Shown here one piece after another: positions 1 to 64,000 of a DNA stretch of 64,000 nt (its first letter is position 1; each line of letters begins with the position of its first letter). The stretch is from Paenibacillus mendelii (GTDB lineage Bacteria > Bacillota > Bacilli > Paenibacillales > Paenibacillaceae): the NCBI RefSeq assembly GCF_024498075.1, contig NZ_JANHOF010000002.1:354431-418430 (forward strand), given 5' to 3'. Below the pieces are notes generated by a model. That model did no database searches. It worked only from the letters and a program-made list of their open reading frames with translations, and had not been told where the DNA came from. A program made the translations under genes and the position numbers.

Positions 1-1731
1 CGCCTCGAGCGCAGCGCGCAGCGCAGCTGCACGCGCATCGCCGCCAGCGGCGATGGCCGATGCGCGGTGCTGCGCGGCGCGGTCCAGCTGCCAGCCGGTG
101 GCAGCGGCCGCAGCGAAGATCATGGCCGCCGTCACCGCGCCGGCGGCCCGCACCGCCGTTCGCAGCCGCTTCGCCGGCGGCACGGTTCCTTCATCCGCGG
201 CAGCCTCGGCCGGCCGCGCCCCCTCTATGCTATATAGAGCGATCCACCCAAAGACGAGAAGCCAATAGAAGCCGTATGACATATCAAAATCAACAGCGGC
301 ATGCAGAAGCAATACGGAAAGCGGAATAAGTCCGGCCCGATTATGCCGGAATACGCGCAGCAGCAGCACGCCCAGCATGACCGCAAAAATCGCCGTTCCG
401 GCAAGACCGAGATCCAGCAGCAGCTCCAAATACCCGCTGTGCACCTCACTGCCCACATAGGGCTGCGATTGCACCTGCGTAAACATCATCTGCCAGGTGT
501 CACCCCCGCGTCCAAATAACGGCTTGTCCATGAACAGCTTAAGGGCATCCTTATAGAACAGCATTCGCGAGCCGGCCGTCTGGAAGTTGCCGCTCACCCT
601 TCCCTGAACGGCCTCTGCAAGCAGAAGCAGCGTAATCATGACGCTCACCGCCCAGCCGCCCCACGAAATAAGATGCTCCCGCCGGCCAAGCCCGCGGTTC
701 AACCAGAGACGAATACAGGTCATCACGAAGAAGGATGCGAGTACCGCGGCAGCCAGCACGGCCCCCTCGATGAGCTCCGATCCAAGCGGGCTGCCGGCCC
801 CCTGATGGAAGCCCGCCGGGAGCAAGAGCCGATATGCCGCGCCTGCCGCAAGCAGCGTCCAGCCGCTGTACAGCAGCCACCCCGTTCGCGCTTGGCGTCC
901 AAGGAGCAGCAAGCCCGCCATCCAGCCGATCGCCGCGGCCAGCCAAGCGCCGCGCGATTCGGTCAGCAGCAGCACGAGCGCCGCTGGAACCGCCTGAACA
1001 GCCGCCGCCCCAAGCGCAAGCCAAGAGCTGCTGCGCACAAGCAGCTGCCATTGCCAGACCAGATACGCCCCTGCCACAGCGGCGAGCATATTCGGGTATT
1101 GAAAGAACCCGGCAAGCCGGGCACCCGTGCCCGACAGCTGTTCATCGCCCGTTACCATAATAATGTCCGGAAACGAACTCCACCCCATCCATCCCGCCAG
1201 TGCGCCCCATAGAACAAAAGCGCCTGCGGCCTGCAGTGCGGCTGCAAGCCAGATCCGCCCGGCCGGCGGCCGGAGCCAGAAGAAGAGGCTCCACAGGAAT
1301 GCCCCGTACGCTGACCAGCGAAGGGCTTGTTCGATCGTACCGTTGACCGATACCGGTTCGAAGGCAAGCTGAGATGCATACATCAATGCAATGGCAAGCG
1401 GTCCATAAGCGGCGGCGGGAACAACCCTCCATGGCGCAGCATTGCTTTGGGTCCGGGGCGATCCCCCCCTGTTCGCTGATGGCTGAAGCTTGCTGCCAAG
1501 CCCTGCGCCCCGATCCCCCGCCAAAAGCTCAGATCTGGCGGCGTCTGCACCCGGCCCCTTTTGTCTCAGGCGAAGAATAGGCGCAAGCAGCATCGAGACA
1601 AGCGCGGCTATAGCCAATAACCACTCCCAGCGGTAGAACGATACATCAAAAAACATGCCGTTCCGGTACGATGAAACAATAAGAACGATGGCACAACAAC
1701 ATGCGGCCGTTACGGCAATAGCGCCGGGCAT
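1..1731 (-). CDS. O-antigen ligase/polymerase-like membrane protein (C-terminus off the window)
   Basis: The minus-strand frame is open from an ATG at 1731 to the window edge, giving 577 residues with no stop. An AGGAGGT box lies 6 bases before the ATG. The protein has many hydrophobic segments. Around residues 435-450 it carries His-Ser-Gly-Tyr-Leu-Glu-Leu-Leu-Leu-Asp-Leu-Gly-Leu-Ala-Gly, which fits the Wzy_C/WaaL-family motif in which a periplasmic-side His precedes YLxxLxxxGL. A hydrophilic Ala/Arg-rich part after the last membrane segments resembles the TPR-containing tails of Paenibacillus O-antigen-ligase-like proteins. Family members join or polymerise lipid-linked glycans outside the membrane. 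The real substrate cannot be told. The gene is divergent from the ABC genes that follow. Confidence 0.78.
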   Translation of the reverse strand, partial: MPGAIAVTAACCCAIVLIVSSYRNGMFFDVSFYRWEWLLAIAALVSMLLAPILRLRQKGPGADAARSELLAGDRGAGLGSKLQPSANRGGSPRTQSNAAPWRVVPAAAYGPLAIALMYASQLAFEPVSVNGTIEQALRWSAYGAFLWSLFFWLRPPAGRIWLAAALQAAGAFVLWGALAGWMGWSSFPDIIMVTGDEQLSGTGARLAGFFQYPNMLAAVAGAYLVWQWQLLVRSSSWLALGAAAVQAVPAALVLLLTESRGAWLAAAIGWMAGLLLLGRQARTGWLLYSGWTLLAAGAAYRLLLPAGFHQGAGSPLGSELIEGAVLAAAVLASFFVMTCIRLWLNRGLGRREHLISWGGWAVSVMITLLLLAEAVQGRVSGNFQTAGSRMLFYKDALKLFMDKPLFGRGGDTWQMMFTQVQSQPYVGSEVHSGYLELLLDLGLAGTAIFAVMLGVLLLRVFRHNRAGLIPLSVLLLHAAVDFDMSYGFYWLLVFGWIALYSIEGARPAEAAADEGTVPPAKRLRTAVRAAGAVTAAMIFAAAAATGWQLDRAAQHRASAIAAGGDARAAALRAALEA

Positions 1732-2051
1732 CCCAGCACCTCCTGAACGTAAAATTCCCCTATACTTTCATTACGAATTGATAAGTTTCACACGTACATC
1801 TTTCCAAGAACGTCTAAGCGCGGCAACCAGCTTCACCGCCAAGGCCGGCTCATGCCGTTTCTTCTTGTATTTACCGATTGTATCATAGCCCGCATGCGCT
1901 ATCGAACCTTAGTGAAACACCATTTTCAAAACTTTTTTCAGCCAGCGTTCGTTATGTTCACATAGAGCAGCGGTCGCCACCCGGGCGGCGAAATACCCGC
2001 TGCAGCCCTGCCGCTCATACACAGGCAATACGATATACGGAGGTTATTGTT
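1732..2051. other. 320-bp divergent intergenic region, no clear element
   Basis: This spacer separates the O-antigen-ligase-like gene (minus) from the ABC transporter gene (plus) and should hold both promoters. I see ribosome binding sites at each end (AGGAGGT for the left gene, GGAGG for the right) but no convincing -35/-10 pair, hairpin or small gene. Confidence 0.5.
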
Positions 2052-2777
2052 ATGATTGAATTACGTCAAATCGAACATGCGTTTACGCTCGGCCGCAAAG
2101 GCAATGAGCGCCGGGTACCGGTCCTGCGCGGGATCGATCTGACGATCCGCCAAGGCGAAATCGTCACCCTCATCGGGCGAAGCGGATCCGGCAAGTCAAC
2201 GCTGCTTCATATTGCGTCAGGCTTTATCCGCCCGACAAACGGTCGCGTCACCATCGCAGGCCAGGATGTAACCGACTACGGAGAAGGCCAGTGGGCCGAC
2301 TTCCGCAGGCGTTACTTGGGCTTTGTGTTCCAGAACTTTCAGCTGATTCCGAGCATGACCGCCTTCGAGAACACAGAGCTGCCGCTCGTTCTTCAAGGCG
2401 TGCCGGCGGAGAACCGGCGCAAACAAACGACGGAGCTTCTGGAGAAGCTGGGCATCGCAGCCTATGCCGACCATTACCCGAGCGAGCTGTCCGGCGGTCA
2501 GCAGCAGCGCGTCGGCATTGCCCGTTCGCTCATTCTGAACCCGCCCGTGCTGCTCGCCGATGAGCCGACAGGCAGTTTGGACAGCGAGAACGAGGAGCAG
2601 CTGCTGCAGCTGCTGCAATCGTTGAACCGCGAGCATGGCATTACACTGCTCATTATTACACATGACGATAAAGTAGCCTCGATCGGAAACCGAACGATGC
2701 GGATCGAGGACGGGCAGCTTGTTAGCCCGGCAGGGACACCGAATGAATACCGCAAATTGGAGGTAGTGAAGCCGTGA
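2052..2777 (+). CDS. MacB/LolD-type ABC transporter ATP-binding protein
   Basis: A 241-residue ATPase that powers the FtsX-like permease encoded next. The Walker A motif GRSGSGKS is near residue 43, the Q-loop is in FVFQNFQL near 94, the ABC signature LSGGQQQR near 147, Walker B VLLADEPTG near 166 and the H-loop THD near 203. This pattern is typical of the LolD/MacB/YknY group, which drives mechanotransmission or export rather than import. The start is the ATG at 2052 because GGAGG sits 8 bases upstream, although the frame is open further upstream. The stop overlaps the next start by four bases (GTGA), so the two genes are translationally coupled. The substrate is unknown. Confidence 0.92.
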   Translation: MIELRQIEHAFTLGRKGNERRVPVLRGIDLTIRQGEIVTLIGRSGSGKSTLLHIASGFIRPTNGRVTIAGQDVTDYGEGQWADFRRRYLGFVFQNFQLIPSMTAFENTELPLVLQGVPAENRRKQTTELLEKLGIAAYADHYPSELSGGQQQRVGIARSLILNPPVLLADEPTGSLDSENEEQLLQLLQSLNREHGITLLIITHDDKVASIGNRTMRIEDGQLVSPAGTPNEYRKLEVVKP

Positions 2778-4018
2778 AAACAAGCGACAAGCTTCGTTTC
2801 GTCAAGCAAAATATGGCGAAAAACAAATCGCGTATCTTCATGACCGTGCTTGCTACCGCTATGGGCTGCACGTTCCTGATGATGATCGCATCCGTTGCAT
2901 TCGGTCTTCAGCGCAGTCTCGTGGACGAGATGATGCAGGGCCAAACACTAACCGAGATTCAAATTCACAGTAAAATGAATGGCGACACCCATGAGGCGAT
3001 CAAGCAAGCCGACGTAGACCGATTCAAAAAACTGGACCATGTTAAAGCCGTGACTGCACAGCGCTTTACGCAGGGCGAGGTCACGCTGGATGGTTATAAA
3101 ACCAGCCCTACCGGCATCGTCACCAATTTCGAGGAAGAAACGAAGGCAGGTCTGCAGCTTTCCGAAGGCCGGATGCCAACGAGCGGGGCTGAAGCCATCG
3201 TCGGTTACCATTTTGCCGAACATTTGTTGAAGGACGGTTCTTCTGAGGCTTATCCAAATTCTCTGCTTGGCAAACAAGTGAGCTTCAATGTGACCGGGTA
3301 CAACCCCAAGACCGAGAAGGAAGAACCGCTGGGCACGGTCAAGCTGACCATTGTCGGTCTGATGCTGAAGCCCGATAAGGAATGGGTCCAGTCAACCGAT
3401 CTCTATCTCGATGATTCGATACAGAGCCAACTCTTCCATAAAGGCTTCGAAGCCAATCCTAATGTCAAAGTGTACGCCGATAGCGCCAATCATGTGACCA
3501 CGCTGTCCAAAGCATTGCGGGATGAGGGCTATCAGCTCTATTCTGTCGCCGATTCCATCAAGGAGATGGATCTTGTGTTTCTCATCATGAAGATCGGGCT
3601 TGTGTTCGTGGGCACAATCGCTGTCTTAATTGCTTCCATCGGCATCTATAACACCATGACCATGGCCGTAACCGAGCGTTCTCAAGACATCGGGATTATG
3701 AAAGCGATCGGCGCAAATCCGAAGACGATCCGCAGCATCTTTCTGATGGAAAGCTTCGGCATCGGACTGTTTGGCGCCTTGATCGGACTGGCTGTCGCTT
3801 ATGGGCTGAGCGCGCTCATCAATGCCGTCGTTCCGCCTATCATTGAATCGGTGCTGGACGGAAAAGCGCCGGAAGGCTTTACATTCACCTACATTCCACT
3901 CTCGCTCTCACTCGTCAGTGTCGGTATCAGTCTTGGCGTTGCCGTCTTGTCCGGTATGCGTCCGGCTGCAAGAGCCACGCGTATCGATGTGCTGCGGGCG
4001 CTCCGCCGCGATATCTAA
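2774..4018 (+). CDS. MacB/FtsX-like ABC transporter permease
   Basis: A 414-residue membrane protein starting at GTG 2774, overlapping the ATPase stop. The layout is that of MacB-type permeases: one N-terminal membrane helix (about residues 20-45), an extracytoplasmic domain of some 200 residues, then three helices near 270, 320 and 370. The FtsX core shows as the stretch around YNTMTMAVTERSQDIGIMKA and the C-terminal PAARATRIDVLRALR. Together with the preceding ATPase it forms a two-gene unit closed by the hairpin at 4053-4100. Such systems in Bacillota export peptides or antibiotics or sense envelope stress; no neighbour tells which. Confidence 0.9.
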   Translation: MKTSDKLRFVKQNMAKNKSRIFMTVLATAMGCTFLMMIASVAFGLQRSLVDEMMQGQTLTEIQIHSKMNGDTHEAIKQADVDRFKKLDHVKAVTAQRFTQGEVTLDGYKTSPTGIVTNFEEETKAGLQLSEGRMPTSGAEAIVGYHFAEHLLKDGSSEAYPNSLLGKQVSFNVTGYNPKTEKEEPLGTVKLTIVGLMLKPDKEWVQSTDLYLDDSIQSQLFHKGFEANPNVKVYADSANHVTTLSKALRDEGYQLYSVADSIKEMDLVFLIMKIGLVFVGTIAVLIASIGIYNTMTMAVTERSQDIGIMKAIGANPKTIRSIFLMESFGIGLFGALIGLAVAYGLSALINAVVPPIIESVLDGKAPEGFTFTYIPLSLSLVSVGISLGVAVLSGMRPAARATRIDVLRALRRDI

Positions 4019-4052
4019 TTTGGCGTGAGAGAATTCCATACCCTACGCAAAA

Positions 4053-4100
4053 GAACCTTCATTCCCACAATATCTATACTGTGGAACGGAAGGTTTTTTT
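4053..4100 (+). terminator. Rho-independent terminator of the ABC operon
   Basis: Imperfect stem built from AACCTTC with TTCCCACA on the left and TGTGGAA with GAAGGTT on the right, followed by seven T. It ends the plus-strand ABC genes just before the convergent PilZ gene. Confidence 0.8.
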
Positions 4101-4139
4101 GCATCCTATATGAGGCAGCATGCGCCAATGGCGGATAGC

Positions 4140-4844
4140 CTACTTGATTTGCTTCATCCGGTAGTACACAGCGATCTGCTCCCGCAGCAAGAACGCCCGG
4201 AGCGCTCTTCGCTCCTGTTCGCCCAGCTCTTCAAACCGAGCCCCGTAGAATGTATGGTCCCCGCCGGATTTGCTGTGAACGATTTCTAACGTACAGTGCA
4301 AATCGAAGCCCGTCTTCACAATGGCCTCCACCTTATCTGCCGGATGCAGCTGAGGGCCGCTTATGACTTCAAAGCCAAGACCTGCTAGACTGGCGTTCCG
4401 GACCGTAAACTCGATCCACTCTTCAACCTCCAAGATCTCAGAGCCTTCACTCGTCTGGATCTGCCGTCTGAGCACATTGCGGAATGATCCGTTTATCAGC
4501 ATTTCCACACGCGTCGATTCCCGCTTCTCCTCCAACCCGCTGAAAGCCCGGGGCGGAAACAAAACCGCCAGTGAGCCTTCCGCCTTGCCAATGATGGTCG
4601 ATTGAACGCGATGGATGCCCACAGGCGAATATACCGTAAGATGAACCGGATTGCCCAGCTCAAAGTTCTTGAATTCCGTCATCTCCACTTCCAGCATATC
4701 GCCCTCTATATGCGTTAATACTCCTGTCGACACATATCCGTCCTTCTCCACTACCGTTCGGCTGTGCAGAAGCGCTTTGAGCGGAAAGCTCGTATTCACC
4801 ATTCCGTACCATCCGGTCCCACTGGACCCCGCTTGATTGGTCAT
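4140..4844 (-). CDS. PilZ-domain protein, predicted c-di-GMP effector (YpfA/YcgR-like)
   Basis: A 234-residue soluble protein with two parts: an N-terminal YcgR-like beta-barrel (about 15-105) and a C-terminal PilZ domain. The c-di-GMP contact motifs are visible as RESTR near residue 110 (RxxxR) and NASLAGLGFE near 150 (D/NxSxxG). In Bacillus the related YpfA/DgrA slows flagellar motility when c-di-GMP is high. GAAGGGAG lies just before the ATG. The leader carries a c-di-GMP-I riboswitch (5004-5088), so expression of this effector probably responds to the same ligand that the protein binds. It is the last gene of a co-directional c-di-GMP group. Confidence 0.88.
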   Translation of the reverse strand: MTNQAGSSGTGWYGMVNTSFPLKALLHSRTVVEKDGYVSTGVLTHIEGDMLEVEMTEFKNFELGNPVHLTVYSPVGIHRVQSTIIGKAEGSLAVLFPPRAFSGLEEKRESTRVEMLINGSFRNVLRRQIQTSEGSEILEVEEWIEFTVRNASLAGLGFEVISGPQLHPADKVEAIVKTGFDLHCTLEIVHSKSGGDHTFYGARFEELGEQERRALRAFLLREQIAVYYRMKQIK

Positions 4845-5003
4845 GCCGTTCTCCCTTCACGCGCTCAGCATGAGACCATGAAGCAGGTCCGCGGCGGTGT
4901 GATTTCGTTTCAACCCATACAGGGCGATTATTTTGTTCATAAAAAACAAAAAAAGCATCCTGCATCCGGAGCCGTTATAACCACCCGATTACGGGCGTCT
5001 CGT

Positions 5004-5088
5004 TTCGGCAGCCAGGCTATCTTCGTCCCGAAGCAGGAACATTAGACCCTATAGCTTTGCGTCCTTGCCTTTCGACAAGTTTGCCTTT
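5004..5088 (-). promoter_or_regulatory. c-di-GMP-I (GEMM) riboswitch aptamer
   Basis: Read on the minus strand, the segment shows the conserved blocks of the GEMM-I aptamer in order: GGCAAACT, a CTTGTC/GGCAAG stem capped by a GAAA tetraloop, then GGACGCAAAGCT, GGTCTA, a variable hairpin (TCC TGCTTC GGGA), and GATAGCCTGGCTGCC. The aptamer lies about 160 bases upstream of the PilZ gene and just after the HD-GYP stop. A T7-G-T6 tract follows at 4941-4955, but I could not build a convincing terminator stem before it, so the direction of control is open. Confidence 0.92.
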
Positions 5089-5141
5089 TCGTTCTTTCAA
5101 TTGTCTTATTGGGATCGTGCATGGTACATAACGCATTATCG

Positions 5142-6224
5142 CTAGATTTCCTTCACGATCAATAAGCTGAGCGTGTCCTTCAAGTCGATTTCATAGGTCG
5201 ATTCCGGAGGCTTGCCATCGGCCTCCCTCAGCACCCGCACAGTTGGTCGATGAACGGCAAGCGGATTATTCGCCGACACGACTGCCACCTGACCTGAGCT
5301 GAGCAGCACCGTAGTCGCTACAGGATAGATCGAAATATGTTTGCAGAACGTCTTGATCAGATCCAGATCGAAATAGGTGTTGCCGGCGGCAAATAAAAAC
5401 TCGATCGCTTCCGTCGGCGTATACCGCCTTCGATGCGGCCGCGGAGATGTCAATGCGTCATAAACGTCGGCAAGCCCCACGATTTGAGCGTATTCATGAA
5501 TCGCGTCCGCCTTTAGCCGCCGCGGATAACCGGAACCATCATACCGCTCGTGATGCTGGAAAGCGCAGTGGGCGGATAGCAATGAGATATCATGCTGTGC
5601 CCGTATGATGTTGAAGCCCTCTTCCGTATGCTTCTCCATGATAAGACGCTCATCCAGAGTCAATGCGGCTTTCTTATTCAGCAGGTTTTTCGGCAGCTTG
5701 GTCATCCCGACATCGAATAAGAGGGCTCCCATACCAAGCTCTTCGAGCTGCTGTCTGTTATAGCCCTTGGCAAGCCCCATGATGCCCGATAATATGGCAA
5801 CATTGACCGAATGCTGGAACAGGTAAGCATCTGTGGCCTGGATATTCGTCAAGCTGACCATGACGTCTTCGCGTGTAATCAGATCTTGAAGCATCTGAGA
5901 AAAGACATTCCGGAACGTCCTGCCAAGCTCCGGCGCGATCGTCCTTCCCTTCAGACTCGGCTGATCCATCAGAGTCGTCATCGTTTTGTAGATGGCTTCC
6001 GTCGCTTTCTGGCGGGTCGTGTCTTGAATGGCTGTCGTCGGCTCGAGATCGCCTGTCAAGGGGTCATCAATGTAGAGCGCATCGATTCCGATCATGGTTA
6101 ACCGTTCAATAAACCGATCGTTCAACTCCACTCCGGCGCCAAGAAGAATATTGCCGTCCTCTCGAAACACGGGTCGAGCCAACCTATCCCCAGGTTTTAC
6201 CGAAAGAATATTTGCTTTTCTCAT
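5142..6224 (-). CDS. HD-GYP domain protein with altered HD pair
   Basis: A 360-residue protein with an N-terminal domain of about 120 residues and an HD-GYP domain from about 130 to 300. HD-GYP proteins normally hydrolyse c-di-GMP using a di- or tri-metal centre. Here the HHExxDGxGYP signature is intact (HHERYDGSGYP, about 224-234) and the early His is present (HSVN near 138). However, the HD pair that gives the domain its name reads Phe-Asp (ALLFDVGM, residues 168-174), so a metal-ligand His is missing. It may be catalytically weak or a binding protein. AAAGGCGG precedes the ATG. It lies between the GGDEF gene and the riboswitch-PilZ unit, all in the same direction. Confidence 0.87.
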   Translation of the reverse strand: MRKANILSVKPGDRLARPVFREDGNILLGAGVELNDRFIERLTMIGIDALYIDDPLTGDLEPTTAIQDTTRQKATEAIYKTMTTLMDQPSLKGRTIAPELGRTFRNVFSQMLQDLITREDVMVSLTNIQATDAYLFQHSVNVAILSGIMGLAKGYNRQQLEELGMGALLFDVGMTKLPKNLLNKKAALTLDERLIMEKHTEEGFNIIRAQHDISLLSAHCAFQHHERYDGSGYPRRLKADAIHEYAQIVGLADVYDALTSPRPHRRRYTPTEAIEFLFAAGNTYFDLDLIKTFCKHISIYPVATTVLLSSGQVAVVSANNPLAVHRPTVRVLREADGKPPESTYEIDLKDTLSLLIVKEI

Positions 6225-6313
6225 TGTTACGCCGCCTTTAATGGTTTACTGAAGGTATACGACTGCATCGGTTGCTGTCCGCAAGTCGGAATTTTGATGA
6301 ATTCCGCTGCTTC

Positions 6314-7984
6314 CTACATGTTCACAATTCGATTGCGCCCGTCTTCCTTGGCTCTGTACAACGCGGCATCCGCTTTAGCGAACAGATCCCTCAGGAATAG
6401 CTTGGGATCGTCCAGATTCTGCCCGGGTTGTCCTTCCACGGCCATCATCCCCATACTGATGGTGATGTGGATCGTCTCCCCCTGTTTCCCTATGCGGTAT
6501 TCATGGCGTTCAACTGCCGATCGAATGCGGTTTGCCAGCATCTCTGCTTGTTCGCGGTTCGTATGCGGCAAATAGACCGTAAATTCTTCCCCTCCGTAAC
6601 GCGCCAGAATATCGGTTTTTCTAAGCGCATCCTTAACGACTTTGGCCGTTAACCGAATAACCTCATCTCCGACCAAGTGTCCATACGTATCGTTAACCTT
6701 CTTGAACAAATCAATATCGAACAAGAAGATCGCGAACGGAATCCCGTAACGAATGTTAGTCGCAACTTCATGCTCCAGCTGCAGCATCAGATAGCGCCGG
6801 TTGTAGCATCCGGTTAAACTGTCGGTTATCGCCATCTGCTCGAGCTTGCGATTCGCTTGAAACAGCTCATCCTGCATCAGGATCAACGCCCGATTACGGT
6901 CACGCAGCGCTTCATTCTTCGAATGGGTTTCCGCGACAAGGCTTCTTAGCTCCGTCACGTCTTGTAAGGTGATAACTCTCCCGATCATTTTCTTGTTCAC
7001 CAGGATCGGCGCCGCATTCAGCGCGAAGTGAGCCTCGCCGCCAATGGTCTGCATCGTAATCTCGGTCTGTGCTCTTTCAGGAAGATGTGAGCGGTAGGCG
7101 CTCAGAAACTCTTCTTTGCCGCCGCCGTTCATCGTACTCGCCAGAAAGTGCTCCATATCGAATCGCTTGCCAAGCTCAAGCTGCAGCTGCGGTTGAAAGA
7201 AACGATTCAGCTCCAGCACATGATCTTGATCATCTAGAACGATAATACCCGCGGATATCGTATCGAACACATCCTGCTGAGCGAACTGAATGATATCGAA
7301 CATGCCATGACGCTGAATGGCAAAAACAAAATAAATCCCCGACATGACAGTACCAAGTGACATCAAATAGGGTATTCGGGGCAGCCATGGCGCCAACGCC
7401 ACATTCACCAAGGTTCCCAGCAGTCCGAAGCCGACAAGAATGAGAATGCCTGTGACCGCATTGGCGATCCTCGGCCTCTCTTGAGCGAGTATCTCGCTGT
7501 GGCGGCTCCTAAGCAGCAGCACCAGCGAATAGACTCCGTATGCGAGCAGCTGGACGAACATGATCCAGAAGAGAGGACCAAACCGATGTTCATCGTTGTA
7601 ATTCTCGAATGTCACGAAACCCCCGCCGGGATTAAATATGATACTGACTGCTGAAAGAACGGCCGGCAGCGATAAATAGACAAGCGAGCGGCCTGTGAAG
7701 CCTTGAATACGGTCCGTCAATGTAAGCGTGAACAAGAACCATCCAAAGCCTAAGAGGGACATACCGACGAACGATATGGTGATGTAAATTTGTTGAAACT
7801 GAGGATAGTCTGTCGTGCGGACGGCAAACTGCCCGAAGGGCCACAGCATCATGAAGAAGTGGAACAACAAGTATGTTTTATGCAGCCGAACGATATGATT
7901 ACTTAAGAATATGTATACGAATAAAGCGAACAGAATGAGAAAGAGGCTTAATTCCATCCATGTCATCAGTCCCACTATCATCAT
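6314..7984 (-). CDS. Membrane-bound diguanylate cyclase (7TM-PAS-GGDEF)
   Basis: A 556-residue protein that should make c-di-GMP from two GTP. About seven membrane helices fill residues 8-230 (histidine-kinase-type N-terminal sensor region), a PAS-like domain spans about 240-345, a short coiled coil 350-385, and the GGDEF domain 385-550. The active site reads GGEEF (464-468), and an RxxD inhibitory site (RKTD, 455-458) lies five residues before it, so the enzyme looks active and product-inhibited. Several ATGs are possible within the first ten codons; the one at residue 10 directly precedes the first helix. It heads the c-di-GMP group. Confidence 0.92.
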   Translation of the reverse strand: MMIVGLMTWMELSLFLILFALFVYIFLSNHIVRLHKTYLLFHFFMMLWPFGQFAVRTTDYPQFQQIYITISFVGMSLLGFGWFLFTLTLTDRIQGFTGRSLVYLSLPAVLSAVSIIFNPGGGFVTFENYNDEHRFGPLFWIMFVQLLAYGVYSLVLLLRSRHSEILAQERPRIANAVTGILILVGFGLLGTLVNVALAPWLPRIPYLMSLGTVMSGIYFVFAIQRHGMFDIIQFAQQDVFDTISAGIIVLDDQDHVLELNRFFQPQLQLELGKRFDMEHFLASTMNGGGKEEFLSAYRSHLPERAQTEITMQTIGGEAHFALNAAPILVNKKMIGRVITLQDVTELRSLVAETHSKNEALRDRNRALILMQDELFQANRKLEQMAITDSLTGCYNRRYLMLQLEHEVATNIRYGIPFAIFLFDIDLFKKVNDTYGHLVGDEVIRLTAKVVKDALRKTDILARYGGEEFTVYLPHTNREQAEMLANRIRSAVERHEYRIGKQGETIHITISMGMMAVEGQPGQNLDDPKLFLRDLFAKADAALYRAKEDGRNRIVNM

Positions 7985-8037
7985 TCCTATCAGACTTGAT
8001 ATTACGAAAAAAATCCTGGGACTATCCGTGCTCTCTC

Positions 8038-8067
8038 ATTCTATCATACCCCGCGTTTATTCGACAA
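8038..8067 (-). promoter_or_regulatory. Predicted sigma-A promoter of the diguanylate cyclase gene
   Basis: On the minus strand TTGTCG, an 18-base spacer and an extended -10 (TATGATAGAAT) lie about 55 bases upstream of the GGDEF reading frame. The -35 is two bases off consensus. Confidence 0.5.
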
Positions 8068-8113
8068 TGTCTATATCCCTTCCTAGAAGACACTTCGCGC
8101 TGTTCCTCCGGTT

Positions 8114-9286
8114 TCAGAGGGTTGGCAGCTTATCGGACAAAGCACGTTCCAAATAGGGCGTAAGTTGCAGTGAATCCCTGAAAGCGACATATTCGGCCCA
8201 TTTGCGATCCGTGTCCGCCTTTGGGCCTAATGTCGCACGGATCAGTATATTTTTCGGCGTATGCTCCGGATCAATAAATTCCAGCAGCTGCACCTTGTAT
8301 CCAAGCACTTCCAGCAATTGAGCGCGCACAGCATCGGTTGCGAGCGCCGCGAACCGTTCCTTCAGCAGTCCATGCGACAACAAAGGTTTCAAGGCCTCGT
8401 TGGCCACTTGCCGGAAAAACTCGTGCTGGCAGCAGGGAACCGATAAGATAACCGAAGCTCCCCATCCCACTGATTTCACAAGTGCGGCATCCGTTGCCGT
8501 ATCACAGGCATGGAGAGTAACGACCATATCGACCGGCGACTGCTCCTCATACTGCGCGATATCACCGACCTGGAAGGTAAGACGGTCATAGCCGAGCTTG
8601 CGTGCGAGCTCTGAGCAGAAAGCAATAACATCCGCTTTCAAATCCAACCCTACAATGGAAATTTGCCTTTTCTGCTGAACAGCGAGCAGATGATAGAGTG
8701 CAAAAGTCAAATAGGATTTGCCGCAGCCGAAGTCCACGATTTTTATTTCCCGGTCCTCCGGCAGATGAGGCAGTATGTCGGTCACCATCTCCAGGAAGCG
8801 GTTGATCTGTCTGAATTTATCCTGCTTCTTGGCTGCGACATGCCCTTCCTTCGTCATAATGCCAAGCTCGACGAGAAAAGGAGCCGCTTCGCCTTCCTGC
8901 ACGACATATTGCTTCGGTCGGTTATGGGCAAGAACCTCATTCGTTTTCTTAGCCGTGGATGGCTTGCGCAGTACCGAGGCCTTGCCTTTCTTGTTGAAGA
9001 GCAGCTGAACATCAGCCTCGTCTGTTTTAATCAGCGCCTGCCGGTAATGCTCCTCGAGCAGCGCAATCAGCCGGGACGCCGCCTCCGATTGCGGGACATT
9101 CTCATGAGTCACTTTCGTCTTGTAATGAAACTCAAGCTGGTAGTGCAAGCTGCCGCGCAGCTCGATCGGCCGTATGGCCGTCTTCGGCGGCGTATCGCCA
9201 TCCTTGCGCCTGAGCTGGCTGAACGTCGCTTGCTTCAGCTGTCCCTGATCAATCCATTGCCGTAATTCATTCTGCCATTGTTCCAT
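8114..9286 (-). CDS. Class I SAM-dependent methyltransferase (Methyltransf_32-like)
   Basis: A 390-residue protein. The second half is a Rossmann methyltransferase: the SAM-binding loop is VDFGCGKSYLTFAL near residue 207, followed by an acidic strand end (IVGLDLK near 235) and VVTLHACDTATDAAL near 280. The N-terminal 170 residues form a separate basic domain found in the same family. Related proteins are annotated as methyltransferases acting probably on RNA; I cannot name the substrate. The gene is preceded by the DUF6483 gene in the same direction with a 26-base gap, so they probably share a transcript. Confidence 0.85.
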   Translation of the reverse strand: MEQWQNELRQWIDQGQLKQATFSQLRRKDGDTPPKTAIRPIELRGSLHYQLEFHYKTKVTHENVPQSEAASRLIALLEEHYRQALIKTDEADVQLLFNKKGKASVLRKPSTAKKTNEVLAHNRPKQYVVQEGEAAPFLVELGIMTKEGHVAAKKQDKFRQINRFLEMVTDILPHLPEDREIKIVDFGCGKSYLTFALYHLLAVQQKRQISIVGLDLKADVIAFCSELARKLGYDRLTFQVGDIAQYEEQSPVDMVVTLHACDTATDAALVKSVGWGASVILSVPCCQHEFFRQVANEALKPLLSHGLLKERFAALATDAVRAQLLEVLGYKVQLLEFIDPEHTPKNILIRATLGPKADTDRKWAEYVAFRDSLQLTPYLERALSDKLPTL

Positions 9287-9312
9287 ACGTATATGATCGC
9301 TCCTACCCTTTT

Positions 9313-9954
9313 CTAAGCATACAGCTGTCTTCGTCCGTCGATGATTTCATCGCGCGGCAGCCCGCCAGCCTCCAACGATTCCTCCGGCAGCAGCAGCAGG
9401 CGGCTATAAAAATCATCCGCGTCCGCCTTCGTCAGCACGTCGTCCTCCATTAACTCATACAGCACATTCTCAGCCAAATCATATCTTCTCTCCGCCTCAT
9501 GCCACTCCAGCAGCAGCTGCTTGGTCTCCGCAGGCAGTTCATATCCTTTGAGGTCGGCAAGCAGCTCGAACGCCTCCTCCGTTGGCGTCTTTAATACGGA
9601 AGGGGCATCCAGCAGCGCCAATCGGATAAATAGATGAAGCGACTTCAGCCGTGACGGATAACTGCTCTCCGGACGCTGCAGCTCTTCATGCAGGTCGCCT
9701 TCTTCTTTCAATAGACGTGCTATGGCATAAACATTAGCGGTCTCGACAATCCCGTTCCTGGTCATCATCGCGATTAGATCGCGATCCGACAACGACCGGA
9801 TCAGCTTGGCGTTCAGCCGGAATTCCCGATCAAGCAATTCGTCGATGACAAGAAGCGCCTCTTCCTGCTTGCGTTCCCTGCGCAGTCCCATCACTTGTCC
9901 GACGACAACGCTCATTTGTTCAATCATCCGCATAAAATAATCCCGTTGAAACAT
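9313..9954 (-). CDS. DUF6483 family protein
   Basis: A 213-residue all-helical, acidic soluble protein. It matches the Paenibacillus DUF6483 family by its N-terminal MFQRDYFMRMIEQ stretch followed by repeated helix pairs, resembling TPR arrays. No catalytic motif or membrane segment is visible. It lies 26 bases upstream of the methyltransferase and 34 bases downstream of the hydrolase gene, all on the minus strand, but no shared role is evident. Function unknown. Confidence 0.75.
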   Translation of the reverse strand: MFQRDYFMRMIEQMSVVVGQVMGLRRERKQEEALLVIDELLDREFRLNAKLIRSLSDRDLIAMMTRNGIVETANVYAIARLLKEEGDLHEELQRPESSYPSRLKSLHLFIRLALLDAPSVLKTPTEEAFELLADLKGYELPAETKQLLLEWHEAERRYDLAENVLYELMEDDVLTKADADDFYSRLLLLPEESLEAGGLPRDEIIDGRRQLYA

Positions 9955-9988
9955 GACAAGCTCCTCTCCCTCAAACCTGTGCCTATAC

Positions 9989-10831
9989 CTATTTCACGAA
10001 TTGATGGCGAACGAACGCGACGATCCGGCTTGCAAGCTCCCCCGGCGACTCCAGCATACTCATATGACCGCAGCCGTCTAACAGCACTTGGGAGACGTCG
10101 GCACCTTCTGCCGTGAACGTCTTCTCAGCAGGAATGACACCGTCCTCCGAGCCGGCAATGAGAAGTCTTGGGAGCCCCAGCCCCTCGAGAACGCTGCTCC
10201 GGTCAGCCCGATTCTTCATTCCGCGCGCTGTCGCCGCTGCCCCTGCCGCGTTTGTGCCGTAGCCGATTTCCATAACACGCTCGATCGCCGCCTTCATCTC
10301 CTCTCGATTATGGGGAGCAAACAGCTTGGGAACAAGACCATCCACGAATGGTTCGATGCCCTCCGCTTGGATGGCCTGAACGGCTTTATCCCGGTTCTGC
10401 TTTGCTTCGGCGCCATCAGGCAGCGCGGTGGAATGCACAAGTCCCAGCGTCTTCAAGCGGCCGTCATTCTTCTCCGCATATGCAAGCGCCGCATACCCGC
10501 CAAGCGAGTGGCCGAATAAGCAGATTTTATCGATGCGAAGCTCTCCGGCAAGCAGCCCCAGATCCTCGGCAAACGTCTCCATAGCGTATGACTCCTCATC
10601 CGGCGCCGAGCTAAGTCCGTGTCCGCGAAGATCGGGTATAACGATGCGTCCGAGATTGTGCAATGCCGGAAGGATCTTCTCCCAATAAGCCGAGCTTCCG
10701 CAGTAGCCATGCAGCAGAATGACAGCCGTCCCCTTCGGCATAATTCCATCCATATCTCCTGAATCGTAATAAGCCGCTTCAAGTCCGTTGAGCAGCGTAA
10801 CCTTATTATTAGCAAGTGATATCTTCTTCAT
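9989..10831 (-). CDS. Alpha/beta-fold hydrolase
   Basis: A 280-residue serine hydrolase of the alpha/beta fold. The oxyanion-hole motif HGYCGSS follows strand 3 near residue 40, the nucleophile elbow is GHSLGG near 105, and the catalytic acid and His are most likely the Asp in AGSEDGVIP near 220 and the His in DGCGHMSMLE near 248. The start is the ATG at 10831 because AAGGA lies in front of it; an in-frame ATG six codons earlier lacks a good site. Family members include esterases and C-C hydrolases; the substrate is unknown. Confidence 0.87.
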   Translation of the reverse strand: MKKISLANNKVTLLNGLEAAYYDSGDMDGIMPKGTAVILLHGYCGSSAYWEKILPALHNLGRIVIPDLRGHGLSSAPDEESYAMETFAEDLGLLAGELRIDKICLFGHSLGGYAALAYAEKNDGRLKTLGLVHSTALPDGAEAKQNRDKAVQAIQAEGIEPFVDGLVPKLFAPHNREEMKAAIERVMEIGYGTNAAGAAATARGMKNRADRSSVLEGLGLPRLLIAGSEDGVIPAEKTFTAEGADVSQVLLDGCGHMSMLESPGELASRIVAFVRHQFVK

Positions 10832-10873
10832 TGTGATCATCCTTTCCATTCCATGATATCCACTTCTTCACCG

Positions 10874-11497
10874 TCAATCCTTCATCATGAATCGAAGAAG
10901 CGGCGTCAGCGGGGATGCTTCCATAGAACCGGCGGAATCGATTTGATCCAAGGAGTCTTGTCCATGTTCAGGCCATGCCATGCATAATGCATCAGCCGCC
11001 TGCCCCGCCATCGTGATTATTTCGCGGAGCGATGCACGCTGCAAGCTCCAGTATGACCTGGCGCTGTATGGCGCTACCACACCCGCTATACTATAATGTC
11101 CAATCGGGGGCAGGCGCTTACCTGTTGCCTGTGCCGGATACAGCGGGCCCTCCGCAACAAGAAAGCCGCCGACTCCCCCCGGCTTGCCCAGGCAAGCATC
11201 GATCGCGATGACAGTATGGCCAGGCAGTATACCGGCGACAGCTGCTTCATAATGATCGGCATCGCATGGTTGGCCCAGTGTTCCAATAACATTCGCCCAG
11301 CCTCGTTCCTGAAGCATCGTTCCGATCCAAGGACCGAACGAGTCGCCCGTGGAACGGTCCGTACCGATACAGACGACAACAAGTGAAGAACGGTCCGGAT
11401 GGCTGGCAGCAGTCTGCAATAAAAACCTGCCCAATCCTGCCGCATCCGCTCGCTGCCAGGGTACGGCTTCGCTGCCCGCATTACGATTCGATTTCAT
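10874..11497 (-). CDS. yyaC: Spore protease YyaC (DUF1256)
   Basis: A protein of about 207 residues of the YyaC family, made by endospore formers and related to the germination protease GPR fold. Recognisable stretches are VVVCIGTDRSTGDSFGPWIG (about residues 39-58), with the conserved Asp in GTDRSTGDS, then IAIDACLGKP and a GHYSIAGVV segment. The start is uncertain: ATG 11497 has GGGTGAG six bases upstream, while ATG 11518 and GTG 11530 have worse spacing. Its presence indicates a spore-forming host. Confidence 0.88.
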   Translation of the reverse strand: MKSNRNAGSEAVPWQRADAAGLGRFLLQTAASHPDRSSLVVVCIGTDRSTGDSFGPWIGTMLQERGWANVIGTLGQPCDADHYEAAVAGILPGHTVIAIDACLGKPGGVGGFLVAEGPLYPAQATGKRLPPIGHYSIAGVVAPYSARSYWSLQRASLREIITMAGQAADALCMAWPEHGQDSLDQIDSAGSMEASPLTPLLRFMMKD

Positions 11498-11647
11498 TCG
11501 GCTTCTCACCCGTATCATAGCCCCTTTCACATTCTATAATTGTACCCGATTTCGCAGGATGGCTTCAAATGAAAGCAAAGTGGCGGCAGGCCTCTATGCG
11601 TGGTACAATACGTACAGCTTATACAGGTCAGGAAGGAGGAGCCGGCG

Positions 11648-11878
11648 ATGAAAAACTTAAACGAACCTACGCTTGACAATGTCGAGTACATGATCGATGC
11701 CATTAAAACCAAGCTGCGCATGGCATCAGCCGCTGCTATGCAAGCTTCGCACTTCGATATCGCTCGTTACGAGGAGATTAAAGAATTGTATGACGTAGTA
11801 GCCGACAAGGAAAAGTTCAGCATCAGCGAAGTAGAAGCGCTCGTTTCTGAATTGGGTCAGCTGCGCAATAAGGATTAA
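11648..11878 (+). CDS. DUF1128 small protein (YfkK-like)
   Basis: A 76-residue acidic helical protein of the DUF1128 family known from Bacillus and relatives; function unknown. The sequence NLNEPTLDNVEYMIDAIKTK at the N-terminus is diagnostic. The ATG at 11648 has an excellent GGAAGGAGG box 9 bases upstream. It is a single gene ended by the terminator at 11992-12026. Confidence 0.88.
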   Translation: MKNLNEPTLDNVEYMIDAIKTKLRMASAAAMQASHFDIARYEEIKELYDVVADKEKFSISEVEALVSELGQLRNKD

Positions 11879-11991
11879 TTTTCACTCATAAAAATTAACA
11901 TTGTATTACAGTAAATAGCATTTAGTTACATTAACCGACATGATCATCCATACAAAACGTTTTAGTTGTAATCTTGGTTTGATTTCCAAAC

Positions 11992-12026
11992 AAAAAACCG
12001 GTCCCACGGGAGCCGGTTTTTTGTTT
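11992..12026 (+). terminator. Bidirectional Rho-independent terminator
   Basis: AAAAAACCGG, TCCCACGGGAG, CCGGTTTTTT: a stem with A/T runs on both sides. It serves the DUF1128 gene on the plus strand and could also stop minus-strand transcripts from the convergent gene ending at 12062. Confidence 0.85.
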
Positions 12027-12061
12027 ATCTATGACTGGAGATGCTTTATTGTTAGATAAGG

Positions 12062-12529
12062 CTACAGTGCCTCGTCATTCGATTGGTCCCGCAAGCCTGC
12101 GCCCTCCGGCGTATCTGCCGAGATGGACAGCTTGATCGTGACCTCCTTCTGCTCTCCCTTCAAAAAGTGAGCCAATCGTTCCAGCTTGTCCGCAAGCTCG
12201 GGACCGCTCAGCGTCACGTTCAGTTCATAACCAAATTGATCGGCAGGAGCTCTACGCTCATTTATGGCATACGAATAAGTTGGAAGCGGTACCGCACCGC
12301 CGCGCGAGGAAAGGAGCTGCTCGGGAAAGAACTTATCCGACTTGTTCACTACACGCTCATAGATACGCAGCTTCTTCAGAAGCATATAGTACTGGGCCGA
12401 ATGCTTGAAGCCCCATACGTCGCGGATATCCTTCAATGTGTAATCCATCTTGTATTGTTTCAGCTTGTCTACCTGTTCATCTGTCGTTAGTTTCAAAAAA
12501 TCGTCCAGCGGCATGATCGGCAAAGACAC
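12062..12529 (-). CDS. Hypothetical protein with possible DNA-binding N-terminus
   Basis: I do not recognise this 155-residue protein. It contains a helical N-terminal half (LTTDEQVDKLKQYKMDYTL, then IRDVWGFKHSAQYYMLLKKL) reminiscent of a helix-turn-helix unit, and a C-terminal half with two short strands and a LADKLERLAHFLKGE helix. A GGAGGGG box lies 6 bases before the GTG at 12529, which fixes the start; the frame is open a little further upstream. It is monocistronic, with an AT-rich upstream region. Confidence 0.65.
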   Translation of the reverse strand: MSLPIMPLDDFLKLTTDEQVDKLKQYKMDYTLKDIRDVWGFKHSAQYYMLLKKLRIYERVVNKSDKFFPEQLLSSRGGAVPLPTYSYAINERRAPADQFGYELNVTLSGPELADKLERLAHFLKGEQKEVTIKLSISADTPEGAGLRDQSNDEAL

Positions 12530-12686
12530 GTCTAACCCCTCCAACTATTCGAGTAAAGTAGTCAAATACTAATTCGATAGCTTCTATTATAACCCTTTAT
12601 TAATTATAAAAAAATACCATATTTTTTATAATCATATCGGTATTCCAGAATTCACGGAAGCGGCAGAGACCGTCCGGTTCTCAAAC

Positions 12687-12732
12687 CAAAAAATCCCCTC
12701 GTTAAGCCGCAGGATGCGGTTAGCGAAGGGAT
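12687..12732 (-). terminator. Rho-independent terminator of the gal operon
   Basis: On the minus strand CCCTTCGCTAACCGC, ATCCT, GCGGCTTAACGAGGGG, then ATTTTTTGG. The stem of about 15 pairs lies 42 bases after the galT stop. Confidence 0.88.
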
Positions 12733-12773
12733 CTACTGGACCCAAGTTCTCATTGCTTGGAATCATAATAATC

Positions 12774-14372
12774 TTACCGGGCGGATGATAATTGAGCGGT
12801 TAAACCGATGGAGCGAAGGAACCGGTCGAACGCCGCTCTTCCTTCCGGCGTGCGCTTATAGACGCCGGCATCCTTAAGCACATCCAGAAATTTGCGGCCT
12901 ACTTCATCCCGCAGCACATTCGCCGCCTGTTCTTCCGTCAATGCGGTTCCATGCTCTCGAATCATATCTTGAATCCAGCTGGCATGCTTGCTGAGCGGAC
13001 CGGCTTGAACCTCTTTCTCGTGGAATGCAGCGGCGCCCGACAGGAATCCCGCGATGTCTTCCAGCTCGGTCTTCAGCCTTCCGGGAAGCACCGCCAGCCC
13101 CATAACCTCGATCAGCCCGATATTTTCTTTCTTAATATGATGCAGATGCGCATGGGGATGGAAGATCCCGTCCGGATGGGCGACGCTTGTACGATTATTG
13201 CGCAGAACGAGATCAAGCTCATATTCGCCGCTTGCGTTAACGCGCGCGATCGGCGTTACGGTGTTATGCGGCACGCGCATGCCATCCTTCTCCGTGAATG
13301 CTTCTATATCCGCCGAATGATCGCTGTACGCACGCCAAGCCTTCAATAGCCGGCCCGCCCCTGCAAGCATGTCCTGTTTATTCGTACCGTTCATGCGTAT
13401 GACCGACATTGGCCATGCCACGATGCTGTATCGGATTCCCGGCTTCTCCGAATCCGTATATACCACTTCCGCCTTCGCGGTTTCCATGGGGAAGGTATGA
13501 CGTCCTGCCTGAAAGTGATCGTGATTCAGAATGGAGCCGCCGACGATCGGCAAATCCGCGTTAGAGCCAATAAAGTAATGCGGAAACTCATCGACAAAAT
13601 CAAGGAGACGAGCGAACGTGTCCACTGAAATCTTCATCGGCACATGCTTGCCATGGAATACAATACTGTGCTCGTTGTAGTATACATACGGCGAGTATTG
13701 CAGATACCACGTCTCGCCATGCAGCGTTAACGGAACGACACGCAGATTTTGGCGCGCCGGATGATCCGCGCGTCCAGCGTAGCCTACGTTATCGACACAG
13801 AGCAGGCATTTCGGGTAATAGCTTGGAGCCAGCGTCTTCAACCGGGCAATTTCCCTTGGGTCTTTCTCCGGCTTCGACAGGTTAACGGTTATCTCCAGAT
13901 TGCCGTACTCCGTCGGCTGCTGCCAATATTGATTCTTCCGAATCCGGTCCATCCGGATGTAGTTCGAATCTATACTTAATGTATAGAAAGCATCGGTCGC
14001 TTTCGCCGCGCCCTCCGATTGTGCGACACGCCAGAATTGGGCGGCTGCCTCTGAAGGGCGGGGCATTAGCAGACCCATTATGCGAGCATCCAGCAGATCG
14101 CGGGACGTCGACGTATTGTCGGGAATAAGCCCGATGGAAACGCCATAATCGAGGAGGGGTTCAAGCAGCTCCACGGCGCTCTCCAGACGTTCATCTTCCA
14201 GCGTCTCCCCTTCATACGCTTCCGTGAAATGAAACAGATCAAGCAGCGCATTGCGCGCTGCATAAGTATCGAGTTCCCCCAGCAAGCCCCGCTGAAGAGC
14301 AAATCGGACAAGTCTCTCGATCAGAACGAGCGCATCGTCTGCGCCCGGTACTTGTGCTTGTTGTTCGGTCAT
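12774..14372 (-). CDS. galT: Galactose-1-phosphate uridylyltransferase (Firmicutes type)
   Basis: A 532-residue enzyme of the Leloir pathway that swaps UMP between UDP-glucose and galactose-1-phosphate. It belongs to the longer Firmicutes GalT class. The active-site segment NHDHFQAGRH is near residue 285, preceded by NADLPIVGGS; a second His-rich stretch, HPHAHLHHIKKE, is near 403. It is the last gene of galK-galE-galT, starting 21 bases after the galE stop, and is closed by the hairpin at 12687-12732. Confidence 0.95.
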   Translation of the reverse strand: MTEQQAQVPGADDALVLIERLVRFALQRGLLGELDTYAARNALLDLFHFTEAYEGETLEDERLESAVELLEPLLDYGVSIGLIPDNTSTSRDLLDARIMGLLMPRPSEAAAQFWRVAQSEGAAKATDAFYTLSIDSNYIRMDRIRKNQYWQQPTEYGNLEITVNLSKPEKDPREIARLKTLAPSYYPKCLLCVDNVGYAGRADHPARQNLRVVPLTLHGETWYLQYSPYVYYNEHSIVFHGKHVPMKISVDTFARLLDFVDEFPHYFIGSNADLPIVGGSILNHDHFQAGRHTFPMETAKAEVVYTDSEKPGIRYSIVAWPMSVIRMNGTNKQDMLAGAGRLLKAWRAYSDHSADIEAFTEKDGMRVPHNTVTPIARVNASGEYELDLVLRNNRTSVAHPDGIFHPHAHLHHIKKENIGLIEVMGLAVLPGRLKTELEDIAGFLSGAAAFHEKEVQAGPLSKHASWIQDMIREHGTALTEEQAANVLRDEVGRKFLDVLKDAGVYKRTPEGRAAFDRFLRSIGLTAQLSSAR

Positions 14373-14393
14373 GCTGCATGCTCCTTTTTCACG

Positions 14394-15383
14394 TTACTTG
14401 TCGTCGTAACCGCCGGGGTTATTCTGATGCCACGCCCAAGCGCTGCCGATGATGTCTTCCAGCTTGGCACGGCTTGGCTTCCAGCCAAGCTCCTGACGAG
14501 CGCGGTCAGAGGATGCCACCAGCACGGCCGGATCACCTGCGCGCCTTGCTTCAATAACAGCAGTAATTTCACGGCCCGTTACTTGGCGCGCAATATCGAT
14601 AACCTGCTTCACCGAAAAGCCTGTTCCGTTGCCCAAATTGTATACGGCGCTGTCACCGCCCTGGCGCAGACGATCGACCGCCAGCACATGCGCATCCGCC
14701 AAGTCGCTGACATGAATATAATCGCGGATACAGGTTCCATCCTCTGTCGGATAGTCCTCGCCAAAGACGGAAATATGAGGCCGCTGCCCGAGTGCTGCTT
14801 GCAGAACAAGCGGAATCAGATGCGTTTCCGGGCTGTGATCTTCCCCAATCTGACCGCTGGCATGCGCGCCCGCTGCATTGAAGTAACGGAGCGAGACATA
14901 TTTCAGCCCATGTGCGACATCAAACCATTTCATCATTTTTTCCATGGCCAGCTTCGTTTCCCCGTATGCATTCGTCGGCAGCGTACGGTCATTCTCGTCG
15001 ATCGGAACATTCTCCGGTTCGCCGTACGTGGCGGCTGTCGAGGAGAAGACGATTTTGCGGACCTGATGCCGGTTCATGGCTTCAAGCAGGCTAAGCGTGC
15101 CATAGACATTATTATGATAATATTTGCCTGGGTTCTTCATGCTCTCCCCAACCAACGAGTTGGCCGCGAAGTGAATGACCGCATCAATGCTGTTCTCTTG
15201 AAATACGGTATCCAGAAAGTCTCCATCACGCAGATCGCCTACATATAGTTTGCCGCCAAGGATCGCCTTCTGATGTCCCTGCTGCAGGTTATCGACAATA
15301 ATAATCTCTTCGCCGCGCTCGAGCAAAGCCGCAACGGCATGTGAACCAATGTATCCCGCGCCTCCCGTAACTAATACCGCCAT
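14394..15383 (-). CDS. galE: UDP-glucose 4-epimerase
   Basis: A 329-residue extended short-chain dehydrogenase that interconverts UDP-galactose and UDP-glucose. The NAD-binding GGAGYIGSH is at residues 7-15, the catalytic Ser in VFSSTAATYG near 125, and the YxxxK pair in YGETKLAMEK near 149. It is the middle gene of the gal operon, 108 bases after galK. Confidence 0.95.
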   Translation of the reverse strand: MAVLVTGGAGYIGSHAVAALLERGEEIIIVDNLQQGHQKAILGGKLYVGDLRDGDFLDTVFQENSIDAVIHFAANSLVGESMKNPGKYYHNNVYGTLSLLEAMNRHQVRKIVFSSTAATYGEPENVPIDENDRTLPTNAYGETKLAMEKMMKWFDVAHGLKYVSLRYFNAAGAHASGQIGEDHSPETHLIPLVLQAALGQRPHISVFGEDYPTEDGTCIRDYIHVSDLADAHVLAVDRLRQGGDSAVYNLGNGTGFSVKQVIDIARQVTGREITAVIEARRAGDPAVLVASSDRARQELGWKPSRAKLEDIIGSAWAWHQNNPGGYDDK

Positions 15384-15491
15384 CTATGATTCTCTCCTCT
15401 CGAATAAAAAACGGTTCTTACATATAACAATATGAGTTCACCGGCAGGTTGATTCGCTAAAGGCAAGAAGCTCTTGTTTCGGCTTGCTGCA

Positions 15492-16670
15492 CTAAGCGAG
15501 CTGCTCGACACCGTTACCGATGGAGCAAACATAGAAATCCGCCTGAAGCCCCGTCGCTTCCGTATATTGACGGCCCACCTCGGCCTTGAACTGCTCGATG
15601 CTGTCCTCGTGAACAAGCGATACCGTACAACCGCCGAATCCGGCGCCTGTCATCCGGGATCCAAGCACGCCGGGAACGGTGCGGGCGGCATCAACCATAG
15701 CATCCAGCTCCGAGCCTGTTACTTCATACAAATCGCGAAGCGAATCATGCGAAGCATTCATCAGTTGACCAAACGCTTCCAGATCATTCGCTTTCAGCAC
15801 CGCGATCGAGCGGATGACGCGGTCAATCTCCTCCACGACGTGGCGGGCGCGATCGCAAGCGATATCATCCTGGATCAAATGGGCGTTCTCGTTGAACTGA
15901 TCGAGCGAAATTTGGCCGAGCAGCGTTACGTTAGGGAAGGCCGCCTGCAAATCCTTCACCGCTTGCTCGCACTGGCTGCGGCGCTCATTATACTTGGAGT
16001 CGACCAGGCCGCGGCGTTTGTTCGTATTGCCGATGATGAGCTTGTAGCTGCCGGAATTGAACGGCACGAGCTCGTATTCCAGCGTATCGCACATGAGCAG
16101 AATCGCATGGTCTTTGCGCCCGTTGGCAACGGCGAATTGATCCATAATGCCGCATTGAACGCCATTGAATTCATTCTCCGACTTCTGTGCCAGCTTTGCA
16201 ATCGCCACCGTATCAGTTGGATGGCCGCCCAGCGTGAGCAAGGCATAAGCGGTTACCACTTCAATGGAAGCCGAGGAGGAGAGGCCCGCGCCGTTCGGAA
16301 TTTCGCCATGGTACAGCAGATCATAGCCGTTCTCGAAAACGATGCCGCGCTGCTGCAGCTCGTTAACAACACCCTTGGGATAGTTCATCCAATCATCCGC
16401 CTCGTCGAATACGATCGGTGCGATCGGCAGCTGTTTGCGCAGCTCGAAATTCGTGGATGCGAGCCCGAGCTGGTCGTCCCCGCGCTCGCGGGCGAGTAAG
16501 GTCGTACCGAATGTGAGTGCCGCCGGAAAGACGTAGCCACCGTTGTAATCCGTATGTTCTCCGATCAAATTGACCCTGCCCGGCGCATGGAAAACGCGAA
16601 TGCCTTCCGAGGTTCCGCCGTAAATGTTTATAAACCGCTGAGTAAGCTCCTGGATGTTAGCCATAGTCAT
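15492..16670 (-). CDS. galK: Galactokinase
   Basis: A 392-residue GHMP kinase that phosphorylates galactose at C1. The family signature GRVNLIGEHTDYNGG starts near residue 31, the ATP-binding GAGLSSSASIEV is near 128, and the C-terminal GSRMTGAGFGGC near 338. It is the first gene of the operon, with AAGGATAGG before the ATG. A divergent AraC regulator lies upstream, and an inverted repeat stands in the shared region. Confidence 0.96.
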   Translation of the reverse strand: MTMANIQELTQRFINIYGGTSEGIRVFHAPGRVNLIGEHTDYNGGYVFPAALTFGTTLLARERGDDQLGLASTNFELRKQLPIAPIVFDEADDWMNYPKGVVNELQQRGIVFENGYDLLYHGEIPNGAGLSSSASIEVVTAYALLTLGGHPTDTVAIAKLAQKSENEFNGVQCGIMDQFAVANGRKDHAILLMCDTLEYELVPFNSGSYKLIIGNTNKRRGLVDSKYNERRSQCEQAVKDLQAAFPNVTLLGQISLDQFNENAHLIQDDIACDRARHVVEEIDRVIRSIAVLKANDLEAFGQLMNASHDSLRDLYEVTGSELDAMVDAARTVPGVLGSRMTGAGFGGCTVSLVHEDSIEQFKAEVGRQYTEATGLQADFYVCSIGNGVEQLA

Positions 16671-16712
16671 ACACCTATCCTTTTTCGGTCAGTTTGGGGT
16701 CTTGCTAGCTTC

Positions 16713-16812
16713 AGTATAACGGATAGCACGGATGAACTACATGGCTGGAAGTGCATTTCACATGGATAAATGTGACCTTATGTCGAAGTGTTCCACGCGC
16801 TTATGTTACAAT
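16713..16812. promoter_or_regulatory. Divergent gal/araC control region with palindrome
   Basis: On the minus strand the galK -10 is TATACT (16713-16718) with no good -35, as expected for an activator-dependent promoter. On the plus strand the regulator has an extended -10, TGTTACAAT (16804-16812). An inverted repeat TCACAT, GGATAA, ATGTGA (16758-16775) is centred about 60 bases upstream of the expected galK start. It is a candidate operator for the AraC protein; a palindrome is unusual for that family, which often uses direct repeats. Confidence 0.55.
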
Positions 16813-16854
16813 CGCTATACGGTGAATCGTCATTATTAAAGGAGATGCTGCCCG

Positions 16855-17706
16855 ATGGAACGCCCGTTCACTTATTCCGTTGTCTCAAACCCGACCCCCC
16901 ATCAGCATGGTGATTTATATGTATTGTTTTCAGGTGAAAGCCAGACCAGGCCGCGGCACCGGATCGGCCCAAAGGTCGTTGATTTTTACTTGATGCACCA
17001 TGTGCTGTCCGGGCGCGGCGTATTTACCGTCGCCGACAACCAATACGAGCTGCACGAGGGCCAGACCTTCCTTATTCGTCCCGAGCAGCTCATCAGCTAC
17101 GCCGCCCATGAAACCGATCCCTGGCAATACCGCTGGATCGCCTTCGAAGGACGTCAGGCGGCCGAGCTGGCCAGACCGTTCCTGGACAGGGATCAACCGG
17201 TGGTCGATACAGGAAGCAATCCGCGGATCGGCGTATTGTATCGAAATATTGAGCGCTCGTTCCGGCTCGGAGGCGAGGCCGCACACCTGCGATCGGTCGG
17301 TTATTTGCATCTATTATTCGCTGAATTCAGCTCCGTGCTTCAGGAGCCTTCGGCAGGCACAGTGAGGCCTGGCGGCGATGAAGAGCTCTTCCAGCAGGTC
17401 ATCCGGTATCTGTCCACGCAGTATGCCGAGCCCGTGTCGATTGAGCGAATGGCAGATATGCTGGGCTACAATCGGGCTTACCTCTCCCGGTTGTTCAAGC
17501 GCCGCACCGGTATGACGCCGATCACCTTCCTGCTCAAGCTGCGTGTGGATAAAGCCCGCCTGCTGCTCCGCGAGCGCCAGGAGCTGACTGTCGAACAAAT
17601 CGCCGCCTCTGCCGGATTCCAGGATCCGCTCTATTTCTCCAAGCAGTTCAAGCGCTTCTACGGTCAATCGCCCAGCGCATATCGCGAGGCGATGCGGCTC
17701 TTGTAA
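16855..17706 (+). CDS. AraC-family regulator, probable gal activator
   Basis: A 283-residue protein with an N-terminal cupin-like sugar-sensing domain (about 1-150, including HHVLSGRGVFTV and HEGQTFLIRP) and two C-terminal helix-turn-helix motifs (about 185-280: MADMLGYNRAYLSRLFKRRT and IAASAGFQDPLYFSKQFKRF). The divergent placement 184 bases from galK suggests it controls the gal operon. AAAGGAGATG lies upstream of the ATG. Confidence 0.9.
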   Translation: MERPFTYSVVSNPTPHQHGDLYVLFSGESQTRPRHRIGPKVVDFYLMHHVLSGRGVFTVADNQYELHEGQTFLIRPEQLISYAAHETDPWQYRWIAFEGRQAAELARPFLDRDQPVVDTGSNPRIGVLYRNIERSFRLGGEAAHLRSVGYLHLLFAEFSSVLQEPSAGTVRPGGDEELFQQVIRYLSTQYAEPVSIERMADMLGYNRAYLSRLFKRRTGMTPITFLLKLRVDKARLLLRERQELTVEQIAASAGFQDPLYFSKQFKRFYGQSPSAYREAMRLL

Positions 17707-17724
17707 CGCTGCGGCTGTTCTTCG

Positions 17725-18810
17725 TCATTCGACGAGCTCCTCGACTTTCTCCGCAAAAAAGAGCTGGTACACGCGTACCACAATGATCTTGATCACCATA
17801 TAGAAGGGCAGCGCTAGTATAACCCCCAGAATCCCTGATATTTCACCTGCTATGAGCAGCAAAATAATGGTCGTGAGCGGATGAATTTCAAGCCTTTTTC
17901 CATATATAAGCGGGGACAGTAGATTACCCTCGACCTGTTGGGCGATAATCGTCACGACCAGCACCCACAGAACCATGGAGGGCGAATCGGTAAAGGCGAC
18001 GATAACGCAAGGGATGGCGCCGAGAATCGGGCCGATATATGGAATAATGTTCAGGATGGTGGAGATCACGGTGACCAGCAGTGCAAATGGCAAACCGATC
18101 AACATAAAGCCGATATACATCATCACGCCCAGCAGGAACGTAATGATCATCCTTCCGATAATGAAGCCGCTCAGCGCCGAGTCGATATCCGTCAGCACTT
18201 CTTCTCCATCCTTGCGGTAACGCCTCGGAACGAGATGCAGGACGGATGTCGGGATTGCCTCTCCTTGTTTGAGCATGTAGTACAAAATAAAGGGAGCCGT
18301 GGTCACCACGATGACGAAGCTCGTGACGACAGCGATGACATTGGTTACATACTCAGAAGCCGATGTGATGGCCTGGTTTAAATACTCGGACATGCGGTCC
18401 GTCAGGCCGGATTCATTCGACACGAATATGGAGAAGAGGCGATTATTCTGCAGACGCATGAGCTGATCTCTAAAATCCTCAATAAATCCAGGCGCGCCGG
18501 CGATGAAGCTGTCGATCTGCTTCAGCAGTGTCGGCCATACGATAATCGAAAAGGCAGCCAAAATCGCACCCAGCGCCAAATAGATAAATAAAATGGCGAC
18601 CAACCGGTTCATTCTTCGCTCCACGAGATAGCGCATGACCGGGCGCAGCAAATAATAGAAGAAACCGGCCAGCGCGAAGGGAACGATCAATATATTGAAG
18701 ATCATCCTGAGCGGCTGGAACAAGAAGCTGACCTTAGCGGTCAAATAGACGATTAACAGCAGCGCGATTATTCCTAGACAGATGCGAAAAAAACGGTTCG
18801 CAAGCAGCAT
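17725..18810 (-). CDS. AI-2E family transporter (PF01594)
   Basis: A membrane protein of 361 residues with about seven to eight helices and the conserved C-terminal part GLPFALLVTVISTILNIIPY followed by GPILGAIP, typical of the UPF0118/AI-2E group. Members were named for autoinducer-2 export, but others are Na+/H+ antiporters, so the substrate is open. GAAAGGGGGC lies just before the ATG at 18810; an upstream in-frame ATG at 18858 lacks such a site. Confidence 0.88.
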   Translation of the reverse strand: MLLANRFFRICLGIIALLLIVYLTAKVSFLFQPLRMIFNILIVPFALAGFFYYLLRPVMRYLVERRMNRLVAILFIYLALGAILAAFSIIVWPTLLKQIDSFIAGAPGFIEDFRDQLMRLQNNRLFSIFVSNESGLTDRMSEYLNQAITSASEYVTNVIAVVTSFVIVVTTAPFILYYMLKQGEAIPTSVLHLVPRRYRKDGEEVLTDIDSALSGFIIGRMIITFLLGVMMYIGFMLIGLPFALLVTVISTILNIIPYIGPILGAIPCVIVAFTDSPSMVLWVLVVTIIAQQVEGNLLSPLIYGKRLEIHPLTTIILLLIAGEISGILGVILALPFYMVIKIIVVRVYQLFFAEKVEELVE

Positions 18811-18919
18811 GCCGGGCCGCCCCCTTTCATGACCGAGTAATGAGTATGGAACGCTCAAATGGAAAGTAGACCGTTCGCTGAGGAACGGTCTACCGGTCTA
18901 TCCATGCTGCCGTATGCGC

Positions 18920-19327
18920 TTATACAAGGAATGGCGGATAATAATTGATGTAAGGATCGTAATCGTCATCCGATTCATAGGACTTGCCGCTCCAAGCGAT
19001 TACGATAATCTTATCCTGATCGAGCATCTGCTCAAGCCGCTCCGCTTCATCGGCTCCGATGCCAACGGATCTCATCTTCGCCCGCAGCTTGTCCCCGCGT
19101 GAGCGGAAGATGTTGGCAACCGCTGTTCCAAGCCCTTCTTCCTCCAGCCCGATCTGCTCTGTAGCCGTCTGCTCTGTAAGCCGCTCGCTGCGGTCTTTAT
19201 CATGTGCCAGTACAAATAATTGATCTCGGGTGTAGCCTTGGGAGACATGCCGCTCTACCTGTTCCCTCGCCTCAGCTGCGGTGTTTACCGTGTGTACATG
19301 GGTTGCAGTCGTAATGTTCGTTTTCAT
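18920..19327 (-). CDS. General stress protein of the YflT family
   Basis: A 135-residue soluble protein. The YflT (general stress protein 17M) domain covers residues 5-115, with HVHTVNTAAEAREQVERHV at the start and an acidic C-terminus DDDYDPYINYYPP. In Bacillus subtilis yflT belongs to the general stress regulon. A GGGAGGG box precedes the ATG. Neighbouring DUF1328 and YtxH genes are also stress-type small proteins. Confidence 0.85.
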   Translation of the reverse strand: MKTNITTATHVHTVNTAAEAREQVERHVSQGYTRDQLFVLAHDKDRSERLTEQTATEQIGLEEEGLGTAVANIFRSRGDKLRAKMRSVGIGADEAERLEQMLDQDKIIVIAWSGKSYESDDDYDPYINYYPPFLV

Positions 19328-19368
19328 AGAAAACCCTCCCGTTCATAATGGTGTATCATTCTGCCTGG

Positions 19369-19530
19369 TTAAACTCTTCTTCGACCGAAGATTAGCGATA
19401 CTACAAACAGAATCAAGAATACGAAGAACAACACCTTGGCGACCGCGGCCGCTGCTGAAGCCAGCCAGAAGAATCCGGTCACCCCTGCTATAAGTGCAAT
19501 AATGAAGAATAACGCTGCCCATCCTAGCAT
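19369..19530 (-). CDS. DUF1328 small membrane protein (YtjA-like)
   Basis: A 53-residue protein with two hydrophobic helices, [19 protein letters not shown] and then a helix including [17 protein letters not shown], ending in RRRV. This is the pattern of the DUF1328/YtjA family, whose role is unknown. The ATG at 19530 follows AAAGGCGGG; the open frame begins earlier without a site. Confidence 0.85.
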
Positions 19531-19808
19531 TGAAAATCCCGCCTTTCGATTTGTTAGTCGATGCAGCATTTCCTTGCCGCTCTATGCTTCATATACACGC
19601 AAGATCATCCCGCTGAAACCGGTAGAAGTGCCCTCGTATGCAAAAAAACGCCAGCTGTTCCTTCCCTGAAGCATGGCTTGGCCATCCCTTTAATGAAGCG
19701 TTTTTTGGAGCGATTATTTTGCCCGATCCGCATTTTTCGAACAAGCGAATCCCGATGACCGGCTCCTTCCCAATCTATAGCCTGATCCCCCCTCTTTTGT
19801 CCATTTTC

Positions 19809-19835
19809 GTTTCAAAGCACGGCTGGACGGGGTAT
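19809..19835 (+). promoter_or_regulatory. Possible sigma-B-like promoter before ytxH
   Basis: GTTTCA, a 15-base spacer and GGGTAT resemble the Bacillus general stress promoter (GTTTAA, 12-15 bases, GGGTAT). It lies about 100 bases upstream of the YtxH-like gene. The rest of the 404-base gap 19531-19934 shows A and T runs around CGC (19643-19705) but no clear gene. Confidence 0.4.
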
Positions 19836-19934
19836 AGATAAGACATGAAGGCGAATGACACATACAAGCAGCAATGCTTGGCAGCCGGATCACTTAACTA
19901 ACGATATCCAAACGAATAAAGGAGTTGACCAGAC

Positions 19935-20351
19935 ATGGGAAATCAGAATAATCAACAAGCAGGCGGCAGTAAGATGTTAAAGGGGCTATTGATCGGCAGT
20001 GCGGTTGGAGCGACAGCGGCTATGCTGATGACCCCGAAGACGGGCAAGGATATGAGGGAAACGATCCGCCGCAAGTCTTCGGAGCTGTCAACGACGGCTC
20101 GTGAGAAAGCAACCACATTGGCAGCCCAAGCAAAGGATACGGCCAGCTCCTTGGCCGGACATGCGAAGGAAACAGCGAGTGACGTTAGCGATCGTGTTAA
20201 TGAGCTCGGACGTGCGGCGGCCAGTAAAGTGGCTACTGCAGCAGAAACGACGGCGAATGTCTTCCAAACGATGAAGCGCGAAGAAGGAGCGAATCCGAAT
20301 GGAGCAACCAATGGTTCTGCAAACAGAGCGGCGGCGGGCGAACGCCCCTGA
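19935..20351 (+). CDS. YtxH-like protein
   Basis: A 138-residue protein with a hydrophobic glycine-rich segment (KMLKGLLIGSAVGATAAMLM, residues 14-33) followed by TPKTGKDMRETI, the hallmark of the YtxH family, then an Ala/Thr/Lys-rich amphipathic coiled region with LEA-like 11-residue periodicity (EKATTLAAQAKDTASSLAGH). Such proteins are stress-induced and probably membrane-associated. The 3' end overlaps a second reading frame at 20299. Confidence 0.85.
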   Translation: MGNQNNQQAGGSKMLKGLLIGSAVGATAAMLMTPKTGKDMRETIRRKSSELSTTAREKATTLAAQAKDTASSLAGHAKETASDVSDRVNELGRAAASKVATAAETTANVFQTMKREEGANPNGATNGSANRAAAGERP

Positions 20352-20529
20352 CCAGCAGCCATCCTCGGGCCAAGCAGGGCGGAAATCCGAGCCGATCGAG
20401 AAAGCCCGGAACGGCTCAATGGTTCAGGATGAACAAGATGCGAAGCGGCTGGGCAACGACATGAAAGGGATGAAGACGAACAGCCAGCTTCAAGAAGATG
20501 GCTGGGTGCCGGATCCGATCCAAGAATAA
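20299..20529 (+). CDS. Hypothetical hydrophilic protein overlapping ytxH
   Basis: A 76-residue frame starting inside the ytxH-like gene in another frame and running 178 bases past it. It has an AAGGAGCG box 6 bases before the ATG at 20299. The product is hydrophilic (Gln, Glu, Arg, Lys rich) and ends DGWVPDPIQE. The terminator at 20536-20561 follows its stop directly, supporting it as a real second gene. No family recognised. Confidence 0.55.
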   Translation: MEQPMVLQTERRRANAPDQQPSSGQAGRKSEPIEKARNGSMVQDEQDAKRLGNDMKGMKTNSQLQEDGWVPDPIQE

Positions 20530-20535
20530 ATCGAG

Positions 20536-20561
20536 GAAGAGGGGGAAACCCCTCTTTTTTC
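20536..20561 (+). terminator. Rho-independent terminator after the ytxH unit
   Basis: AGAGGGG, GAAA, CCCCTCT followed by six T; it begins seven bases after the small-gene stop. Confidence 0.9.
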
Positions 20562-20632
20562 GTGATTCACCTGAACAAATTGTTGAAATAATGGGTAAAG
20601 TATGGGGAGCTATTCATCCATGGAGGGATACG

Positions 20633-21862
20633 ATGAAGAATTTATATAGCGGTCGACTGTATTGGCCGGAAACACTATCGCAGTACCAGACTTACCTGCC
20701 CCTCGAATCTGACTTAACGATTCAAGTCGCTATTATTGGCGGGGGCTTATCCGGTGCTCTATGCGGCTATGAGCTTGCAAAACAAGGCATTCCCTCCATT
20801 ATCCTGGAGCGCGGCGAGATTGCAGGGGGCAGCACCGCTGCCAATACCGGTTTGCTGCAATTTTCCAATGACATCATGCTCAGCGAGCTTATCGATCAAA
20901 TTGGTGAATCGGCAGCCGTACTTTTCTACCGAGCCTGTGAGCTGGCTATTCGCCAACTGCGGGATATGTCCGCTGAACTTGGGAAGGATGTTGAATTTGC
21001 CGCCCGGAGCAGCCTGTATTTCGCAAGCCATATGCAGGATGTACCGAAGCTCAAACGTGAATATGAAACGCTTCATTCGCATGGCTTTCAGGTGGAATAT
21101 TGGGAACCAAGCGATATTAGCGCCCGCTTCCCCTTCCGTAAGCCCGGCGCAATCGTCACACATGGCGACGCCGAGGTGAATCCGTTCCGGTTCGTGCATG
21201 CCGCAGCCGAAGCTGCAGCCCGCAAAGGGGCGGCCATTCACGAGGGGACCGATATCATCGCTCACGAAACACTTGCGGATGGCCGGCACCGGCTGCGGAC
21301 AAGCCACGGTGCAAGCGTTGATGCAGAGCACGTCATCTACGCGGTCGGCTACGAGCCTGAGAAGTTGAGGGGCAAGCTCATCAAGGCCGATCTGAACCGT
21401 TCCTTCGCTATAGCAACGGAGAAGCAGCCCCATCTGGATTCCTGGTACGGCCGATATTTGATATGGGAAACAGCCCGGCCATACAGCTATATGCGAACAA
21501 CGACGGATGGACGAATTCTTGCAGGCGGACTCGATGAGGATACGCCAATCCCCCTAGAATCGGACAGACTGCAGCATGAACGAACGAGCCGGCTGCATGA
21601 GCAGATTAAGCAGCTGTTCCCTTCATGTCAAGCACCGCTTGCTTACGAGTGGAACGCTACCTTCGGCGAATCCCGCGATAACCTTCCCTTCATCGGCAAG
21701 GACCCTGCTTGGCCCGGCGTTTATTACTGCCTTGGATACGGTGGCAACGGAACGGTCTACAGCATGATCGCGTCACAGCTGGTAACGGATCAAATTCGCG
21801 GCATCGATCATCCTCTCGCTGATATTGTAAGACTCGACCGTCCTACGCTTCAGGAAGCGTAA
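20633..21862 (+). CDS. FAD-dependent oxidoreductase (DAO family)
   Basis: A 409-residue flavoprotein. The dinucleotide-binding motif VAIIGGGLSGALCGYEL is near residue 31, followed by the acidic strand end ILERGEIAGGSTAANTG. The C-terminal FAD contact is LPFIGKDPAWPGVYYCLGYG near 355. This matches the D-amino-acid-oxidase / gamma-glutamylputrescine-oxidase (OrdL) superfamily, which oxidises amines or amino acids. TGGAGGG lies before the ATG at 20633; the frame is open further upstream but crosses the preceding terminator. Substrate unknown; monocistronic. Confidence 0.87.
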   Translation: MKNLYSGRLYWPETLSQYQTYLPLESDLTIQVAIIGGGLSGALCGYELAKQGIPSIILERGEIAGGSTAANTGLLQFSNDIMLSELIDQIGESAAVLFYRACELAIRQLRDMSAELGKDVEFAARSSLYFASHMQDVPKLKREYETLHSHGFQVEYWEPSDISARFPFRKPGAIVTHGDAEVNPFRFVHAAAEAAARKGAAIHEGTDIIAHETLADGRHRLRTSHGASVDAEHVIYAVGYEPEKLRGKLIKADLNRSFAIATEKQPHLDSWYGRYLIWETARPYSYMRTTTDGRILAGGLDEDTPIPLESDRLQHERTSRLHEQIKQLFPSCQAPLAYEWNATFGESRDNLPFIGKDPAWPGVYYCLGYGGNGTVYSMIASQLVTDQIRGIDHPLADIVRLDRPTLQEA

Positions 21863-22268
21863 GCGGTCAAGCGCGGACCGGCTGGATCCGGTTGCTCAAG
21901 ATTACATAAGGCGAGTTAAACTATTGAAATTCAACCGTCTTTACAGATGCATCCTCTTGGATCAAGGATAATAATGGTTCAGATTAATAGGATTCAGGTA
22001 GCCTTACGATAATTTCCAGATTGATTTCCGAATCCCTATGATTATTTTCGGCATGAAAGCTGAGAATGGAATTTTTTCTTCTCTTGAAGGGGCTGTACAG
22101 AAGCTTCTGGGCAAGCAAGATTACGATAGTCGCTCCTCCGCCAACCAGATAGAGCCCTGTCCTAGTATCACGCAGGATATAGGTCAGCGTGCATTTATCT
22201 TACTACAAAGGTATTTGATTTGTTAATTAATGGGTCCTCTGCTGGGAGCATCGTAAACAAGAAGCAAG
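21863..22268. other. Long intergenic gap with a possible gene remnant
   Basis: No convincing gene is present. On the minus strand a frame is open from 22203 to the TAA at 21984-21986 without a start codon. It encodes a credible membrane helix (GLYLVGGGATIVILLAQKLL) followed by a basic stretch, as if the tail of a lost membrane protein. Nothing else is evident. Confidence 0.3.
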
Positions 22269-22302
22269 AAAAGAGCGCCGCCATCATCGAGGCAGCGCTC
22301 TT
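22269..22302 (-). terminator. Terminator-like hairpin after cls
   Basis: Stem AAGAGCGC / GCGCTCTT with a 16-base inner part, followed on the minus strand by TTCTTG. The T run is weak. It lies 5 bases after the cls stop. Confidence 0.6.
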
Positions 22303-22307
22303 ACTTT

Positions 22308-23735
22308 TTACAGCAGCGGAGACAGCATCCGGGCTACGACCTCGCTCGCCTTCTGCCAGCGCGGCCGCTGTCTGAAGGTGGAAAGGTTCAATTCCTCGCA
22401 TGCTTCCAGATCGTTCATGAAATCTTGCTCCAGCCGCCTGATGGCAGACTTGTCGAACAACAGCGCATTCAGCTCGAAGTTGCTAAAGAAGCTTCGCATA
22501 TCCATGTTGGCCGTTCCGACGGAGGCAATCAATTTATCAATGATCAGCACCTTCGAATGAATGAAGCCTTTGCGGTATCGATAGATACGCACGCCTACAC
22601 CAAGCAAATCCTCCACGTACGACAACGATGCATACAGCACCAGCTTCGAATCCGCCACATACGGGATAATAATCCGCACATCCACGCCGCTTAAAGCTGC
22701 GGTCCGCAGTCCCATATGTACGCTCGGATCCGGTATGAAATACGGCGTTGTAATGTAGATCCGGTTCTTGGCTACCGAAACGGCAGCAAATACACATTCC
22801 AGGATCGCATCGGCTACACTGTCGGGACCGCTGGCTACGATCTGTACCTGTTCGGTCCCCTGGCAGCCATGTTCGGGCAAATAAGCCGGATCCGATAGCC
22901 GCTCTTTGGCGGTAAACCACCAGTTTCTCAAGAAGACGTCCTGCAGGAAGTACACGGCATCCCCGACAATTTGGAGATGGGTATCCCGCCAGTAGCCCAG
23001 CTTTGGATTTCCCCCCAAATACTCATCTCCGATGTTTATGCCTCCCACAAAGCCGATCAGCCCGTCCACCACCACGATTTTACGATGGTCCCGATAATTC
23101 ATCCGTTTCTCGAAGAACGCGAGGCGCGGGGTCAAGAAGCATTGCGTCTCAATGCCTGCCTCATGCAGCTCCTGCAGGTAACCACTGCTGAGCTCCATAC
23201 TGCCGACGCCATCGTATATGACGCGAATCTCGATCCCTTCCTTCGCTTTACGAACGAGCGCATCCTTAAACCTTCTGCCAATCACATCATCCCGAATCGT
23301 ATAATATTCAAGGTGAATATGATGCTTCGCTTCTTCAATCGCGTCAAGAATGGCTTCAAAGGTTTCACGGCCGTTGCTCAGCACCCGGGTTTCGTTGCAG
23401 CTCGTTATTGGCGAGGTCGACATGCCTGTCAACAGCCGGAACAGCCGCTCCTGATGGCTGAACTCCCCGCCCTTGATGTCCGTGGGACGGTGGACCATCC
23501 TGCAGCGCAGCAGTGCCTGCAGACGCATCTCTTTGGCAACGACGTTGCGTTTGCGGACGATTCTCCGGTGCTGATATTCTTTGGCCAGAAAATAATACAT
23601 CACGAAGCCAATGATCGGGAGAATAAAGAGAATGAGCAACCATGCCACTGTTTTGGAAGGCTGGCGGAATTCGAGAATGAGAATAGTAGCGATTTGAAAA
23701 ATAAAGATAATGAGCGCCAGTACCACCCAAATCAT
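22308..23735 (-). CDS. cls: Cardiolipin synthase
   Basis: A 475-residue phospholipase-D-superfamily enzyme that condenses two phosphatidylglycerols into cardiolipin at the membrane. Two N-terminal membrane helices (residues 1-60) precede two HKD catalytic motifs: HRKIVVVDGLIGFVGG near residue 217 and HSKVLIIDKLIASVGTANMD near 396. This is the full Bacillota Cls length. It appears monocistronic. Confidence 0.94.
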   Translation of the reverse strand: MIWVVLALIIFIFQIATILILEFRQPSKTVAWLLILFILPIIGFVMYYFLAKEYQHRRIVRKRNVVAKEMRLQALLRCRMVHRPTDIKGGEFSHQERLFRLLTGMSTSPITSCNETRVLSNGRETFEAILDAIEEAKHHIHLEYYTIRDDVIGRRFKDALVRKAKEGIEIRVIYDGVGSMELSSGYLQELHEAGIETQCFLTPRLAFFEKRMNYRDHRKIVVVDGLIGFVGGINIGDEYLGGNPKLGYWRDTHLQIVGDAVYFLQDVFLRNWWFTAKERLSDPAYLPEHGCQGTEQVQIVASGPDSVADAILECVFAAVSVAKNRIYITTPYFIPDPSVHMGLRTAALSGVDVRIIIPYVADSKLVLYASLSYVEDLLGVGVRIYRYRKGFIHSKVLIIDKLIASVGTANMDMRSFFSNFELNALLFDKSAIRRLEQDFMNDLEACEELNLSTFRQRPRWQKASEVVARMLSPLL

Positions 23736-24010
23736 ACGCGCCCCCCCATCAATTTGTTACTAGCTTTGACTCCAGCCCTCGACCCTATACGCCTTTTAAT
23801 GGCATGTTTTAAAGCTTTGTAGAATAAATAGCTATAGTACCGCTTGAATAAGCATCACCGCAACCGATATCTGCAAATCGATTCCATTTGCAGAATCCGG
23901 CGACGAAGGATCTACTCTCCTTTAAAGCTAAAGACAGCTTCGCTAAACCAAACGCTCATAAGCAATGAAAGATGGGCCATTTTACGACTCGTTAAGGAGG
24001 ATGAGAAGCG

Positions 24011-24490
24011 ATGTTTAAAGAAACCAGACGGCAAGCGGCGACCGATACATTAATCGGGCCGGGAACGCAGGTGGAAGGACATCTGTTATGCGAATCAAGC
24101 ATCCGTATCGAGGGCGAATACCGCGGAGATATCACATGCCAAGGAGATGTCATCGTCGGCGAATGCGGTGTTGCCCGGGCCAACATTACAAGCAAGGATG
24201 TTATTGTGGCGGGTAAAGTGTTCGGCGATATCGTCACTCAAGGCCGGCTCACCATAACCGCATCCGGACAGATCCACGGCAATGTTACCGCAAATAGTCT
24301 GCTTATTCAGGATGGCGGCCTGTTAAATGGCATCTGCCAGATGGAGCGGACTGCGGAATCCCGGTCACGGCAAGCAGCCGAAGCTGAACCGCACTCACAG
24401 GCCAAGGAGGCAACCAGTCGAGGGGCTAACCACAAGGAGAAGGATAAAGATAAGGATAAGGAAAAAGAAAAAGCGCGGCAAGCCGGGTAA
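24011..24490 (+). CDS. Bactofilin (polymer-forming cytoskeletal protein)
   Basis: A 159-residue protein. Residues 12-115 form a bactofilin beta-helix core with short hydrophobic repeats (IGPGTQVEGHL, IRIEGEYRGDI, VIVAGKVFGDI, LTITASGQIHGNV). It has a long charged tail ending in alternating Lys-Asp and Lys-Glu pairs encoded by a purine-rich GAT/AAG/GAA repeat. Bactofilins polymerise beneath the membrane and localise envelope enzymes. GTTAAGGAGGATG precedes the ATG. The tail repeat may vary in length. Confidence 0.87.
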   Translation: MFKETRRQAATDTLIGPGTQVEGHLLCESSIRIEGEYRGDITCQGDVIVGECGVARANITSKDVIVAGKVFGDIVTQGRLTITASGQIHGNVTANSLLIQDGGLLNGICQMERTAESRSRQAAEAEPHSQAKEATSRGANHKEKDKDKDKEKEKARQAG

Positions 24491-24501
24491 ACTAGCAGGA
24501 T

Positions 24502-24912
24502 TCAAGACGCTTCCCGCCAACTATTCGCATAATAGCAAATGGCAACAGCTAATAGGATCCCAGCAGAATCGATAAATATATCAACGATCCGTCCATCCCG
24601 GTGAAAGAACAGCTGCAATAGCTCCGTTAAGGCTGCATAGCCCATCGATACGTAGATCCCATTCTTCCACTGCCCCCTATTCGTCACAATAAGCGACAGC
24701 ACGAAGAAACCGAAGAAGTGCCCTATTTTCTGAATGACGTATGTCGGGTCTTGAAGATCCATATCGTTTATCATAAACAAACCGTTCCAGTCTGGATTGC
24801 GGTCCAATACGAAACGGATCGAAAGATGGTCGATGAGCTCCTGGAAATCCACGGTACATGTACATATAAACAGAATAATGCCCCAGCCTATTCCAAGTAA
24901 GTTTCGTCTCAT
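24502..24912 (-). CDS. VanZ-like membrane protein
   Basis: A 136-residue protein with four predicted helices. It carries the VanZ family pattern: a His in KIGHFFGFFVLSL near residue 63, ALTELLQLFFHRDGRIVDIF near 96 and a closing Asp-rich helix. VanZ members are linked to cell-envelope resistance, but the biochemical role is not established. AGGAG lies before the ATG at 24912. Convergent with the bactofilin gene, 11 bases apart. Confidence 0.82.
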   Translation of the reverse strand: MRRNLLGIGWGIILFICTCTVDFQELIDHLSIRFVLDRNPDWNGLFMINDMDLQDPTYVIQKIGHFFGFFVLSLIVTNRGQWKNGIYVSMGYAALTELLQLFFHRDGRIVDIFIDSAGILLAVAICYYANSWREAS

Positions 24913-24968
24913 CGCACACACTCCTGTCCCTCCTGCAAGATCATACCCATGCTGTACGTACAGCAAAA

Positions 24969-25003
24969 AGGTTCTTGCCCTCTGCAGGGTAAGAACCTTC
25001 TTC
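24969..25003 (-). terminator. Rho-independent terminator of the ABC-2 operon
   Basis: On the minus strand AAGGTTCTTACCCT, GCAG, AGGGCAAGAACCTT followed by TTT and GC; stem of about 13 pairs, ten bases after the permease stop. Confidence 0.88.
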
Positions 25004-25011
25004 TTAGAAAG

Positions 25012-25812
25012 CTAAGCGGCTACATCGCGCTTGTTAAAGATAAGCCACGTTAACGCAATAAACACGACGTAATATACCGCAAGGACGCTGAGCGAGAATC
25101 CAAGTGTCATTCCCTCTCCCGTCATGCCGCTCGATTCACTGCCCCCCATATATTGCGTTAAATTCAAGTGAAGGAACAGGATATAATCCACCCAAGCGTA
25201 ATCAAGCATTGAGAGCATTCCGGCAATCGTGCTGCCGCCGAGCAGCAGGAAGATGGAGAGGCCGATTGCCAAGCCGCTGCTGCGGAAGACCGTTGACAGC
25301 ATGAATGCCATCGTCACGATGATGATCAGACCCAGGAACTGATAGAAGTAATATACCAGCATGTAACCAAGCGGATTCATATTGGAATTGAATGTTTCCT
25401 GAGCTACGATGCTGCCGCCATAGCCGAAGAGCAGCATATTGACAACGAATGTCAGCACGTAAAGAAGCGCTGCCTGGACAAGCGCAAACATCAGCAGCGA
25501 GATGTACTTGGAGAGCAGAATCTTGGAGCGGCTCCACGGCCGGATCAAGAGCAGCTTGATCGTTCCGGTCGAGAATTCGCCAGCTACGCTGTCAGCCGAG
25601 ACGACAACCGTAAAGATCGTAACCAATTGAAACAGCACCATGGTTTCGATGCTCATCATCGACCAGTTATCCACATCTCCGTCGGAGACAATCTTGGCAA
25701 TGATGGAAATCGCCAGGACGAGCAGGGTTATCATACCGAGCATGATCCATGTCCGCACACGGCGGTACAGCTTCATGTTTTCATTGCGGACGAGCAGTAA
25801 GAAATCAAACAA
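25012..25812 (-). CDS. ABC-2 type transporter permease
   Basis: A 266-residue membrane protein with six helices and the ABC-2 pattern: a first helix (WIMLGMITLLVLAISIIA), then SADSVAGEFSTGTIKLLLIR near residue 73, the coupling segment typical of this class, and four further helices. Its start overlaps the ATPase stop by 8 bases, so the two are coupled. Such two-gene systems export drugs or lantibiotics or are unassigned. Confidence 0.9.
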   Translation of the reverse strand: MFDFLLLVRNENMKLYRRVRTWIMLGMITLLVLAISIIAKIVSDGDVDNWSMMSIETMVLFQLVTIFTVVVSADSVAGEFSTGTIKLLLIRPWSRSKILLSKYISLLMFALVQAALLYVLTFVVNMLLFGYGGSIVAQETFNSNMNPLGYMLVYYFYQFLGLIIIVTMAFMLSTVFRSSGLAIGLSIFLLLGGSTIAGMLSMLDYAWVDYILFLHLNLTQYMGGSESSGMTGEGMTLGFSLSVLAVYYVVFIALTWLIFNKRDVAA

Positions 25813-26737
25813 TATTCTCGCCTCCCGTCATTTCGAGGAATTGATCTTCCAGCGATTTGTTCAGAATGCGAATACCGTATACTTTCAGTCCTGCATTCAC
25901 AAGCTCTGTATTAATGGCCGCAATCGTGTCGCGGTCGACCATGAAGGTAACGCCGTTCTGGGCCGGAACCCCAGGATAGCTGCTAGCCATAAGCCGAAGC
26001 GCCTCGTCAGGCTTGTCTACTTCAAACAGCACGTTCGAGACCGCCGCTGCCGCCTCGCCCTCATGCCGAATGCTCCGTACGTCAATCAGCTTGCCGCTTT
26101 GAATGATTGCAACGCGGTCGCACATGAGCTCCATCTCAGACAAGAGATGGCTTGATACGAAGACGGTGATGCCATCTTCCTTGGCCAGCTTGCGTAAATA
26201 GTCCCGGAGCTCGCGTATGCCCGCCGGATCAAGGCCGTTCGTTGGCTCGTCCAAGATAAGCAGGGACGGCTTATGCATAATCGCCTGAGCAACGCCAAGT
26301 CTCTGACGCATCCCGAGTGAATAAGTCTTCACCTTATCGTTAATGCGGCTTGTAAGCCCTACGAGCTCTACGACCTCATCGATCCGCTGCGATGTTATCC
26401 CCGGCACCATGCGGGAGTAATGAAGCAGGTTCTGATAACCGGTCAAATATTTGTACATCTCTGGATTCTCGACAATGGCCCCGACATGCCGGATCGCCTT
26501 CTCGAATTCTGTTCGAATGCTATGGCCCCGGATGATGACGTCCCCGTTCGTTAAGGCCATCAGTCCGACCATCATGCGTATCGTCGTCGTCTTGCCTGAA
26601 CCATTCGGCCCAAGGAAGCCGAATACTTCCGCTTCTGGAAGATCAAGTGTCAGCTGGTCAATAATCGTCCGCTTCCCGATCACTTTCGTGACGTTCTTCA
26701 ACTGAACGATTGGACCGCTATAGGTTTGAAGCTCCAT
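25805..26737 (-). CDS. ABC transporter ATP-binding protein (BcrA-like)
   Basis: A 310-residue ATPase. Walker A GPNGSGKTTTI is near residue 43, signature YSLGMRQRLG near 137, Walker B LLILDEPTNGLDP near 157 and H-loop SSHLLSEME near 190, followed by the roughly 90-residue C-terminal extension of the bacitracin-type DRA family. AGGAGG lies before the ATG at 26737. Likely partner of the downstream ABC-2 permease in peptide or drug export. Confidence 0.92.
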   Translation of the reverse strand: MELQTYSGPIVQLKNVTKVIGKRTIIDQLTLDLPEAEVFGFLGPNGSGKTTTIRMMVGLMALTNGDVIIRGHSIRTEFEKAIRHVGAIVENPEMYKYLTGYQNLLHYSRMVPGITSQRIDEVVELVGLTSRINDKVKTYSLGMRQRLGVAQAIMHKPSLLILDEPTNGLDPAGIRELRDYLRKLAKEDGITVFVSSHLLSEMELMCDRVAIIQSGKLIDVRSIRHEGEAAAAVSNVLFEVDKPDEALRLMASSYPGVPAQNGVTFMVDRDTIAAINTELVNAGLKVYGIRILNKSLEDQFLEMTGGENIV

Positions 26738-26847
26738 CGTAAACCTCCTGTTCGCCTCGGTAAGTGCCCCTTTTTTTCCATGGAGCATATCGACTTATCC
26801 ATTATACTGAACCTAGTTTGCGATTGATAGTTCCTTTATGAAAAATT

Positions 26848-26899
26848 AATACCTGGCCCTAATCGGCATGTATGCCGTTAGAGTCAGGTATTTTTCTTG
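26848..26899. terminator. Bidirectional terminator hairpin
   Basis: AATACCTG with CCCTAA, a CGGC/GCCG inner stem, TTAGAG with CAGGTATTTTT. T runs exist in both directions; it lies between the minus-strand zinc-ribbon gene and the ABC genes. Confidence 0.75.
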
Positions 26900-26912
26900 G
26901 ATTGCAACCATT

Positions 26913-27212
26913 TTATAAGGATGCAGCCATAAGCGCGGCCGTCCCGAACGAAGCAGCTGGAGAGGAAGCGGGTTCATTGCAGCAGTTACCGGACTGCTTC
27001 AATCTCGACAGATGGACGACAGCACTCTGTTCCAGTCCACCCGCCTCATCCGATGGATGGAGTGCAGATTCAGCCGAAACAGTTTCGTTGCAAGTCAGGC
27101 AGCAGCCGAGCGGATGAACCATCCGATAAAAACCGGTTCGAAACACAACATGCGCATGCTCGTGATCCATTAATTTCCCACAGCCTACACAACAAAATTG
27201 TTCCTTCTGCAT
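26913..27212 (-). CDS. Small cysteine-rich (zinc-ribbon-like) protein
   Basis: A 99-residue protein not recognised as a named family. Residues 5-45 carry FCCVGCGKLM, HEHAH and PLGCCLTCNE, that is two CxxC pairs suited to bind one zinc, with a less ordered tail that has two more adjacent Cys. AAAGGAGAG lies 9 bases before the ATG at 27212, so an upstream frame extension is ignored. A good sigma-A promoter (27297-27325) and a pair of the window's palindromic boxes (27241-27285) stand upstream, suggesting control by the same regulator as the LCP and lasso genes. Confidence 0.7.
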   Translation of the reverse strand: MQKEQFCCVGCGKLMDHEHAHVVFRTGFYRMVHPLGCCLTCNETVSAESALHPSDEAGGLEQSAVVHLSRLKQSGNCCNEPASSPAASFGTAALMAASL

Positions 27213-27240
27213 GATCGACCTCTCCTTTAGATCCTTTTTT

Positions 27241-27325
27241 TCTACTATATGTATCAAAATCATTAATTATGTTACATTACGTATCTAATTAATTTAAGAT
27301 TATGACAAATATCGAGTATTGTCAA
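27241..27325 (-). promoter_or_regulatory. Promoter with paired palindromic boxes (zinc-ribbon gene)
   Basis: On the minus strand TTGACA (27320-27325), 17 bases, TAATCT (27297-27302). Just downstream are GATACGTAATGTAAC (27271-27285) and GATACATATAGTAGA (27241-27255), spaced 30 bases start to start. Both resemble the 15-bp palindrome GATACATTTTGTATC. Boxes downstream of the start would suit repression. The rest of the 27213-27578 gap shows no gene. Confidence 0.6.
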
Positions 27326-27578
27326 TAGATTCAAGCAAAATACAGCTAATTTTGTCGTGTACACGCTAATTATAAGACGAAATTATCAGGACTTTAGTCG
27401 AAACACCTGTACCGGTCACGGTCATATCCATCTCGTTAGACATGCGAAACTCCTCCCCGGGCGGCAAGATGTTCCCTATTCTACGCCCGCGGAGGCAAGC
27501 TTATATATATATGAACAACCATCATTTGCTAATTAAGTTCGGCAGTCTCCGGACTTGTCCTCTGATCGTGTATCTTGC

Positions 27579-28034
27579 TCAGCTCATGGCATCCAGCTTC
27601 AAACCGACTTGTGTATGCGTATCCGATAGTTCACGGTACATCGCATGAATCCTGTCATAATTAGGACTCATCTTCTTCAGCTTCTCGTTAAGTGCTTGAA
27701 CGATGGCTGCCTGAAGTCGGTGATCCGGAAGAAATGAACAGCCGTATACATATAAGTTCTCTTCCTGCCGCCTCCATACGACATGACCGATAATGCTGAA
27801 CTCCCACTCGCCAAACGCAATGAGCACTCGAATCGAATAATCCCTGCTGACGGGAAACCGCAGATTCGCAGCAAACTGCAAGCCAGACGGGCTCATATTG
27901 TTCAATAGGATGGGAGTATCCTTGGAGTCCACATTACGATCGAATACACGAAATATAGAAACCTTCGCTTGAACCCCGTCTCGCAAACGTATCCGTACAT
28001 GCTTGCGAGAGATCTGCTTCTGCTTATCGTTCAA
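27579..28034 (-). CDS. PilZ-domain protein
   Basis: A 151-residue protein that is mainly one PilZ domain. The c-di-GMP motifs are RKHVR at residues 10-14 (RxxxR) and NMSPSGLQF near 46 (D/NxSxxG). A helical C-terminus of about 50 residues (ALNEKLKKMSPNYDRIHAMY) follows. It is the second PilZ protein of the window. Unlike the first, it is not preceded by a riboswitch but by two GATAC-type palindromes (28081-28095, 28174-28188). Its target is unknown. Confidence 0.85.
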   Translation of the reverse strand: MNDKQKQISRKHVRIRLRDGVQAKVSIFRVFDRNVDSKDTPILLNNMSPSGLQFAANLRFPVSRDYSIRVLIAFGEWEFSIIGHVVWRRQEENLYVYGCSFLPDHRLQAAIVQALNEKLKKMSPNYDRIHAMYRELSDTHTQVGLKLDAMS

Positions 28035-28080
28035 GGCTAGTCCACTCCTTAATTAATATAGGCAACCAGCAATCATCTCG

Positions 28081-28195
28081 GATACAATTCGTATCTATAT
28101 AGCCACAAAATAATAAACGAATCCTAGTAACATCGGTTTACCAACGAAAATGATTCGCATAACTTTAATTTATGATACATTTCGTAACATGTCAA
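28081..28195 (-). promoter_or_regulatory. Promoter and two palindromic boxes before the second PilZ gene
   Basis: On the minus strand TTGACA (28190-28195), 17 bases, TAAATT (28167-28172). The box GTTACGAAATGTATC (28174-28188) fills the spacer. A second, perfect box GATACGAATTGTATC (28081-28095) lies 93 bases further on, about three times the 31-base spacing seen elsewhere. Confidence 0.6.
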
Positions 28196-28198
28196 TGC

Positions 28199-28711
28199 TT
28201 AATGGGTTGCTTCTTCCATGGCTGCATCTTCTTCATATGACCACAGCATACTCCATTTCCCTGACTCCTCCACGGTATAACACGGCTGGACAATTTCGAA
28301 ATTGCCATATGGGCTCCGAAAGAGCTGCTTGACGACGACACGATAGGCCTCCGTGAATTCAGCCGATTCCTTATCCATTCTCCAGCCCGCAATAAGCTCC
28401 GGCTCCCCGACCTCATAATCGAACGTCTTAACCTCAAAGTCCTGCAGCACAATATGAGCCCGCTTCTGAATGTACCCGGCCTTGTCAAAACGCTTCTGCA
28501 TTAGCGGGTGGAACAGCTCCCACGCACTGCCGAAATCACCGGACTGTTCCGCCTTATAGAACTGTTCCACTACCTCTGCCGCTTCACTGCCGGCTGCCGG
28601 GCTGAACAGGCGTGCGCCGTTATGCCATGTTAACCAGAGCGCAGCGATAATTAAAGCTCCAATGATTATCCAGCCGGTTGGTAAACGTCTGATGCGTCTT
28701 CTTCTTATCAC
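28199..28711 (-). CDS. Membrane-anchored NTF2-like hypothetical protein
   Basis: A 170-residue protein with a basic N-terminus, one membrane helix (WIIIGALIIAALWLTW, residues 14-29) and an extracytoplasmic domain. The domain begins AAEVVEQFYKAEQSGDFGSAWELFH and ends in strands, the layout of NTF2/SnoaL-like folds. No catalytic residues are evident. It lies downstream of the LCP gene, with a hairpin between. Confidence 0.65.
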   Translation of the reverse strand: MIRRRRIRRLPTGWIIIGALIIAALWLTWHNGARLFSPAAGSEAAEVVEQFYKAEQSGDFGSAWELFHPLMQKRFDKAGYIQKRAHIVLQDFEVKTFDYEVGEPELIAGWRMDKESAEFTEAYRVVVKQLFRSPYGNFEIVQPCYTVEESGKWSMLWSYEEDAAMEEATH

Positions 28712-28715
28712 GCGA

Positions 28716-28762
28716 AAGCCCCCTGTCCATAAAGCTACTTCACTTTATGAGCCGGGGGCTTG
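28716..28762. terminator. Hairpin between LCP gene and NTF2-like gene
   Basis: AAGCCCCC and GGGGGCTT arms, 8 pairs, with a long inner segment; TTTT follows in the plus direction. On the minus strand it lies directly after the LCP stop and could act as a partial terminator. Confidence 0.55.
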
Positions 28763-28764
28763 TT

Positions 28765-29727
28765 TTATGTACGGTTGGCCGTCGTCAAATGATCTTTAAT
28801 CATATTGTGAATGCGGGTACGCTCGGCATCACTGACAATGTAATACCAGATTCCGTTGATCATCTTTCCGCTTCCTTCAATCTCCACGGTATCGATCCTG
28901 CCAATGGCCGGGCGATAGTCCATTACGAACGTCTTCATTTCCTCGAATGTAATGTCGGTTTTTACGCTGTCTCCTACCTCACCCAGCAAATCGTGGATAC
29001 GGGTCACATTCGAGATATTCATCGCACTCTTCATTACTTCTTGCAGGATAGCGCGCTGTCTGGCATTGCGGCCATGATCGCCCTTCGGATCCTCGTAGCG
29101 CATACGGGAGTATAGAAGCGCTTCGGAGCCGCTCAAGCTCAGCTTGCCTTGCTTGAATTCATGTCCTGAATAATAGAAAGCAAAGGGGTTGTCAACCTTG
29201 ACCCCTCCGATCAAATCGATCAGACGGGCGAAGCCTTCCATATTCACCTTGATGTAATAATCGATCGGATAATCTAAGAAGTTTTCCACCGTCTGAAGGG
29301 ACATTTCCACGCCGCCGAAAGCATACGCGTGGTTGATTTTGTCCACCGTGCCATGCCCAATGATTTCCGTTCTCGAATCGCGGGGAATGTTAAACATCAG
29401 GATCGATTTCTTAGCCGGATTGACGGTAAGCACAATCATTGTATCGGAACGCCCACGGTCATTCGGACGCTGGTCGACACCCAATACGAGGACATTGAAG
29501 GGTTCACGGTTATCAAGCACGACGGCCTGCTCCGGGTTTGTCTTTTTCTTCGACTTCACTTGAGGGTCGCGGCTAATATAAACCGGTTTAACAGGCGGTT
29601 CGTACATCTGCGCTGCCGTCTTCTCCACAGAGTGGTACATATACCAGACATAGCCGCCCGATAATACAAGAATCGCTGCAATTACGGCGCTGGACCAGAT
29701 GAGAACTTTCTTTACAGGACGCTTCAT
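28765..29727 (-). CDS. LCP (LytR-CpsA-Psr) family glycopolymer transferase
   Basis: A 320-residue protein with one N-terminal membrane helix (about 8-30) and an LCP domain from about 75 to 230. Conserved parts are VLVLGVDQRPNDRGRSDTMI near residue 79, NIPRDSRTEI near 113 and RMRYEDPKGDHGRNARQRAI near 209, containing the Arg and Asp residues that bind pyrophosphate and metal. LCP enzymes attach teichoic acid or capsule-type polymers to peptidoglycan. The promoter carries the paired GATAC boxes around a TATAAT, identical in layout to those of the lasso genes, so surface glycopolymer attachment may be co-regulated. Confidence 0.92.
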   Translation of the reverse strand: MKRPVKKVLIWSSAVIAAILVLSGGYVWYMYHSVEKTAAQMYEPPVKPVYISRDPQVKSKKKTNPEQAVVLDNREPFNVLVLGVDQRPNDRGRSDTMIVLTVNPAKKSILMFNIPRDSRTEIIGHGTVDKINHAYAFGGVEMSLQTVENFLDYPIDYYIKVNMEGFARLIDLIGGVKVDNPFAFYYSGHEFKQGKLSLSGSEALLYSRMRYEDPKGDHGRNARQRAILQEVMKSAMNISNVTRIHDLLGEVGDSVKTDITFEEMKTFVMDYRPAIGRIDTVEIEGSGKMINGIWYYIVSDAERTRIHNMIKDHLTTANRT

Positions 29728-29773
29728 TGTTCACGGCCTCTTTTCTTTGTGGAATCTCTCTGCATGATAAAAT

Positions 29774-29820
29774 GATACATTTTGTGTCTATTATACTTTA
29801 TTATAGATACATTTTGTATC
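29774..29820 (-). promoter_or_regulatory. Paired-palindrome promoter of the LCP gene
   Basis: Minus strand: box A GATACAAAATGTATC (29806-29820), 10 bases, TATAAT (29790-29795), one base, box B GACACAAAATGTATC (29774-29788). Box A is a perfect palindrome in its arms and covers the -35 position; box B covers the expected start of transcription. Confidence 0.7.
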
Positions 29821-29885
29821 ATTATGGTGAAAAAAAAGCGCTTCATGGGCTCTCACGCTTCTTTCCATTTACGCGCCTTCACTAC

Positions 29886-30737
29886 TCATCTATCCTTATA
29901 TTCCTTCATAAAATCGGCCAATGCCGCTTTCCAATTCCGCATGGGTGGAAATCCGTTACGTTCCAGCGCTTTGTGCGCCAACACGGAGTATGACGGACGC
30001 TTGGCAGGACGCGGAAATTGATCTGTCGGCACCGGCTGAACATCTATTGTCAGCTCTCCAAGCTCAAAGATCGATTGGGCGAATTCATACCAGGAGCAGC
30101 TTCCGGAATTGGATATATGATAGGTTCCGTAGCTGTCCGTCCGAATCAGCGCCACGATACATTCCGCCAAATCAACCGTATAGGTTGGACACCCCACTTG
30201 GTCGTTCACAACGGAGATAGCATCACATTCCTGAGCCAGCTTCAGCATCGTTCTCACGAAATTATGGCCATGCTTGCCGTAAAGCCACGACGTTCGAACG
30301 TTAAAAAATCGCGAATGAAGCTGCTGCACAAGCTGTTCGCCCGCAAGCTTCGACTTTCCGTAGACATTCACCGGGGAGGTCGTCATAAACTCATCATATG
30401 GCTCAGAGCCGGCTCCGTCAAAGACATAGTCTGTGCTGACATAAACCAGCTTAGCGCCGATCCTCTCGGCGATAACGGCTATATTTCTCGCACCATAAGC
30501 ATTGATTCGATAGGCTTCGTCCACCTCGGATTCAGCTAAATCCACCTTTGTATAGGCAGCCGTATGGATGATAGCATCAAACTGCGATGAACCCAGCTGT
30601 TGATGGACTCGATCGCTGTTCGAGACATCCAGCTGCTCGCGTCCGAAGGCCGTCACTTCGCAGCCTCTATCCCGGAGGCAATCGACCATATCCGTACCCA
30701 ATTGCCCGCCTGCCCCCGTAACGGCGACCTTCATCAT
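29886..30737 (-). CDS. rfbD: dTDP-4-dehydrorhamnose reductase
   Basis: A 283-residue reductase for the last step of dTDP-L-rhamnose synthesis. The NAD(P)-binding GAGGQLGTDM is at residues 8-17, YVSTDYVFDG near 98 holds the catalytic Ser/Thr, and YGKSKLAGEQ near 124 the Tyr/Lys pair. It starts 15 bases after rfbC. No rfbA or rfbB is present here, so the pathway must be completed elsewhere. Confidence 0.93.
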   Translation of the reverse strand: MMKVAVTGAGGQLGTDMVDCLRDRGCEVTAFGREQLDVSNSDRVHQQLGSSQFDAIIHTAAYTKVDLAESEVDEAYRINAYGARNIAVIAERIGAKLVYVSTDYVFDGAGSEPYDEFMTTSPVNVYGKSKLAGEQLVQQLHSRFFNVRTSWLYGKHGHNFVRTMLKLAQECDAISVVNDQVGCPTYTVDLAECIVALIRTDSYGTYHISNSGSCSWYEFAQSIFELGELTIDVQPVPTDQFPRPAKRPSYSVLAHKALERNGFPPMRNWKAALADFMKEYKDR

Positions 30738-30752
30738 GATCCCTCCCTGCTG

Positions 30753-31298
30753 CTAGAAGTTATTTTCGGCATCCTGAAGAGATGGGTGAAGCTTATCTTT
30801 CTCCGACAAAACAAGATCGGAAGCCGGCCATACGATTCCAAGCTCGGGGTCCGACCAAAGTATGCCGCGGTCATGTGCCTTGGAATAATACTGATCCACT
30901 TTATAGAATACGTGCGTATTCGCCGTTAATGTGCAAAAGCCGTGTGCGAATCCTTTGGGCACGAGCAGTTTGCGATTATTGGACTCGCTTAGGATAACTC
31001 CGGTCCACCGGCCATAAGTAGCCGAGCCTTGTCGAATATCGACGACGACGTCGTATATAGCGCCTGTAATGGCCTGTACGAGCTTCGTCTGGGCCATGGG
31101 TTCAAGCTGATAATGGAGGCCGCGAAGCGTGCCCGCCACGGACGAGAAGGAATGATTCTCCTGAATGAAGCTGTTGTTGATTCCCGCTTCCTCGAACCGT
31201 GCTTGATTATAACTTTCCGTAAAGTAACCCCGATTGTCACCGAAGACATCTGTCTCCAACATGATGACGCCTTCCAACTCGGTTTTTATGATTTTCAT
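30753..31298 (-). CDS. rfbC: dTDP-4-dehydrorhamnose 3,5-epimerase
   Basis: A 181-residue cupin enzyme. Typical parts are FGDNRGYFTESYNQ near residue 19, QENHSFSSVAGTLRGLHYQ near 46 with the catalytic His, and VPKGFAHGFCTL near 113. It precedes rfbD. Rhamnose supplied by the pair could go into exopolysaccharide or, speculatively, onto the peptide made next door. Confidence 0.94.
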   Translation of the reverse strand: MKIIKTELEGVIMLETDVFGDNRGYFTESYNQARFEEAGINNSFIQENHSFSSVAGTLRGLHYQLEPMAQTKLVQAITGAIYDVVVDIRQGSATYGRWTGVILSESNNRKLLVPKGFAHGFCTLTANTHVFYKVDQYYSKAHDRGILWSDPELGIVWPASDLVLSEKDKLHPSLQDAENNF

Positions 31299-31337
31299 AG
31301 AAGGGACCCCCTTGCAATCAGTCAGTTTCGGATCTTG

Positions 31338-31502
31338 TTATGTATATGCGTCCTGTTCCTGATTGTTGAAGAGCAGCCATATAATATCCGGTACAGCTTG
31401 AATCGTAATTGGGATTACGGAAGAGGGCAATCCAAAAATATTCGGTAAAAATGGCGGGGGAGGACTGGGGATAATCGGAGGTAGGGTTTGGAGTTGGAGC
31501 AT
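31338..31502 (-). CDS. Small proline-rich protein between lasso precursor and rfbC
   Basis: A 54-residue frame not assigned to a family. It begins MLQLQTLPPIIPSPPPPFLP and ends in a hydrophobic segment (VPDIIWLLFNNQEQ) rich in Pro, Ile and Leu with no Lys. AAGGA lies 5 bases before the ATG. It follows the hairpin after the lasso precursor and precedes rfbC. The unusual composition could also be chance. Confidence 0.45.
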   Translation of the reverse strand: MLQLQTLPPIIPSPPPPFLPNIFGLPSSVIPITIQAVPDIIWLLFNNQEQDAYT

Positions 31503-31531
31503 GAATTCCTTGATTGCCGGGTATGGAAATA

Positions 31532-31576
31532 GATCGAGACCCCTATACAGGTAATCCTTGTATAGGGGTCTCGATC
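31532..31576 (-). terminator. Perfect 18-bp inverted repeat after lasso precursor 1
   Basis: Arms GATCGAGACCCCTATACA and its exact complement around a 9-base loop, 28 bases after the precursor stop. No clear T run follows on the minus strand, so it may protect the upstream mRNA or partly terminate. The CCCCTATAC core recurs in the hairpin after precursor 2. Confidence 0.75.
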
Positions 31577-31604
31577 TTGTGATACACGCATGACGTATGG
31601 ATGA

Positions 31605-31742
31605 TTAGGAAATAGGAGGCGTGTCTGTAACGTCCAGATCACTCACAGTTACCGAATCAACGTACTTCGTCCCTTTACCTTCCATCGTCTTGCTGACTTC
31701 AAGGATTTGCAGCTCCGGTTGTTTCCACTCTTGTTTAGACAT
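31605..31742 (-). CDS. Lasso peptide precursor A1 (paeninodin family)
   Basis: A 45-residue precursor too short for routine gene calling. The leader MSKQEWKQPELQILEVSKTM carries the Firmicutes pattern (aromatic, x2, Pro, x, Leu, x2, Leu) that B1/B2 proteins recognise, ending in Thr-Met as in paeninodin. The core would be residues 21-45: Glu-Gly-Lys-Gly-Thr-Lys-Tyr-Val-Asp, then a 16-residue tail ending DTPPIS. Asp29 is the only acidic residue at ring distance. It gives a 9-residue ring if the core starts at Glu21, or an 8-residue ring from Gly22. The C-terminal Ser is the expected phosphorylation site of the kinase at 36452. AAAGGAGGTGATAGT precedes the ATG, 35 bases after the cyclase. Confidence 0.88.
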   Translation of the reverse strand: MSKQEWKQPELQILEVSKTMEGKGTKYVDSVTVSDLDVTDTPPIS

Positions 31743-31776
31743 ACTATCACCTCCTTTCAATGCAATTCCACTAGAA

Positions 31777-33720
31777 TCATGCAGGCTGGATCGTTCTCAT
31801 AAACCGATAGACGATGACACATCGCATCAGAAATCTCGTTTCCGGATCAAACGCATTCTCGGGACGGGGCATCCCCCCAAGCTGAGTCATGGTCGTCCGG
31901 ATTTGATCGATATTCAATATTTCATTCATGATGGGATCCTGACAAAGCTGCTCAAGCTCTTGATGAAATGCAGGCCACATGGGCAGAAGCCGATGAATCC
32001 AATCCGCTCCCTGAATGCCGCGCACACGCTGGTTCAGCCTAACGTTATCCGGCAGGTAGCCTTTCGTCGATTGTCTAATAAGCGCTCGATCCATCCCCTG
32101 CCCGACATACTGCTCAACCGGCACGGACAAGCAGAACCCGACGACCCTCGGATCGCAGGTCGGATCCCGTTCCCATATGGAATATTTCAAGGACAGCTTC
32201 GTACTCTTGGTTCCTCTCATATTGGCAATGATCAGGCTCTGCAGGTGATTGCTTCTGGCCTCCAGGAAGTCTTTTCTCAAAAAACCGCTAATTCGGCTGT
32301 CCTGCTCCTGCAGCTTGTTGAATACATCCGTTTTCTTAGCAAAATCCGGATGAATCATGCGCGGTATGTCCGCCTCATCGTTAATCAACGACTTCTCCGG
32401 AGCGGACGAGAATGCTTGTCTCCCAATCACCTTCAGCAGAAAGGATGGGCTTACTCCCCGTTGTTTGCTGAAGAGCATGAGCTCACGATACAACCGAAAC
32501 CATTTCATTTTTTTCATGAGCGATCCGTAATAGTGAGAGGCCGGCCCCCATGATATCGTTTGATTGCCCCTTGCACCGGTTAACAGGATCTTCACGTCCT
32601 GCTGTTTGGCCACATCAAAAATCCCTCTGATCCAGAACGTATTCTCAAAATACTTATAGGGCATTTCCAGCAGCTCCAGCCAATCATCGACTTCGGATAA
32701 CGGGCTCGTTCCAGGGAAATCCAACAGATTCCCCTTGATGTTACCAGCATATTGGATGGTATCCTGGATGTAGGGCGTCTCATCTGCAACGCGTCCTCTT
32801 GCCGTCCAGTCCTCGAAATCATGAACGGGCACATAGCTGTAGGTATGTAATGGTTTGCCTTCTTCCCTGAGCCGGCTTGCTGCGAAGCTCGCGATTGTCC
32901 CTGAATCGAGCCCTCCGCTTAGCGTCGCCCCCACTTGCTTATGTGTTCGGAGCCTCGAATCCACGGCTTGCTGCACAACATCCCGGAAGGCCTCCTCATA
33001 TTCCGAACGAGATTTCAATTTCAGCTGCGCTCTAGGTGCCAAGGAACCATATTGAATAAGTGAGAAGTGTCCGTCTTTGATCGTAAAGCTGTGCGCAGGA
33101 GGAATCTGCTTGATATGTTTATAGACGGTGGAGTTCGTATTGGCGGATTCTACCATAACCGGTATGGTCAGGAATTCCGCCAGCCACAGCTCGTTGATCT
33201 CTCTCTTGACATCATGTATATGAAACAGAGGATCGATCGCCGTACAGAAAGCAAACTGCCGCCGATTATAGTGATAATAAAGCGTCCGGTTCCCATATAA
33301 ATCCCGCGCTCCGAATAATAGGCGCCTATTCTCATCCCAGATGACAAAGGTGTAATCACCGATTAAGTATTGAGGGGAGGCTTCTCCCCACTTCTGATAC
33401 GCCAGCAGAATAAGCTCGCTATCGGACATAAGCTTTCTCTCGGAGTACGCCACCTGAAGCCGATCGAATAGCTCGTTTCGATTATCGATAATCGCATCTG
33501 CCGTAATAGCCAGCTTGAGATCATAATTATAATAGGGCAGCTGCTCATTCACCGATTCAGGCGTGATCCACTGGGCATGACAGCCCAAGAATACAGATCC
33601 GCTGTTCCACGTTTGGATATCATCGGCCGGATACTTTTGCAGGGCTTGCATGACTTGGTCCCGAAGCTCAACTGATATGGGCGCTTGGTCAAAATGAATG
33701 ATGCCGGTTATCGCGCTCAT
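31777..33720 (-). CDS. Lasso peptide cyclase C (asparagine-synthetase-like)
   Basis: A 647-residue enzyme that would adenylate the ring Asp with ATP and join it to the core N-terminus. It has an N-terminal Ntn-hydrolase-like half (1-210) in which the glutaminase Cys2 is replaced by Ser, as expected for a lasso cyclase using no glutamine. The C-terminal synthetase half carries the PP-loop LSGGLDSG (267-274). Its promoter lies in the 152-base gap after the exporter, with paired GATAC boxes. It is followed at once by precursor A1, so C and A form a separately controlled unit. Confidence 0.92.
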   Translation of the reverse strand: MSAITGIIHFDQAPISVELRDQVMQALQKYPADDIQTWNSGSVFLGCHAQWITPESVNEQLPYYNYDLKLAITADAIIDNRNELFDRLQVAYSERKLMSDSELILLAYQKWGEASPQYLIGDYTFVIWDENRRLLFGARDLYGNRTLYYHYNRRQFAFCTAIDPLFHIHDVKREINELWLAEFLTIPVMVESANTNSTVYKHIKQIPPAHSFTIKDGHFSLIQYGSLAPRAQLKLKSRSEYEEAFRDVVQQAVDSRLRTHKQVGATLSGGLDSGTIASFAASRLREEGKPLHTYSYVPVHDFEDWTARGRVADETPYIQDTIQYAGNIKGNLLDFPGTSPLSEVDDWLELLEMPYKYFENTFWIRGIFDVAKQQDVKILLTGARGNQTISWGPASHYYGSLMKKMKWFRLYRELMLFSKQRGVSPSFLLKVIGRQAFSSAPEKSLINDEADIPRMIHPDFAKKTDVFNKLQEQDSRISGFLRKDFLEARSNHLQSLIIANMRGTKSTKLSLKYSIWERDPTCDPRVVGFCLSVPVEQYVGQGMDRALIRQSTKGYLPDNVRLNQRVRGIQGADWIHRLLPMWPAFHQELEQLCQDPIMNEILNIDQIRTTMTQLGGMPRPENAFDPETRFLMRCVIVYRFMRTIQPA

Positions 33721-33781
33721 GTCTTCCTCCTATTAGGCCACACGGAAATAACTAGATTAAGCATCTTAATGTTATTGTTCA

Positions 33782-33826
33782 GATACAGTTAGTAATAATT
33801 ATAACATTAATGATACTATTTGTATC
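33782..33826 (-). promoter_or_regulatory. Paired-palindrome promoter of lasso cyclase and precursor
   Basis: Minus strand: box A GATACAAATAGTATC (33812-33826), 8 bases, TATAAT (33798-33803), one base, box B ATTACTAACTGTATC (33782-33796). GATACA inside box A stands 17 bases upstream of TATAAT, at the -35 position. Confidence 0.7.
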
Positions 33827-33872
33827 ATTAATCCGAAATTTTTTTGAAGTATATACTATTACTTCTATTAGC

Positions 33873-35675
33873 CTATCCGTTCGCACCAGCCTGATAAGCC
33901 AACAACTTGTTGAACGTTCCCCGCGTTTCTTTCAATAACTGCTGATAGCCCCCGCTTTGAATAATTTCCCCTCGCTCCATGACAATGACTTGATCGGCAT
34001 TGCGAATCGTTGATAGACGGTGGGCGATGACTATGACCGTCATACTCCCCTTCAATCGCTCCAGCGTTCTCTGTATCTTCGCTTCATTCTCCGTATCCAA
34101 TGCGCTGGTCGCTTCATCTAATACGAGAATCGACGGCTTGCGCAAAATCGCCCTTGCCAATACGATCCGCTGCCGTTCACCGCCGGAGAGCCGAATTCCC
34201 CGATCCCCGATTATCGTGTCTAGCCCTTGTGGAAGGGTGCGCACAAACTCAGCAGAGGCCGATTGCTCCAATGCCTCCCAGAGCTGCTCCTCGCTAGCAT
34301 GGGGTTCCACCATCATCATGTTTTCCCTAATGCTAGTGTTGAATAGAAACGGATCCTGCGAAACATAACTGATCGAATGTCTTAAGGCTAGTATCTTTTC
34401 TCTCGTCAGCGGTCTGCCATCGATAAGGACTTCCCCTTGCTCGGGCAGGATCAGTCCCATCAGCATATCAATCAAGGTGCTCTTGCCGGCACCGGATTTG
34501 CCAACGATCGCCGTCATCCCGTTAGCCGGTATGCGAAGATCAATGCCTTGAAGCGCATAAGCAGACTGATCGGAGCTGTAACGGAAATGCACATTACGGC
34601 ATTCAATTCCTTCAACAACACGAATCGCCGCTTCTTTACTGCCATCTGCAGGAAGCTCCTGCTCCCTTGCTTCTTCACATTCCCTCTGCATGGTCAATAA
34701 ACTGTTAAAAGCGGGAATTGTTGTCGTGATTTGCTCCAAGCTGTTCTGTATCCCTGTGAATCTGGGCCATAACCGCGCAAAGATGATAATGATGAGCATC
34801 AACTGCTCCGGCCGTACAACAAATACATTCAACGATAAGAAAACGAATAATACGATCAGAACAGCCGCAGTCGTACTGTAAAAAAACTGAGTCGTTGACT
34901 GGAGTTTGGTCAATTGGATGATATTCAATTCCATACGTGAGCATAACGAACGGAACCAGGACATATGAGACTGCTCCAACCGATTGCTCTTAATATCCTT
35001 GATACCGCTAAATTGCTCGGTAATCCCTGCAAAGTATTTTTGAGAAAGATCTGTTGTACGATCCCCCAATGTCTTCGCATTCTTAATGAATCTGCGCGAG
35101 AATATCGCGAGCAATGCGCCGCTTATAATGACAAGCAGAGTCAGCTTAGCGGAGATCCAGAAAGCAAAGCTGAGCTGAACGATGGTAAATACAAGCGATG
35201 TCGCTAAACGCAAGAACAGATGCGTACCTTGACTGACGCGCGCCAGTTCGGACGTAAGAATATGATTAAAGTCGGACTTTCTCTTGGTCAGATAGAACTG
35301 CCAATTAGCCTGCAATAAGGCCTGATACGTATCGAGCCTCAAATATCGGATGAAGCCCTGCTGCATCTTGATGTTCATAATGGCTTGATTGCGCTGCAGA
35401 AATGCTTGCCCTACGATAAGGAAGATATAACCAGCAAGCACAATCGGCACATTATACTGGTCTGGGATTTGGTTAAGCTTGCTTATAAGACCGGATATGT
35501 AGGGGATTGCTGCATCGCTAACTTGGAACACGCCGATGAGGCTCAGCATCGGAATTAATAAGTAAATTCCGATTCCCTCTAGAAAGCTGATGGCAATCAT
35601 GCCCGCTAGAGTTATATAGAGCTTTGCACCTGCAAAGGTGTGAAGCTTCTTTAAGTAGAAGATAATTTGCGTCAT
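33873..35675 (-). CDS. Lasso peptide ABC exporter D
   Basis: A 600-residue fused exporter: six membrane helices (about 1-310) and a nucleotide-binding domain with Walker A GKSGAGKST (392-400), signature LSGGERQR (496-503) and Walker B ILVLDEATSALD (about 515-526). It matches the D protein of paeninodin-type loci, which exports the mature peptide and gives immunity. It starts 14 bases after the nucleotidyltransferase relic. The last 65 residues are very close to the partial exporter at the right window edge. Confidence 0.92.
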   Translation of the reverse strand: MTQIIFYLKKLHTFAGAKLYITLAGMIAISFLEGIGIYLLIPMLSLIGVFQVSDAAIPYISGLISKLNQIPDQYNVPIVLAGYIFLIVGQAFLQRNQAIMNIKMQQGFIRYLRLDTYQALLQANWQFYLTKRKSDFNHILTSELARVSQGTHLFLRLATSLVFTIVQLSFAFWISAKLTLLVIISGALLAIFSRRFIKNAKTLGDRTTDLSQKYFAGITEQFSGIKDIKSNRLEQSHMSWFRSLCSRMELNIIQLTKLQSTTQFFYSTTAAVLIVLFVFLSLNVFVVRPEQLMLIIIIFARLWPRFTGIQNSLEQITTTIPAFNSLLTMQRECEEAREQELPADGSKEAAIRVVEGIECRNVHFRYSSDQSAYALQGIDLRIPANGMTAIVGKSGAGKSTLIDMLMGLILPEQGEVLIDGRPLTREKILALRHSISYVSQDPFLFNTSIRENMMMVEPHASEEQLWEALEQSASAEFVRTLPQGLDTIIGDRGIRLSGGERQRIVLARAILRKPSILVLDEATSALDTENEAKIQRTLERLKGSMTVIVIAHRLSTIRNADQVIVMERGEIIQSGGYQQLLKETRGTFNKLLAYQAGANG

Positions 35676-35688
35676 TATTGTTCTCCCC

Positions 35689-35975
35689 CTACGAATTTAC
35701 CTGATGCTTCATACGCCGCCAGAACCAAAGGAAAGGCCGTAGTGGAAAATACAAAAAATATAGTGATTTTGGCAATGGCAATAACGCAGCATCCAGCGAG
35801 CTTGGATATAGCCGGCCGGTAAAATACCTCCACCTTTGATGATTAGACATAATGGAAAATAGATACCCTTTGTAATGTGTATTTACGTCCTTGCTTGAAC
35901 TTCCTTATCAATCCCCATCAGCCGAATCAATAGCATTGGAAACGTGCTCATTACTTGATTGAACTCGTTATCCAT
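35689..35975 (-). pseudogene. Relic of a lasso-associated nucleotidyltransferase gene
   Basis: An ATG at 35975 overlaps the B2 stop (ATGGATAA) and begins a 30-codon frame, MDNEFNQVMSTFPMLLIRLM and so on, ending at a TAA near 35885. In another frame, codons 35689-35850 encode a 53-residue stretch with RWRYFTGRLYPSS, ALLPLPKSLYFLY and FPLRPFLWFWRR. This resembles the C-terminus of the nucleotidyltransferases found in phosphorylating lasso loci such as pseudomycoidin. I read this as a gene that lost its middle and frame. Alternatives are two unrelated small proteins. The slot where a B1 gene might be expected holds no PqqD-like sequence. Confidence 0.5.
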
Positions 35976-36447
35976 GGCTTGTGCTCCCTTGAACCCCTTT
36001 GGAAGGAATGATCTTGCCGAATGTAGCGACTACCGTAAACATATTTTTCTCATCGGCGCCGGTAAGATAGATATGGGCGCTTCTTAGCCAGGCATGCGCG
36101 ATCATTTTGCCCGAAGCATCTCTAGTCACGCCCATATACAGGGTAGAATCGATCCCGCGTCTCTCTAGCATCTTCATAGCGGCAATCGCCGTCACAAGGC
36201 ACTTGCTTTCCCACCAGGTGCGACGGCTTGCCATGTGAATGGCTCGAGAGATTTCAAGTAAGACGGTCTGATTGATACGATCACGATTATAGGAGCTTTC
36301 CTCCATCTTGATCCCTAATGACGGCGCTACCCTTGAGAAGGGTAAGGCTTTCAATACTCTCGCCCAAGCTAAGTAGATGAAAGCCTCCAGCACCAACTTC
36401 TTCATATGCGGTTTCATGGCAAGGAATATCCTTATTCTCGTTCGCAA
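35968..36447 (-). CDS. Lasso leader peptidase B2 (transglutaminase-like)
   Basis: A 159-residue cysteine protease of the Transglut_core3 fold that cuts the leader from the precursor. The catalytic Cys is Cys83 (WESKCLVTAIAA) and the His is His118 (MIAHAWLR), with a following acidic strand. It starts at TTG 36447, 4 bases after the kinase stop, with AAAGGAATT upstream. B2 proteins normally need the small B1 (RRE) protein for leader binding; no B1 gene is seen in this locus. Confidence 0.87.
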   Translation of the reverse strand: MRTRIRIFLAMKPHMKKLVLEAFIYLAWARVLKALPFSRVAPSLGIKMEESSYNRDRINQTVLLEISRAIHMASRRTWWESKCLVTAIAAMKMLERRGIDSTLYMGVTRDASGKMIAHAWLRSAHIYLTGADEKNMFTVVATFGKIIPSKGVQGSTSHG

Positions 36448-36451
36448 GGTT

Positions 36452-37399
36452 CTAATTCCTTTCCTTAGAGAGTACGGGCTGTGATACCATATCCAACATT
36501 CGATTCACAATATCACGTGCAGTAAATCCTGCCCTTGGTCTTACAATCCGGTTAATCTCAACCTGGCGTGCAACGGCGGCAGACGAAGTGAAATGCCATT
36601 GCTCCAGATTCATAAGAGGAATAAGCAGATTTCGATACGTATGATATCTTAGCAGCGGAAATCGCTCCAACCCATGGATAGGTTCGATTTGCACCTCTGC
36701 CTCTGCTCCTGCCATGTCGGCCGTAACCAGTTCGAACACACCGCCAAGTGGAATGGAGTCCGAACAATAGGAGTCTGCAACAGGAATAGCAAATTTATTG
36801 ACCTCTTCATAGAGAGGATGATATCGATCCAGCTCCATACCAAGATGCTCTAAGCTTTCCTGCCACAGCTTCTGCTGAGGATAAGAGGGAACGATAAGAG
36901 GAGCACCCTCAGGCGAAATGGCTACAGGAATGACATCGTCGCTCAGCAGCGTATAGCCTCTGCTCACAAATGCAGCGGCGAACGTCGATTTTCCCGCTCC
37001 GGAATTCCCTACAATCGCGTAAGCCCGACCCTCAATCACAACCGCACTGCCATGAAGAGGCAGCACTCTTCTCTGGAATAATAACGCTCCCATGCAAGTA
37101 CCAAGAAGATACAGCCTTATCTTGTCTGTATCGGCATCTTCAGCTGGAGAGACGCTAATTCGCCGCCCTTCCTCAATGGAAAAGACCGCAACTCCTGGTA
37201 TATCGAGGAAAATCCGTTGATTCTTCACGGCATAATAGGTTTGATGGTAGACAGCATCCACTAAAGCAGCGGATAGGTCCTCGACGACAATTTCAATATC
37301 GGCCTTTCCTTGATCATCAGATGCCCGCACTAATTCCGGTAGTGCGATATCACTTGCAATATGTAATCCGAATGCCCTATATATCGTTGTTGCCCCCAT
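36452..37399 (-). CDS. HPr-kinase-like lasso peptide kinase K
   Basis: A 315-residue protein related to the C-terminal domain of HPr kinase. LPLHGSAVV (113-121), the P-loop GNSGAGKST (131-139) and SDDVIPV (153-159) are visible. In the paeninodin locus the homologue PadeK phosphorylates the C-terminal Ser of the precursor; both precursors in this window end in Ser. It begins 3 bases after the sulfotransferase stop, within one operon. Expected product: phosphoserine at the peptide C-terminus, possibly extended further. Confidence 0.9.
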   Translation of the reverse strand: MGATTIYRAFGLHIASDIALPELVRASDDQGKADIEIVVEDLSAALVDAVYHQTYYAVKNQRIFLDIPGVAVFSIEEGRRISVSPAEDADTDKIRLYLLGTCMGALLFQRRVLPLHGSAVVIEGRAYAIVGNSGAGKSTFAAAFVSRGYTLLSDDVIPVAISPEGAPLIVPSYPQQKLWQESLEHLGMELDRYHPLYEEVNKFAIPVADSYCSDSIPLGGVFELVTADMAGAEAEVQIEPIHGLERFPLLRYHTYRNLLIPLMNLEQWHFTSSAAVARQVEINRIVRPRAGFTARDIVNRMLDMVSQPVLSKERN

Positions 37400-37402
37400 C
37401 CA

Positions 37403-38635
37403 TTATTTATTCAAATATGCAGATGCCCATTGAGAGAGATGATTTCCGAAAGGAATAATCGATTTCACACGTTCTATTTTCCTTTTCGTATGATCCAGCT
37501 TAGACCGCAGCTGCTTCTGCTCGTTATGACTCTTCTCCAGGCGCTTCTCCAGAGCCCGCAGCGTAATTTGCAATTGCAGCACCTGTGGATGGACAGCTTC
37601 ATGATCTGTCGATATTGCTGGCAGGTCAAGCTTGTCATCCGTCAGGCCGCCAGCGGTGGACAATTGATAATTCTCGGTCCACTGGCAGCCAGAAGCCTCC
37701 GCTAATTGCCTGGTTCGCAATTGAAGCAGCTCTTCGTCAGGATTAGCATCAAATCGGACTCCTGTCCAGCGCTCCGCTTCTTCCAATTGTTTGCTGTAAC
37801 CCAGATCATGGAACAGCTTGGAGCCCAGTACCCGGCAGTACATCTCGACCTCTTGCTTGTCGAGCACCTCTCTCCAAATATTCAAAGAGTCCAGATGCGG
37901 TTCCTTGTGCTGCCCCACAAAGGGATCACCGACACCCATGCTGAAATATAAATCAGTCTTGGGGGTATCCATGAAGTCGCCGTACTTCTCAAGTCCATCT
38001 TCATATGTAATCCCTAAGAAGTTACACAGCTTGTGCAGTTCTTCTTGAGGGTTCATGACCATCTTCTCATAATACAATCGATGCGAATGAGGGTTTTCCT
38101 TGGCAAAATAATTGCTATAACGAAGCAGTCCGATCGTAATGTCGGCCATCTTAATATTAAACTTGGGATTCAACAAATCTTCCTTTAATTGAAATCGATC
38201 TCCCACATGTTTATTCACTTTCTTGTACGAAGCAATGACGGCAAGCGGATTTCGAATTAACCATATTCGCTTAGACTGCGGGAACAGCGCATCTAGAAAT
38301 TCCAAGATATAATAATAGCGTGGAGACTTATCAATGAGCATCTCCGCCCCCGCACTGCTCTGCAAAAGTTCGTTATAAGCCTGAAGAGCGAATGCCCTGC
38401 ATGCACGGTTGTATGTATCATTCGGTAACACACCGTTGAAAAATTGCTTAACGATTTCTTTACCGCCATACGGTCTTTGCGGTGCCAGATGTAAGTCGTA
38501 TAAACTCATCAGAAACCACATTTCCTGCGTAGCGAATATTTTACTATGATTTTGCAGCATAACCGTTGCCAGCGAACTTCCGCTTCGAGGAGTGCTGAGC
38601 AGGAATATGAGATTATTGCCTTTCGAATCAATCAA
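37403..38635 (-). CDS. Sulfotransferase-family protein of the lasso locus
   Basis: A 410-residue protein. The 5'-phosphosulfate-binding loop is FLLSTPRSGSS (residues 11-21) and the 3'-phosphate site is KRIWLIRNPLAVIASY (near 130), so it should use PAPS. Residues 350-395 form a coiled coil with many Leu, Lys and Glu. The start is TTG 38635, since AGGGGGG lies six bases upstream. It is first in the operon with kinase, B2 and exporter, behind a paired-palindrome promoter. The target may be a Tyr, Ser or Thr of the peptide, or a surface sugar; sulfated lasso peptides are not something I can confirm from sequence. Confidence 0.83.
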   Translation of the reverse strand: MIDSKGNNLIFLLSTPRSGSSLATVMLQNHSKIFATQEMWFLMSLYDLHLAPQRPYGGKEIVKQFFNGVLPNDTYNRACRAFALQAYNELLQSSAGAEMLIDKSPRYYYILEFLDALFPQSKRIWLIRNPLAVIASYKKVNKHVGDRFQLKEDLLNPKFNIKMADITIGLLRYSNYFAKENPHSHRLYYEKMVMNPQEELHKLCNFLGITYEDGLEKYGDFMDTPKTDLYFSMGVGDPFVGQHKEPHLDSLNIWREVLDKQEVEMYCRVLGSKLFHDLGYSKQLEEAERWTGVRFDANPDEELLQLRTRQLAEASGCQWTENYQLSTAGGLTDDKLDLPAISTDHEAVHPQVLQLQITLRALEKRLEKSHNEQKQLRSKLDHTKRKIERVKSIIPFGNHLSQWASAYLNK

Positions 38636-38669
38636 CGTGAACCCCCCTAAGCCAGCCAACATTATAATA

Positions 38670-38714
38670 GTTACGATATGTAGCAATTATAGCATATAAA
38701 ATCCGTTTTGTATC
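38670..38714 (-). promoter_or_regulatory. Paired-palindrome promoter of the sulfotransferase-kinase operon
   Basis: Minus strand: box A GATACAAAACGGATT (38700-38714), 8 bases, TATAAT (38686-38691), one base, box B GCTACATATCGTAAC (38670-38684). The boxes are weaker than elsewhere, but spacing is identical to the cyclase promoter, with GATACA 17 bases before TATAAT. Confidence 0.65.
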
Positions 38715-38728
38715 TTTTTCCAACAACT

Positions 38729-39271
38729 TTATAATGAATTTCTTGAATGGTTCCAAGTGAATTGAATCGCGACCACCATTAAACAAACTACGACTCCTAA
38801 GCATGCTCCGGTTATATCGATGTAAACGTCATATAGCGAGGATGTCCGCTGCGAAGTTTGGGACTGGTTCCATTCATCCGCAATCGCAACAGCCGCCGCT
38901 ATTACGATCGGCAGCAGAGAACTTACCCATAATCGCCTACTAAACTTATTGATCATCACAAAGGCAATAACCGCCAAGCTTGCATACATGAACAAATGAG
39001 CGCTTTTTCTAAATATAAATTCAATGAACCGGTAAGGATCATGCTGAGAGGAATACACATTCTGAAGATAGATAAACTTGACATCGGGAAGCACGCTTCG
39101 GATCCAATTCACATCTAATTGTTGCTCCAGATAGGGAATGATGCTTTGTTCCTCGTAGGATTGTGAGGATAACAGAAAAATCAACACTCCCCATACCAAA
39201 AACAATAGAATAAACCAATATCCTTTATGTACTCGTTTCGGTTTTGGCTTGACCATGTGAACCTGATTCAC
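38729..39271 (-). CDS. VanZ-like membrane protein at the head of the lasso locus
   Basis: A 180-residue protein with four to five helices and the VanZ pattern: FLLSSQS near residue 32, FRKSAHLFMY near 84, ADEWNQSQTSQR near 130 and DVYIDITGACLG near 147. The start is taken as GTG 39271, because GGAGGA lies 10 bases upstream and because an in-frame ATG at 39322 overlaps the TATAAT of the predicted promoter. It may protect the envelope of the producer, but that is a guess. Confidence 0.8.
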   Translation of the reverse strand: MNQVHMVKPKPKRVHKGYWFILLFLVWGVLIFLLSSQSYEEQSIIPYLEQQLDVNWIRSVLPDVKFIYLQNVYSSQHDPYRFIEFIFRKSAHLFMYASLAVIAFVMINKFSRRLWVSSLLPIVIAAAVAIADEWNQSQTSQRTSSLYDVYIDITGACLGVVVCLMVVAIQFTWNHSRNSL

Positions 39272-39304
39272 CTCGTTATAATCCTCCGATATTCCGTAAT
39301 TAGT

Positions 39305-39350
39305 GATACGTTTAGTATCCATTATAATTCAATTCGATACATTTCGCATC
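39305..39350 (-). promoter_or_regulatory. Paired-palindrome promoter of the VanZ-like gene
   Basis: Minus strand: box A GATGCGAAATGTATC (39336-39350), 9 bases, TATAAT (39321-39326), one base, box B GATACTAAACGTATC (39305-39319). Box B has perfect arms. The same bracket layout occurs at 29.8, 33.8 and 38.7 kb. Confidence 0.7.
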
Positions 39351-39359
39351 TTTATAGTT

Positions 39360-39394
39360 AAAAAAGCCCTTTCCGCGATTCCGGAAAAGGCGTT
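39360..39394 (-). terminator. Rho-independent terminator of the SDR operon
   Basis: On the minus strand CCTTTTCCG, GAATCG, CGGAAAGGG followed by CTTTTTT. It separates the catabolic genes from the lasso locus. Confidence 0.88.
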
Positions 39395-39432
39395 TGCAGA
39401 TATCGCGAGCTCAGGTTCGAGCCGTTAAGCGG

Positions 39433-40149
39433 CTATACGCCAAACGATTCGAAGCTGATTTCATGCACGACGATTTGCGGCGGCATTTTAAGCACGGATA
39501 ATATCACCCCGGCAACATCGGAAGCCTGCATGAATTTATCTCTGGCAACCGGACGTGTACCCCAAAACTCCGTATCCGTTGCCCCCGGGTTCAATACCGT
39601 GACGCGGATGTTTTTGTCTACCGCCTGTAACGCGAGCCCTTGCGTGAACATATTGACAGCCGCTTTGGCCGTGCAATATAACGGCGCATTTCCATTTGCT
39701 CTTTTGGCCGCCATGGAGCCTGTATTCACGATGAATCCTCCGCGATCGGAATCCACGTGCCTCATGAAATGTTTCGCGCAAAGAAATGTGCCCTTCAAAT
39801 TGACATCGATGGACTGTTCGTACTGTTCGATCGTCATGTCGGCAATGCCCGAAGGAATGCTGAGACCGGCCAAACTCAGCAGTATATCCAGCCTTCCGAG
39901 GTTCTGCGCGGCCTGTAAAAAAAAGTGGCGGACCTCTTCTTCGTCCGTAACGTCCAATCCAGAATAAACCGCTTCGCAGCCGTCCTCCCTCTTCAATTCC
40001 TCAGCAAGCGCCTCCAGAACGGATACTCTTCGCGAGCCCAATACGAGCTTCGCGCCTTCCGGCGCGAGCGCCTTGGCGATTGCCCGCCCGATTCCGCCGG
40101 TAGCTCCCGTAATGACAACCACTTTATCCTGTAATGGCCTTGCATTCAT
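39433..40149 (-). CDS. Short-chain dehydrogenase/reductase
   Basis: A 238-residue SDR enzyme. The cofactor motif TGATGGIGRAIA is near residue 14, LAGLSIPSG near 92 replaces NNAG, and the catalytic Ser (NTGSMAAKRA) and Tyr/Lys (YCTAKAAV) are near 142 and 156. The ATG at 40149 has AAGGAGG upstream. It follows the zinc dehydrogenase and RraA-like genes, together a likely catabolic unit for a sugar acid. Confidence 0.87.
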   Translation of the reverse strand: MNARPLQDKVVVITGATGGIGRAIAKALAPEGAKLVLGSRRVSVLEALAEELKREDGCEAVYSGLDVTDEEEVRHFFLQAAQNLGRLDILLSLAGLSIPSGIADMTIEQYEQSIDVNLKGTFLCAKHFMRHVDSDRGGFIVNTGSMAAKRANGNAPLYCTAKAAVNMFTQGLALQAVDKNIRVTVLNPGATDTEFWGTRPVARDKFMQASDVAGVILSVLKMPPQIVVHEISFESFGV

Positions 40150-40226
40150 CTCAAGCGCCTCCTTCTGCTCCGCTTCAAGCTTCGCCGCCTCCTTGCAAGC
40201 GTAACGCCCGCTTCGGCGGCATAAGC

Positions 40227-41255
40227 TCATAATGCGATCAATATTTTCCCCAAGTTATTTCCTTCCCGCATCGATTGAATCGCTGATTCTAATTGATCCA
40301 ACGTGAGGATATCGCTGATTAGTTTTTCCAAATCGTATTTATTCTCCAGCGTCATCTTTTCAAGAAGCTTTACCGTTTTCTGAAAATGCCCGAAGGTGTA
40401 CACGCGGCTACCGACCATCGTAAGCTCCTTAAAAATCGCCTGCAGCACGTTGAACTGCGGGATTTTGCCCAGAAATCCGACAAAAACGACGGTCCCTCTG
40501 ATTCTGCAGGCTTCCGTGGAGAAGAGCAGCCCCGCCTGGGAACCGGATACTTCGATAACGACGTCGAATCCTTCTCCGTCCGTGAATGCATGAACCCGCG
40601 AGGCAGCATCTTCATTCGTCGGATCGATGGTCTCGAATCCGAATGCTTTGACTTGATCGATCCGAACCGGGTTGATTTCCGAGAAGACGACCCGTGAGGC
40701 CCCGCCCTCCCGAGCGACTAATCCGACGATATGCCCAATCGGACCCCCGCCGATAACCAGCACCCGGTCCCCGTTCTTCACGCCAGCTCTCTGATTAACA
40801 TGAAAACCGACCGCAAACGGTTCGGTCAAAGCCGCAATCCGGTCGGACAACCGGGCATCCACTTTTATGACTTTATCGACCGAAGCTTTCAGATATTCAG
40901 CGAAACCGCCATTAGCGTGAATACCCAGCAGCTTCAACGTCCGGCACACGTGCCAGTTTCCTTCCCGGCAAGCTTCGCACGAATCGCAGCTGATCAAGGG
41001 CTCCGCGACGACGCGGTCTCCCGGCTTCAGATCAACGGAACGGTTGGTGCGAATTCGTTCGACGGTACCGATAAACTCATGGCCGAGAATGATCGGGGAT
41101 TTTGCCGTCGGGTGGTGACCGCCATAAATATGCAAATCTGTTCCGCAAATGCCGGTATAGCTCACTTTAATGAGGCATTCATTCTCTTCTAGCTCTGGGA
41201 TCGGCACATCCCGGATCTCTATTGTTTCCCATTCGGTCAATACGGCCGCTTTCAT
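40227..41255 (-). CDS. Zinc-dependent alcohol/polyol dehydrogenase
   Basis: A 342-residue medium-chain dehydrogenase. Catalytic zinc ligands are Cys37 and His/Glu in GHEFIG near 63; the structural zinc site is CDSCEACREGNWHVC near 91; the NAD motif is VIGGGPIGHIVG near 168. It resembles threonine or L-gulonate/galactitol-type dehydrogenases. It starts 28 bases after the RraA-like gene stop. Confidence 0.9.
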   Translation of the reverse strand: MKAAVLTEWETIEIRDVPIPELEENECLIKVSYTGICGTDLHIYGGHHPTAKSPIILGHEFIGTVERIRTNRSVDLKPGDRVVAEPLISCDSCEACREGNWHVCRTLKLLGIHANGGFAEYLKASVDKVIKVDARLSDRIAALTEPFAVGFHVNQRAGVKNGDRVLVIGGGPIGHIVGLVAREGGASRVVFSEINPVRIDQVKAFGFETIDPTNEDAASRVHAFTDGEGFDVVIEVSGSQAGLLFSTEACRIRGTVVFVGFLGKIPQFNVLQAIFKELTMVGSRVYTFGHFQKTVKLLEKMTLENKYDLEKLISDILTLDQLESAIQSMREGNNLGKILIAL

Positions 41256-41283
41256 TCGAAACGACTCCTTTCGCCTTGCGGGA

Positions 41284-41991
41284 TTAGAAATAACCGCCTT
41301 TTTGGACCACTTCCGTCGGGGTCAGGCCATCCAGAATCATCTGCTTGATCTCTTTCTCGTTTTCTTTAATGTATTCGGCTTTGAGCAGCACATCATACGC
41401 CATCTCGCGCGGAACGACAATAACGCCATCGATATCGGCAAATATAAGGTCCCCCGGATAAATGAAGACGTTGCCAATCATGACGGGTATTTGCCAATCG
41501 ATCATTCGAAACCGGCCCAGCATCCCGTTCGATGTCCGGTATTTGCAAAATACAGGAAACCCAAGTTCGAGAACTTTGTTCGTATCCCGTACCCCTCCGT
41601 CCACGACCGCCCCTCTGCAGCCCCGCCGCTGGGAAGCCATTGTCATCACTTCCCCCCATTGGGCTGACTCGTCATCGCCGCTTGTGTCCCAAATCACGAC
41701 GGCACCTTCTTCGATCGCTTCAAGCATTTTGGCCCGCTGTTCCATCTCGCTTTCCAAGGTCAAATTCTTGGATCCCTTGACCGTAAAAGCGATTCCACAA
41801 AGCTTCATATCATCTTGCAGCGGGGCAATGCCGCTTGGCAGCGTCTGATGAAGAAGTCCCTTCTCCCTCAAAACGTCGTTTACAGCCGCTGTAAACACTT
41901 CCATATAACGGTCGCACAATTCCTTGTCCGGAATCGGCAGCGGTTTCAATTTTTTTCGGCTTCGCGCCGCTTTCAATTCGTCAAGATTCAT
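41284..41991 (-). CDS. RraA-like aldolase/decarboxylase
   Basis: A 235-residue protein of the RraA / HMG-CHA aldolase family, often wrongly called menaquinone methyltransferase. The active-site loop is CRGAVVDGGVRDTNKVLELG near residue 130. Metal-dependent members cleave or decarboxylate oxo-acids in sugar-acid degradation. With the two dehydrogenases it forms an operon divergent from an AraC regulator. Confidence 0.87.
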   Translation of the reverse strand: MNLDELKAARSRKKLKPLPIPDKELCDRYMEVFTAAVNDVLREKGLLHQTLPSGIAPLQDDMKLCGIAFTVKGSKNLTLESEMEQRAKMLEAIEEGAVVIWDTSGDDESAQWGEVMTMASQRRGCRGAVVDGGVRDTNKVLELGFPVFCKYRTSNGMLGRFRMIDWQIPVMIGNVFIYPGDLIFADIDGVIVVPREMAYDVLLKAEYIKENEKEIKQMILDGLTPTEVVQKGGYF

Positions 41992-42131
41992 TTATAGCTC
42001 CCTCCATTCATGCTATAATTCGCGGTAAGACCGTTCTGCGTTTTATGGGTGCCCTAGGTGAAGGTTAGACCTCCGTTTCCTTGCATAATGATAATAGAAG
42101 CATGATGAAAATCAGAGTTGGAGCGATGCCG

Positions 42132-42941
42132 ATGTTCATGATTCAGAGCCAGGACGATTATGATTTTCATATCGCATCCATTGAGCACATGACCGAACGG
42201 AAACCGGACCCGCAGTGGAAAGTGGAACGGATCGTGAACCAGCACAATTACATTATCGCCTACTGCTCGAAAGGCGAAGCCGTCTACACGTTCTCGGAGC
42301 GCGAAATTCGTGTTCGTACCGGCGACCTGCTATTCTTTCCCAAGGGACTCGTACGTTCCGCATCCTCGGATCCGGAAAATCCGTGGTCCTTTTACAGCGT
42401 TTCGTTCGATATTCAATTTCTGAACGACCGGACCCGGGAACGGTTTGATCGTTTCGACCTGCTCATCCGCAGTCCTCACCTATTCAGGCTGCCTTCGTTG
42501 TTCGCCGAGCTGAGTCTCGTATGGACTGGCAAACGAAGCGGATTCATGATTAAATGCAAAAGCATCATGATGGATATCCTGTACCTGATCATGAAGGAAC
42601 AGGACCGCTCGGCTCACGGGACCGCGCACTATTATGATATCGAAAAAACGGCCAACCTCATTCTAGCCGATTACAAAGAGGACTTTACGATCGATGCATT
42701 GGCCCGGCTATCCGGCTTAAGCGCTTCCCACTTTCGCCTTTTGTTCAAAAAAATTACCGGCTTGACGGCTGTGCAATACCAGAATCATATTCGTATCAAT
42801 AAAGCCAAGGATCTCTTGCTTAGCGGGGAGTGCAATGTCACGGAAGCGGCGTTGTCGGTCGGCTTCCAAGACATTTATTATTTCAGCCGTCTGTTTAAAA
42901 AGCTGACCGGCTCCCCCCCTTCGCATTACTTTAAAGGGTAG
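42132..42941 (+). CDS. AraC-family regulator
   Basis: A 269-residue regulator: N-terminal cupin (about 1-140) and two C-terminal helix-turn-helix motifs (ALARLSGLSASHFRLLFKKI and AALSVGFQDIYYFSRLFKKL). It is divergent from the RraA/ADH/SDR operon, which it probably controls. Start uncertain: TTGGAGCG precedes two close ATGs at 42126 and 42132. Its end overlaps the convergent heparinase-like gene by 11 bases. Confidence 0.87.
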   Translation: MFMIQSQDDYDFHIASIEHMTERKPDPQWKVERIVNQHNYIIAYCSKGEAVYTFSEREIRVRTGDLLFFPKGLVRSASSDPENPWSFYSVSFDIQFLNDRTRERFDRFDLLIRSPHLFRLPSLFAELSLVWTGKRSGFMIKCKSIMMDILYLIMKEQDRSAHGTAHYYDIEKTANLILADYKEDFTIDALARLSGLSASHFRLLFKKITGLTAVQYQNHIRINKAKDLLLSGECNVTEAALSVGFQDIYYFSRLFKKLTGSPPSHYFKG

Positions 42942-43890
42942 AACACACATCCTCATGAACAAGGTAAGCCCTGCCCTCACTATGATTGCGGAAGATAACT
43001 GCATCCCTCTCTGCGAGCTCCAGTGAATAGCCGCCCGATTTGGCAGGCGGCTCCACATGGAAATGCCGGTCCGTTATCGGGATGATATGCCAATCCCGGA
43101 TTTCGTCCGTACCGTCCATCGAAGCCGCATATACGATGACATGATCGGTCCGGTATTGGCTGCTCGCGTATCGGATGCGCGAAGCGGGTACTTCTAGCGG
43201 CGGACGGTCTTCGGCGGAAAAGGACCGATAGGGATGGCCAAGATCATTCCGAGGCCCGATCTGAATGCTGAGCTTGCTGCCGTTATCCGTACCGCCCGAA
43301 AGGGCGCACACCTGAAAAAACTTCATGCCGGCGGCATTTCTTCGCAATACAAGCTTGGTCTCCGCTGCGACTTTGGTCGTAAGCCGATGATCTCCGTTGT
43401 TCAATTCGAAGTCGCTATGCACCTTTAACGGACTATCTGCCAGAACCCGGTCCATGATAAACATTGTATGCGGCATGGCCATCACCCAGGTCCGTTCGGC
43501 TTTCAACAGAGGCTTGCCGTAAAGTCCAACCATAGCCGCCCGAATGATATGAACGTTCTCCTCAGGTTGTCTGAACATACGGATTATACCGGCGGGCAAG
43601 CGCTTGCCGTCGCTGCTGAGGCTGGTCGCCTCGCTTTGGTTACTCGGAATCTCTTCCCCCGAAGACGTCTCGAAACGCCACCCCGCACCGGTAAAGAAGA
43701 GCTCCCCGTCATGCTTCAATTCAAAGCTGCCCGGATGGGTCTCATCGGCTGCGTTCGCAACAGACTCTGTGCCTCCATGAACGATTAGCTCCGTGTCCCG
43801 AAGCGTTTCCCGACTCGATGCCGTTATGAACGGTTCCACGTCCATCCCTCCAGATTTTGCGATACTACTCAAGCGGATTAACACAAGCAT
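42931..43890 (-). CDS. Stand-alone heparinase II/III-type C-terminal domain protein
   Basis: A 319-residue protein that looks like only the beta-sandwich half of heparinase II/III-type lyases: HPGSFELKHDGELFFTGAG near residue 52 and AERTWVMAMPHTMFIMDRVL near 135, with HSDFELN after it. The N-terminal toroid that carries the catalytic Tyr/His in full enzymes is missing, and no fragment of it lies upstream, where the GH105 gene ends 28 bases away. It may be a truncated relic or a binding partner. Either ATG (43890 or 43845) follows GGAGGG. Confidence 0.65.
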   Translation of the reverse strand: MLVLIRLSSIAKSGGMDVEPFITASSRETLRDTELIVHGGTESVANAADETHPGSFELKHDGELFFTGAGWRFETSSGEEIPSNQSEATSLSSDGKRLPAGIIRMFRQPEENVHIIRAAMVGLYGKPLLKAERTWVMAMPHTMFIMDRVLADSPLKVHSDFELNNGDHRLTTKVAAETKLVLRRNAAGMKFFQVCALSGGTDNGSKLSIQIGPRNDLGHPYRSFSAEDRPPLEVPASRIRYASSQYRTDHVIVYAASMDGTDEIRDWHIIPITDRHFHVEPPAKSGGYSLELAERDAVIFRNHSEGRAYLVHEDVCSTL

Positions 43891-43917
43891 CCCTCCACTT
43901 CGAAAGGTGGAGAACAG

Positions 43918-44997
43918 TCAGAAATCACGATTCAAATCGTAAATACCGTTCCGATAAGCCTCCACCATCGAGAACATGAGCGGTCCAAAGCTATGATGCT
44001 CGTCCCGGTATGGCAGCATCAGCGTTACATAGGCCTTGATGGTGCCCCTCTCCTCCCCTTCGCCGGGACACAAGCATCCCGGGCAGCTGCGCTCCGTCGA
44101 GAAGTCAGGGTTGATGCTCAGCCGGTTCAAGCCTTCAATTCCGCGTTGAAAGGCGGGAGAGTACGTTTCCCGGTCAAGCAGACCCGTTCTCATGCCGATG
44201 CCAATGCCGTACAGGATCAAGCCGGTCCCCGACGTTTCCTCGTATGAATACTCGAAGGGGATTTCTTGTCTCCAGAAGCCGCGTTTCGATTGATAGGGAA
44301 GAAGCGCTTCCGACAATTGCCGGAAATATTTCTCCGCGGTCGGCCGATGCGCCGAGTTTGTCGGAAGATGCTGCACCAGCTCGGCTAGCGGCAGGTACCC
44401 CCAACCGTTTCCCCTGCTCCAATGATCCTCCGAGTATTTGCCGGGTCCCGCCCAGTTCTTGCTCTGATGCAGCAAGCCGTTGTCGGCATCCAAAAACTCC
44501 TCGTACATGAGGAAGGTTTGTTTGGCCGCTTCATCGATATATCGGGGCTCGTCGAGAGCGAGTCCGGCGAATAATAGATAAGGGGTTACCGCCATCGCGA
44601 CGTCGATCCATATCATTTCCTTGTCCGGTTCATGCCGATATGACATAATTCCGTTACGGTCCCTTGGAGCCGTCATCATTTCTTCCGCGTACTGCCTGAC
44701 CTGATTTTCCGCTTCCGGCATATAGCCTCTCATTAGCGCATAAGCCTTAGGAATGCCTCCAATCCGATAGCTCGGGAAGTTATACCTCGGGTGCTCGATC
44801 CGGTCGGGAAACCTGGAGAGAATGGATTTGCATTTTTCAAGTAAAACCGGATCCTGCTTTTCTTCGGCCGTAAGCAACAATGCGTAGATGGCCAATAAGC
44901 CGTAATAATGTTTCACCTCCTGAATATGCTCGTAATGCTCGAACAGCTTCTGCGATACATACAACGGATTCACGTCCTCGTTTCCCCCTTCGATCAA
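43918..44997 (-). CDS. Glycoside hydrolase family 105/88 (unsaturated glucuronyl hydrolase)
   Basis: A 359-residue (alpha/alpha)6-barrel enzyme. IWIDVAMAVTPYLLFAG near residue 130 holds the key Asp, HWSRGNGWGYLPLAEL near 192 and EETSGTGLILYGIGIGM near 254 are the other conserved loops. Members remove the unsaturated uronic residue left by polysaccharide lyases from rhamnogalacturonan or similar glycans. No signal peptide: it acts inside the cell on imported oligosaccharides. Confidence 0.9.
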   Translation of the reverse strand: MIEGGNEDVNPLYVSQKLFEHYEHIQEVKHYYGLLAIYALLLTAEEKQDPVLLEKCKSILSRFPDRIEHPRYNFPSYRIGGIPKAYALMRGYMPEAENQVRQYAEEMMTAPRDRNGIMSYRHEPDKEMIWIDVAMAVTPYLLFAGLALDEPRYIDEAAKQTFLMYEEFLDADNGLLHQSKNWAGPGKYSEDHWSRGNGWGYLPLAELVQHLPTNSAHRPTAEKYFRQLSEALLPYQSKRGFWRQEIPFEYSYEETSGTGLILYGIGIGMRTGLLDRETYSPAFQRGIEGLNRLSINPDFSTERSCPGCLCPGEGEERGTIKAYVTLMLPYRDEHHSFGPLMFSMVEAYRNGIYDLNRDF

Positions 44998-45099
44998 GAA
45001 TCGGATATTTATAAATCCATTCTATGTTTCCGAGCGGGCGGATAACATGCAGGAAACAATTAATTTTTATCTCATTTGCTTGACAGCCGAAAACGAAAA

Positions 45100-45136
45100 G
45101 CGGGAGAAGAGGCCCCTTCAGCACCTCTTCTCCCGT
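45100..45136 (-). terminator. Terminator after the large beta-helix gene
   Basis: CGGGAGAAGAGG and CCTCTTCTCCCG form a perfect 12-pair stem; CTTTTC follows on the minus strand. Confidence 0.85.
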
Positions 45137-45143
45137 GTTGATT

Positions 45144-48100
45144 TCAATTTCGCTGCAATTTCGGCTGCTCTACGGGCTGCTGTACAGGCTGTTCTACAGG
45201 CTGTTCTACAGGCTGCTCTACGGGCTGCTCTACAGGCTGTTCTACAGGCTGCTCTACGGGCTGTTCCACGGGCTGCTCTACAGGCTGCTCTATGGGCTGC
45301 TCTTGAAGTGGCTGCAGCTGCTTAGGTCTTGCAAACACTCTCAGTTCGGCGACGGCCGCAAAATTGACCGGTTTACTGAAACGGATATACCGGAAGGATG
45401 AAGACGACGACAAATCGATGGACCAGGTGGCCCGGTAAGGCAATATTTCTTCATTCTGGGCTCCCAGTTCCGTAAAATCGGTGAAGCTGCTTTGAGTAGA
45501 TCCCTGAACCGAGAACAACTTGCGCGTTGCCGGCTGATCGGAATCCTGGCGGGTGACGACCTCTATCCGCGCAATATCGTAATAGCGGTACGATTCCCCC
45601 AAATCGACGGTCAACGATGCGGGTCCGCTTGTCACCCATAGCGTCCCTTCGCTGCCATCGACTGCCTTTTCCGCCGCGTAGGCTGCGCTATACGCCGAAG
45701 TTGCCGTCACCGGTTTCTTTCCGGCGAGGTTGACGGTCTCCGGCTTGGTCTGTCCCGCCGGAACGATAAACAGATCCAGCTTCGTCGTAAAGCTGCCGTC
45801 GGTGTGCTGGCCGGTAATCATAATCTGGGTATTGCCGCTGCTGATCACTTGAACCGTTCCCAACTGTGGATCCACTGACGCGATGGCCGGATTGAGCGAA
45901 ACGTATTGCCATACGGTCGTTCCCCCGATCTCGATTCCGTCGTTGTGCATCAGAACGGGCTGGAGCTGCAGCGTCTCTCCGACATTCATGATCGGAGATC
46001 CGGTCATGTCAAGTCCGACGTAATACGGCAGCCACTCGCCCGTAAACGTGACGGATGGACCATTTCTGCTGAATCGTCCGCTCTTATCGGCCGCTTCAAC
46101 CTTGGCCGTTACCGGTATATCGGCAGGCCAGCCGGTAATCGTTGCCGTATTAACGTTCCCAGCCACGACAACGGGCGGAAGTCCGTTCACATATACGGAA
46201 TACGAAGCGATATTCAAGGATGAATCGAGTGGTGTCCATTCCAGGCGGACTGTACCGGGCTCAGCTTCTTGGGACGCTTGCAAGACGCTCCCTTCCGGCC
46301 AGTTCAAGGACAAATCCTCGCCTGTATTGAATTCAGCCCATATCCGCAATTCGGCTACCGCCGCAAATTCGGACGGTTTGACAAACCGAATATACTGGTA
46401 GGATTGAACTTGATCTAATGTTAACGTAAACGTAGACCGGTGAGGCAGCGATTCCGCACCTTGTCCGCCAAGTACCGTATGAGTGGCGAAATCTTTATCG
46501 TTGGATGCCTGGATTTCGAATCTTCTGCGCGTTGGCGGTTGATCGACATCCTGTCTCGTCACGAATTCGATTCGCTGAATTTTATAGAGATGATACAGAT
46601 CGGAAAGATTTACGGTAAGCGATGCTGCGCCGGCTGTCGCCCATATCGTTTGATTGCTGCCGTCAAGCGCTTTTTCCGGACCGTAGCTCGAACCGGCGCT
46701 TACACCTGTGGCGGTCGACTCTTTCAGCTTTGCGATGTTGACAAATGCGGGTTTTGTCTGACCGGCGGCAAAAACGTAAAGGTTGAGCTTTGCGGTAACC
46801 GTGATTTCATTATGCACGGTTGTAATCGTAATGAACGTTTCTCCGGCCTTCACGGCCTGAATCGTTCCCGTTTCGGCATGGACCGAGGCAATGGACGGAT
46901 CGGCCGATTCATACTGCCAAATTTCCGGTCCATTTGCTACCGGTACATTGTCGCGCGTTTTCAGAAAGGGGTGAAGTTCGGCGGTTTCACCGACACTGAG
47001 TATAGTCGAACCGGTAACACTCAAATCGACAAGGAACGGGTTCAGCACCCGGTTCGTGACCGGGAATTGCTCAAGCGGCGCATTCTCGTTTAACGCCGCG
47101 TCCTTGACGGCACCCTGCTGCAGTGAAAGCGTTACCGGATTCATATATTCCAGCTTCCCGTTTAGCAGCAGATTGATGATTCGGTTATTGGGTATGGCGT
47201 GGTTGAATTCAACCGATGCGATCGATGCGGCCGTTCCGCCCAATATGAACCGTTCCGGCTTCAACGAAGCGCTATTAAGCGCTTCGCTGAAAGTCAGATC
47301 AATCCTTGTGCCCGCTTCATCCGATATTGCCTGCAGCAATTCCGGGTTTACGGGATCGTGTTCTTTAACGGGGAACGCAATATCTTTGTATGCTGCGGTC
47401 AACCCCGCTTTGGCTTTGATGGCAGCGGAATCCCCGTAATTGTCCGTATACGTGTTGGCTCCATTTACGAATCCATTCACGAATAGCGGGGTAGGAACAT
47501 TGACGATCACGTTTCGTTCCACCGCGTAGCCCGCAGTACCTTGATCGAGATAGATGCCGACTACAGGGAACCAGTTCTTCGTCGGATCGGTCGGCGGCGC
47601 AGCCCAAGGCGAGCGGCCAATATCATGGATGAAGTTTTCGTAAATTTTCGAATTCGGCTGATTGGACAACGTATAGATGGCGCCCCCATCCACGATCTGC
47701 TCCATGACATGATGGATTTTATTGTAGCGGATGACGTTGTCCTTAAGCGTCGTCACGAGACGCGTCCAACCCCAGCCGACGGATATCGCGCTGTAAGGGA
47801 GATCCATCAGCTCGTTATTCTCCACGATAAGCGCTTCTACATAGCCGCCGAAAATGCCGACGGCGCCGTAATAATCTTGCCCGACCTTTGTAAAAAAGTT
47901 ATTGGATATGCGCGTCTGTTTGACGATGACCCTCGGATCGAGAGTCGGCATCTCCCTCAGAGCAGCCAACCGGGTTTCCGCGTTCACGCCGTTGGCGGAA
48001 ATATCTTTGAATACATTGCCGATTATATCGACATTTCTTGTCGCGGAGTAGAGCTCGAGCCCGCTCCCCCCTAGATGCTGGAAGACGTTTCGTTTGAATA

Positions 48101-49280
48101 CGATTTTTTCTGCGGCTTCCACGACAAGTGCCGACGGAATCTTGCCGTCGTCAATTCTCATAATGGGATAGAACGTCGCTTGCGTATTGAAATAACCCTG
48201 CTGCGAAGGCAAATTCCATCCGGTATGCTCGAACGACAGTCCGATAAACTGTATATTTTTTGCGGTCTGTTCAAGCGTGCCGGTTACTTTCACCAATGTT
48301 TCCAGTACAGGCGCTACTATATAGGCCCTCGTCATATCTTCGCCGTTTCGGGCTCTGTAATAGAGCGTCCCGTTCTCGCGGTCAAGATAATATTCACCGT
48401 TCATATCCAAAAATTCCATGGCATTCTCAAAATGATAGGATGCTTTGGGATCGAGCTGCGGCGCCCCCCGGTCAAATACGATATCCCTGCCGGGATTTTG
48501 AGGCCGGATGGTCGCTTCATCGCCGCTGACGTTCATGGATTCGATAAGCATATGCTGGTCGGACCAATGCGTCTGGATCACCATTTCGACTTGCTGCGGA
48601 TTTTGGATATCGGTGACCTCGGGTGCATGGACAATGATATTCCGGTTAGGTTTATCCCATTTCTTCACTCTGAAAAATTCACCGCTGTTCGGCGTTCGTG
48701 CACGTACCGCTCTTTGATCGTTCACATACAGCTGACGGATGTCCATATTGCCAACTTGCGTTTTGAACATGCCGCCTCCCGCCGATTCCCAGCCCGTTAT
48801 TTCCTTGCCTCCGCTGATAATCGGCCGTTCACCCGGATAAGCCTGATAGATAACCTTGTAGCCGTTCTTCCCCGAGTCCTGGTTGTTCAAGAGAAGAGGC
48901 TGATCCAAGTAGTACGTTCCGCCATGAACATACACGACGATATCCGCCGTCTGTTTGCCCGCAGCCAGCTTCACTCTTGCTTTATCCCGCGCTTTCTCCA
49001 GTGTCCGGAAAGGCGCTGCCTGGGAGCCGTCCCCCGTTTCGTCGGAGCCGTCCGGGGATACGTGAATCGCGCCAGACACGATCTTCTCGGCGCTGGATGC
49101 AGCCTGCAGGCTCGTTGGTTCATCGATTGTCTCGGGATCCACAGTGACAGCGTTTACATCGAGTTGAGCTTCGGCACGTAATATTTCCGGTGAAGTCGGT
49201 ACGCCAAATAGAAAGGTCAGCCCGATCATCATCCACAACATGAATTTTTTCGCTTTTAGCTTTTCCCCACCACAGAACAT
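45144..49280 (-). CDS. Large secreted beta-helix protein with Ig-like and discoidin modules (GH141-like)
   Basis: About 1378 residues. A signal peptide (KKFMLWMMIGLTFLFGVPTS) is followed by a right-handed beta-helix of about 600 residues. Its start, IHVSPDGSDETGDGSQAAPF and the ISGGKEITGWE segment, resembles GH141/GH120-type enzymes. Then come an Ig-like region, two bacterial Ig-like domains each with an F5/8 type C (discoidin) module (SLTVNLSDLYHLYKIQRIEF and LTVDLGESYRYYDIARIEVV), and a fibronectin-like module between. The tail is about twelve Glu-Gln-Pro-Val repeats. It probably degrades or binds plant polysaccharide outside the cell. GAGGGG lies 11 bases before the ATG chosen. No sortase motif is seen. 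Confidence 0.85.
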   Translation of the reverse strand: MFCGGEKLKAKKFMLWMMIGLTFLFGVPTSPEILRAEAQLDVNAVTVDPETIDEPTSLQAASSAEKIVSGAIHVSPDGSDETGDGSQAAPFRTLEKARDKARVKLAAGKQTADIVVYVHGGTYYLDQPLLLNNQDSGKNGYKVIYQAYPGERPIISGGKEITGWESAGGGMFKTQVGNMDIRQLYVNDQRAVRARTPNSGEFFRVKKWDKPNRNIIVHAPEVTDIQNPQQVEMVIQTHWSDQHMLIESMNVSGDEATIRPQNPGRDIVFDRGAPQLDPKASYHFENAMEFLDMNGEYYLDRENGTLYYRARNGEDMTRAYIVAPVLETLVKVTGTLEQTAKNIQFIGLSFEHTGWNLPSQQGYFNTQATFYPIMRIDDGKIPSALVVEAAEKIVFKRNVFQHLGGSGLELYSATRNVDIIGNVFKDISANGVNAETRLAALREMPTLDPRVIVKQTRISNNFFTKVGQDYYGAVGIFGGYVEALIVENNELMDLPYSAISVGWGWTRLVTTLKDNVIRYNKIHHVMEQIVDGGAIYTLSNQPNSKIYENFIHDIGRSPWAAPPTDPTKNWFPVVGIYLDQGTAGYAVERNVIVNVPTPLFVNGFVNGANTYTDNYGDSAAIKAKAGLTAAYKDIAFPVKEHDPVNPELLQAISDEAGTRIDLTFSEALNSASLKPERFILGGTAASIASVEFNHAIPNNRIINLLLNGKLEYMNPVTLSLQQGAVKDAALNENAPLEQFPVTNRVLNPFLVDLSVTGSTILSVGETAELHPFLKTRDNVPVANGPEIWQYESADPSIASVHAETGTIQAVKAGETFITITTVHNEITVTAKLNLYVFAAGQTKPAFVNIAKLKESTATGVSAGSSYGPEKALDGSNQTIWATAGAASLTVNLSDLYHLYKIQRIEFVTRQDVDQPPTRRRFEIQASNDKDFATHTVLGGQGAESLPHRSTFTLTLDQVQSYQYIRFVKPSEFAAVAELRIWAEFNTGEDLSLNWPEGSVLQASQEAEPGTVRLEWTPLDSSLNIASYSVYVNGLPPVVVAGNVNTATITGWPADIPVTAKVEAADKSGRFSRNGPSVTFTGEWLPYYVGLDMTGSPIMNVGETLQLQPVLMHNDGIEIGGTTVWQYVSLNPAIASVDPQLGTVQVISSGNTQIMITGQHTDGSFTTKLDLFIVPAGQTKPETVNLAGKKPVTATSAYSAAYAAEKAVDGSEGTLWVTSGPASLTVDLGESYRYYDIARIEVVTRQDSDQPATRKLFSVQGSTQSSFTDFTELGAQNEEILPYRATWSIDLSSSSSFRYIRFSKPVNFAAVAELRVFARPKQLQPLQEQPIEQPVEQPVEQPVEQPVEQPVEQPVEQPVEQPVEQPVQQPVEQPKLQRN
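45162..45306 (-). repeat. Tandem 12-bp repeat encoding Glu-Gln-Pro-Val
   Basis: About twelve tandem copies of a 12-base unit (minus strand GTAGAGCAGCCT and variants) that encode one EQPI, nine EQPV, one QQPV and one EQPK unit at the C-terminus of the large secreted protein. The third-base differences show it is an aged array, but slippage could still change its length. Confidence 0.9.
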
Positions 49281-49451
49281 TTGCAAATCACCCCTCATGA
49301 TGTCGTTTTCATCGATGTGCTGCTAAGCTTAGTTCTACGATATTGGTTGTATACAAGCTTCTATATTTTATATATTCTCATAATATGGCTTTGATTGTAC
49401 TGAATACGCTTACATTGGAAATTGGTAAAAAAGGGTTCCTGCGGACGATTC

Positions 49452-51767
49452 TCATGTTGGTGAACATTCCCTGTAGCGGCCCGGCGTGATCCCTTCGACT
49501 TTTTTAAAAATCCGTATAAAATACGTCGGCTGATACCCTACCTTCTCCGCAATCGCATTGATTTTCAGATCGGTAGTGCGCAAGAGTTCTTTCGCCTTCT
49601 CCAGCCGAATCGTTGTCAAATATTCGATGAAATTCGTTCCCGTGCATTGTTTGAACGCTTTGCTCAGATTATAGGAAGTCACGCCATACTCATCCGCGCA
49701 GGATTCCAGAGAGATCGGAGTATGATAACGCGCATGAATCGCTTCCGTCACCTTACTAACAATTTGCTCCAATAATTTTTCCCTTGTTTGGGAAAGATCC
49801 TCGACATACGGTTCAATAATCGTAATGCGCATCCACCTGAGCATCTCATCCGGGTCCTTAATCGCACTCAATTGCTCGTAGAGGTTGCTGCCACTCTGTA
49901 TTGCCGGCGAGTACAAGCCCGATTTCAGCAATGCGTGCATAATACTGCCGAGCAGCTGCAGCATCCCCTGTTGAAATTGGATCTCCTTCGATTGGCCTTG
50001 TTTCAGTTCCTCGACAAAACGCTTAAGCTCCCTAACTGCCTCTTCCTTTAGGCCTATCTTCAGAGACTGAATGATCGCATTTTCAATAGTGAACGGGTAG
50101 CTCACTCGAGAGGTTTCTTGGGGAAGCAAATTATCCATATCCAGAATTTGTTCATTCTTGTCTAGATCTCTGAATTGGAGGGCAGTTCTCGCTTCTTCCA
50201 ACGATTTATATATATTCTGGGCAGCGTACACAAGCTTCCCCACCCCGACTGTAATCCGCATTGTCGTATATCGGCTCAATACCTGAATCAACTCGCCGGA
50301 GAAGTGAAACAGATCACTTTTGACTTGTTCTTTCGGACGTTCTGCCGGGTAAGCAAAAAATACTGCCAGAGACAAATCATGAAAATTAATGACTTCCGCA
50401 TCCTGTTTGCTGCTGTGCAGCATTTCCTGCGTGATATTGGCTGCGGCGAAGGTTGCGAGCTGTTCGTCTCCTTCATTGAAACTCCCTTTGGCGTTGGTTA
50501 TACTGTCCATCCGAATCAGTATGATGGCGAAAGCTTTATCGCTCGCATTCCAGCCGTGGAACGTCATTTTCTCTCTTAGCTCTGTTTCGGAGAAAAAGTA
50601 TAAATGACCTTGGATCAATTGAAGCAAGAAACCTGCCCTTAGCAATTGACGGTTTTGCTCCAGTTTTGCTTCCAACTGCTGACTTTCATCGATAAGTTTC
50701 CGCCATCTCCCTTCAATAAATTGAAATTCATCGCTTTTATCGTTTGGTGAAGGTATAACGACATTTTCTTTGAATAGGCCTACTAGATGTTTAACGGGTC
50801 TGTATATTCGTCTTGAAGCAAACCAGGAAAGGACTATGGCGGCCAACAGGCCGATGAAGCTAAAAGCAAGACCGAGTTTGGTAACGAGAATGACCGGGGA
50901 TGTTAGTTTGGAGAGTGGTGTGGCGACGACATACTTCCATTCGTTTCGCGACAAAGAACCGACAGTGACGAAATAATTGATTCCTTTACGGTTATAGATA
51001 AAGTCGCCAGCCTCAAGACCATAATCGATCGCCTCGCGGCGAATCGCTTCGTCCAGCTCGTTCGTAGTCATGCTCTGGTTTCTGCCGTTTGTTACCCAGC
51101 TGCCGTTCTTCTTTACTATATATGCGATGCCTTCTCCGTCCGGATTAAGCGGATACAAGTAATCGTCGATTTTGCTTTTATCCAGATAGAGGATTATCGT
51201 GCCTAATGGTGCCCCTCCGGCTCCTTGAATTTTGTGAACAAGCGCCACGTTCACCTTGATTTTGTACTTAAGCGGACTTATTGGTCGATTCCACCACATG
51301 AGAGAGGATTTCGCGCCTAGGAGCTGCTGGAATGTTTGGGCGGTCGCCTCATCTTGGATCGTATAGATCCCTTCTTCTTCCGAAATCAATAAGCGGTCTT
51401 TCTCCAAATACAACACCGCATTGCCGATAAGCGGATTCGATTCCTTCAGTATCCGTAACGAAACGAGAAGCTCCCGGGTGGTATCGGGCTTTAAGCGTAA
51501 ATCTCCTTCAAGCAATTCATGATTGAATACCGGATTGAACATCCATTGATTCCCTATCGTCTCAAGCTGGAACAACTGCTCCTCCATGCTTTGATAGATT
51601 TGTTGAAGCTGCAGCCGATGATTTCGTTTGACTTCCGCTTCAATCTGTTTGACGCCGATGAAATAATTGCTGACCGCAATGATCGCCATGGGAAGGCATG
51701 TAACCGCAAACACAATAATCAAATTTTTGTAAAAAAAACTTAGGTTTATCTTCCTCATGGCGATCAA
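49452..51767 (-). CDS. AraC-type regulator with membrane sensor domain (YesS/RhgR-like)
   Basis: A 771-residue transmembrane regulator: helix 1 near 12-32, an extracytoplasmic dCache-like sensor (about 35-295), helix 2 near 300-320, a central region, and a C-terminal double helix-turn-helix (about 670-768, with CADEYGVTSYNLSKAFKQCT and IAEKVGYQPTYFIRIFKKVE). Such one-protein systems in Bacillaceae regulate pectin and rhamnogalacturonan use. It lies between the Lpl-type importer and the large secreted protein, its likely targets. TTG 51767 has AGAGG five bases upstream; ATG 51758 is the alternative. Confidence 0.9.
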   Translation of the reverse strand: MIAMRKINLSFFYKNLIIVFAVTCLPMAIIAVSNYFIGVKQIEAEVKRNHRLQLQQIYQSMEEQLFQLETIGNQWMFNPVFNHELLEGDLRLKPDTTRELLVSLRILKESNPLIGNAVLYLEKDRLLISEEEGIYTIQDEATAQTFQQLLGAKSSLMWWNRPISPLKYKIKVNVALVHKIQGAGGAPLGTIILYLDKSKIDDYLYPLNPDGEGIAYIVKKNGSWVTNGRNQSMTTNELDEAIRREAIDYGLEAGDFIYNRKGINYFVTVGSLSRNEWKYVVATPLSKLTSPVILVTKLGLAFSFIGLLAAIVLSWFASRRIYRPVKHLVGLFKENVVIPSPNDKSDEFQFIEGRWRKLIDESQQLEAKLEQNRQLLRAGFLLQLIQGHLYFFSETELREKMTFHGWNASDKAFAIILIRMDSITNAKGSFNEGDEQLATFAAANITQEMLHSSKQDAEVINFHDLSLAVFFAYPAERPKEQVKSDLFHFSGELIQVLSRYTTMRITVGVGKLVYAAQNIYKSLEEARTALQFRDLDKNEQILDMDNLLPQETSRVSYPFTIENAIIQSLKIGLKEEAVRELKRFVEELKQGQSKEIQFQQGMLQLLGSIMHALLKSGLYSPAIQSGSNLYEQLSAIKDPDEMLRWMRITIIEPYVEDLSQTREKLLEQIVSKVTEAIHARYHTPISLESCADEYGVTSYNLSKAFKQCTGTNFIEYLTTIRLEKAKELLRTTDLKINAIAEKVGYQPTYFIRIFKKVEGITPGRYRECSPT

Positions 51768-51819
51768 TCCATCCTCTAACCTCTACATATTAGTACCACC
51801 AGTATAGCAACAAGTCCGT

Positions 51820-53448
51820 TTACTTACCCATTTTTTTATTGTAAGCATCATTCAATTCTTCCAAAGATTTGTTCCAGTTCGCATCGGAGAGCAGCTCCGC
51901 AACGAAGGCATCCCACTTCTCAAGCGGTTCCGTGCCCAGCATAATTTTCACTTGCAGATCGGTCGTCTTCTTCAAGAAATCGTTTCGGTACTTGGCCCAC
52001 GTATCGGAATAGAGTCCGTTCGACGGATTGGAGACGCTGACCTTCCCGATCTCGTCGATAATACCTTTGCTTCGGTTGTAATAGTCAGCCGGAACGTTCG
52101 GCGCCTTCGCATAGGCGTATTGATCGTAACGGGTGAAAATTTGACCTATTGCCGATGTGGAAACGATATCCTTCTTCGCCTGTTCCGTCTGAACGTAGAA
52201 GTCCCCGTCCTTCGTAAAATGGACGTCTTTAAAGCCATACGCTCCAAGTTCATATCCTTCGGCTGATGCGCCATAATCCAGGAACGAAAGAATCTTCTTC
52301 ATCTTCTCTTCGGGAACGGTTTTCGGAATAACGAATACGCCACTATAGCCGCTTCCTTTTCCAATATACGGAGTGCCGCTCGGTCCGGTTAATGAATCTA
52401 ACGGAAGCATGTCGCCGCTTGGATTCGTCGTTCTTATCCCTTCCGTCAGTACCCATGCCGCCGATACGGCTTCAAAAGCTATGCCCGCCTTGCCCGTCAT
52501 GATGGCTTCTCTAGCTTGCGTATTCTTCAATGTGGCGAAATCCGCATGAATGAGCCCTTCCCTATAGGCCTTGCTCAGCCATGCCAGTGCGTCTTTGGTC
52601 GATTTATCCGTGACCATATTTATTAATTTGCCGTTCTCATCGATCTTCCAACCGTCACTGGCATTTTGGAATATGTTCACAATATGCGTGAAGCTTCCTA
52701 AATTCAAGCCGTCCGAGCCGATACTGCCGACGAGCCCCACCGTATCCTTATTGCCGTTTCCATCAGGATCGTCATTAGTAAAGGCTTTCATGACATTATA
52801 TAAATCGTCCGTCGTTTTTGGAACCGGCAGTTTCAGCTTATCGAGCCAATCCTTGCGCACGGAGACCATTCCCGCGTCCAGTCCCCTGACCCGGGGTATG
52901 GCATAGATCTTCCCGTCCTGATACCGGGTATTATCCCATGCCTCCTTCGGGTAAGCACTAAGGTTCGGGTATTCTTTTATATATGATTCCAGTTCCCAAA
53001 AAGCACCTTGAGCGGCCATTGTTCTTACATTCGATGCAAAATTGTCGCTGATCAGGCTCAGGTCGGGCATATCCCCCGAAGCAAGCGTGACATTCACCTT
53101 TTCGTTATAGCTGTTAGGAGATACCCATGTGATGTTCAGCTTGGTTCCCGTCCGCTTCTCGATTTCCTTCACGATCACATTGTCCGGCCCCGGCGGTTCT
53201 GCTCCATAGAACGTAGTCATAATGCTGATGGGCGTTGGTTCCTCCTGATTGCCGTTCCCCGTATCGGGATCTTTGGTCATGTTGCCCGGCTTGTCGTTGC
53301 CCGGGTCGCCCTGCGTATTGCCAGGCGCATTGCCAGGCGCATTGCCCGTGCCGTTGCTGCACGCCCCCAGCAGGGTCGCGGCGGCAAGCGTAATGACAAA
53401 CAGCACTGCAGATAGCCTTCGAATCGATAGCAAGTTCGATCTCTTCAA
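51820..53448 (-). CDS. Extracellular solute-binding lipoprotein (LplA-like)
   Basis: A 542-residue family 1 substrate-binding protein. The signal peptide ends in the lipobox LLGAC near residue 30, followed by a low-complexity Gly/Asn/Pro linker (NAPGNAPGNTQGDPGNDKPG) and the binding domain starting about 75 (PISIMTTFYG). The start is TTG 53448, because AGGGAGG stands 7 bases upstream. It delivers an oligosaccharide to the two permeases transcribed just before it. No ATPase gene is present, so a shared MsmX-type ATPase is expected elsewhere. Confidence 0.9.
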   Translation of the reverse strand: MKRSNLLSIRRLSAVLFVITLAAATLLGACSNGTGNAPGNAPGNTQGDPGNDKPGNMTKDPDTGNGNQEEPTPISIMTTFYGAEPPGPDNVIVKEIEKRTGTKLNITWVSPNSYNEKVNVTLASGDMPDLSLISDNFASNVRTMAAQGAFWELESYIKEYPNLSAYPKEAWDNTRYQDGKIYAIPRVRGLDAGMVSVRKDWLDKLKLPVPKTTDDLYNVMKAFTNDDPDGNGNKDTVGLVGSIGSDGLNLGSFTHIVNIFQNASDGWKIDENGKLINMVTDKSTKDALAWLSKAYREGLIHADFATLKNTQAREAIMTGKAGIAFEAVSAAWVLTEGIRTTNPSGDMLPLDSLTGPSGTPYIGKGSGYSGVFVIPKTVPEEKMKKILSFLDYGASAEGYELGAYGFKDVHFTKDGDFYVQTEQAKKDIVSTSAIGQIFTRYDQYAYAKAPNVPADYYNRSKGIIDEIGKVSVSNPSNGLYSDTWAKYRNDFLKKTTDLQVKIMLGTEPLEKWDAFVAELLSDANWNKSLEELNDAYNKKMGK

Positions 53449-53487
53449 TTTTCTTCCTCCCTGTATTTCCAGCATTATTGTATCGTC

Positions 53488-54363
53488 TCATTCCTTTACA
53501 GATCCTACCATGACTCCCTTGGCAAAATGTTTCTGCAGGAATGGATATACCATCATGATTGGGATGGTCGCAATGATGACAGCCGCCATTTTGATCGACT
53601 GCGGATTTACCATTTGTCCCTCTTCCAGAATATTGCCCCCGCCCGCCGAAGTATTCGAATCGATCAGCATTTGTCTCAATACCAGCTGCAGCGGCCACTT
53701 CTTGAAATCGTTGATATATAGCACTGCATTGAAAAACACGTTCCAGTATGCAACGGCAAAGAATAGACCGAACGTCGCCAAAGCCGGCAAAGACAAAGGC
53801 AGGATGATACGCCACCATACATGCATATCATTACAGCCATCAATGACAGCGGCTTCCTCTAGACTGGCGGGAATGCTGTCAAAGAAGCTTTTCATCAAAA
53901 ACACGTTCCAGCCGCTGCTCAAAGCCGGGAGAATAAGCGACCATAAGGAGTTCATTAAACCCAGCTCCCGGATCAGCAAATAGTTGGGAATAATGCCGGG
54001 GTGAAACAGAATTGTAATGAGAATCAGCAGCAGAATGATCTTCCGTCCGAGTAAGCGCTTTCTAGACAGCGTATAAGCAAGGGATGAAGTGACGATAAGA
54101 CCGAGCGTCGTTCCGACAATGGCCAGGAAAGCCGAAATGCCGATGGATCGGATAAATAGCGGCGTCGAGAACAAGTATTCGTAGTTATCCCATGTCAAGC
54201 CACGCGGATATAGAATGATCCCTCCCTTCAAGTACTCCCTCGGATCCGTCAACGAAATGCTGAAGACGTAATACAATGGAAACACCATAACCAGACTGAG
54301 CAGAATAAGCAGCAGCACATTTACCCGCCCGAATATTTTCTCGGGAATGGAATCTTTGATCAT
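53488..54363 (-). CDS. Carbohydrate ABC transporter permease (YtcP/LplC-like)
   Basis: A 291-residue permease with six helices and the EAA loop EEAAVIDGCNDMHVWWRIIL near residue 165, typical of MalG-type subunits for complex oligosaccharides. It starts 15 bases after the LplB-like gene and is followed by the binding protein. Confidence 0.93.
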   Translation of the reverse strand: MIKDSIPEKIFGRVNVLLLILLSLVMVFPLYYVFSISLTDPREYLKGGIILYPRGLTWDNYEYLFSTPLFIRSIGISAFLAIVGTTLGLIVTSSLAYTLSRKRLLGRKIILLLILITILFHPGIIPNYLLIRELGLMNSLWSLILPALSSGWNVFLMKSFFDSIPASLEEAAVIDGCNDMHVWWRIILPLSLPALATFGLFFAVAYWNVFFNAVLYINDFKKWPLQLVLRQMLIDSNTSAGGGNILEEGQMVNPQSIKMAAVIIATIPIMMVYPFLQKHFAKGVMVGSVKE

Positions 54364-54378
54364 GATTTCTCTCCTTGT

Positions 54379-55341
54379 TTAGTAAAGACCGTCTTGACCG
54401 AACATTTTGGCTAATTTATTCGCACCCATTACCATAATCAAGCCCACGATCGATTTGAATAACCCGACCGAAGCGGTATAGCTGAACTCGCCGTTCAAGA
54501 CCCCGTTCCGGTATACGTAAGTGTCGAATACGTCGGCTACATTCGAGACAGCGGCACTGCCCATCAGAAACACCTGTTCGAACCCGACATCCATGACATC
54601 CCCCAGCTTTAATATGAGCAGCACAAGAATGACATTCCCAATGCCGGGAAGCGTAACATGCCAGATTTGTTTCAATTTGCTGGCGCCGTCCATCTTAGCG
54701 GCTTCGTACAGGGTCGGATCGATGCCGGAAATCGCCGCCAGGAAGATAACCGTCCCCCAACCAGCATCTTTCCAAATGTTCTGCAGGGTCAGCATCGGCC
54801 AAAACAAGCTGGAGGAAGTCAGAAAAGGGATCTTCTCCATGCCGAAAAGCGACAAAATACTGTTTATCACCCCTTCTGACTGGCCCAACATAATAAAACT
54901 GATTCCGGCTATAATGACCCAGGATAGAAAATGGGGAAAATAGATCACGGTCTGAATCAGCCGTTTCAGAACGACTTGCCTGACCTCGTTCATCATAATG
55001 GAAAGAATGATCGGCGCAGGAAAGAAAAACAACAGGTTCATAAAGCTGATCGCGAGCGTGTTTCGAAGCAGGATATAAAAGTCCGAGTTGCTGAAGAACC
55101 GGGCAAAGTGTTCCAGCCCCACCCAATCGCTGTTCAGGATGCCGACGTATGGCGAATAGTTCTGAAACGCTATGACCAGCCCCCACATTGGAATATATTT
55201 AAACAGGAGAAAAAAAAACAATCCGGGCAATGCAAGCAGATATAAATAGCGGTCTCGGAATATAATCTTCATTCTTCTCCTCATGCGTGTCTGGCTCGGG
55301 TTTTCATTACCCGGATTCACGGCCGCCAGCACCTTTTTCAT
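54379..55341 (-). CDS. Carbohydrate ABC transporter permease (LplB-like)
   Basis: A 320-residue MalF-type permease. It begins with a basic cytoplasmic tail, then YLYLLALPGLFFFLLFKYIP as first helix, and the EAA loop YEAAKMDGASKLKQIWHVTL near residue 213. GGGAGGAGC precedes the ATG. It pairs with the next permease and the LplA-like lipoprotein. Confidence 0.93.
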   Translation of the reverse strand: MKKVLAAVNPGNENPSQTRMRRRMKIIFRDRYLYLLALPGLFFFLLFKYIPMWGLVIAFQNYSPYVGILNSDWVGLEHFARFFSNSDFYILLRNTLAISFMNLLFFFPAPIILSIMMNEVRQVVLKRLIQTVIYFPHFLSWVIIAGISFIMLGQSEGVINSILSLFGMEKIPFLTSSSLFWPMLTLQNIWKDAGWGTVIFLAAISGIDPTLYEAAKMDGASKLKQIWHVTLPGIGNVILVLLILKLGDVMDVGFEQVFLMGSAAVSNVADVFDTYVYRNGVLNGEFSYTASVGLFKSIVGLIMVMGANKLAKMFGQDGLY

Positions 55342-55436
55342 ATTCGCTGCTCCTCCCGTTCTTTGTCGATTTGACCGTTATCGAATCTCCCTTTGAATAG
55401 GGTAAGCTCAATGTACTTGACGGCCGAGCCATAAGT

Positions 55437-55631
55437 CTAGACGACTTTTTTGCCGTTAAAAACCCTTGCACTCCCGCCGTTCGCATATGCCGTGACACGC
55501 ATTGCGCAAAAATGTTCACTGCTCCAGTTATACTTTTCTGCGAATCGATTTCCGTGCATAAAAGTATGGTGGACAAGAAAAACTGGCTTTTCTTCCAAAT
55601 TAGCTGCTTTAAGTCCGTCCGTGCTCACCAA
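55437..55631 (-). CDS. Small hypothetical protein or gene remnant
   Basis: A 64-codon frame starting at TTG 55631 (GTG 55628 is possible), with GAGG 7 bases upstream. The sequence (KPVFLVHHTFMHGNRFAEKY, then FCAMRVTAYANGGSARVFNG) looks like natural protein, with strands and a helix, but I recognise no family. The frame is also open upstream into the end of the acyltransferase gene, so it could be the tail of a lost gene. Nothing else of note lies in 55342-55664 apart from the LplB ribosome binding site. Confidence 0.4.
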   Translation of the reverse strand: MVSTDGLKAANLEEKPVFLVHHTFMHGNRFAEKYNWSSEHFCAMRVTAYANGGSARVFNGKKVV

Positions 55632-55664
55632 AAAGGCAGCCTCGAAACGAAGCTGTAGGCTTCC

Positions 55665-56267
55665 CTATCGATCAGCGCCTCCCCTTTTCTTAATCACCTT
55701 GGCAGGAATCCCAACGGCAATGCTATAGGGCGGAATATCCTGCGTGACGACAGCCCCATTGCCGATGACCGCTCCTTTGCCAATAGTAACGCCGGCCGTA
55801 ACGCTGACTCTTCCGGCAATCCACACGTCGTCCTCGATCGTGATCGGAGCGTAGTCGATCCCTTGTTCGATGATCGGCCGTGCCGCATCTTCGAACCGGT
55901 GGTTGCCGGCGATAATAATCGCATGGGATGCGATGCGGACATCATTGCCGATCGTGATTAGTCCGCTTGTATCCTGGTTCGTTCCGAATCCGACGATGTT
56001 GGAATACGCTTGTATGGAACAGCGCCTTCCGATCCTCACATTTCCTTGAAGCAGCACACCCACGGCAACCATCGAATGCTGCCCGATTTCGATCGATCCG
56101 TCCCGCGGGCAAATTTTGGCTTCCGGGCTGATCAGACACGTCGGATGAATCTTAGACCGCGGATGCCTGGTCGCGAGCCAATAGCCAAATTTGCAGCTCA
56201 TCCGTCTTCCCCACGTATGGTTATCCGGCATACTGAATGCACCGTCCAAGAGGGTCCATAAGCTCAT
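55665..56267 (-). CDS. Hexapeptide-repeat acyltransferase
   Basis: A 200-residue left-handed beta-helix transferase of the maltose/galactoside O-acetyltransferase (LacA/WbbJ) type. Hexapeptide turns run from about 55 to 185, with the catalytic His in AIIIAGNHRFED near 120, ITIEDDVWIAGRVSVTAGVT near 143 and the closing PYSIAVGIPAKVIKKR. Its ATG overlaps the stop of the preceding PL22-like gene by four bases (ATGA). Confidence 0.85.
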   Translation of the reverse strand: MSLWTLLDGAFSMPDNHTWGRRMSCKFGYWLATRHPRSKIHPTCLISPEAKICPRDGSIEIGQHSMVAVGVLLQGNVRIGRRCSIQAYSNIVGFGTNQDTSGLITIGNDVRIASHAIIIAGNHRFEDAARPIIEQGIDYAPITIEDDVWIAGRVSVTAGVTIGKGAVIGNGAVVTQDIPPYSIAVGIPAKVIKKRGGADR

Positions 56268-57493
56268 CCCAATGCTCCTTCCACGTCGATTTCGTATAGA
56301 ACGGCATGCCGATCAGGGAGTGTATTGACAAGCAGCTTCTTGCCGTCACGTGAGAAAACCGGATGATGACAGATGCGGAAGGGGTTTCTGCCGCTTATTT
56401 CTTCAGCTCCGTATACGCGAGGCAGAAGAAACCGCCCGGCAATCCGGTCTGTTCGAAGATCGATAAGCAGCACCTCTCCGGGGTCCCCCCCCGTATCGGT
56501 TGCAAGCAAATGCTCATCCGTTGGCGAAATGCTCGGATGACCTCCGCTTTGATGGGCACTTATCTTCTTGTAACCGCTCCCATCAAAGCGTACTTGGGCC
56601 AGACATAAACGCGACGTATCATCCGGATCCGGACCGTAACCGATCAAATGTTCGCCGTCCGGATGCCAGGACCAATGCACGCCCGGTCGCCCATAGCTTA
56701 AATCAACGGCCAGATGAAGCTCCTTCAGCTCTTTATCGGCAGTGAAGATATAGGCTAATCGAGGTTCGCCTCTGGTCTTGTCTACGCAGTGATTGCCAAA
56801 ATAGAACAGCAAGCGGCTGCCGTCCGCATTCCACCTTACGCAATAACTCATTAACGTCAAGCCTTCGTCTGCACCGAGCCTTTGTTTGACTTCCAAATCG
56901 CTTTGCAGCAGATGATCCCGCTCCGGATGACGCCGCAAAATGTCCGCGGTGCTTAAGACAAGCTCGCTGCAGCCGTCATGAAACGAATACATGAAGATCC
57001 CGTGGTTGTCTCGCTGTCGGAATTGGACCGGAGACAGCTCCGGCTGGTACTTATCATAACCGTAACCGGCCGCGTAAAGCATCCCCATCAGACCGGATAG
57101 AATAGGCTCGCCGAACGGGGGTGCCCCTTCCATATCGCCTGCCAGCGATTGCTCCTCTCCCGAATGCAAATCGCGTCTGACGATCAGCGGCTTGCGCAGA
57201 GTGCCGCCTTGGTAATAAACATATCTTGCATCGGGGCTCCAGGTCTGCCACAATCCCGTATGAAAGAAAGCAGAATGAAGCTTGGTTCGCCCAAAACGAT
57301 CAAGCACTGCTCCATCCGGGGACAAAATAATAATCTCTCCAATATCTCTGTCCAAATCCCCTCCCGCGAGCAATATCCGTCCGGATCCGTCCGGTGCATA
57401 GGGACATAAGGTGTAGTAACTGTGAACACACCATCTGTCTTCCACCGGGATGGAGCGAATGGCAGGATGAATCGATGGTTCGAATGGGCTCAT
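56264..57493 (-). CDS. Beta-propeller protein, oligogalacturonate-lyase-like (PL22-like)
   Basis: A 409-residue protein with repeated WD40/TolB-like blades (QTWSPDARYVYYQGG near 90, VRWNADGSRLLFYFG near 225, HPSISPTDEHLLATD near 325, HPVFSRDGKKLLVNT near 380). The last repeat contains ICHHPVFS, resembling the metal-binding His cluster of PL22 oligogalacturonide lyases. The ATG at 57493 follows GGGAGG. Lying among GH105 and sugar-import genes, a role in uronate oligosaccharide breakdown is likely but not certain. Confidence 0.7.
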   Translation of the reverse strand: MSPFEPSIHPAIRSIPVEDRWCVHSYYTLCPYAPDGSGRILLAGGDLDRDIGEIIILSPDGAVLDRFGRTKLHSAFFHTGLWQTWSPDARYVYYQGGTLRKPLIVRRDLHSGEEQSLAGDMEGAPPFGEPILSGLMGMLYAAGYGYDKYQPELSPVQFRQRDNHGIFMYSFHDGCSELVLSTADILRRHPERDHLLQSDLEVKQRLGADEGLTLMSYCVRWNADGSRLLFYFGNHCVDKTRGEPRLAYIFTADKELKELHLAVDLSYGRPGVHWSWHPDGEHLIGYGPDPDDTSRLCLAQVRFDGSGYKKISAHQSGGHPSISPTDEHLLATDTGGDPGEVLLIDLRTDRIAGRFLLPRVYGAEEISGRNPFRICHHPVFSRDGKKLLVNTLPDRHAVLYEIDVEGALG

Positions 57494-57645
57494 GACCGAC
57501 GCCTCCCGTGAGTAACTTATTGTTTCATCATAATATTCCCATACACCGTAATGCCTTGCCATTCATGAAATGACCAACTTTTGCACAAAACGATTATTCA
57601 AGTCGAGCCCCGTCAACCAATTTGCATTCGGCTCCGGAAACAAAA

Positions 57646-57683
57646 AAAAGATGCCCTTTCCGCCGAAACGGAAAAGGCATTGA
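57646..57683 (-). terminator. Rho-independent terminator after beta-helix gene 1
   Basis: On the minus strand TGCCTTTTCCG, TTT, CGGCGGAAAGGGCA then TCTTTTTTTT. It lies 13 bases after the stop. Confidence 0.9.
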
Positions 57684-57695
57684 AACAAGGCATAA

Positions 57696-58907
57696 CTACT
57701 CTTTCTTCGGTACGAACACGTTATCGATAAATTTGATTCCGTTCAAATCTATATTTCGGTTCAACTTTACACCTCCCTTGAGCAGCAATCCATCCTGGTC
57801 GATTGTATTCTCTTGGACAATATGACCTTTGCCCACCGTAATCAAAATGCCGGCAACACTGGATTGCATTTTTTTCTGATTGGTAGCCGTATTGCGATAG
57901 AGACGGATTTTTTCACTTGTCTCCTGCATATTACCTCCTCCGTCTCCTGGGCGTATCGCAATGTTGTATTGATTGTTGAAGGCAATGTTCCCTTCGATCA
58001 GACAGGAATTCGTACCATTTTTAATATCGATGCCGTAGTAAAACCCTTTTACCGTATTGTTCTTGATGACACTATCCCGCTCCTTCTCGAGCGTTATCCC
58101 TTGATGATGGGTAACGGCTGACCGATTTTCCACGATCGTGTTGTTTATCACCGTGTTGTTGCGTCCCCCGCCGTAAAGAGACAGATGACCGTCCCCCGAA
58201 TTTCGGATCGTGTTGCCCTCGATGATGGAATACTTCGATATAAAGTTGATAATTCCGGATCCCCTGTTGCTCTCGGCCGTTACATTGCGAACGATAGACT
58301 TCTCCGAATGGGTTAGGTTGATCCCTTGAGACAAATTGGCTAGGTGCATGTCTTCGATTGTTACGTGCTTGCTCTCTTGCACCAGTATGCCGACCCTCGA
58401 CGTTAATATTCCGTCGGTTGGCCTCACATCGCCTTTAATAGAGCCTCCCTGTAAGAGAACGTCCGATGTCCGGTAAATCCAGAACACGCCATGGTTGTTT
58501 TTCGTCTTCGTTTTGAATTCGGCGCCCTCCATGATGACGGTCATAGGCTTCGTGATCTTGAAAGCGAATTGGCTTGCGCCATAACCGGTCACCGCTTTGC
58601 TCGAAGAAGCGGCGCTTATATAATAGCTTCCTTTAGGGATGACAACCGTCCCGCCCGGCACCACTTTGTCGATCGCCCTCTGAATGGCAGCCGTATCGTC
58701 GGTGACGCCATCGCCTTTGGCCTTGCTGTCTTCCACAACATTGATCAGCTTATTGGCCTCAAAGTACTTGGACAGGACTCCCACTTGGGGCACTCCTACC
58801 ATAATGCTGGCCACCGCAGCCCACGATAGAAGCATGACCCATATCTTTCTTCGCGATCCCTTCGGTATTGGACGTGATACCAACCTCATGCCCTGCTTCG
58901 TATGCAT
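57696..58907 (-). CDS. Secreted right-handed beta-helix protein (pectate-lyase-3-like), copy 1
   Basis: A 403-residue protein with one N-terminal membrane helix or signal (VMLLSWAAVASIMVGVPQVG, about 24-43) and a parallel beta-helix from about 60 on. GDGVTDDTAAIQRAIDKV is the start typical of the Pectate_lyase_3 / GH28-like group. Asn/Ser-rich coils follow, such as NTIRNSGDGHLSLYGGGRNN. The ATG at 58907 follows GGAGGAG. It is a paralogue of the 62287-63489 gene. In exopolysaccharide loci such proteins trim or modify the polymer; the activity here is unproven. A palindrome-like box (58953-58967) lies upstream. Confidence 0.85.
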   Translation of the reverse strand: MHTKQGMRLVSRPIPKGSRRKIWVMLLSWAAVASIMVGVPQVGVLSKYFEANKLINVVEDSKAKGDGVTDDTAAIQRAIDKVVPGGTVVIPKGSYYISAASSSKAVTGYGASQFAFKITKPMTVIMEGAEFKTKTKNNHGVFWIYRTSDVLLQGGSIKGDVRPTDGILTSRVGILVQESKHVTIEDMHLANLSQGINLTHSEKSIVRNVTAESNRGSGIINFISKYSIIEGNTIRNSGDGHLSLYGGGRNNTVINNTIVENRSAVTHHQGITLEKERDSVIKNNTVKGFYYGIDIKNGTNSCLIEGNIAFNNQYNIAIRPGDGGGNMQETSEKIRLYRNTATNQKKMQSSVAGILITVGKGHIVQENTIDQDGLLLKGGVKLNRNIDLNGIKFIDNVFVPKKE

Positions 58908-58952
58908 ATTCGTCTCCTCCAATTTTCGGCAAAGATGAAAGAAAACTGTTTG

Positions 58953-58967
58953 ATTGCATTTTGTATC
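58953..58967 (-). promoter_or_regulatory. Single GATAC-type box before beta-helix gene 1
   Basis: GATACAAAATGCAAT on the minus strand matches the 15-bp consensus at 12 positions and lies 46 bases before the ATG. No partner box or TATAAT is at the usual distance, so this is weaker than the other sites. Confidence 0.35.
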
Positions 58968-59061
58968 CATGTAATAAATTTATTAAATCATCTCAATAAG
59001 TTCAAGAGCACGCTGTACTATATAAGACTAGTCATTTCGTCTAATTTATCGACGTCGTGAC

Positions 59062-59104
59062 GAAAAAAAGGCAAAGGCATGTCTCTTTGGAAGAAACATG
59101 CCTC
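59062..59104 (-). terminator. Terminator after the Calx-beta relic
   Basis: Stem AGGCATGT / ACATGCCT with a 13-base loop; on the minus strand TTGCCTTTTTTT follows. Confidence 0.7.
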
Positions 59105-59141
59105 GGAACAAGGTTACTTCGTATTTACCAGATGGTCTGTA

Positions 59142-59400
59142 TCATAGATGATAACCTCTGCTTCCGATCGTTCCAACGGTTACATACCGGTAAGGACTCG
59201 GATTTTCAAGTATCGTAATCGTCTTGGACGTCTCGCCCGGGTTAAAGGTCAAGATGCCTTCGGAGGCATTGGCATCGAGATCGATTCCCGGATCGGCGGT
59301 CCTATGACGGAGTATTCCGTTCCATAATCCACAGAGGCGGTTCCTGTATCGCTAGCGCGCTTTACCGTCAACGTGACGGATCACCCGCCTCGTTCACCCC
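59142..59400 (-). pseudogene. Frameshifted remnant of a Calx-beta domain gene
   Basis: On the minus strand three frames in turn spell a Calx-beta repeat: VNEAGDPS, then SVTLTVKRASDTGTASVDYG through TEYSVIG, then DPGIDLDANASEGILTFNPG through ETSKTITILENP, ending at TGA 59142-59144. At least two frameshifts break it, and no start is present. Such domains belong to large secreted adhesion proteins. Its own terminator is still in place at 59062-59104. The 573-base gap 58908-59480 holds nothing else. Confidence 0.75.
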
Positions 59401-59480
59401 GTAATAAGAGGGTCTCGAAGGTGAACCGTTCATGTTTCACCCTCTCCTTATTATGGTTTTATAGATGCGACAGCAGACTG

Positions 59481-60029
59481 TCAGCCTTGTACAGGTTCAA
59501 GCAGATGCGATCCGCTTTGCGGATTAACGACAGGTTGGGGTCTTTCTTTTCTTTCTTCGAGAAGCAGTTCGCTATTATTTTTCACGACCGTATTGCTTGG
59601 AATCGATTTATAGATGAGACAATTGGCTCCAATAACGACATTATCCCCTATTGTCACATTATTAAGAATGGTTACATTACTCCCCACCCAACAGTTGTTT
59701 CCGATTTTGATTGAACCGATTTTAAACCCTTGATCTTTGAATTTAACGAGCGGATCACTGAATCGATGATTGTGATCATATAACTTCACATTCTCTCCGA
59801 ACATGCAGTCACTACCGATTTCGATCTTTCCTATACAAGAAAGGGAACAATTATAATTGAAGAAACAGCCGTCCCCGATGACGATTTTTCCTTCCCCCTC
59901 GAAAACAACCTTAAACCCTTTAAGAAATGAAAGGCCTTTTCCCATTGTAATCCGGTTACTGTATAGGATCTTCAACTGGACTTTTCTAACCGTGATGTAG
60001 AGCTTCTTATAGATTCTAAGAGCAAGCAT
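59481..60029 (-). CDS. Hexapeptide-repeat acyltransferase of the exopolysaccharide region
   Basis: A 182-residue left-handed beta-helix acyltransferase (WbbJ/Vat type): MGKGLSFLKGFKVVFEGEGK near 29, the catalytic His in YDHNHRFSDP near 86, and IKIGNNCWVGSNVTILNNVT near 109. It probably acetylates a sugar of the polymer made with the neighbouring glycosyltransferase. It lies 43 bases after murB. Confidence 0.83.
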   Translation of the reverse strand: MLALRIYKKLYITVRKVQLKILYSNRITMGKGLSFLKGFKVVFEGEGKIVIGDGCFFNYNCSLSCIGKIEIGSDCMFGENVKLYDHNHRFSDPLVKFKDQGFKIGSIKIGNNCWVGSNVTILNNVTIGDNVVIGANCLIYKSIPSNTVVKNNSELLLEERKERPQPVVNPQSGSHLLEPVQG

Positions 60030-60072
60030 TCTATTCCCAACTCCTCCTTCTCGAACTATGCGTCACCCCCGA

Positions 60073-60963
60073 TTATACGTAAATAACTTCTTGCTCCATG
60101 TCGATTCCGAGCCGCTCCGCAACCGTATCTTTCATAAGGCTTATTATACTTTTCACATCCCGTGACGTAGCGTTGCCCAAATTTATGATCCAGTTCCCAT
60201 GAACAGGGCTGATTTCAACGTTGCCGATCCGATATCCCTTTAGCCCGACTGCTTCGATGCATTTACCCGGATGCGGGCCGCTTGCAGGACTCTTGAACGT
60301 ACTCCCCACGGTCTTTACGTTCATCGGGAACTTACTTTTCCTCACAGTTGCGATTTTTTTGGTGGCGAGCATCAGCTCGCTTCTGTCCTCAGCGTATTCA
60401 ACATGGAATTGGGCGCTCAAGATAATGGCGTTCGTTCCCGTAAATCCGCTGGAACGGAACGATAGCCCGCATTCTTCCGCCGATTTCGTTAGGAGATTGC
60501 CTTCTTCATCCAGGTAGGTAACGGAATGCAGCACATCCGACATCTCTCGGCCGGCGCTTCCCGCATTCATGATTACGGCTCCGCCGACAGTGCCGGGGAT
60601 GCTGACCATAAATTCAAACCCCTTTTTGCCCTCGCTCGCCATCTTTAAGGCGATTTTTGGCAGCGATACGCCCGCTTCCGCATAGAGGTAATTCTGCTCA
60701 AGCCGCATTTCGCCCAGACGTTTGCCGATATGAAGCACAATCCCGTCGAAACCGTCATCGTCGACGATTATGTTCGACCCGTTGCCGATTATTAATAATT
60801 TCATGCCGCGATCTCGGCTGATCCTCGTAACCGTCTGAAGATCTTCAATGCTTTGAGGAATGATGTAATATTTGCAAGCACCGCCTACGGCCATTGTTGT
60901 AATCGACTTTATAGAGAAATTCTCTTCCACTCTGCATGCCAATTGTTGAAACATACCTATCAC
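60073..60963 (-). CDS. murB: UDP-N-acetylenolpyruvoylglucosamine reductase
   Basis: A 296-residue FAD enzyme that reduces UDP-GlcNAc-enolpyruvate to UDP-MurNAc. FAD-binding parts are TTMAVGGACKYYIIP near 22 and GNGSNIIVDDDGFDG near 60; IPGTVGGAVIMNAGSAG near 120; the catalytic Ser is in VGSTFKSP near 219. Its place between a glycosyltransferase and a sugar acyltransferase is unusual for a cell-wall precursor enzyme. It may be a second copy recruited to make a muramic-acid-type sugar. Confidence 0.9.
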   Translation of the reverse strand: MIGMFQQLACRVEENFSIKSITTMAVGGACKYYIIPQSIEDLQTVTRISRDRGMKLLIIGNGSNIIVDDDGFDGIVLHIGKRLGEMRLEQNYLYAEAGVSLPKIALKMASEGKKGFEFMVSIPGTVGGAVIMNAGSAGREMSDVLHSVTYLDEEGNLLTKSAEECGLSFRSSGFTGTNAIILSAQFHVEYAEDRSELMLATKKIATVRKSKFPMNVKTVGSTFKSPASGPHPGKCIEAVGLKGYRIGNVEISPVHGNWIINLGNATSRDVKSIISLMKDTVAERLGIDMEQEVIYV

Positions 60964-61012
60964 CCGCTTATATGATTTTTTTATTATGGAAGCACCAATC
61001 GCGCCCCATCCG

Positions 61013-61960
61013 TCATTCTCTTCTTAAAGATCCGCTCAACCTTACACCTCTCCTTGCTTTCAGATGATGAATGAATTTTATCGGCACGAGCGCAAGCAGA
61101 GCGTATTTTGCTTTAAGCAGGCCGCTTGTCCGGCTGTTGGCGATTTTCCGCAAGGCGCCCATCTTGTCTCCCAGCAAAATGTAGGTTTGAATTTCGGATA
61201 TATCTTGTGCTATTAACACCTCTCTTTGATCTGATAGATCTAGCGTTCTAATATGGCTGGATATGACCTCTCGGGTACTATAGAGCATCTTCATGCTTCG
61301 ACCGCCGCTTGTATTATGTTCGCCGTAAAAACGTCTGATATAGGCAGGTGATTCGCAGTATGAGGCCTCGTAATGATCGGCTATTCGCAGCCAGTAGTCA
61401 TAATCTTCCGCCAGCCTTATCTTGGTATTGAACAACCCGACGCGAGTGACGGCCTCCCTCTTGATCACGACCGTTGAAGTTCCGATAAAGTTCAAGAGAA
61501 GCAGTTCTTTCTTTATTCGACCTTTATAAAAACGTTTGATGACGGGGTATTCGTCATACTCGTTATTCTTCTGATAGACCCGGTTAATATACTGTCCGTA
61601 AACGAGACCCACTTGGCTGTTCCGTTGAAACTCGATCACCTGATGTTTAAGCTTGTCTTGGAGCCACAGGTCGTCGGAATCCAGAAAAGCGATAACATCG
61701 CCGGTTGCGCGAAGCATCCCCGTGTTTCTTGCAGCTGACGGACCGCCGTTCTGTTGTTTGATGTAGATGAGGGTGTCAAGCCGGTGCTCCGTCCGATAAG
61801 CCTCGATGACTTGTTCCGTCCGGTCCATGGAGCCGTCATCGACCACTATGACTTCATAGATCTGATAACAGGGATCGGGAGCTTGATTATAGACGCTTTG
61901 AATCGCCTCAATAACCAGGCTCTCGTTGTTATAGCTCGGTATTACGACTGAGACTTTCAT
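61013..61960 (-). CDS. Family 2 glycosyltransferase
   Basis: A 315-residue GT-A enzyme. The N-terminal VSVVIPSYNNE, the nucleotide-binding EVIVVDDGSMDRTEQV near 40, the DXD-type AFLDSDDLWLQDKL near 91 and AEDYDYWLRIADHY near 185 are clear. It should transfer a sugar to a growing exopolysaccharide or glycolipid. Upstream lies a pair of palindromic boxes (62022-62070). Confidence 0.9.
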   Translation of the reverse strand: MKVSVVIPSYNNESLVIEAIQSVYNQAPDPCYQIYEVIVVDDGSMDRTEQVIEAYRTEHRLDTLIYIKQQNGGPSAARNTGMLRATGDVIAFLDSDDLWLQDKLKHQVIEFQRNSQVGLVYGQYINRVYQKNNEYDEYPVIKRFYKGRIKKELLLLNFIGTSTVVIKREAVTRVGLFNTKIRLAEDYDYWLRIADHYEASYCESPAYIRRFYGEHNTSGGRSMKMLYSTREVISSHIRTLDLSDQREVLIAQDISEIQTYILLGDKMGALRKIANSRTSGLLKAKYALLALVPIKFIHHLKARRGVRLSGSLRRE

Positions 61961-62021
61961 GGGACACCTGCCTAACGTTTAATTTATCCGTAAAATCATC
62001 GATTTATAGTACGACGTATAT

Positions 62022-62070
62022 GATACAATTAGTATCATATCATCTAAGATTATATGTTACATTTTGTATC
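62022..62070. promoter_or_regulatory. Paired palindromic boxes between glycosyltransferase and beta-helix gene 2
   Basis: GATACAATTAGTATC (62022-62036, perfect arms) and GTTACATTTTGTATC (62056-62070), 34 bases apart, in the 326-base divergent gap. A TATAAT (minus strand, 62049-62054) lies between them, but not at the spacing seen at the four bracketed promoters, so either direction is possible. A further half-site GTATC ends at 62169. Confidence 0.55.
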
Positions 62071-62286
62071 TAGTCAATCCGGTCTCTATCGCGTTCGAGG
62101 TGATTCATTACTTTGACAAGTATATTTATCTGATATTTCGATTTTACAAAGATATACATCTATTGTATCTTTTATGTGTTGTTATATTATTCATAAAAGT
62201 AATGGATATTTTATGAATTGGGAGGTGAAATTGAATTGTTTATGGATTTTTTAACAAAATCTCTATAAAAGTTGGAGGATACTATC

Positions 62287-63489
62287 TTGAATACGAATTG
62301 TTTTAGTAATCAACGAGCGCTGTTGGACGTGAACAGCAAAATAAAAATACATACTTTTTTTACACGGGCGCTTGAGGTTGTCTGTTTTACCCTTCTCGCT
62401 TTCACCATCAGTTTCGAGGCAAGCAAGTTTCATTCTGATAACTATCCTGCCATCGCTTCTGCGAACGGCCAAGAATTATCCCCGGTTTTTTCCGTCGATG
62501 ACGACACCTCGGCCATTCAAAGCATGATCGACCGAACGCCATACGGAGGCAAGCTCGTGATCCCGCCCGGCGTTTATAACCTGAATAAAAATCAGGAACT
62601 TGCCGTCAATATCGATTATGGAAGAAGTTATTCCGCCTTGAAGATCACCAAACCCATTACCATCATAATGGACGGCGTTACGTTCAAGACGAAGACGCAG
62701 AACAATCACGGCATTTTCTGGATTTATAAAGCGTCCAACGTCCATCTGAAAGGCGGGTCCTTGTTGGGCGACTCGATGCCGACGGAAGGGCTGCTATCGT
62801 CCAGGGTAGCCGTTCTCGTACAGGAGAGCACGGGCTGCACAATCGAGAATATGAAGATGAACAATTTCTCGCAAGGCATCAATCTTTTCAAAACCAAAAA
62901 ATGCACCGTCAAAAAGGTCACGACCGAAAACAACAAAGGCTCAGGCATCATCAGCATCCGATCCAAATATTCAACCATCGATTCCTCCATCATCCGCAAT
63001 TCCGGCGACGGCCATCTGTCCCTGTACGGTGGCGGGCGGCACAATATTGTTTCAAACAATATCGTTTCCGAAGATCGGCCGAATAAGAAATTTCAACAGG
63101 GCATCACGCTGGAGCTTGAGAGATACAGTACCGTGATCAATAATACCGTAAGCGGATTCTACTACGGCATCGATGTTAAAAACGGTTCTATGCTTTGCAA
63201 TATTACGCGGAATACGGTGACGAACAATCTGTTCAATATTGCCGTCCGTGCCGGAGATACCAACAGCAAGCAGCTCCCCAGCAATAACATCATTATCTTG
63301 AACAACAACGTTCTTAACCCGCGCAAGGTGCATCCAAATGCAGGCATCTATGTTGCATCAGCCAGCGGCATAGGACATATTATACAAGGCAATCATGTCA
63401 ATCAAGGCGATCTCATTTATGGCAGCCTGGTCATCGAAAAAAATTTAATCAGTAGATATGTCAGCTTCTCGGGAAATTTATATAAGTGA
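62287..63489 (+). CDS. Secreted right-handed beta-helix protein, copy 2
   Basis: A 400-residue paralogue of the 57696-58907 gene: an N-terminal helix (ALEVVCFTLLAFTISFEAS), then a beta-helix sharing many stretches with copy 1, such as RNSGDGHLSLYGGGRHN and VSGFYYGIDVKNGS. The start is TTG 62287, 8 bases after GGAGG. The Asp-rich entry reads VDDDTSAIQSMIDRTPYGGK, more divergent than in copy 1. It stands on the opposite strand, so the two copies bracket the acyltransferase-murB-glycosyltransferase genes. Confidence 0.85.
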   Translation: MNTNCFSNQRALLDVNSKIKIHTFFTRALEVVCFTLLAFTISFEASKFHSDNYPAIASANGQELSPVFSVDDDTSAIQSMIDRTPYGGKLVIPPGVYNLNKNQELAVNIDYGRSYSALKITKPITIIMDGVTFKTKTQNNHGIFWIYKASNVHLKGGSLLGDSMPTEGLLSSRVAVLVQESTGCTIENMKMNNFSQGINLFKTKKCTVKKVTTENNKGSGIISIRSKYSTIDSSIIRNSGDGHLSLYGGGRHNIVSNNIVSEDRPNKKFQQGITLELERYSTVINNTVSGFYYGIDVKNGSMLCNITRNTVTNNLFNIAVRAGDTNSKQLPSNNIIILNNNVLNPRKVHPNAGIYVASASGIGHIIQGNHVNQGDLIYGSLVIEKNLISRYVSFSGNLYK

Positions 63490-63493
63490 GGAG

Positions 63494-63547
63494 AATAAGA
63501 AAGAGATCGCGAGGTTTCGAACTGCACGCGATCTCTTTCTTATTGTT
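63494..63547 (+). terminator. Rho-independent terminator after beta-helix gene 2
   Basis: Perfect 18-pair stem AATAAGAAAGAGATCGCG with its complement around a 15-base loop, beginning 5 bases after the stop. Confidence 0.85.
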
Positions 63548-63550
63548 TAC

Positions 63551-63590
63551 GCACGAAAAAATGCCCCTATACCAGAAGTATAGGGGCATT
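63551..63590 (-). terminator. Rho-independent terminator after lasso precursor 2
   Basis: Perfect 13-pair stem AATGCCCCTATAC around a 5-base loop, followed on the minus strand by TTTTTTCG. It shares the CCCCTATAC core with the hairpin after precursor 1. Confidence 0.9.
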
Positions 63591-63618
63591 GTGACTTGCA
63601 GCTAGTTAAAGTATGGAA

Positions 63619-63765
63619 TTACGAGATCGGCGGTTCATTGGTAACGTCAAGGTCGCTAGGACTAACAAAATCCACGTACTTAAAGCCTTTTCCCTCCATG
63701 GTCATGCTAACTTCGAGAGTTTCCAACGTCGGTTGTGACCAAATATTCTTCACTTGTTGTCTCAT
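63619..63765 (-). CDS. Lasso peptide precursor A2 (paeninodin family)
   Basis: A 48-residue precursor. The leader (MRQQVKNIWSQPTLETLEVS, then MTM) keeps the aromatic-x2-Pro-x-Leu-x2-Leu pattern. The core after Thr-Met begins Glu-Gly-Lys-Gly-Phe-Lys-Tyr-Val-Asp and the tail ends NEPPIS. Compared with A1 the ring differs only at position 5 (Phe for Thr), and the tail shares SDLDVT and PPIS. AAAGGAGGTGATATT precedes the ATG, 30 bases after the exporter stop. Direct exporter-precursor linkage differs from locus 1, where the cyclase lies between. Confidence 0.88.
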   Translation of the reverse strand: MRQQVKNIWSQPTLETLEVSMTMEGKGFKYVDFVSPSDLDVTNEPPIS

Positions 63766-63795
63766 AATATCACCTCCTTTCAAGGTCATTGCGGC

Positions 63796-64000
63796 TTATC
63801 TCTTTGCTTCCGTCTGATAAGCCAGCAGCTGGCCGAACGTTCCTTTCGCTTCTCTCGCAAGCTGCTGATACTTCCCTTGCTGGATGACTTCGCCTTTCTC
63901 CATGACGATGACCTGATCCGCATTTCGAATAGTAGATAAACGATGCGCAATGACAATGATCGTCATACTCCCTTTCAGACGTTCCATAGCCTCCCGAATG
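63796..64000 (-). CDS. Lasso peptide ABC exporter, C-terminal part (cut by window edge)
   Basis: The last 67 codons of an ABC exporter nucleotide-binding domain: MERLKGSMTIIVIAHRLSTI with the H-loop His, then NADQVIVMEKGEVIQQG, ending QTEAKR. It is nearly identical in layout to residues 534-600 of the exporter at 33873-35675. It marks a second lasso locus that continues past 64000, transcribed towards precursor A2. Confidence 0.88.
   Translation of the reverse strand, partial: IREAMERLKGSMTIIVIAHRLSTIRNADQVIVMEKGEVIQQGKYQQLAREAKGTFGQLLAYQTEAKR

Follow-up and report, generated by a model that had tools for sequence, protein, structure and literature searches.

Paired palindromic boxes on core promoters of Paenibacillus mendelii are probable operators of a chromosomal XRE-family repressor

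Palindromic 15-bp boxes with GATAC/GTATC arms lie in pairs on core promoters in a 64,000-nt stretch of Paenibacillus mendelii (the window; NZ_JANHOF010000002.1, contig C2, positions 354,431-418,430 of the forward strand, source genome G000). These boxes are probably the operators of a chromosomal repressor of the PBSX Xre type, most likely the XRE protein P0001, which would silence a set of target genes with two dimers per promoter. The boxes, their pairing, their core-promoter position, their conservation, and their linkage to the xre gene encoding P0001 are read directly from the DNA. We infer that P0001 binds them, represses, does so cooperatively, and is released by some signal.

RESULTS

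Box pairs bracket four promoters

The original prediction described one arrangement upstream of the LCP, lasso cyclase, sulfotransferase and VanZ genes, and all four copies were located with coordinates on the minus strand (Table 1). Each opens with a 15-bp palindrome, followed after 8-10 bases by TATAAT and, one base further on, by another palindrome. The upstream box is separated from TATAAT by 10 bases at LCP, 9 at VanZ, and 8 at both cyclase and sulfotransferase, with 1 base between TATAAT and the downstream box in every case; the box starts are 32, 31, 30, and 30 bp apart, respectively. At LCP, cyclase, and VanZ, a single box of each pair has perfect GATAC/GTATC arms, and the sulfotransferase boxes carry two mismatches each. 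The arrangement fits a dimeric protein, most simply a repressor, that occupies two sites at each promoter. None of the four brackets coincides with a -35/-10 promoter listed by a consensus scan, and the claim that the upstream box covers the -35 is a fair one. At the cyclase and sulfotransferase brackets, the first half-site, GATACA, lies 17 bp from TATAAT. An ECF or other alternative-sigma promoter was considered and set aside.

The called TTG start of the sulfotransferase sits at its TATAAT, and translation should really begin further downstream; the same probably holds for VanZ, whose called ATG overlaps TATAAT. The 45-aa ORF at 31605-31742 is a candidate for the lasso precursor, judging by its position and by the usual features of such precursors.

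Table 1. Boxes, predicted promoter elements, and genes, in window coordinates
Feature	Position	Strand	Basis or remark
LCP upstream Xre-type box GATACAAAATGTATC	29806-29820	-	plus strand equals PBSX Xre consensus as quoted
LCP TATAAT	29790-29795	-	predicted, consensus only
LCP downstream box GACACAAAATGTATC	29774-29788	-	matrix
Cyclase upstream box GATACAAATAGTATC	33812-33826	-	matrix
Cyclase TATAAT, TG extension	33798-33803	-	predicted; 17 bp after GATACA
Cyclase downstream box ATTACTAACTGTATC	33782-33796	-	weak, 10.2 bits
Sulfotransferase upstream box GATACAAAACGGATT	38700-38714	-	weak, 8.9 bits
Sulfotransferase TATAAT, TG extension	38686-38691	-	predicted
Sulfotransferase downstream box GCTACATATCGTAAC	38670-38684	-	14.6 bits
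VanZ upstream box GATGCGAAATGTATC	39336-39350	-	matrix
VanZ TATAAT	39321-39326	-	predicted
VanZ downstream box GATACTAAACGTATC	39305-39319	-	matrix
pilZ promoter box GTTACGAAATGTATC	28174-28188	-	in 17-bp spacer of TTGACA 28190-28195 / TAAATT 28167-28172
Second pilZ box, perfect arms	28081-28095	-	between pilZ promoter and pilZ; 93 bp from first
Glycosyltransferase promoter box	62056-62070	-	in 17-bp spacer of TTGACT 62072-62077 / TATAAT 62049-62054
Glycosyltransferase downstream box	62022-62036	-	34 bp from 62056 box
Box upstream of small Cys-rich ORF	27271-27285	-	weaker partner 27241-27255, 9.7 bits
PilZ-domain gene	27579-28034	-	PF07238
LCP (LytR_cpsA_psr) gene	28765-29727	-	Pfam PF03816
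45-aa ORF, lasso precursor candidate	31605-31742	-	translation; position downstream of cyclase
Lasso cyclase, AsnB-like	31777-33720	-	best NCBIfam lass_lactam_cya, E 1e-114, below curated cut-off
ABC exporter	33873-35675	-	many ABC families; none above own cut-off among 25 matches listed
Lasso B2 protein	35968-36447	-	NF033537 above cut-off; PF13471
HprK-related kinase-like ORF	36452-37399	-	all matches below cut-off
Sulfotransferase gene	37403-38686	-	PF13469 above cut-off
VanZ-family gene	38729-39322	-	PF04892, NF037970
Glycosyltransferase family 2 gene	61013-61960	-	PF00535

Further boxes lie in promoter spacers

Missing from the original prediction are the pairs 27241/27271 and 62022/62056, two single boxes (28081, 28174), and a further pair outside the window, in the divergent xre/exopolysaccharide (eps) promoter region. 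In the eps promoter (TTGACA, 17 bp with the box inside, TAAAGT), as in the pilZ and glycosyltransferase promoters, a box lies within the -35/-10 spacer, unlike in the four brackets. In 81 of the 634 box orientations across 80 named xre loci, a TTGACA-like hexamer starts 7 bases ahead of the box (mean, ~6 per offset). Homologues of the Cys-rich ORF have a box at 4 of 11 copies in the named loci.

The absence of a listed -35 at the four brackets could also be read as the mark of an activator or dual regulator, and weak promoters often require help. The boxes there, however, do not lie upstream of the -35 but overlie its region and the start site, and two of the four promoters have a TG-extended -10. 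Boxes also sit inside the spacers of the eps, pilZ, and glycosyltransferase promoters, which have good -35 elements, and in Cohnella lasso loci they come directly downstream of a complete TTGACA-17-TAAATT promoter. An activator or dual regulator is quite improbable.

Box pairs exceed chance

A box matrix was built from 143 boxes that precede the xre orthologues of the 80 named loci (source genome excluded), chosen with at most one mismatch to GATAC/GTATC. Matches were taken at >=8 bits, and two matches 26-40 bp apart were counted as a pair. The window gave 19 matches and 6 pairs, whereas 20 dinucleotide shuffles gave a mean of 1.6 matches and 0 pairs in each; box pairs as frequent in shuffled sequence, which the original prediction had named as counting against it, were therefore not seen. 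No box pairs were found in five 20-kb stretches of other contigs that had been picked earlier for holding one box or an HTH_3 gene. In the 80 xre loci, 318 boxes were counted, and their spacing peaks at 30-31 and at 34-35 bp; five control palindromes gave 6-83 boxes and 0 pairs. A chance origin of the pairs was rejected on the shuffles and control palindromes.

Across the 8.13-Mb genome, 14 perfect GATACN5GTATC boxes were counted, where ~7.8 are expected at equal base frequencies, and 6 of the 14 cluster within 62 kb of contig C2. With at most one mismatch, the count was 273, versus 160 for the reversed control. In the genome scan that had been proposed as a check, 5 of the 7 matches to the two-box pattern are true sites (C2, 384-445 kb) and 2 are unrelated (contig C4); the reversed control gives 4. 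This pattern misses the degenerate sulfotransferase pair. It was also noisy in 22 genus genomes, where 90 matches stood against 52 from the reversed control; in 8 of these genomes, the count did not exceed that of the control.

That the palindromes are accidental, or form a structural element of DNA or RNA rather than operators, is extremely unlikely. The 8 perfect boxes outside C2 are near the chance rate, but this reading does not account for the pairs or the spacing peaks, and boxes in a -35/-10 spacer fall outside the transcript of the same promoter. Of these 8 boxes, seven were viewed in context (5 inside called ORFs, 2 intergenic), and the eighth belongs to the gene for a second XRE protein, P0002. 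One of the intergenic boxes, at C28:12153, precedes a polysaccharide-deacetylase gene (Pfam) by 107 bp.

Spacing and geometry differ between the brackets and the wider set of loci. The original claim that both boxes face one side of the helix fits the 30-32 bp of the four brackets, but boxes in relatives are most often 34-35 bp apart, so three turns are not a strict rule in general. Around boxes in the 80 xre loci, the geometry of TATAAT, one base, and box was not enriched, with a count of 8 at offset -7 and an average of 8.7 per offset, and so is special to bracket (lasso/LCP/VanZ-type) promoters.

A linked XRE gene carries the boxes upstream

P0001 is a 122-aa XRE/HTH_3 protein (PF01381, 62.9 bits against a cut-off of 23) encoded on the plus strand at G000:C2:444921-445286, 26.5 kb beyond the window and divergent from the exopolysaccharide operon. 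Among the 28 HTH_3 matches in the genome, P0001 and P0002 alone are preceded, within 400 bp upstream of the HTH match, by a box with at most one mismatch. Orthologues of P0001, 76-95% identical, were found in all 22 genus genomes searched, a sample that overlaps with the 80 named loci. Every one has at least one box (at most one mismatch) within 330 bp upstream, and 19 of 22 have a pair 35-36 bp apart (at most two mismatches per pair). Upstream of xre in the 80 named loci, a box was present in 74 and a pair in 52, compared with 74 and 16 of 3655 control windows. The stretch surrounding the recognition helix, GI[ST]RA[AS]LSHYEKNRR, is identical in 15 aligned orthologues except at the bracketed positions. 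Recurrent flanks in the 80 loci are glutamate synthase (Pfam) on one side and Wzz with a ParA/AAA-type ATPase, or PilZ, on the other; PilZ relatives are common as divergent neighbours. In G016, xre lies 17 kb away, yet the eps promoter retains both boxes.

P0002 (108 aa, C4:457759-458082) might instead occupy the brackets, alone or with P0001, in a shared operator alphabet with cross-regulation; this seems unlikely, though less so than the other alternatives weighed here. In each of the 22 genomes searched, the P0002 orthologue has a perfect box between -83 and -101 relative to its start, with the same half-sites as the bracket boxes. P0002, however, is encoded on a different contig with only one box, in contrast to the pairs of the brackets and of the xre/eps promoter, and the centre ACTTT, found in 13 of 21 P0002 sites, is present in no bracket box. 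Scores of the window boxes lean toward P0001-type sites or are neutral, a comparison biased because the P0002 sites are only perfect ones and the P0001 sites allow one mismatch. With P0001 as the main regulator, P0002 could still act as a second conserved Xre on P0001 sites.

Boxes at putative target genes and linkage to xre

A box of at least 12 bits is present at 7 of the 8 sulfotransferase copies that lie no more than 100 kb from xre and at 0 of 11 unlinked copies, 2 of which are near-identical and from the same assembly, G006 (Fisher 1.6e-4). A -10-like hexamer precedes the downstream box by 1 base in 7 of the 8 linked copies, including the window's own, and by 0 bases in the eighth, as judged by eye and with some boxes below 8 bits. 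Near-identical degenerate forms of the upstream box occur at L215, L220, and L227. In Cohnella, 6 of 7 cyclases beside xre have a box. Over 30 of 47 cyclase matches, the linkage test gave a box in 4 of 11 linked and 2 of 19 unlinked copies, a difference that is not significant (p = 0.16). The second lasso cluster of the source genome has a single box and no pair at 8 bits per box. For LCP, a box was found at 7 of 18 linked and 0 of 2 unlinked copies, and the LCP gene of relative G020 (L264) has a pair 32 bp apart, as in the window. The 80 named loci hold 32 LCP homologues, none of them with a box.

Relation to known regulators

PBSX Xre has the XRE-family fold, and several boxes are present at its autoregulated promoter. 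P0001 likewise has GATACATTTTGTATC-like operators in its own promoter, in all 22 genus genomes and in 74 of the 80 named loci. The original prediction knew of no regulator with this operator, a statement that does not hold: GATACATTTTGTATC, the Xre operator consensus of the Bacillus subtilis PBSX repressor as quoted in PMC4243335, is letter-identical to the LCP box at 29806, and an XRE protein with a pair at its own promoter lies in the same region. P0001 differs from PBSX Xre in that its gene stands between glutamate synthase and exopolysaccharide/pilZ genes rather than among prophage genes, it would act on matrix, surface, and lasso genes, and its boxes are paired on the core promoter. No prophage or mobile-element setting of xre was found, judged by neighbourhood alone; phage look-ups with P0001 and P0002 gave matches all below 60% identity and no PBSX record among those listed.

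SinR and SlrR govern the biofilm matrix of B. subtilis. The XRE-family regulator SinR has the operator GTTCTYT, unlike the present box. SinR negatively regulates epsA-O, as stated in PMC7911366; with operators predicted on the eps promoter here, P0001 may likewise control exopolysaccharide genes. None of the 12 PDB sequences matching P0001 at E<=0.001 is a chain named SinR, and by these names no sequence relationship to SinR/SlrR is seen beyond the shared XRE fold. BlaI/CopY-type operators (TACANNTGTA) were also set aside, given a spacing different by one base and direct XRE evidence.

The best-matching solved structure for the P0001 HTH is ImmR of ICEBs1 (7t8i, E 9.5e-13). ImmR, in contrast, belongs to a mobile element, which it represses until the ImmA protease relieves repression; no ImmA was noticed among the neighbour clusters listed for the xre loci. 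ImmR is described as an autoregulated XRE immunity repressor in PMC12565409, a catalogue of 223 motif clusters in which XRE proteins bind palindromes before their own genes, the logic also proposed for P0001. The main text of PMC12565409 contains neither "Paenibacillus" nor "exopolysaccharide"; the present motif may be in the catalogue, since motif letters are absent from that text.

A proposed matrix and lasso regulon

At each promoter, one P0001 dimer would occupy the -35/spacer region and one the start region, and the two together would exclude RNA polymerase. P0001 would thereby repress its own divergent promoter region together with the exopolysaccharide operon, as well as pilZ, and, in the source genome, also LCP, VanZ, the glycosyltransferase, and two lasso-peptide clusters. 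Under such shared control, matrix and lasso production would be released together once the repressor is inactivated. P0001 is a testable candidate regulator of lasso-peptide clusters and exopolysaccharides in Paenibacillus and Cohnella. If the proposal is correct, a phage-type operator alphabet has been put to use in a conserved chromosomal regulon, and deleting one small repressor gene, or expressing the adjoining small ORF, might turn on both lasso-peptide clusters and exopolysaccharides.

This small ORF is convergent to xre, is kept in 21 of 22 genomes, and is possibly an anti-repressor. A further-reaching and rather doubtful suggestion is a SinR-like switch of the Paenibacillaceae built on a phage-repressor-type protein, in which an Xre with the PBSX operator would unite exopolysaccharide, PilZ, surface proteins, and lasso peptides in one matrix programme. 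The convergent microprotein of 45-60 aa (core LEIDIRKILEQLGIxxxxWP) would free this programme by imitating the repressor C-terminal segment LDxxVRxFVDQLELSD. Comparison of the small ORF profile with the repressor profile gave a weak match (hhalign probability 4%, E 0.0097), and a shuffling test of the two proteins reached P<0.05 for 11 of the 18 related pairs, with a mean z of 2.2.

Paired operator boxes in and around the window

The arrangement claimed in the original prediction was borne out at all four promoters, those of the LCP, lasso cyclase, sulfotransferase and VanZ genes on the minus strand, each of which carries a 15-bp palindrome with GATAC/GTATC-like arms (the box), 8–10 bases, TATAAT, one base and a second box, with start-to-start spacings of 32, 30, 30 and 31 bp, respectively. 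A position weight matrix was built from 143 boxes, preselected for at most one mismatch to GATAC/GTATC, before orthologues of the candidate XRE repressor gene (xre) in 80 named loci (the best 80 of 242), with the P. mendelii genome absent from the set. Scanning the window with this matrix gave 19 matches scoring 8 bits or more and 6 pairs spaced 26–40 bp apart, the pairs comprising the four brackets and two further pairs. The anticipated excess over shuffled sequence was confirmed: 20 dinucleotide-preserving shuffles averaged 1.6 matches, and none contained a pair. Five 20-kb stretches from other contigs likewise gave no box pairs with the same matrix. Two more boxes lie before pilZ. For the sulfotransferase and VanZ genes, the called start (that of the longest ORF) overlaps the promoter, and the true start is likely to be farther downstream. 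A small Cys-rich ORF with a box pair upstream matched no Pfam family, and a large ORF of 1384 aa ends C-terminally in a run of PVEQ repeats.

Across the genome (8.13 Mb, 79 contigs), in which the window spans C2:354431-418430, 14 perfect GATACN5GTATC boxes were found versus ~7.8 expected at equal base frequencies, 6 of them between C2:382511 and 444770. In the genome-wide two-box scan suggested earlier, run with a degenerate pattern, 5 of 7 places were true sites in the C2 stretch, 2 were unrelated, and the reversed control gave 4. The box pairs resemble a local regulon rather than a genome-wide repeat. Because the two-box pattern gave 90 matches against 52 for the control in 22 genus genomes, 8 of which were at or below control, the pattern alone is an unclean test in the genus. 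An isolated perfect box 107 bp before a polysaccharide-deacetylase gene was also seen; this gene is a possible distant regulon member.

Coordinates of the features described (bare numbers are window positions; G000, P. mendelii; C, contig; L, extracted locus)
Feature	Position	Description
Box pair	27241/27271	
Box pair	62022/62056	
Boxes before pilZ	28081 and 28174	
pilZ promoter	28195-28167	style A, TTGACA-17-TAAATT; second box 93 bp off
Glycosyltransferase promoter	62 kb	style A, TTGACT-17-TATAAT
eps promoter		style A, TTGACA-TGTTACGATCTGTATCG-TAAAGT
Small Cys-rich ORF	26913-27263	CVGCGKLMD...
Sulfotransferase, called start	38686	
VanZ, called start	39322	
Large ORF	45144-49298	
Second lasso-type cluster	L045:2803-8041 (G000:C2 ~421.2-426.4 kb)	between window and exopolysaccharide operon
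P0001 (xre)	C2:444921-445286	122 aa; 26.5 kb past window's right end; boxes at -165 and -130 of start
Small ORF	L018:1925-2062 = G000:C2:445363-445500	45 aa; minus; downstream of xre, convergent; core like VELDVLTILEQLGIDRARWP; no Pfam match
Second weak small-ORF match	C2:445681-445767	E 0.0015
P0002	L192 = G000:C4:457759-458082	108 aa; one perfect box at -91
Isolated box	L014 (G000:C28:12153)	GATACAATTTGTATC
Further XRE relative	L083 (G003:C1:3491584-3491811)	box pair at -297/-261

A candidate regulator with conserved boxes before its own gene

Of the genome's 28 HTH_3 matches, only those of the candidate repressor P0001 and a second Xre protein, P0002, are preceded within 400 bp by a box (at most one mismatch). 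Both are conserved in the genus: a P0001 orthologue was found in 22 of 22 genomes searched, with at least one box upstream in 22/22 and a pair 35–36 bp apart in 19/22 (at most two mismatches per pair), and P0002 with its perfect box was present in 22/22. In the best 80 of 242 named loci, which overlap the 22 genomes and are titled Paenibacillus, Cohnella, Thermobacillus and a few others (Cohnella and Thermobacillus being Paenibacillaceae), a box lies within 350 bp upstream of xre in 74/80 and a pair in 52/80, compared with 74/3655 and 16/3655 control windows drawn from these loci. Alignments of 15 and of 23 orthologues show almost no variation in the segment around the recognition helix, and the nearest solved relative is the DNA-binding domain of ImmR from ICEBs1 (7t8i).

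Divergent from P0001 lie a Wzz-type chain-length gene (PF02706) and a ParA/AAA-type ATPase, which we take to be CpsD-like, at the start of the exopolysaccharide (eps) operon. P0001 looks like a chromosomal regulator because its neighbourhood recurs: glutamate synthase flanks it on one side, and on the other lie PilZ or exopolysaccharide genes. P0002 is flanked by a squalene-hopene-cyclase-like gene and a sensor histidine kinase. A further XRE relative, 50% identical over 76 aa and with a box pair upstream, lies 24 kb from xre in one genus genome (G003).

The view that no known regulator has this operator does not stand: PMC4243335, the one paper that a text search for the box letters turned up, gives GATACATTTTGTATC, credited there to McDonnell and McConnell 1994, as the consensus of the PBSX repressor Xre. 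On the plus strand the box at 29806 is identical to it letter for letter. The operator arrangement is real and well conserved, and its likely regulator is of a known type. Among the titles and abstract openings listed from a library covering a minority of subscription papers, no report of this regulator or regulon was found; the palindrome may be among the motifs catalogued in PMC12565409. The main text of PMC7911366 lacks the term "XRE", and SinR figures in the portion consulted solely as a Bacillus subtilis regulator. What appears to be new is not the kind of regulator but its use at exopolysaccharide, PilZ and lasso genes of Paenibacillaceae, together with two promoter layouts.

Two promoter layouts

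Pair spacing in the best 80 of 242 named loci showed two peaks, at 30–31 and 34–35 bp, and five control palindromes gave no pairs in these same loci. In style A, the box occupies the 17-bp spacer of an ordinary promoter, usually with a second box 34–37 bp downstream. Of 634 box orientations, 81 have a TTGACA-like hexamer that starts 7 bases ahead of the box, against a mean of ~6 per offset, and the eps promoter keeps style A in G016, a genus genome in which xre lies 17 kb off.

Style B is the bracket of the original prediction. A consensus promoter scan listed no promoter at the brackets, and at those of the cyclase and sulfotransferase the half-site GATACA lies 17 bp from a TG-extended TATAAT. 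Judged by the boxes of the best 80 of 242 named loci, style B is not a general feature of xre surroundings, but it is kept at sulfotransferase promoters. By eye, 7 of 8 sulfotransferase copies within 100 kb of xre (linked copies; 2 from P. mendelii, 6 from other genomes) have a −10-like hexamer (TATAAT, TATACT or TACAAT), one base and the second box, some boxes scoring below 8 bits and one locus (L217) having no recognisable first box. The eighth, with 0 bases between hexamer and box, belongs to a second lasso-type cluster in P. mendelii. This cluster encodes Transglut_core3, HprK-like (below cut-off), cyclase and sulfotransferase proteins, with a bracket-like arrangement at the last; further cyclases are found on C1, C2 and C8. 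Of the seven Cohnella loci in which a lasso cyclase neighbours xre, four carry a box pair with a spacing of 28–31 bp and a fifth has two boxes separated by 108 bp; the sixth has a single box, and the seventh lacks any. Several of these loci carry TTGACA-17-TAAATT just upstream of the boxes.

In the sequence, predicted operators lie in conserved pairs over core promoters and also stand before xre itself. Two dimers would bind each promoter, possibly cooperatively, and the bound repressor would occlude polymerase, such that matrix and lasso genes may be repressed jointly. Repression is supported, albeit not proven, because the boxes are placed where bound protein would be expected to hinder polymerase.

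Box carriage and linkage to xre

For the sulfotransferase (all 19 genus matches examined), a box scoring 12 bits or more was found in 7/8 linked and 0/11 unlinked copies (Fisher, 1.6e-4), the unlinked set including two near-identical copies from one assembly. The one linked copy without such a box is that of the window, whose stronger box (14.6 bits) falls within the ORF when this is called from a TTG. Cyclases (30 of 47 matches examined) showed no significant difference, with boxes in 4/11 linked versus 2/19 unlinked copies (p = 0.16), and for LCP (20/20 examined) the counts were 7/18 and 0/2.

Among the best 80 of 242 named loci, a box was found within 200 bp before 26/32 PilZ relatives, 6/7 lasso cyclases and 0/32 LCP homologues; relatives of the small Cys-rich ORF, present in 11 of these loci, had a box within the same distance in 4/11. 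Most PilZ relatives are divergent from xre and have its boxes in common with it. We infer that control of eps, xre and pilZ is an old core, to which lasso, LCP and VanZ control (VanZ judged from P. mendelii only) was added in some lineages.

A small ORF convergent to xre

A strict motif applied to whole loci found the small ORF in 20 of 81 (the best 80 of 242 named loci plus L018, the P. mendelii locus), all 21 matches lying downstream of the xre start, at a distance of up to 1 kb; a looser motif, scanned behind xre only, found it in 25/81. In a profile search of the genus, with three matches elsewhere, a convergent small ORF lay 0–1.5 kb downstream of xre in 21/22 genomes, with E as high as 0.0025 for the weak matches among them; the exception, G016, has it beside the eps operon. 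Four small ORFs gave no Pfam match at E≤1. Across 18 small ORFs, differences in the 20-codon core were distributed 861/423/1689 by codon position, the pattern of a coding gene. The core weakly resembles repressor residues ~66–90, and our guess is that the product may be an anti-repressor.
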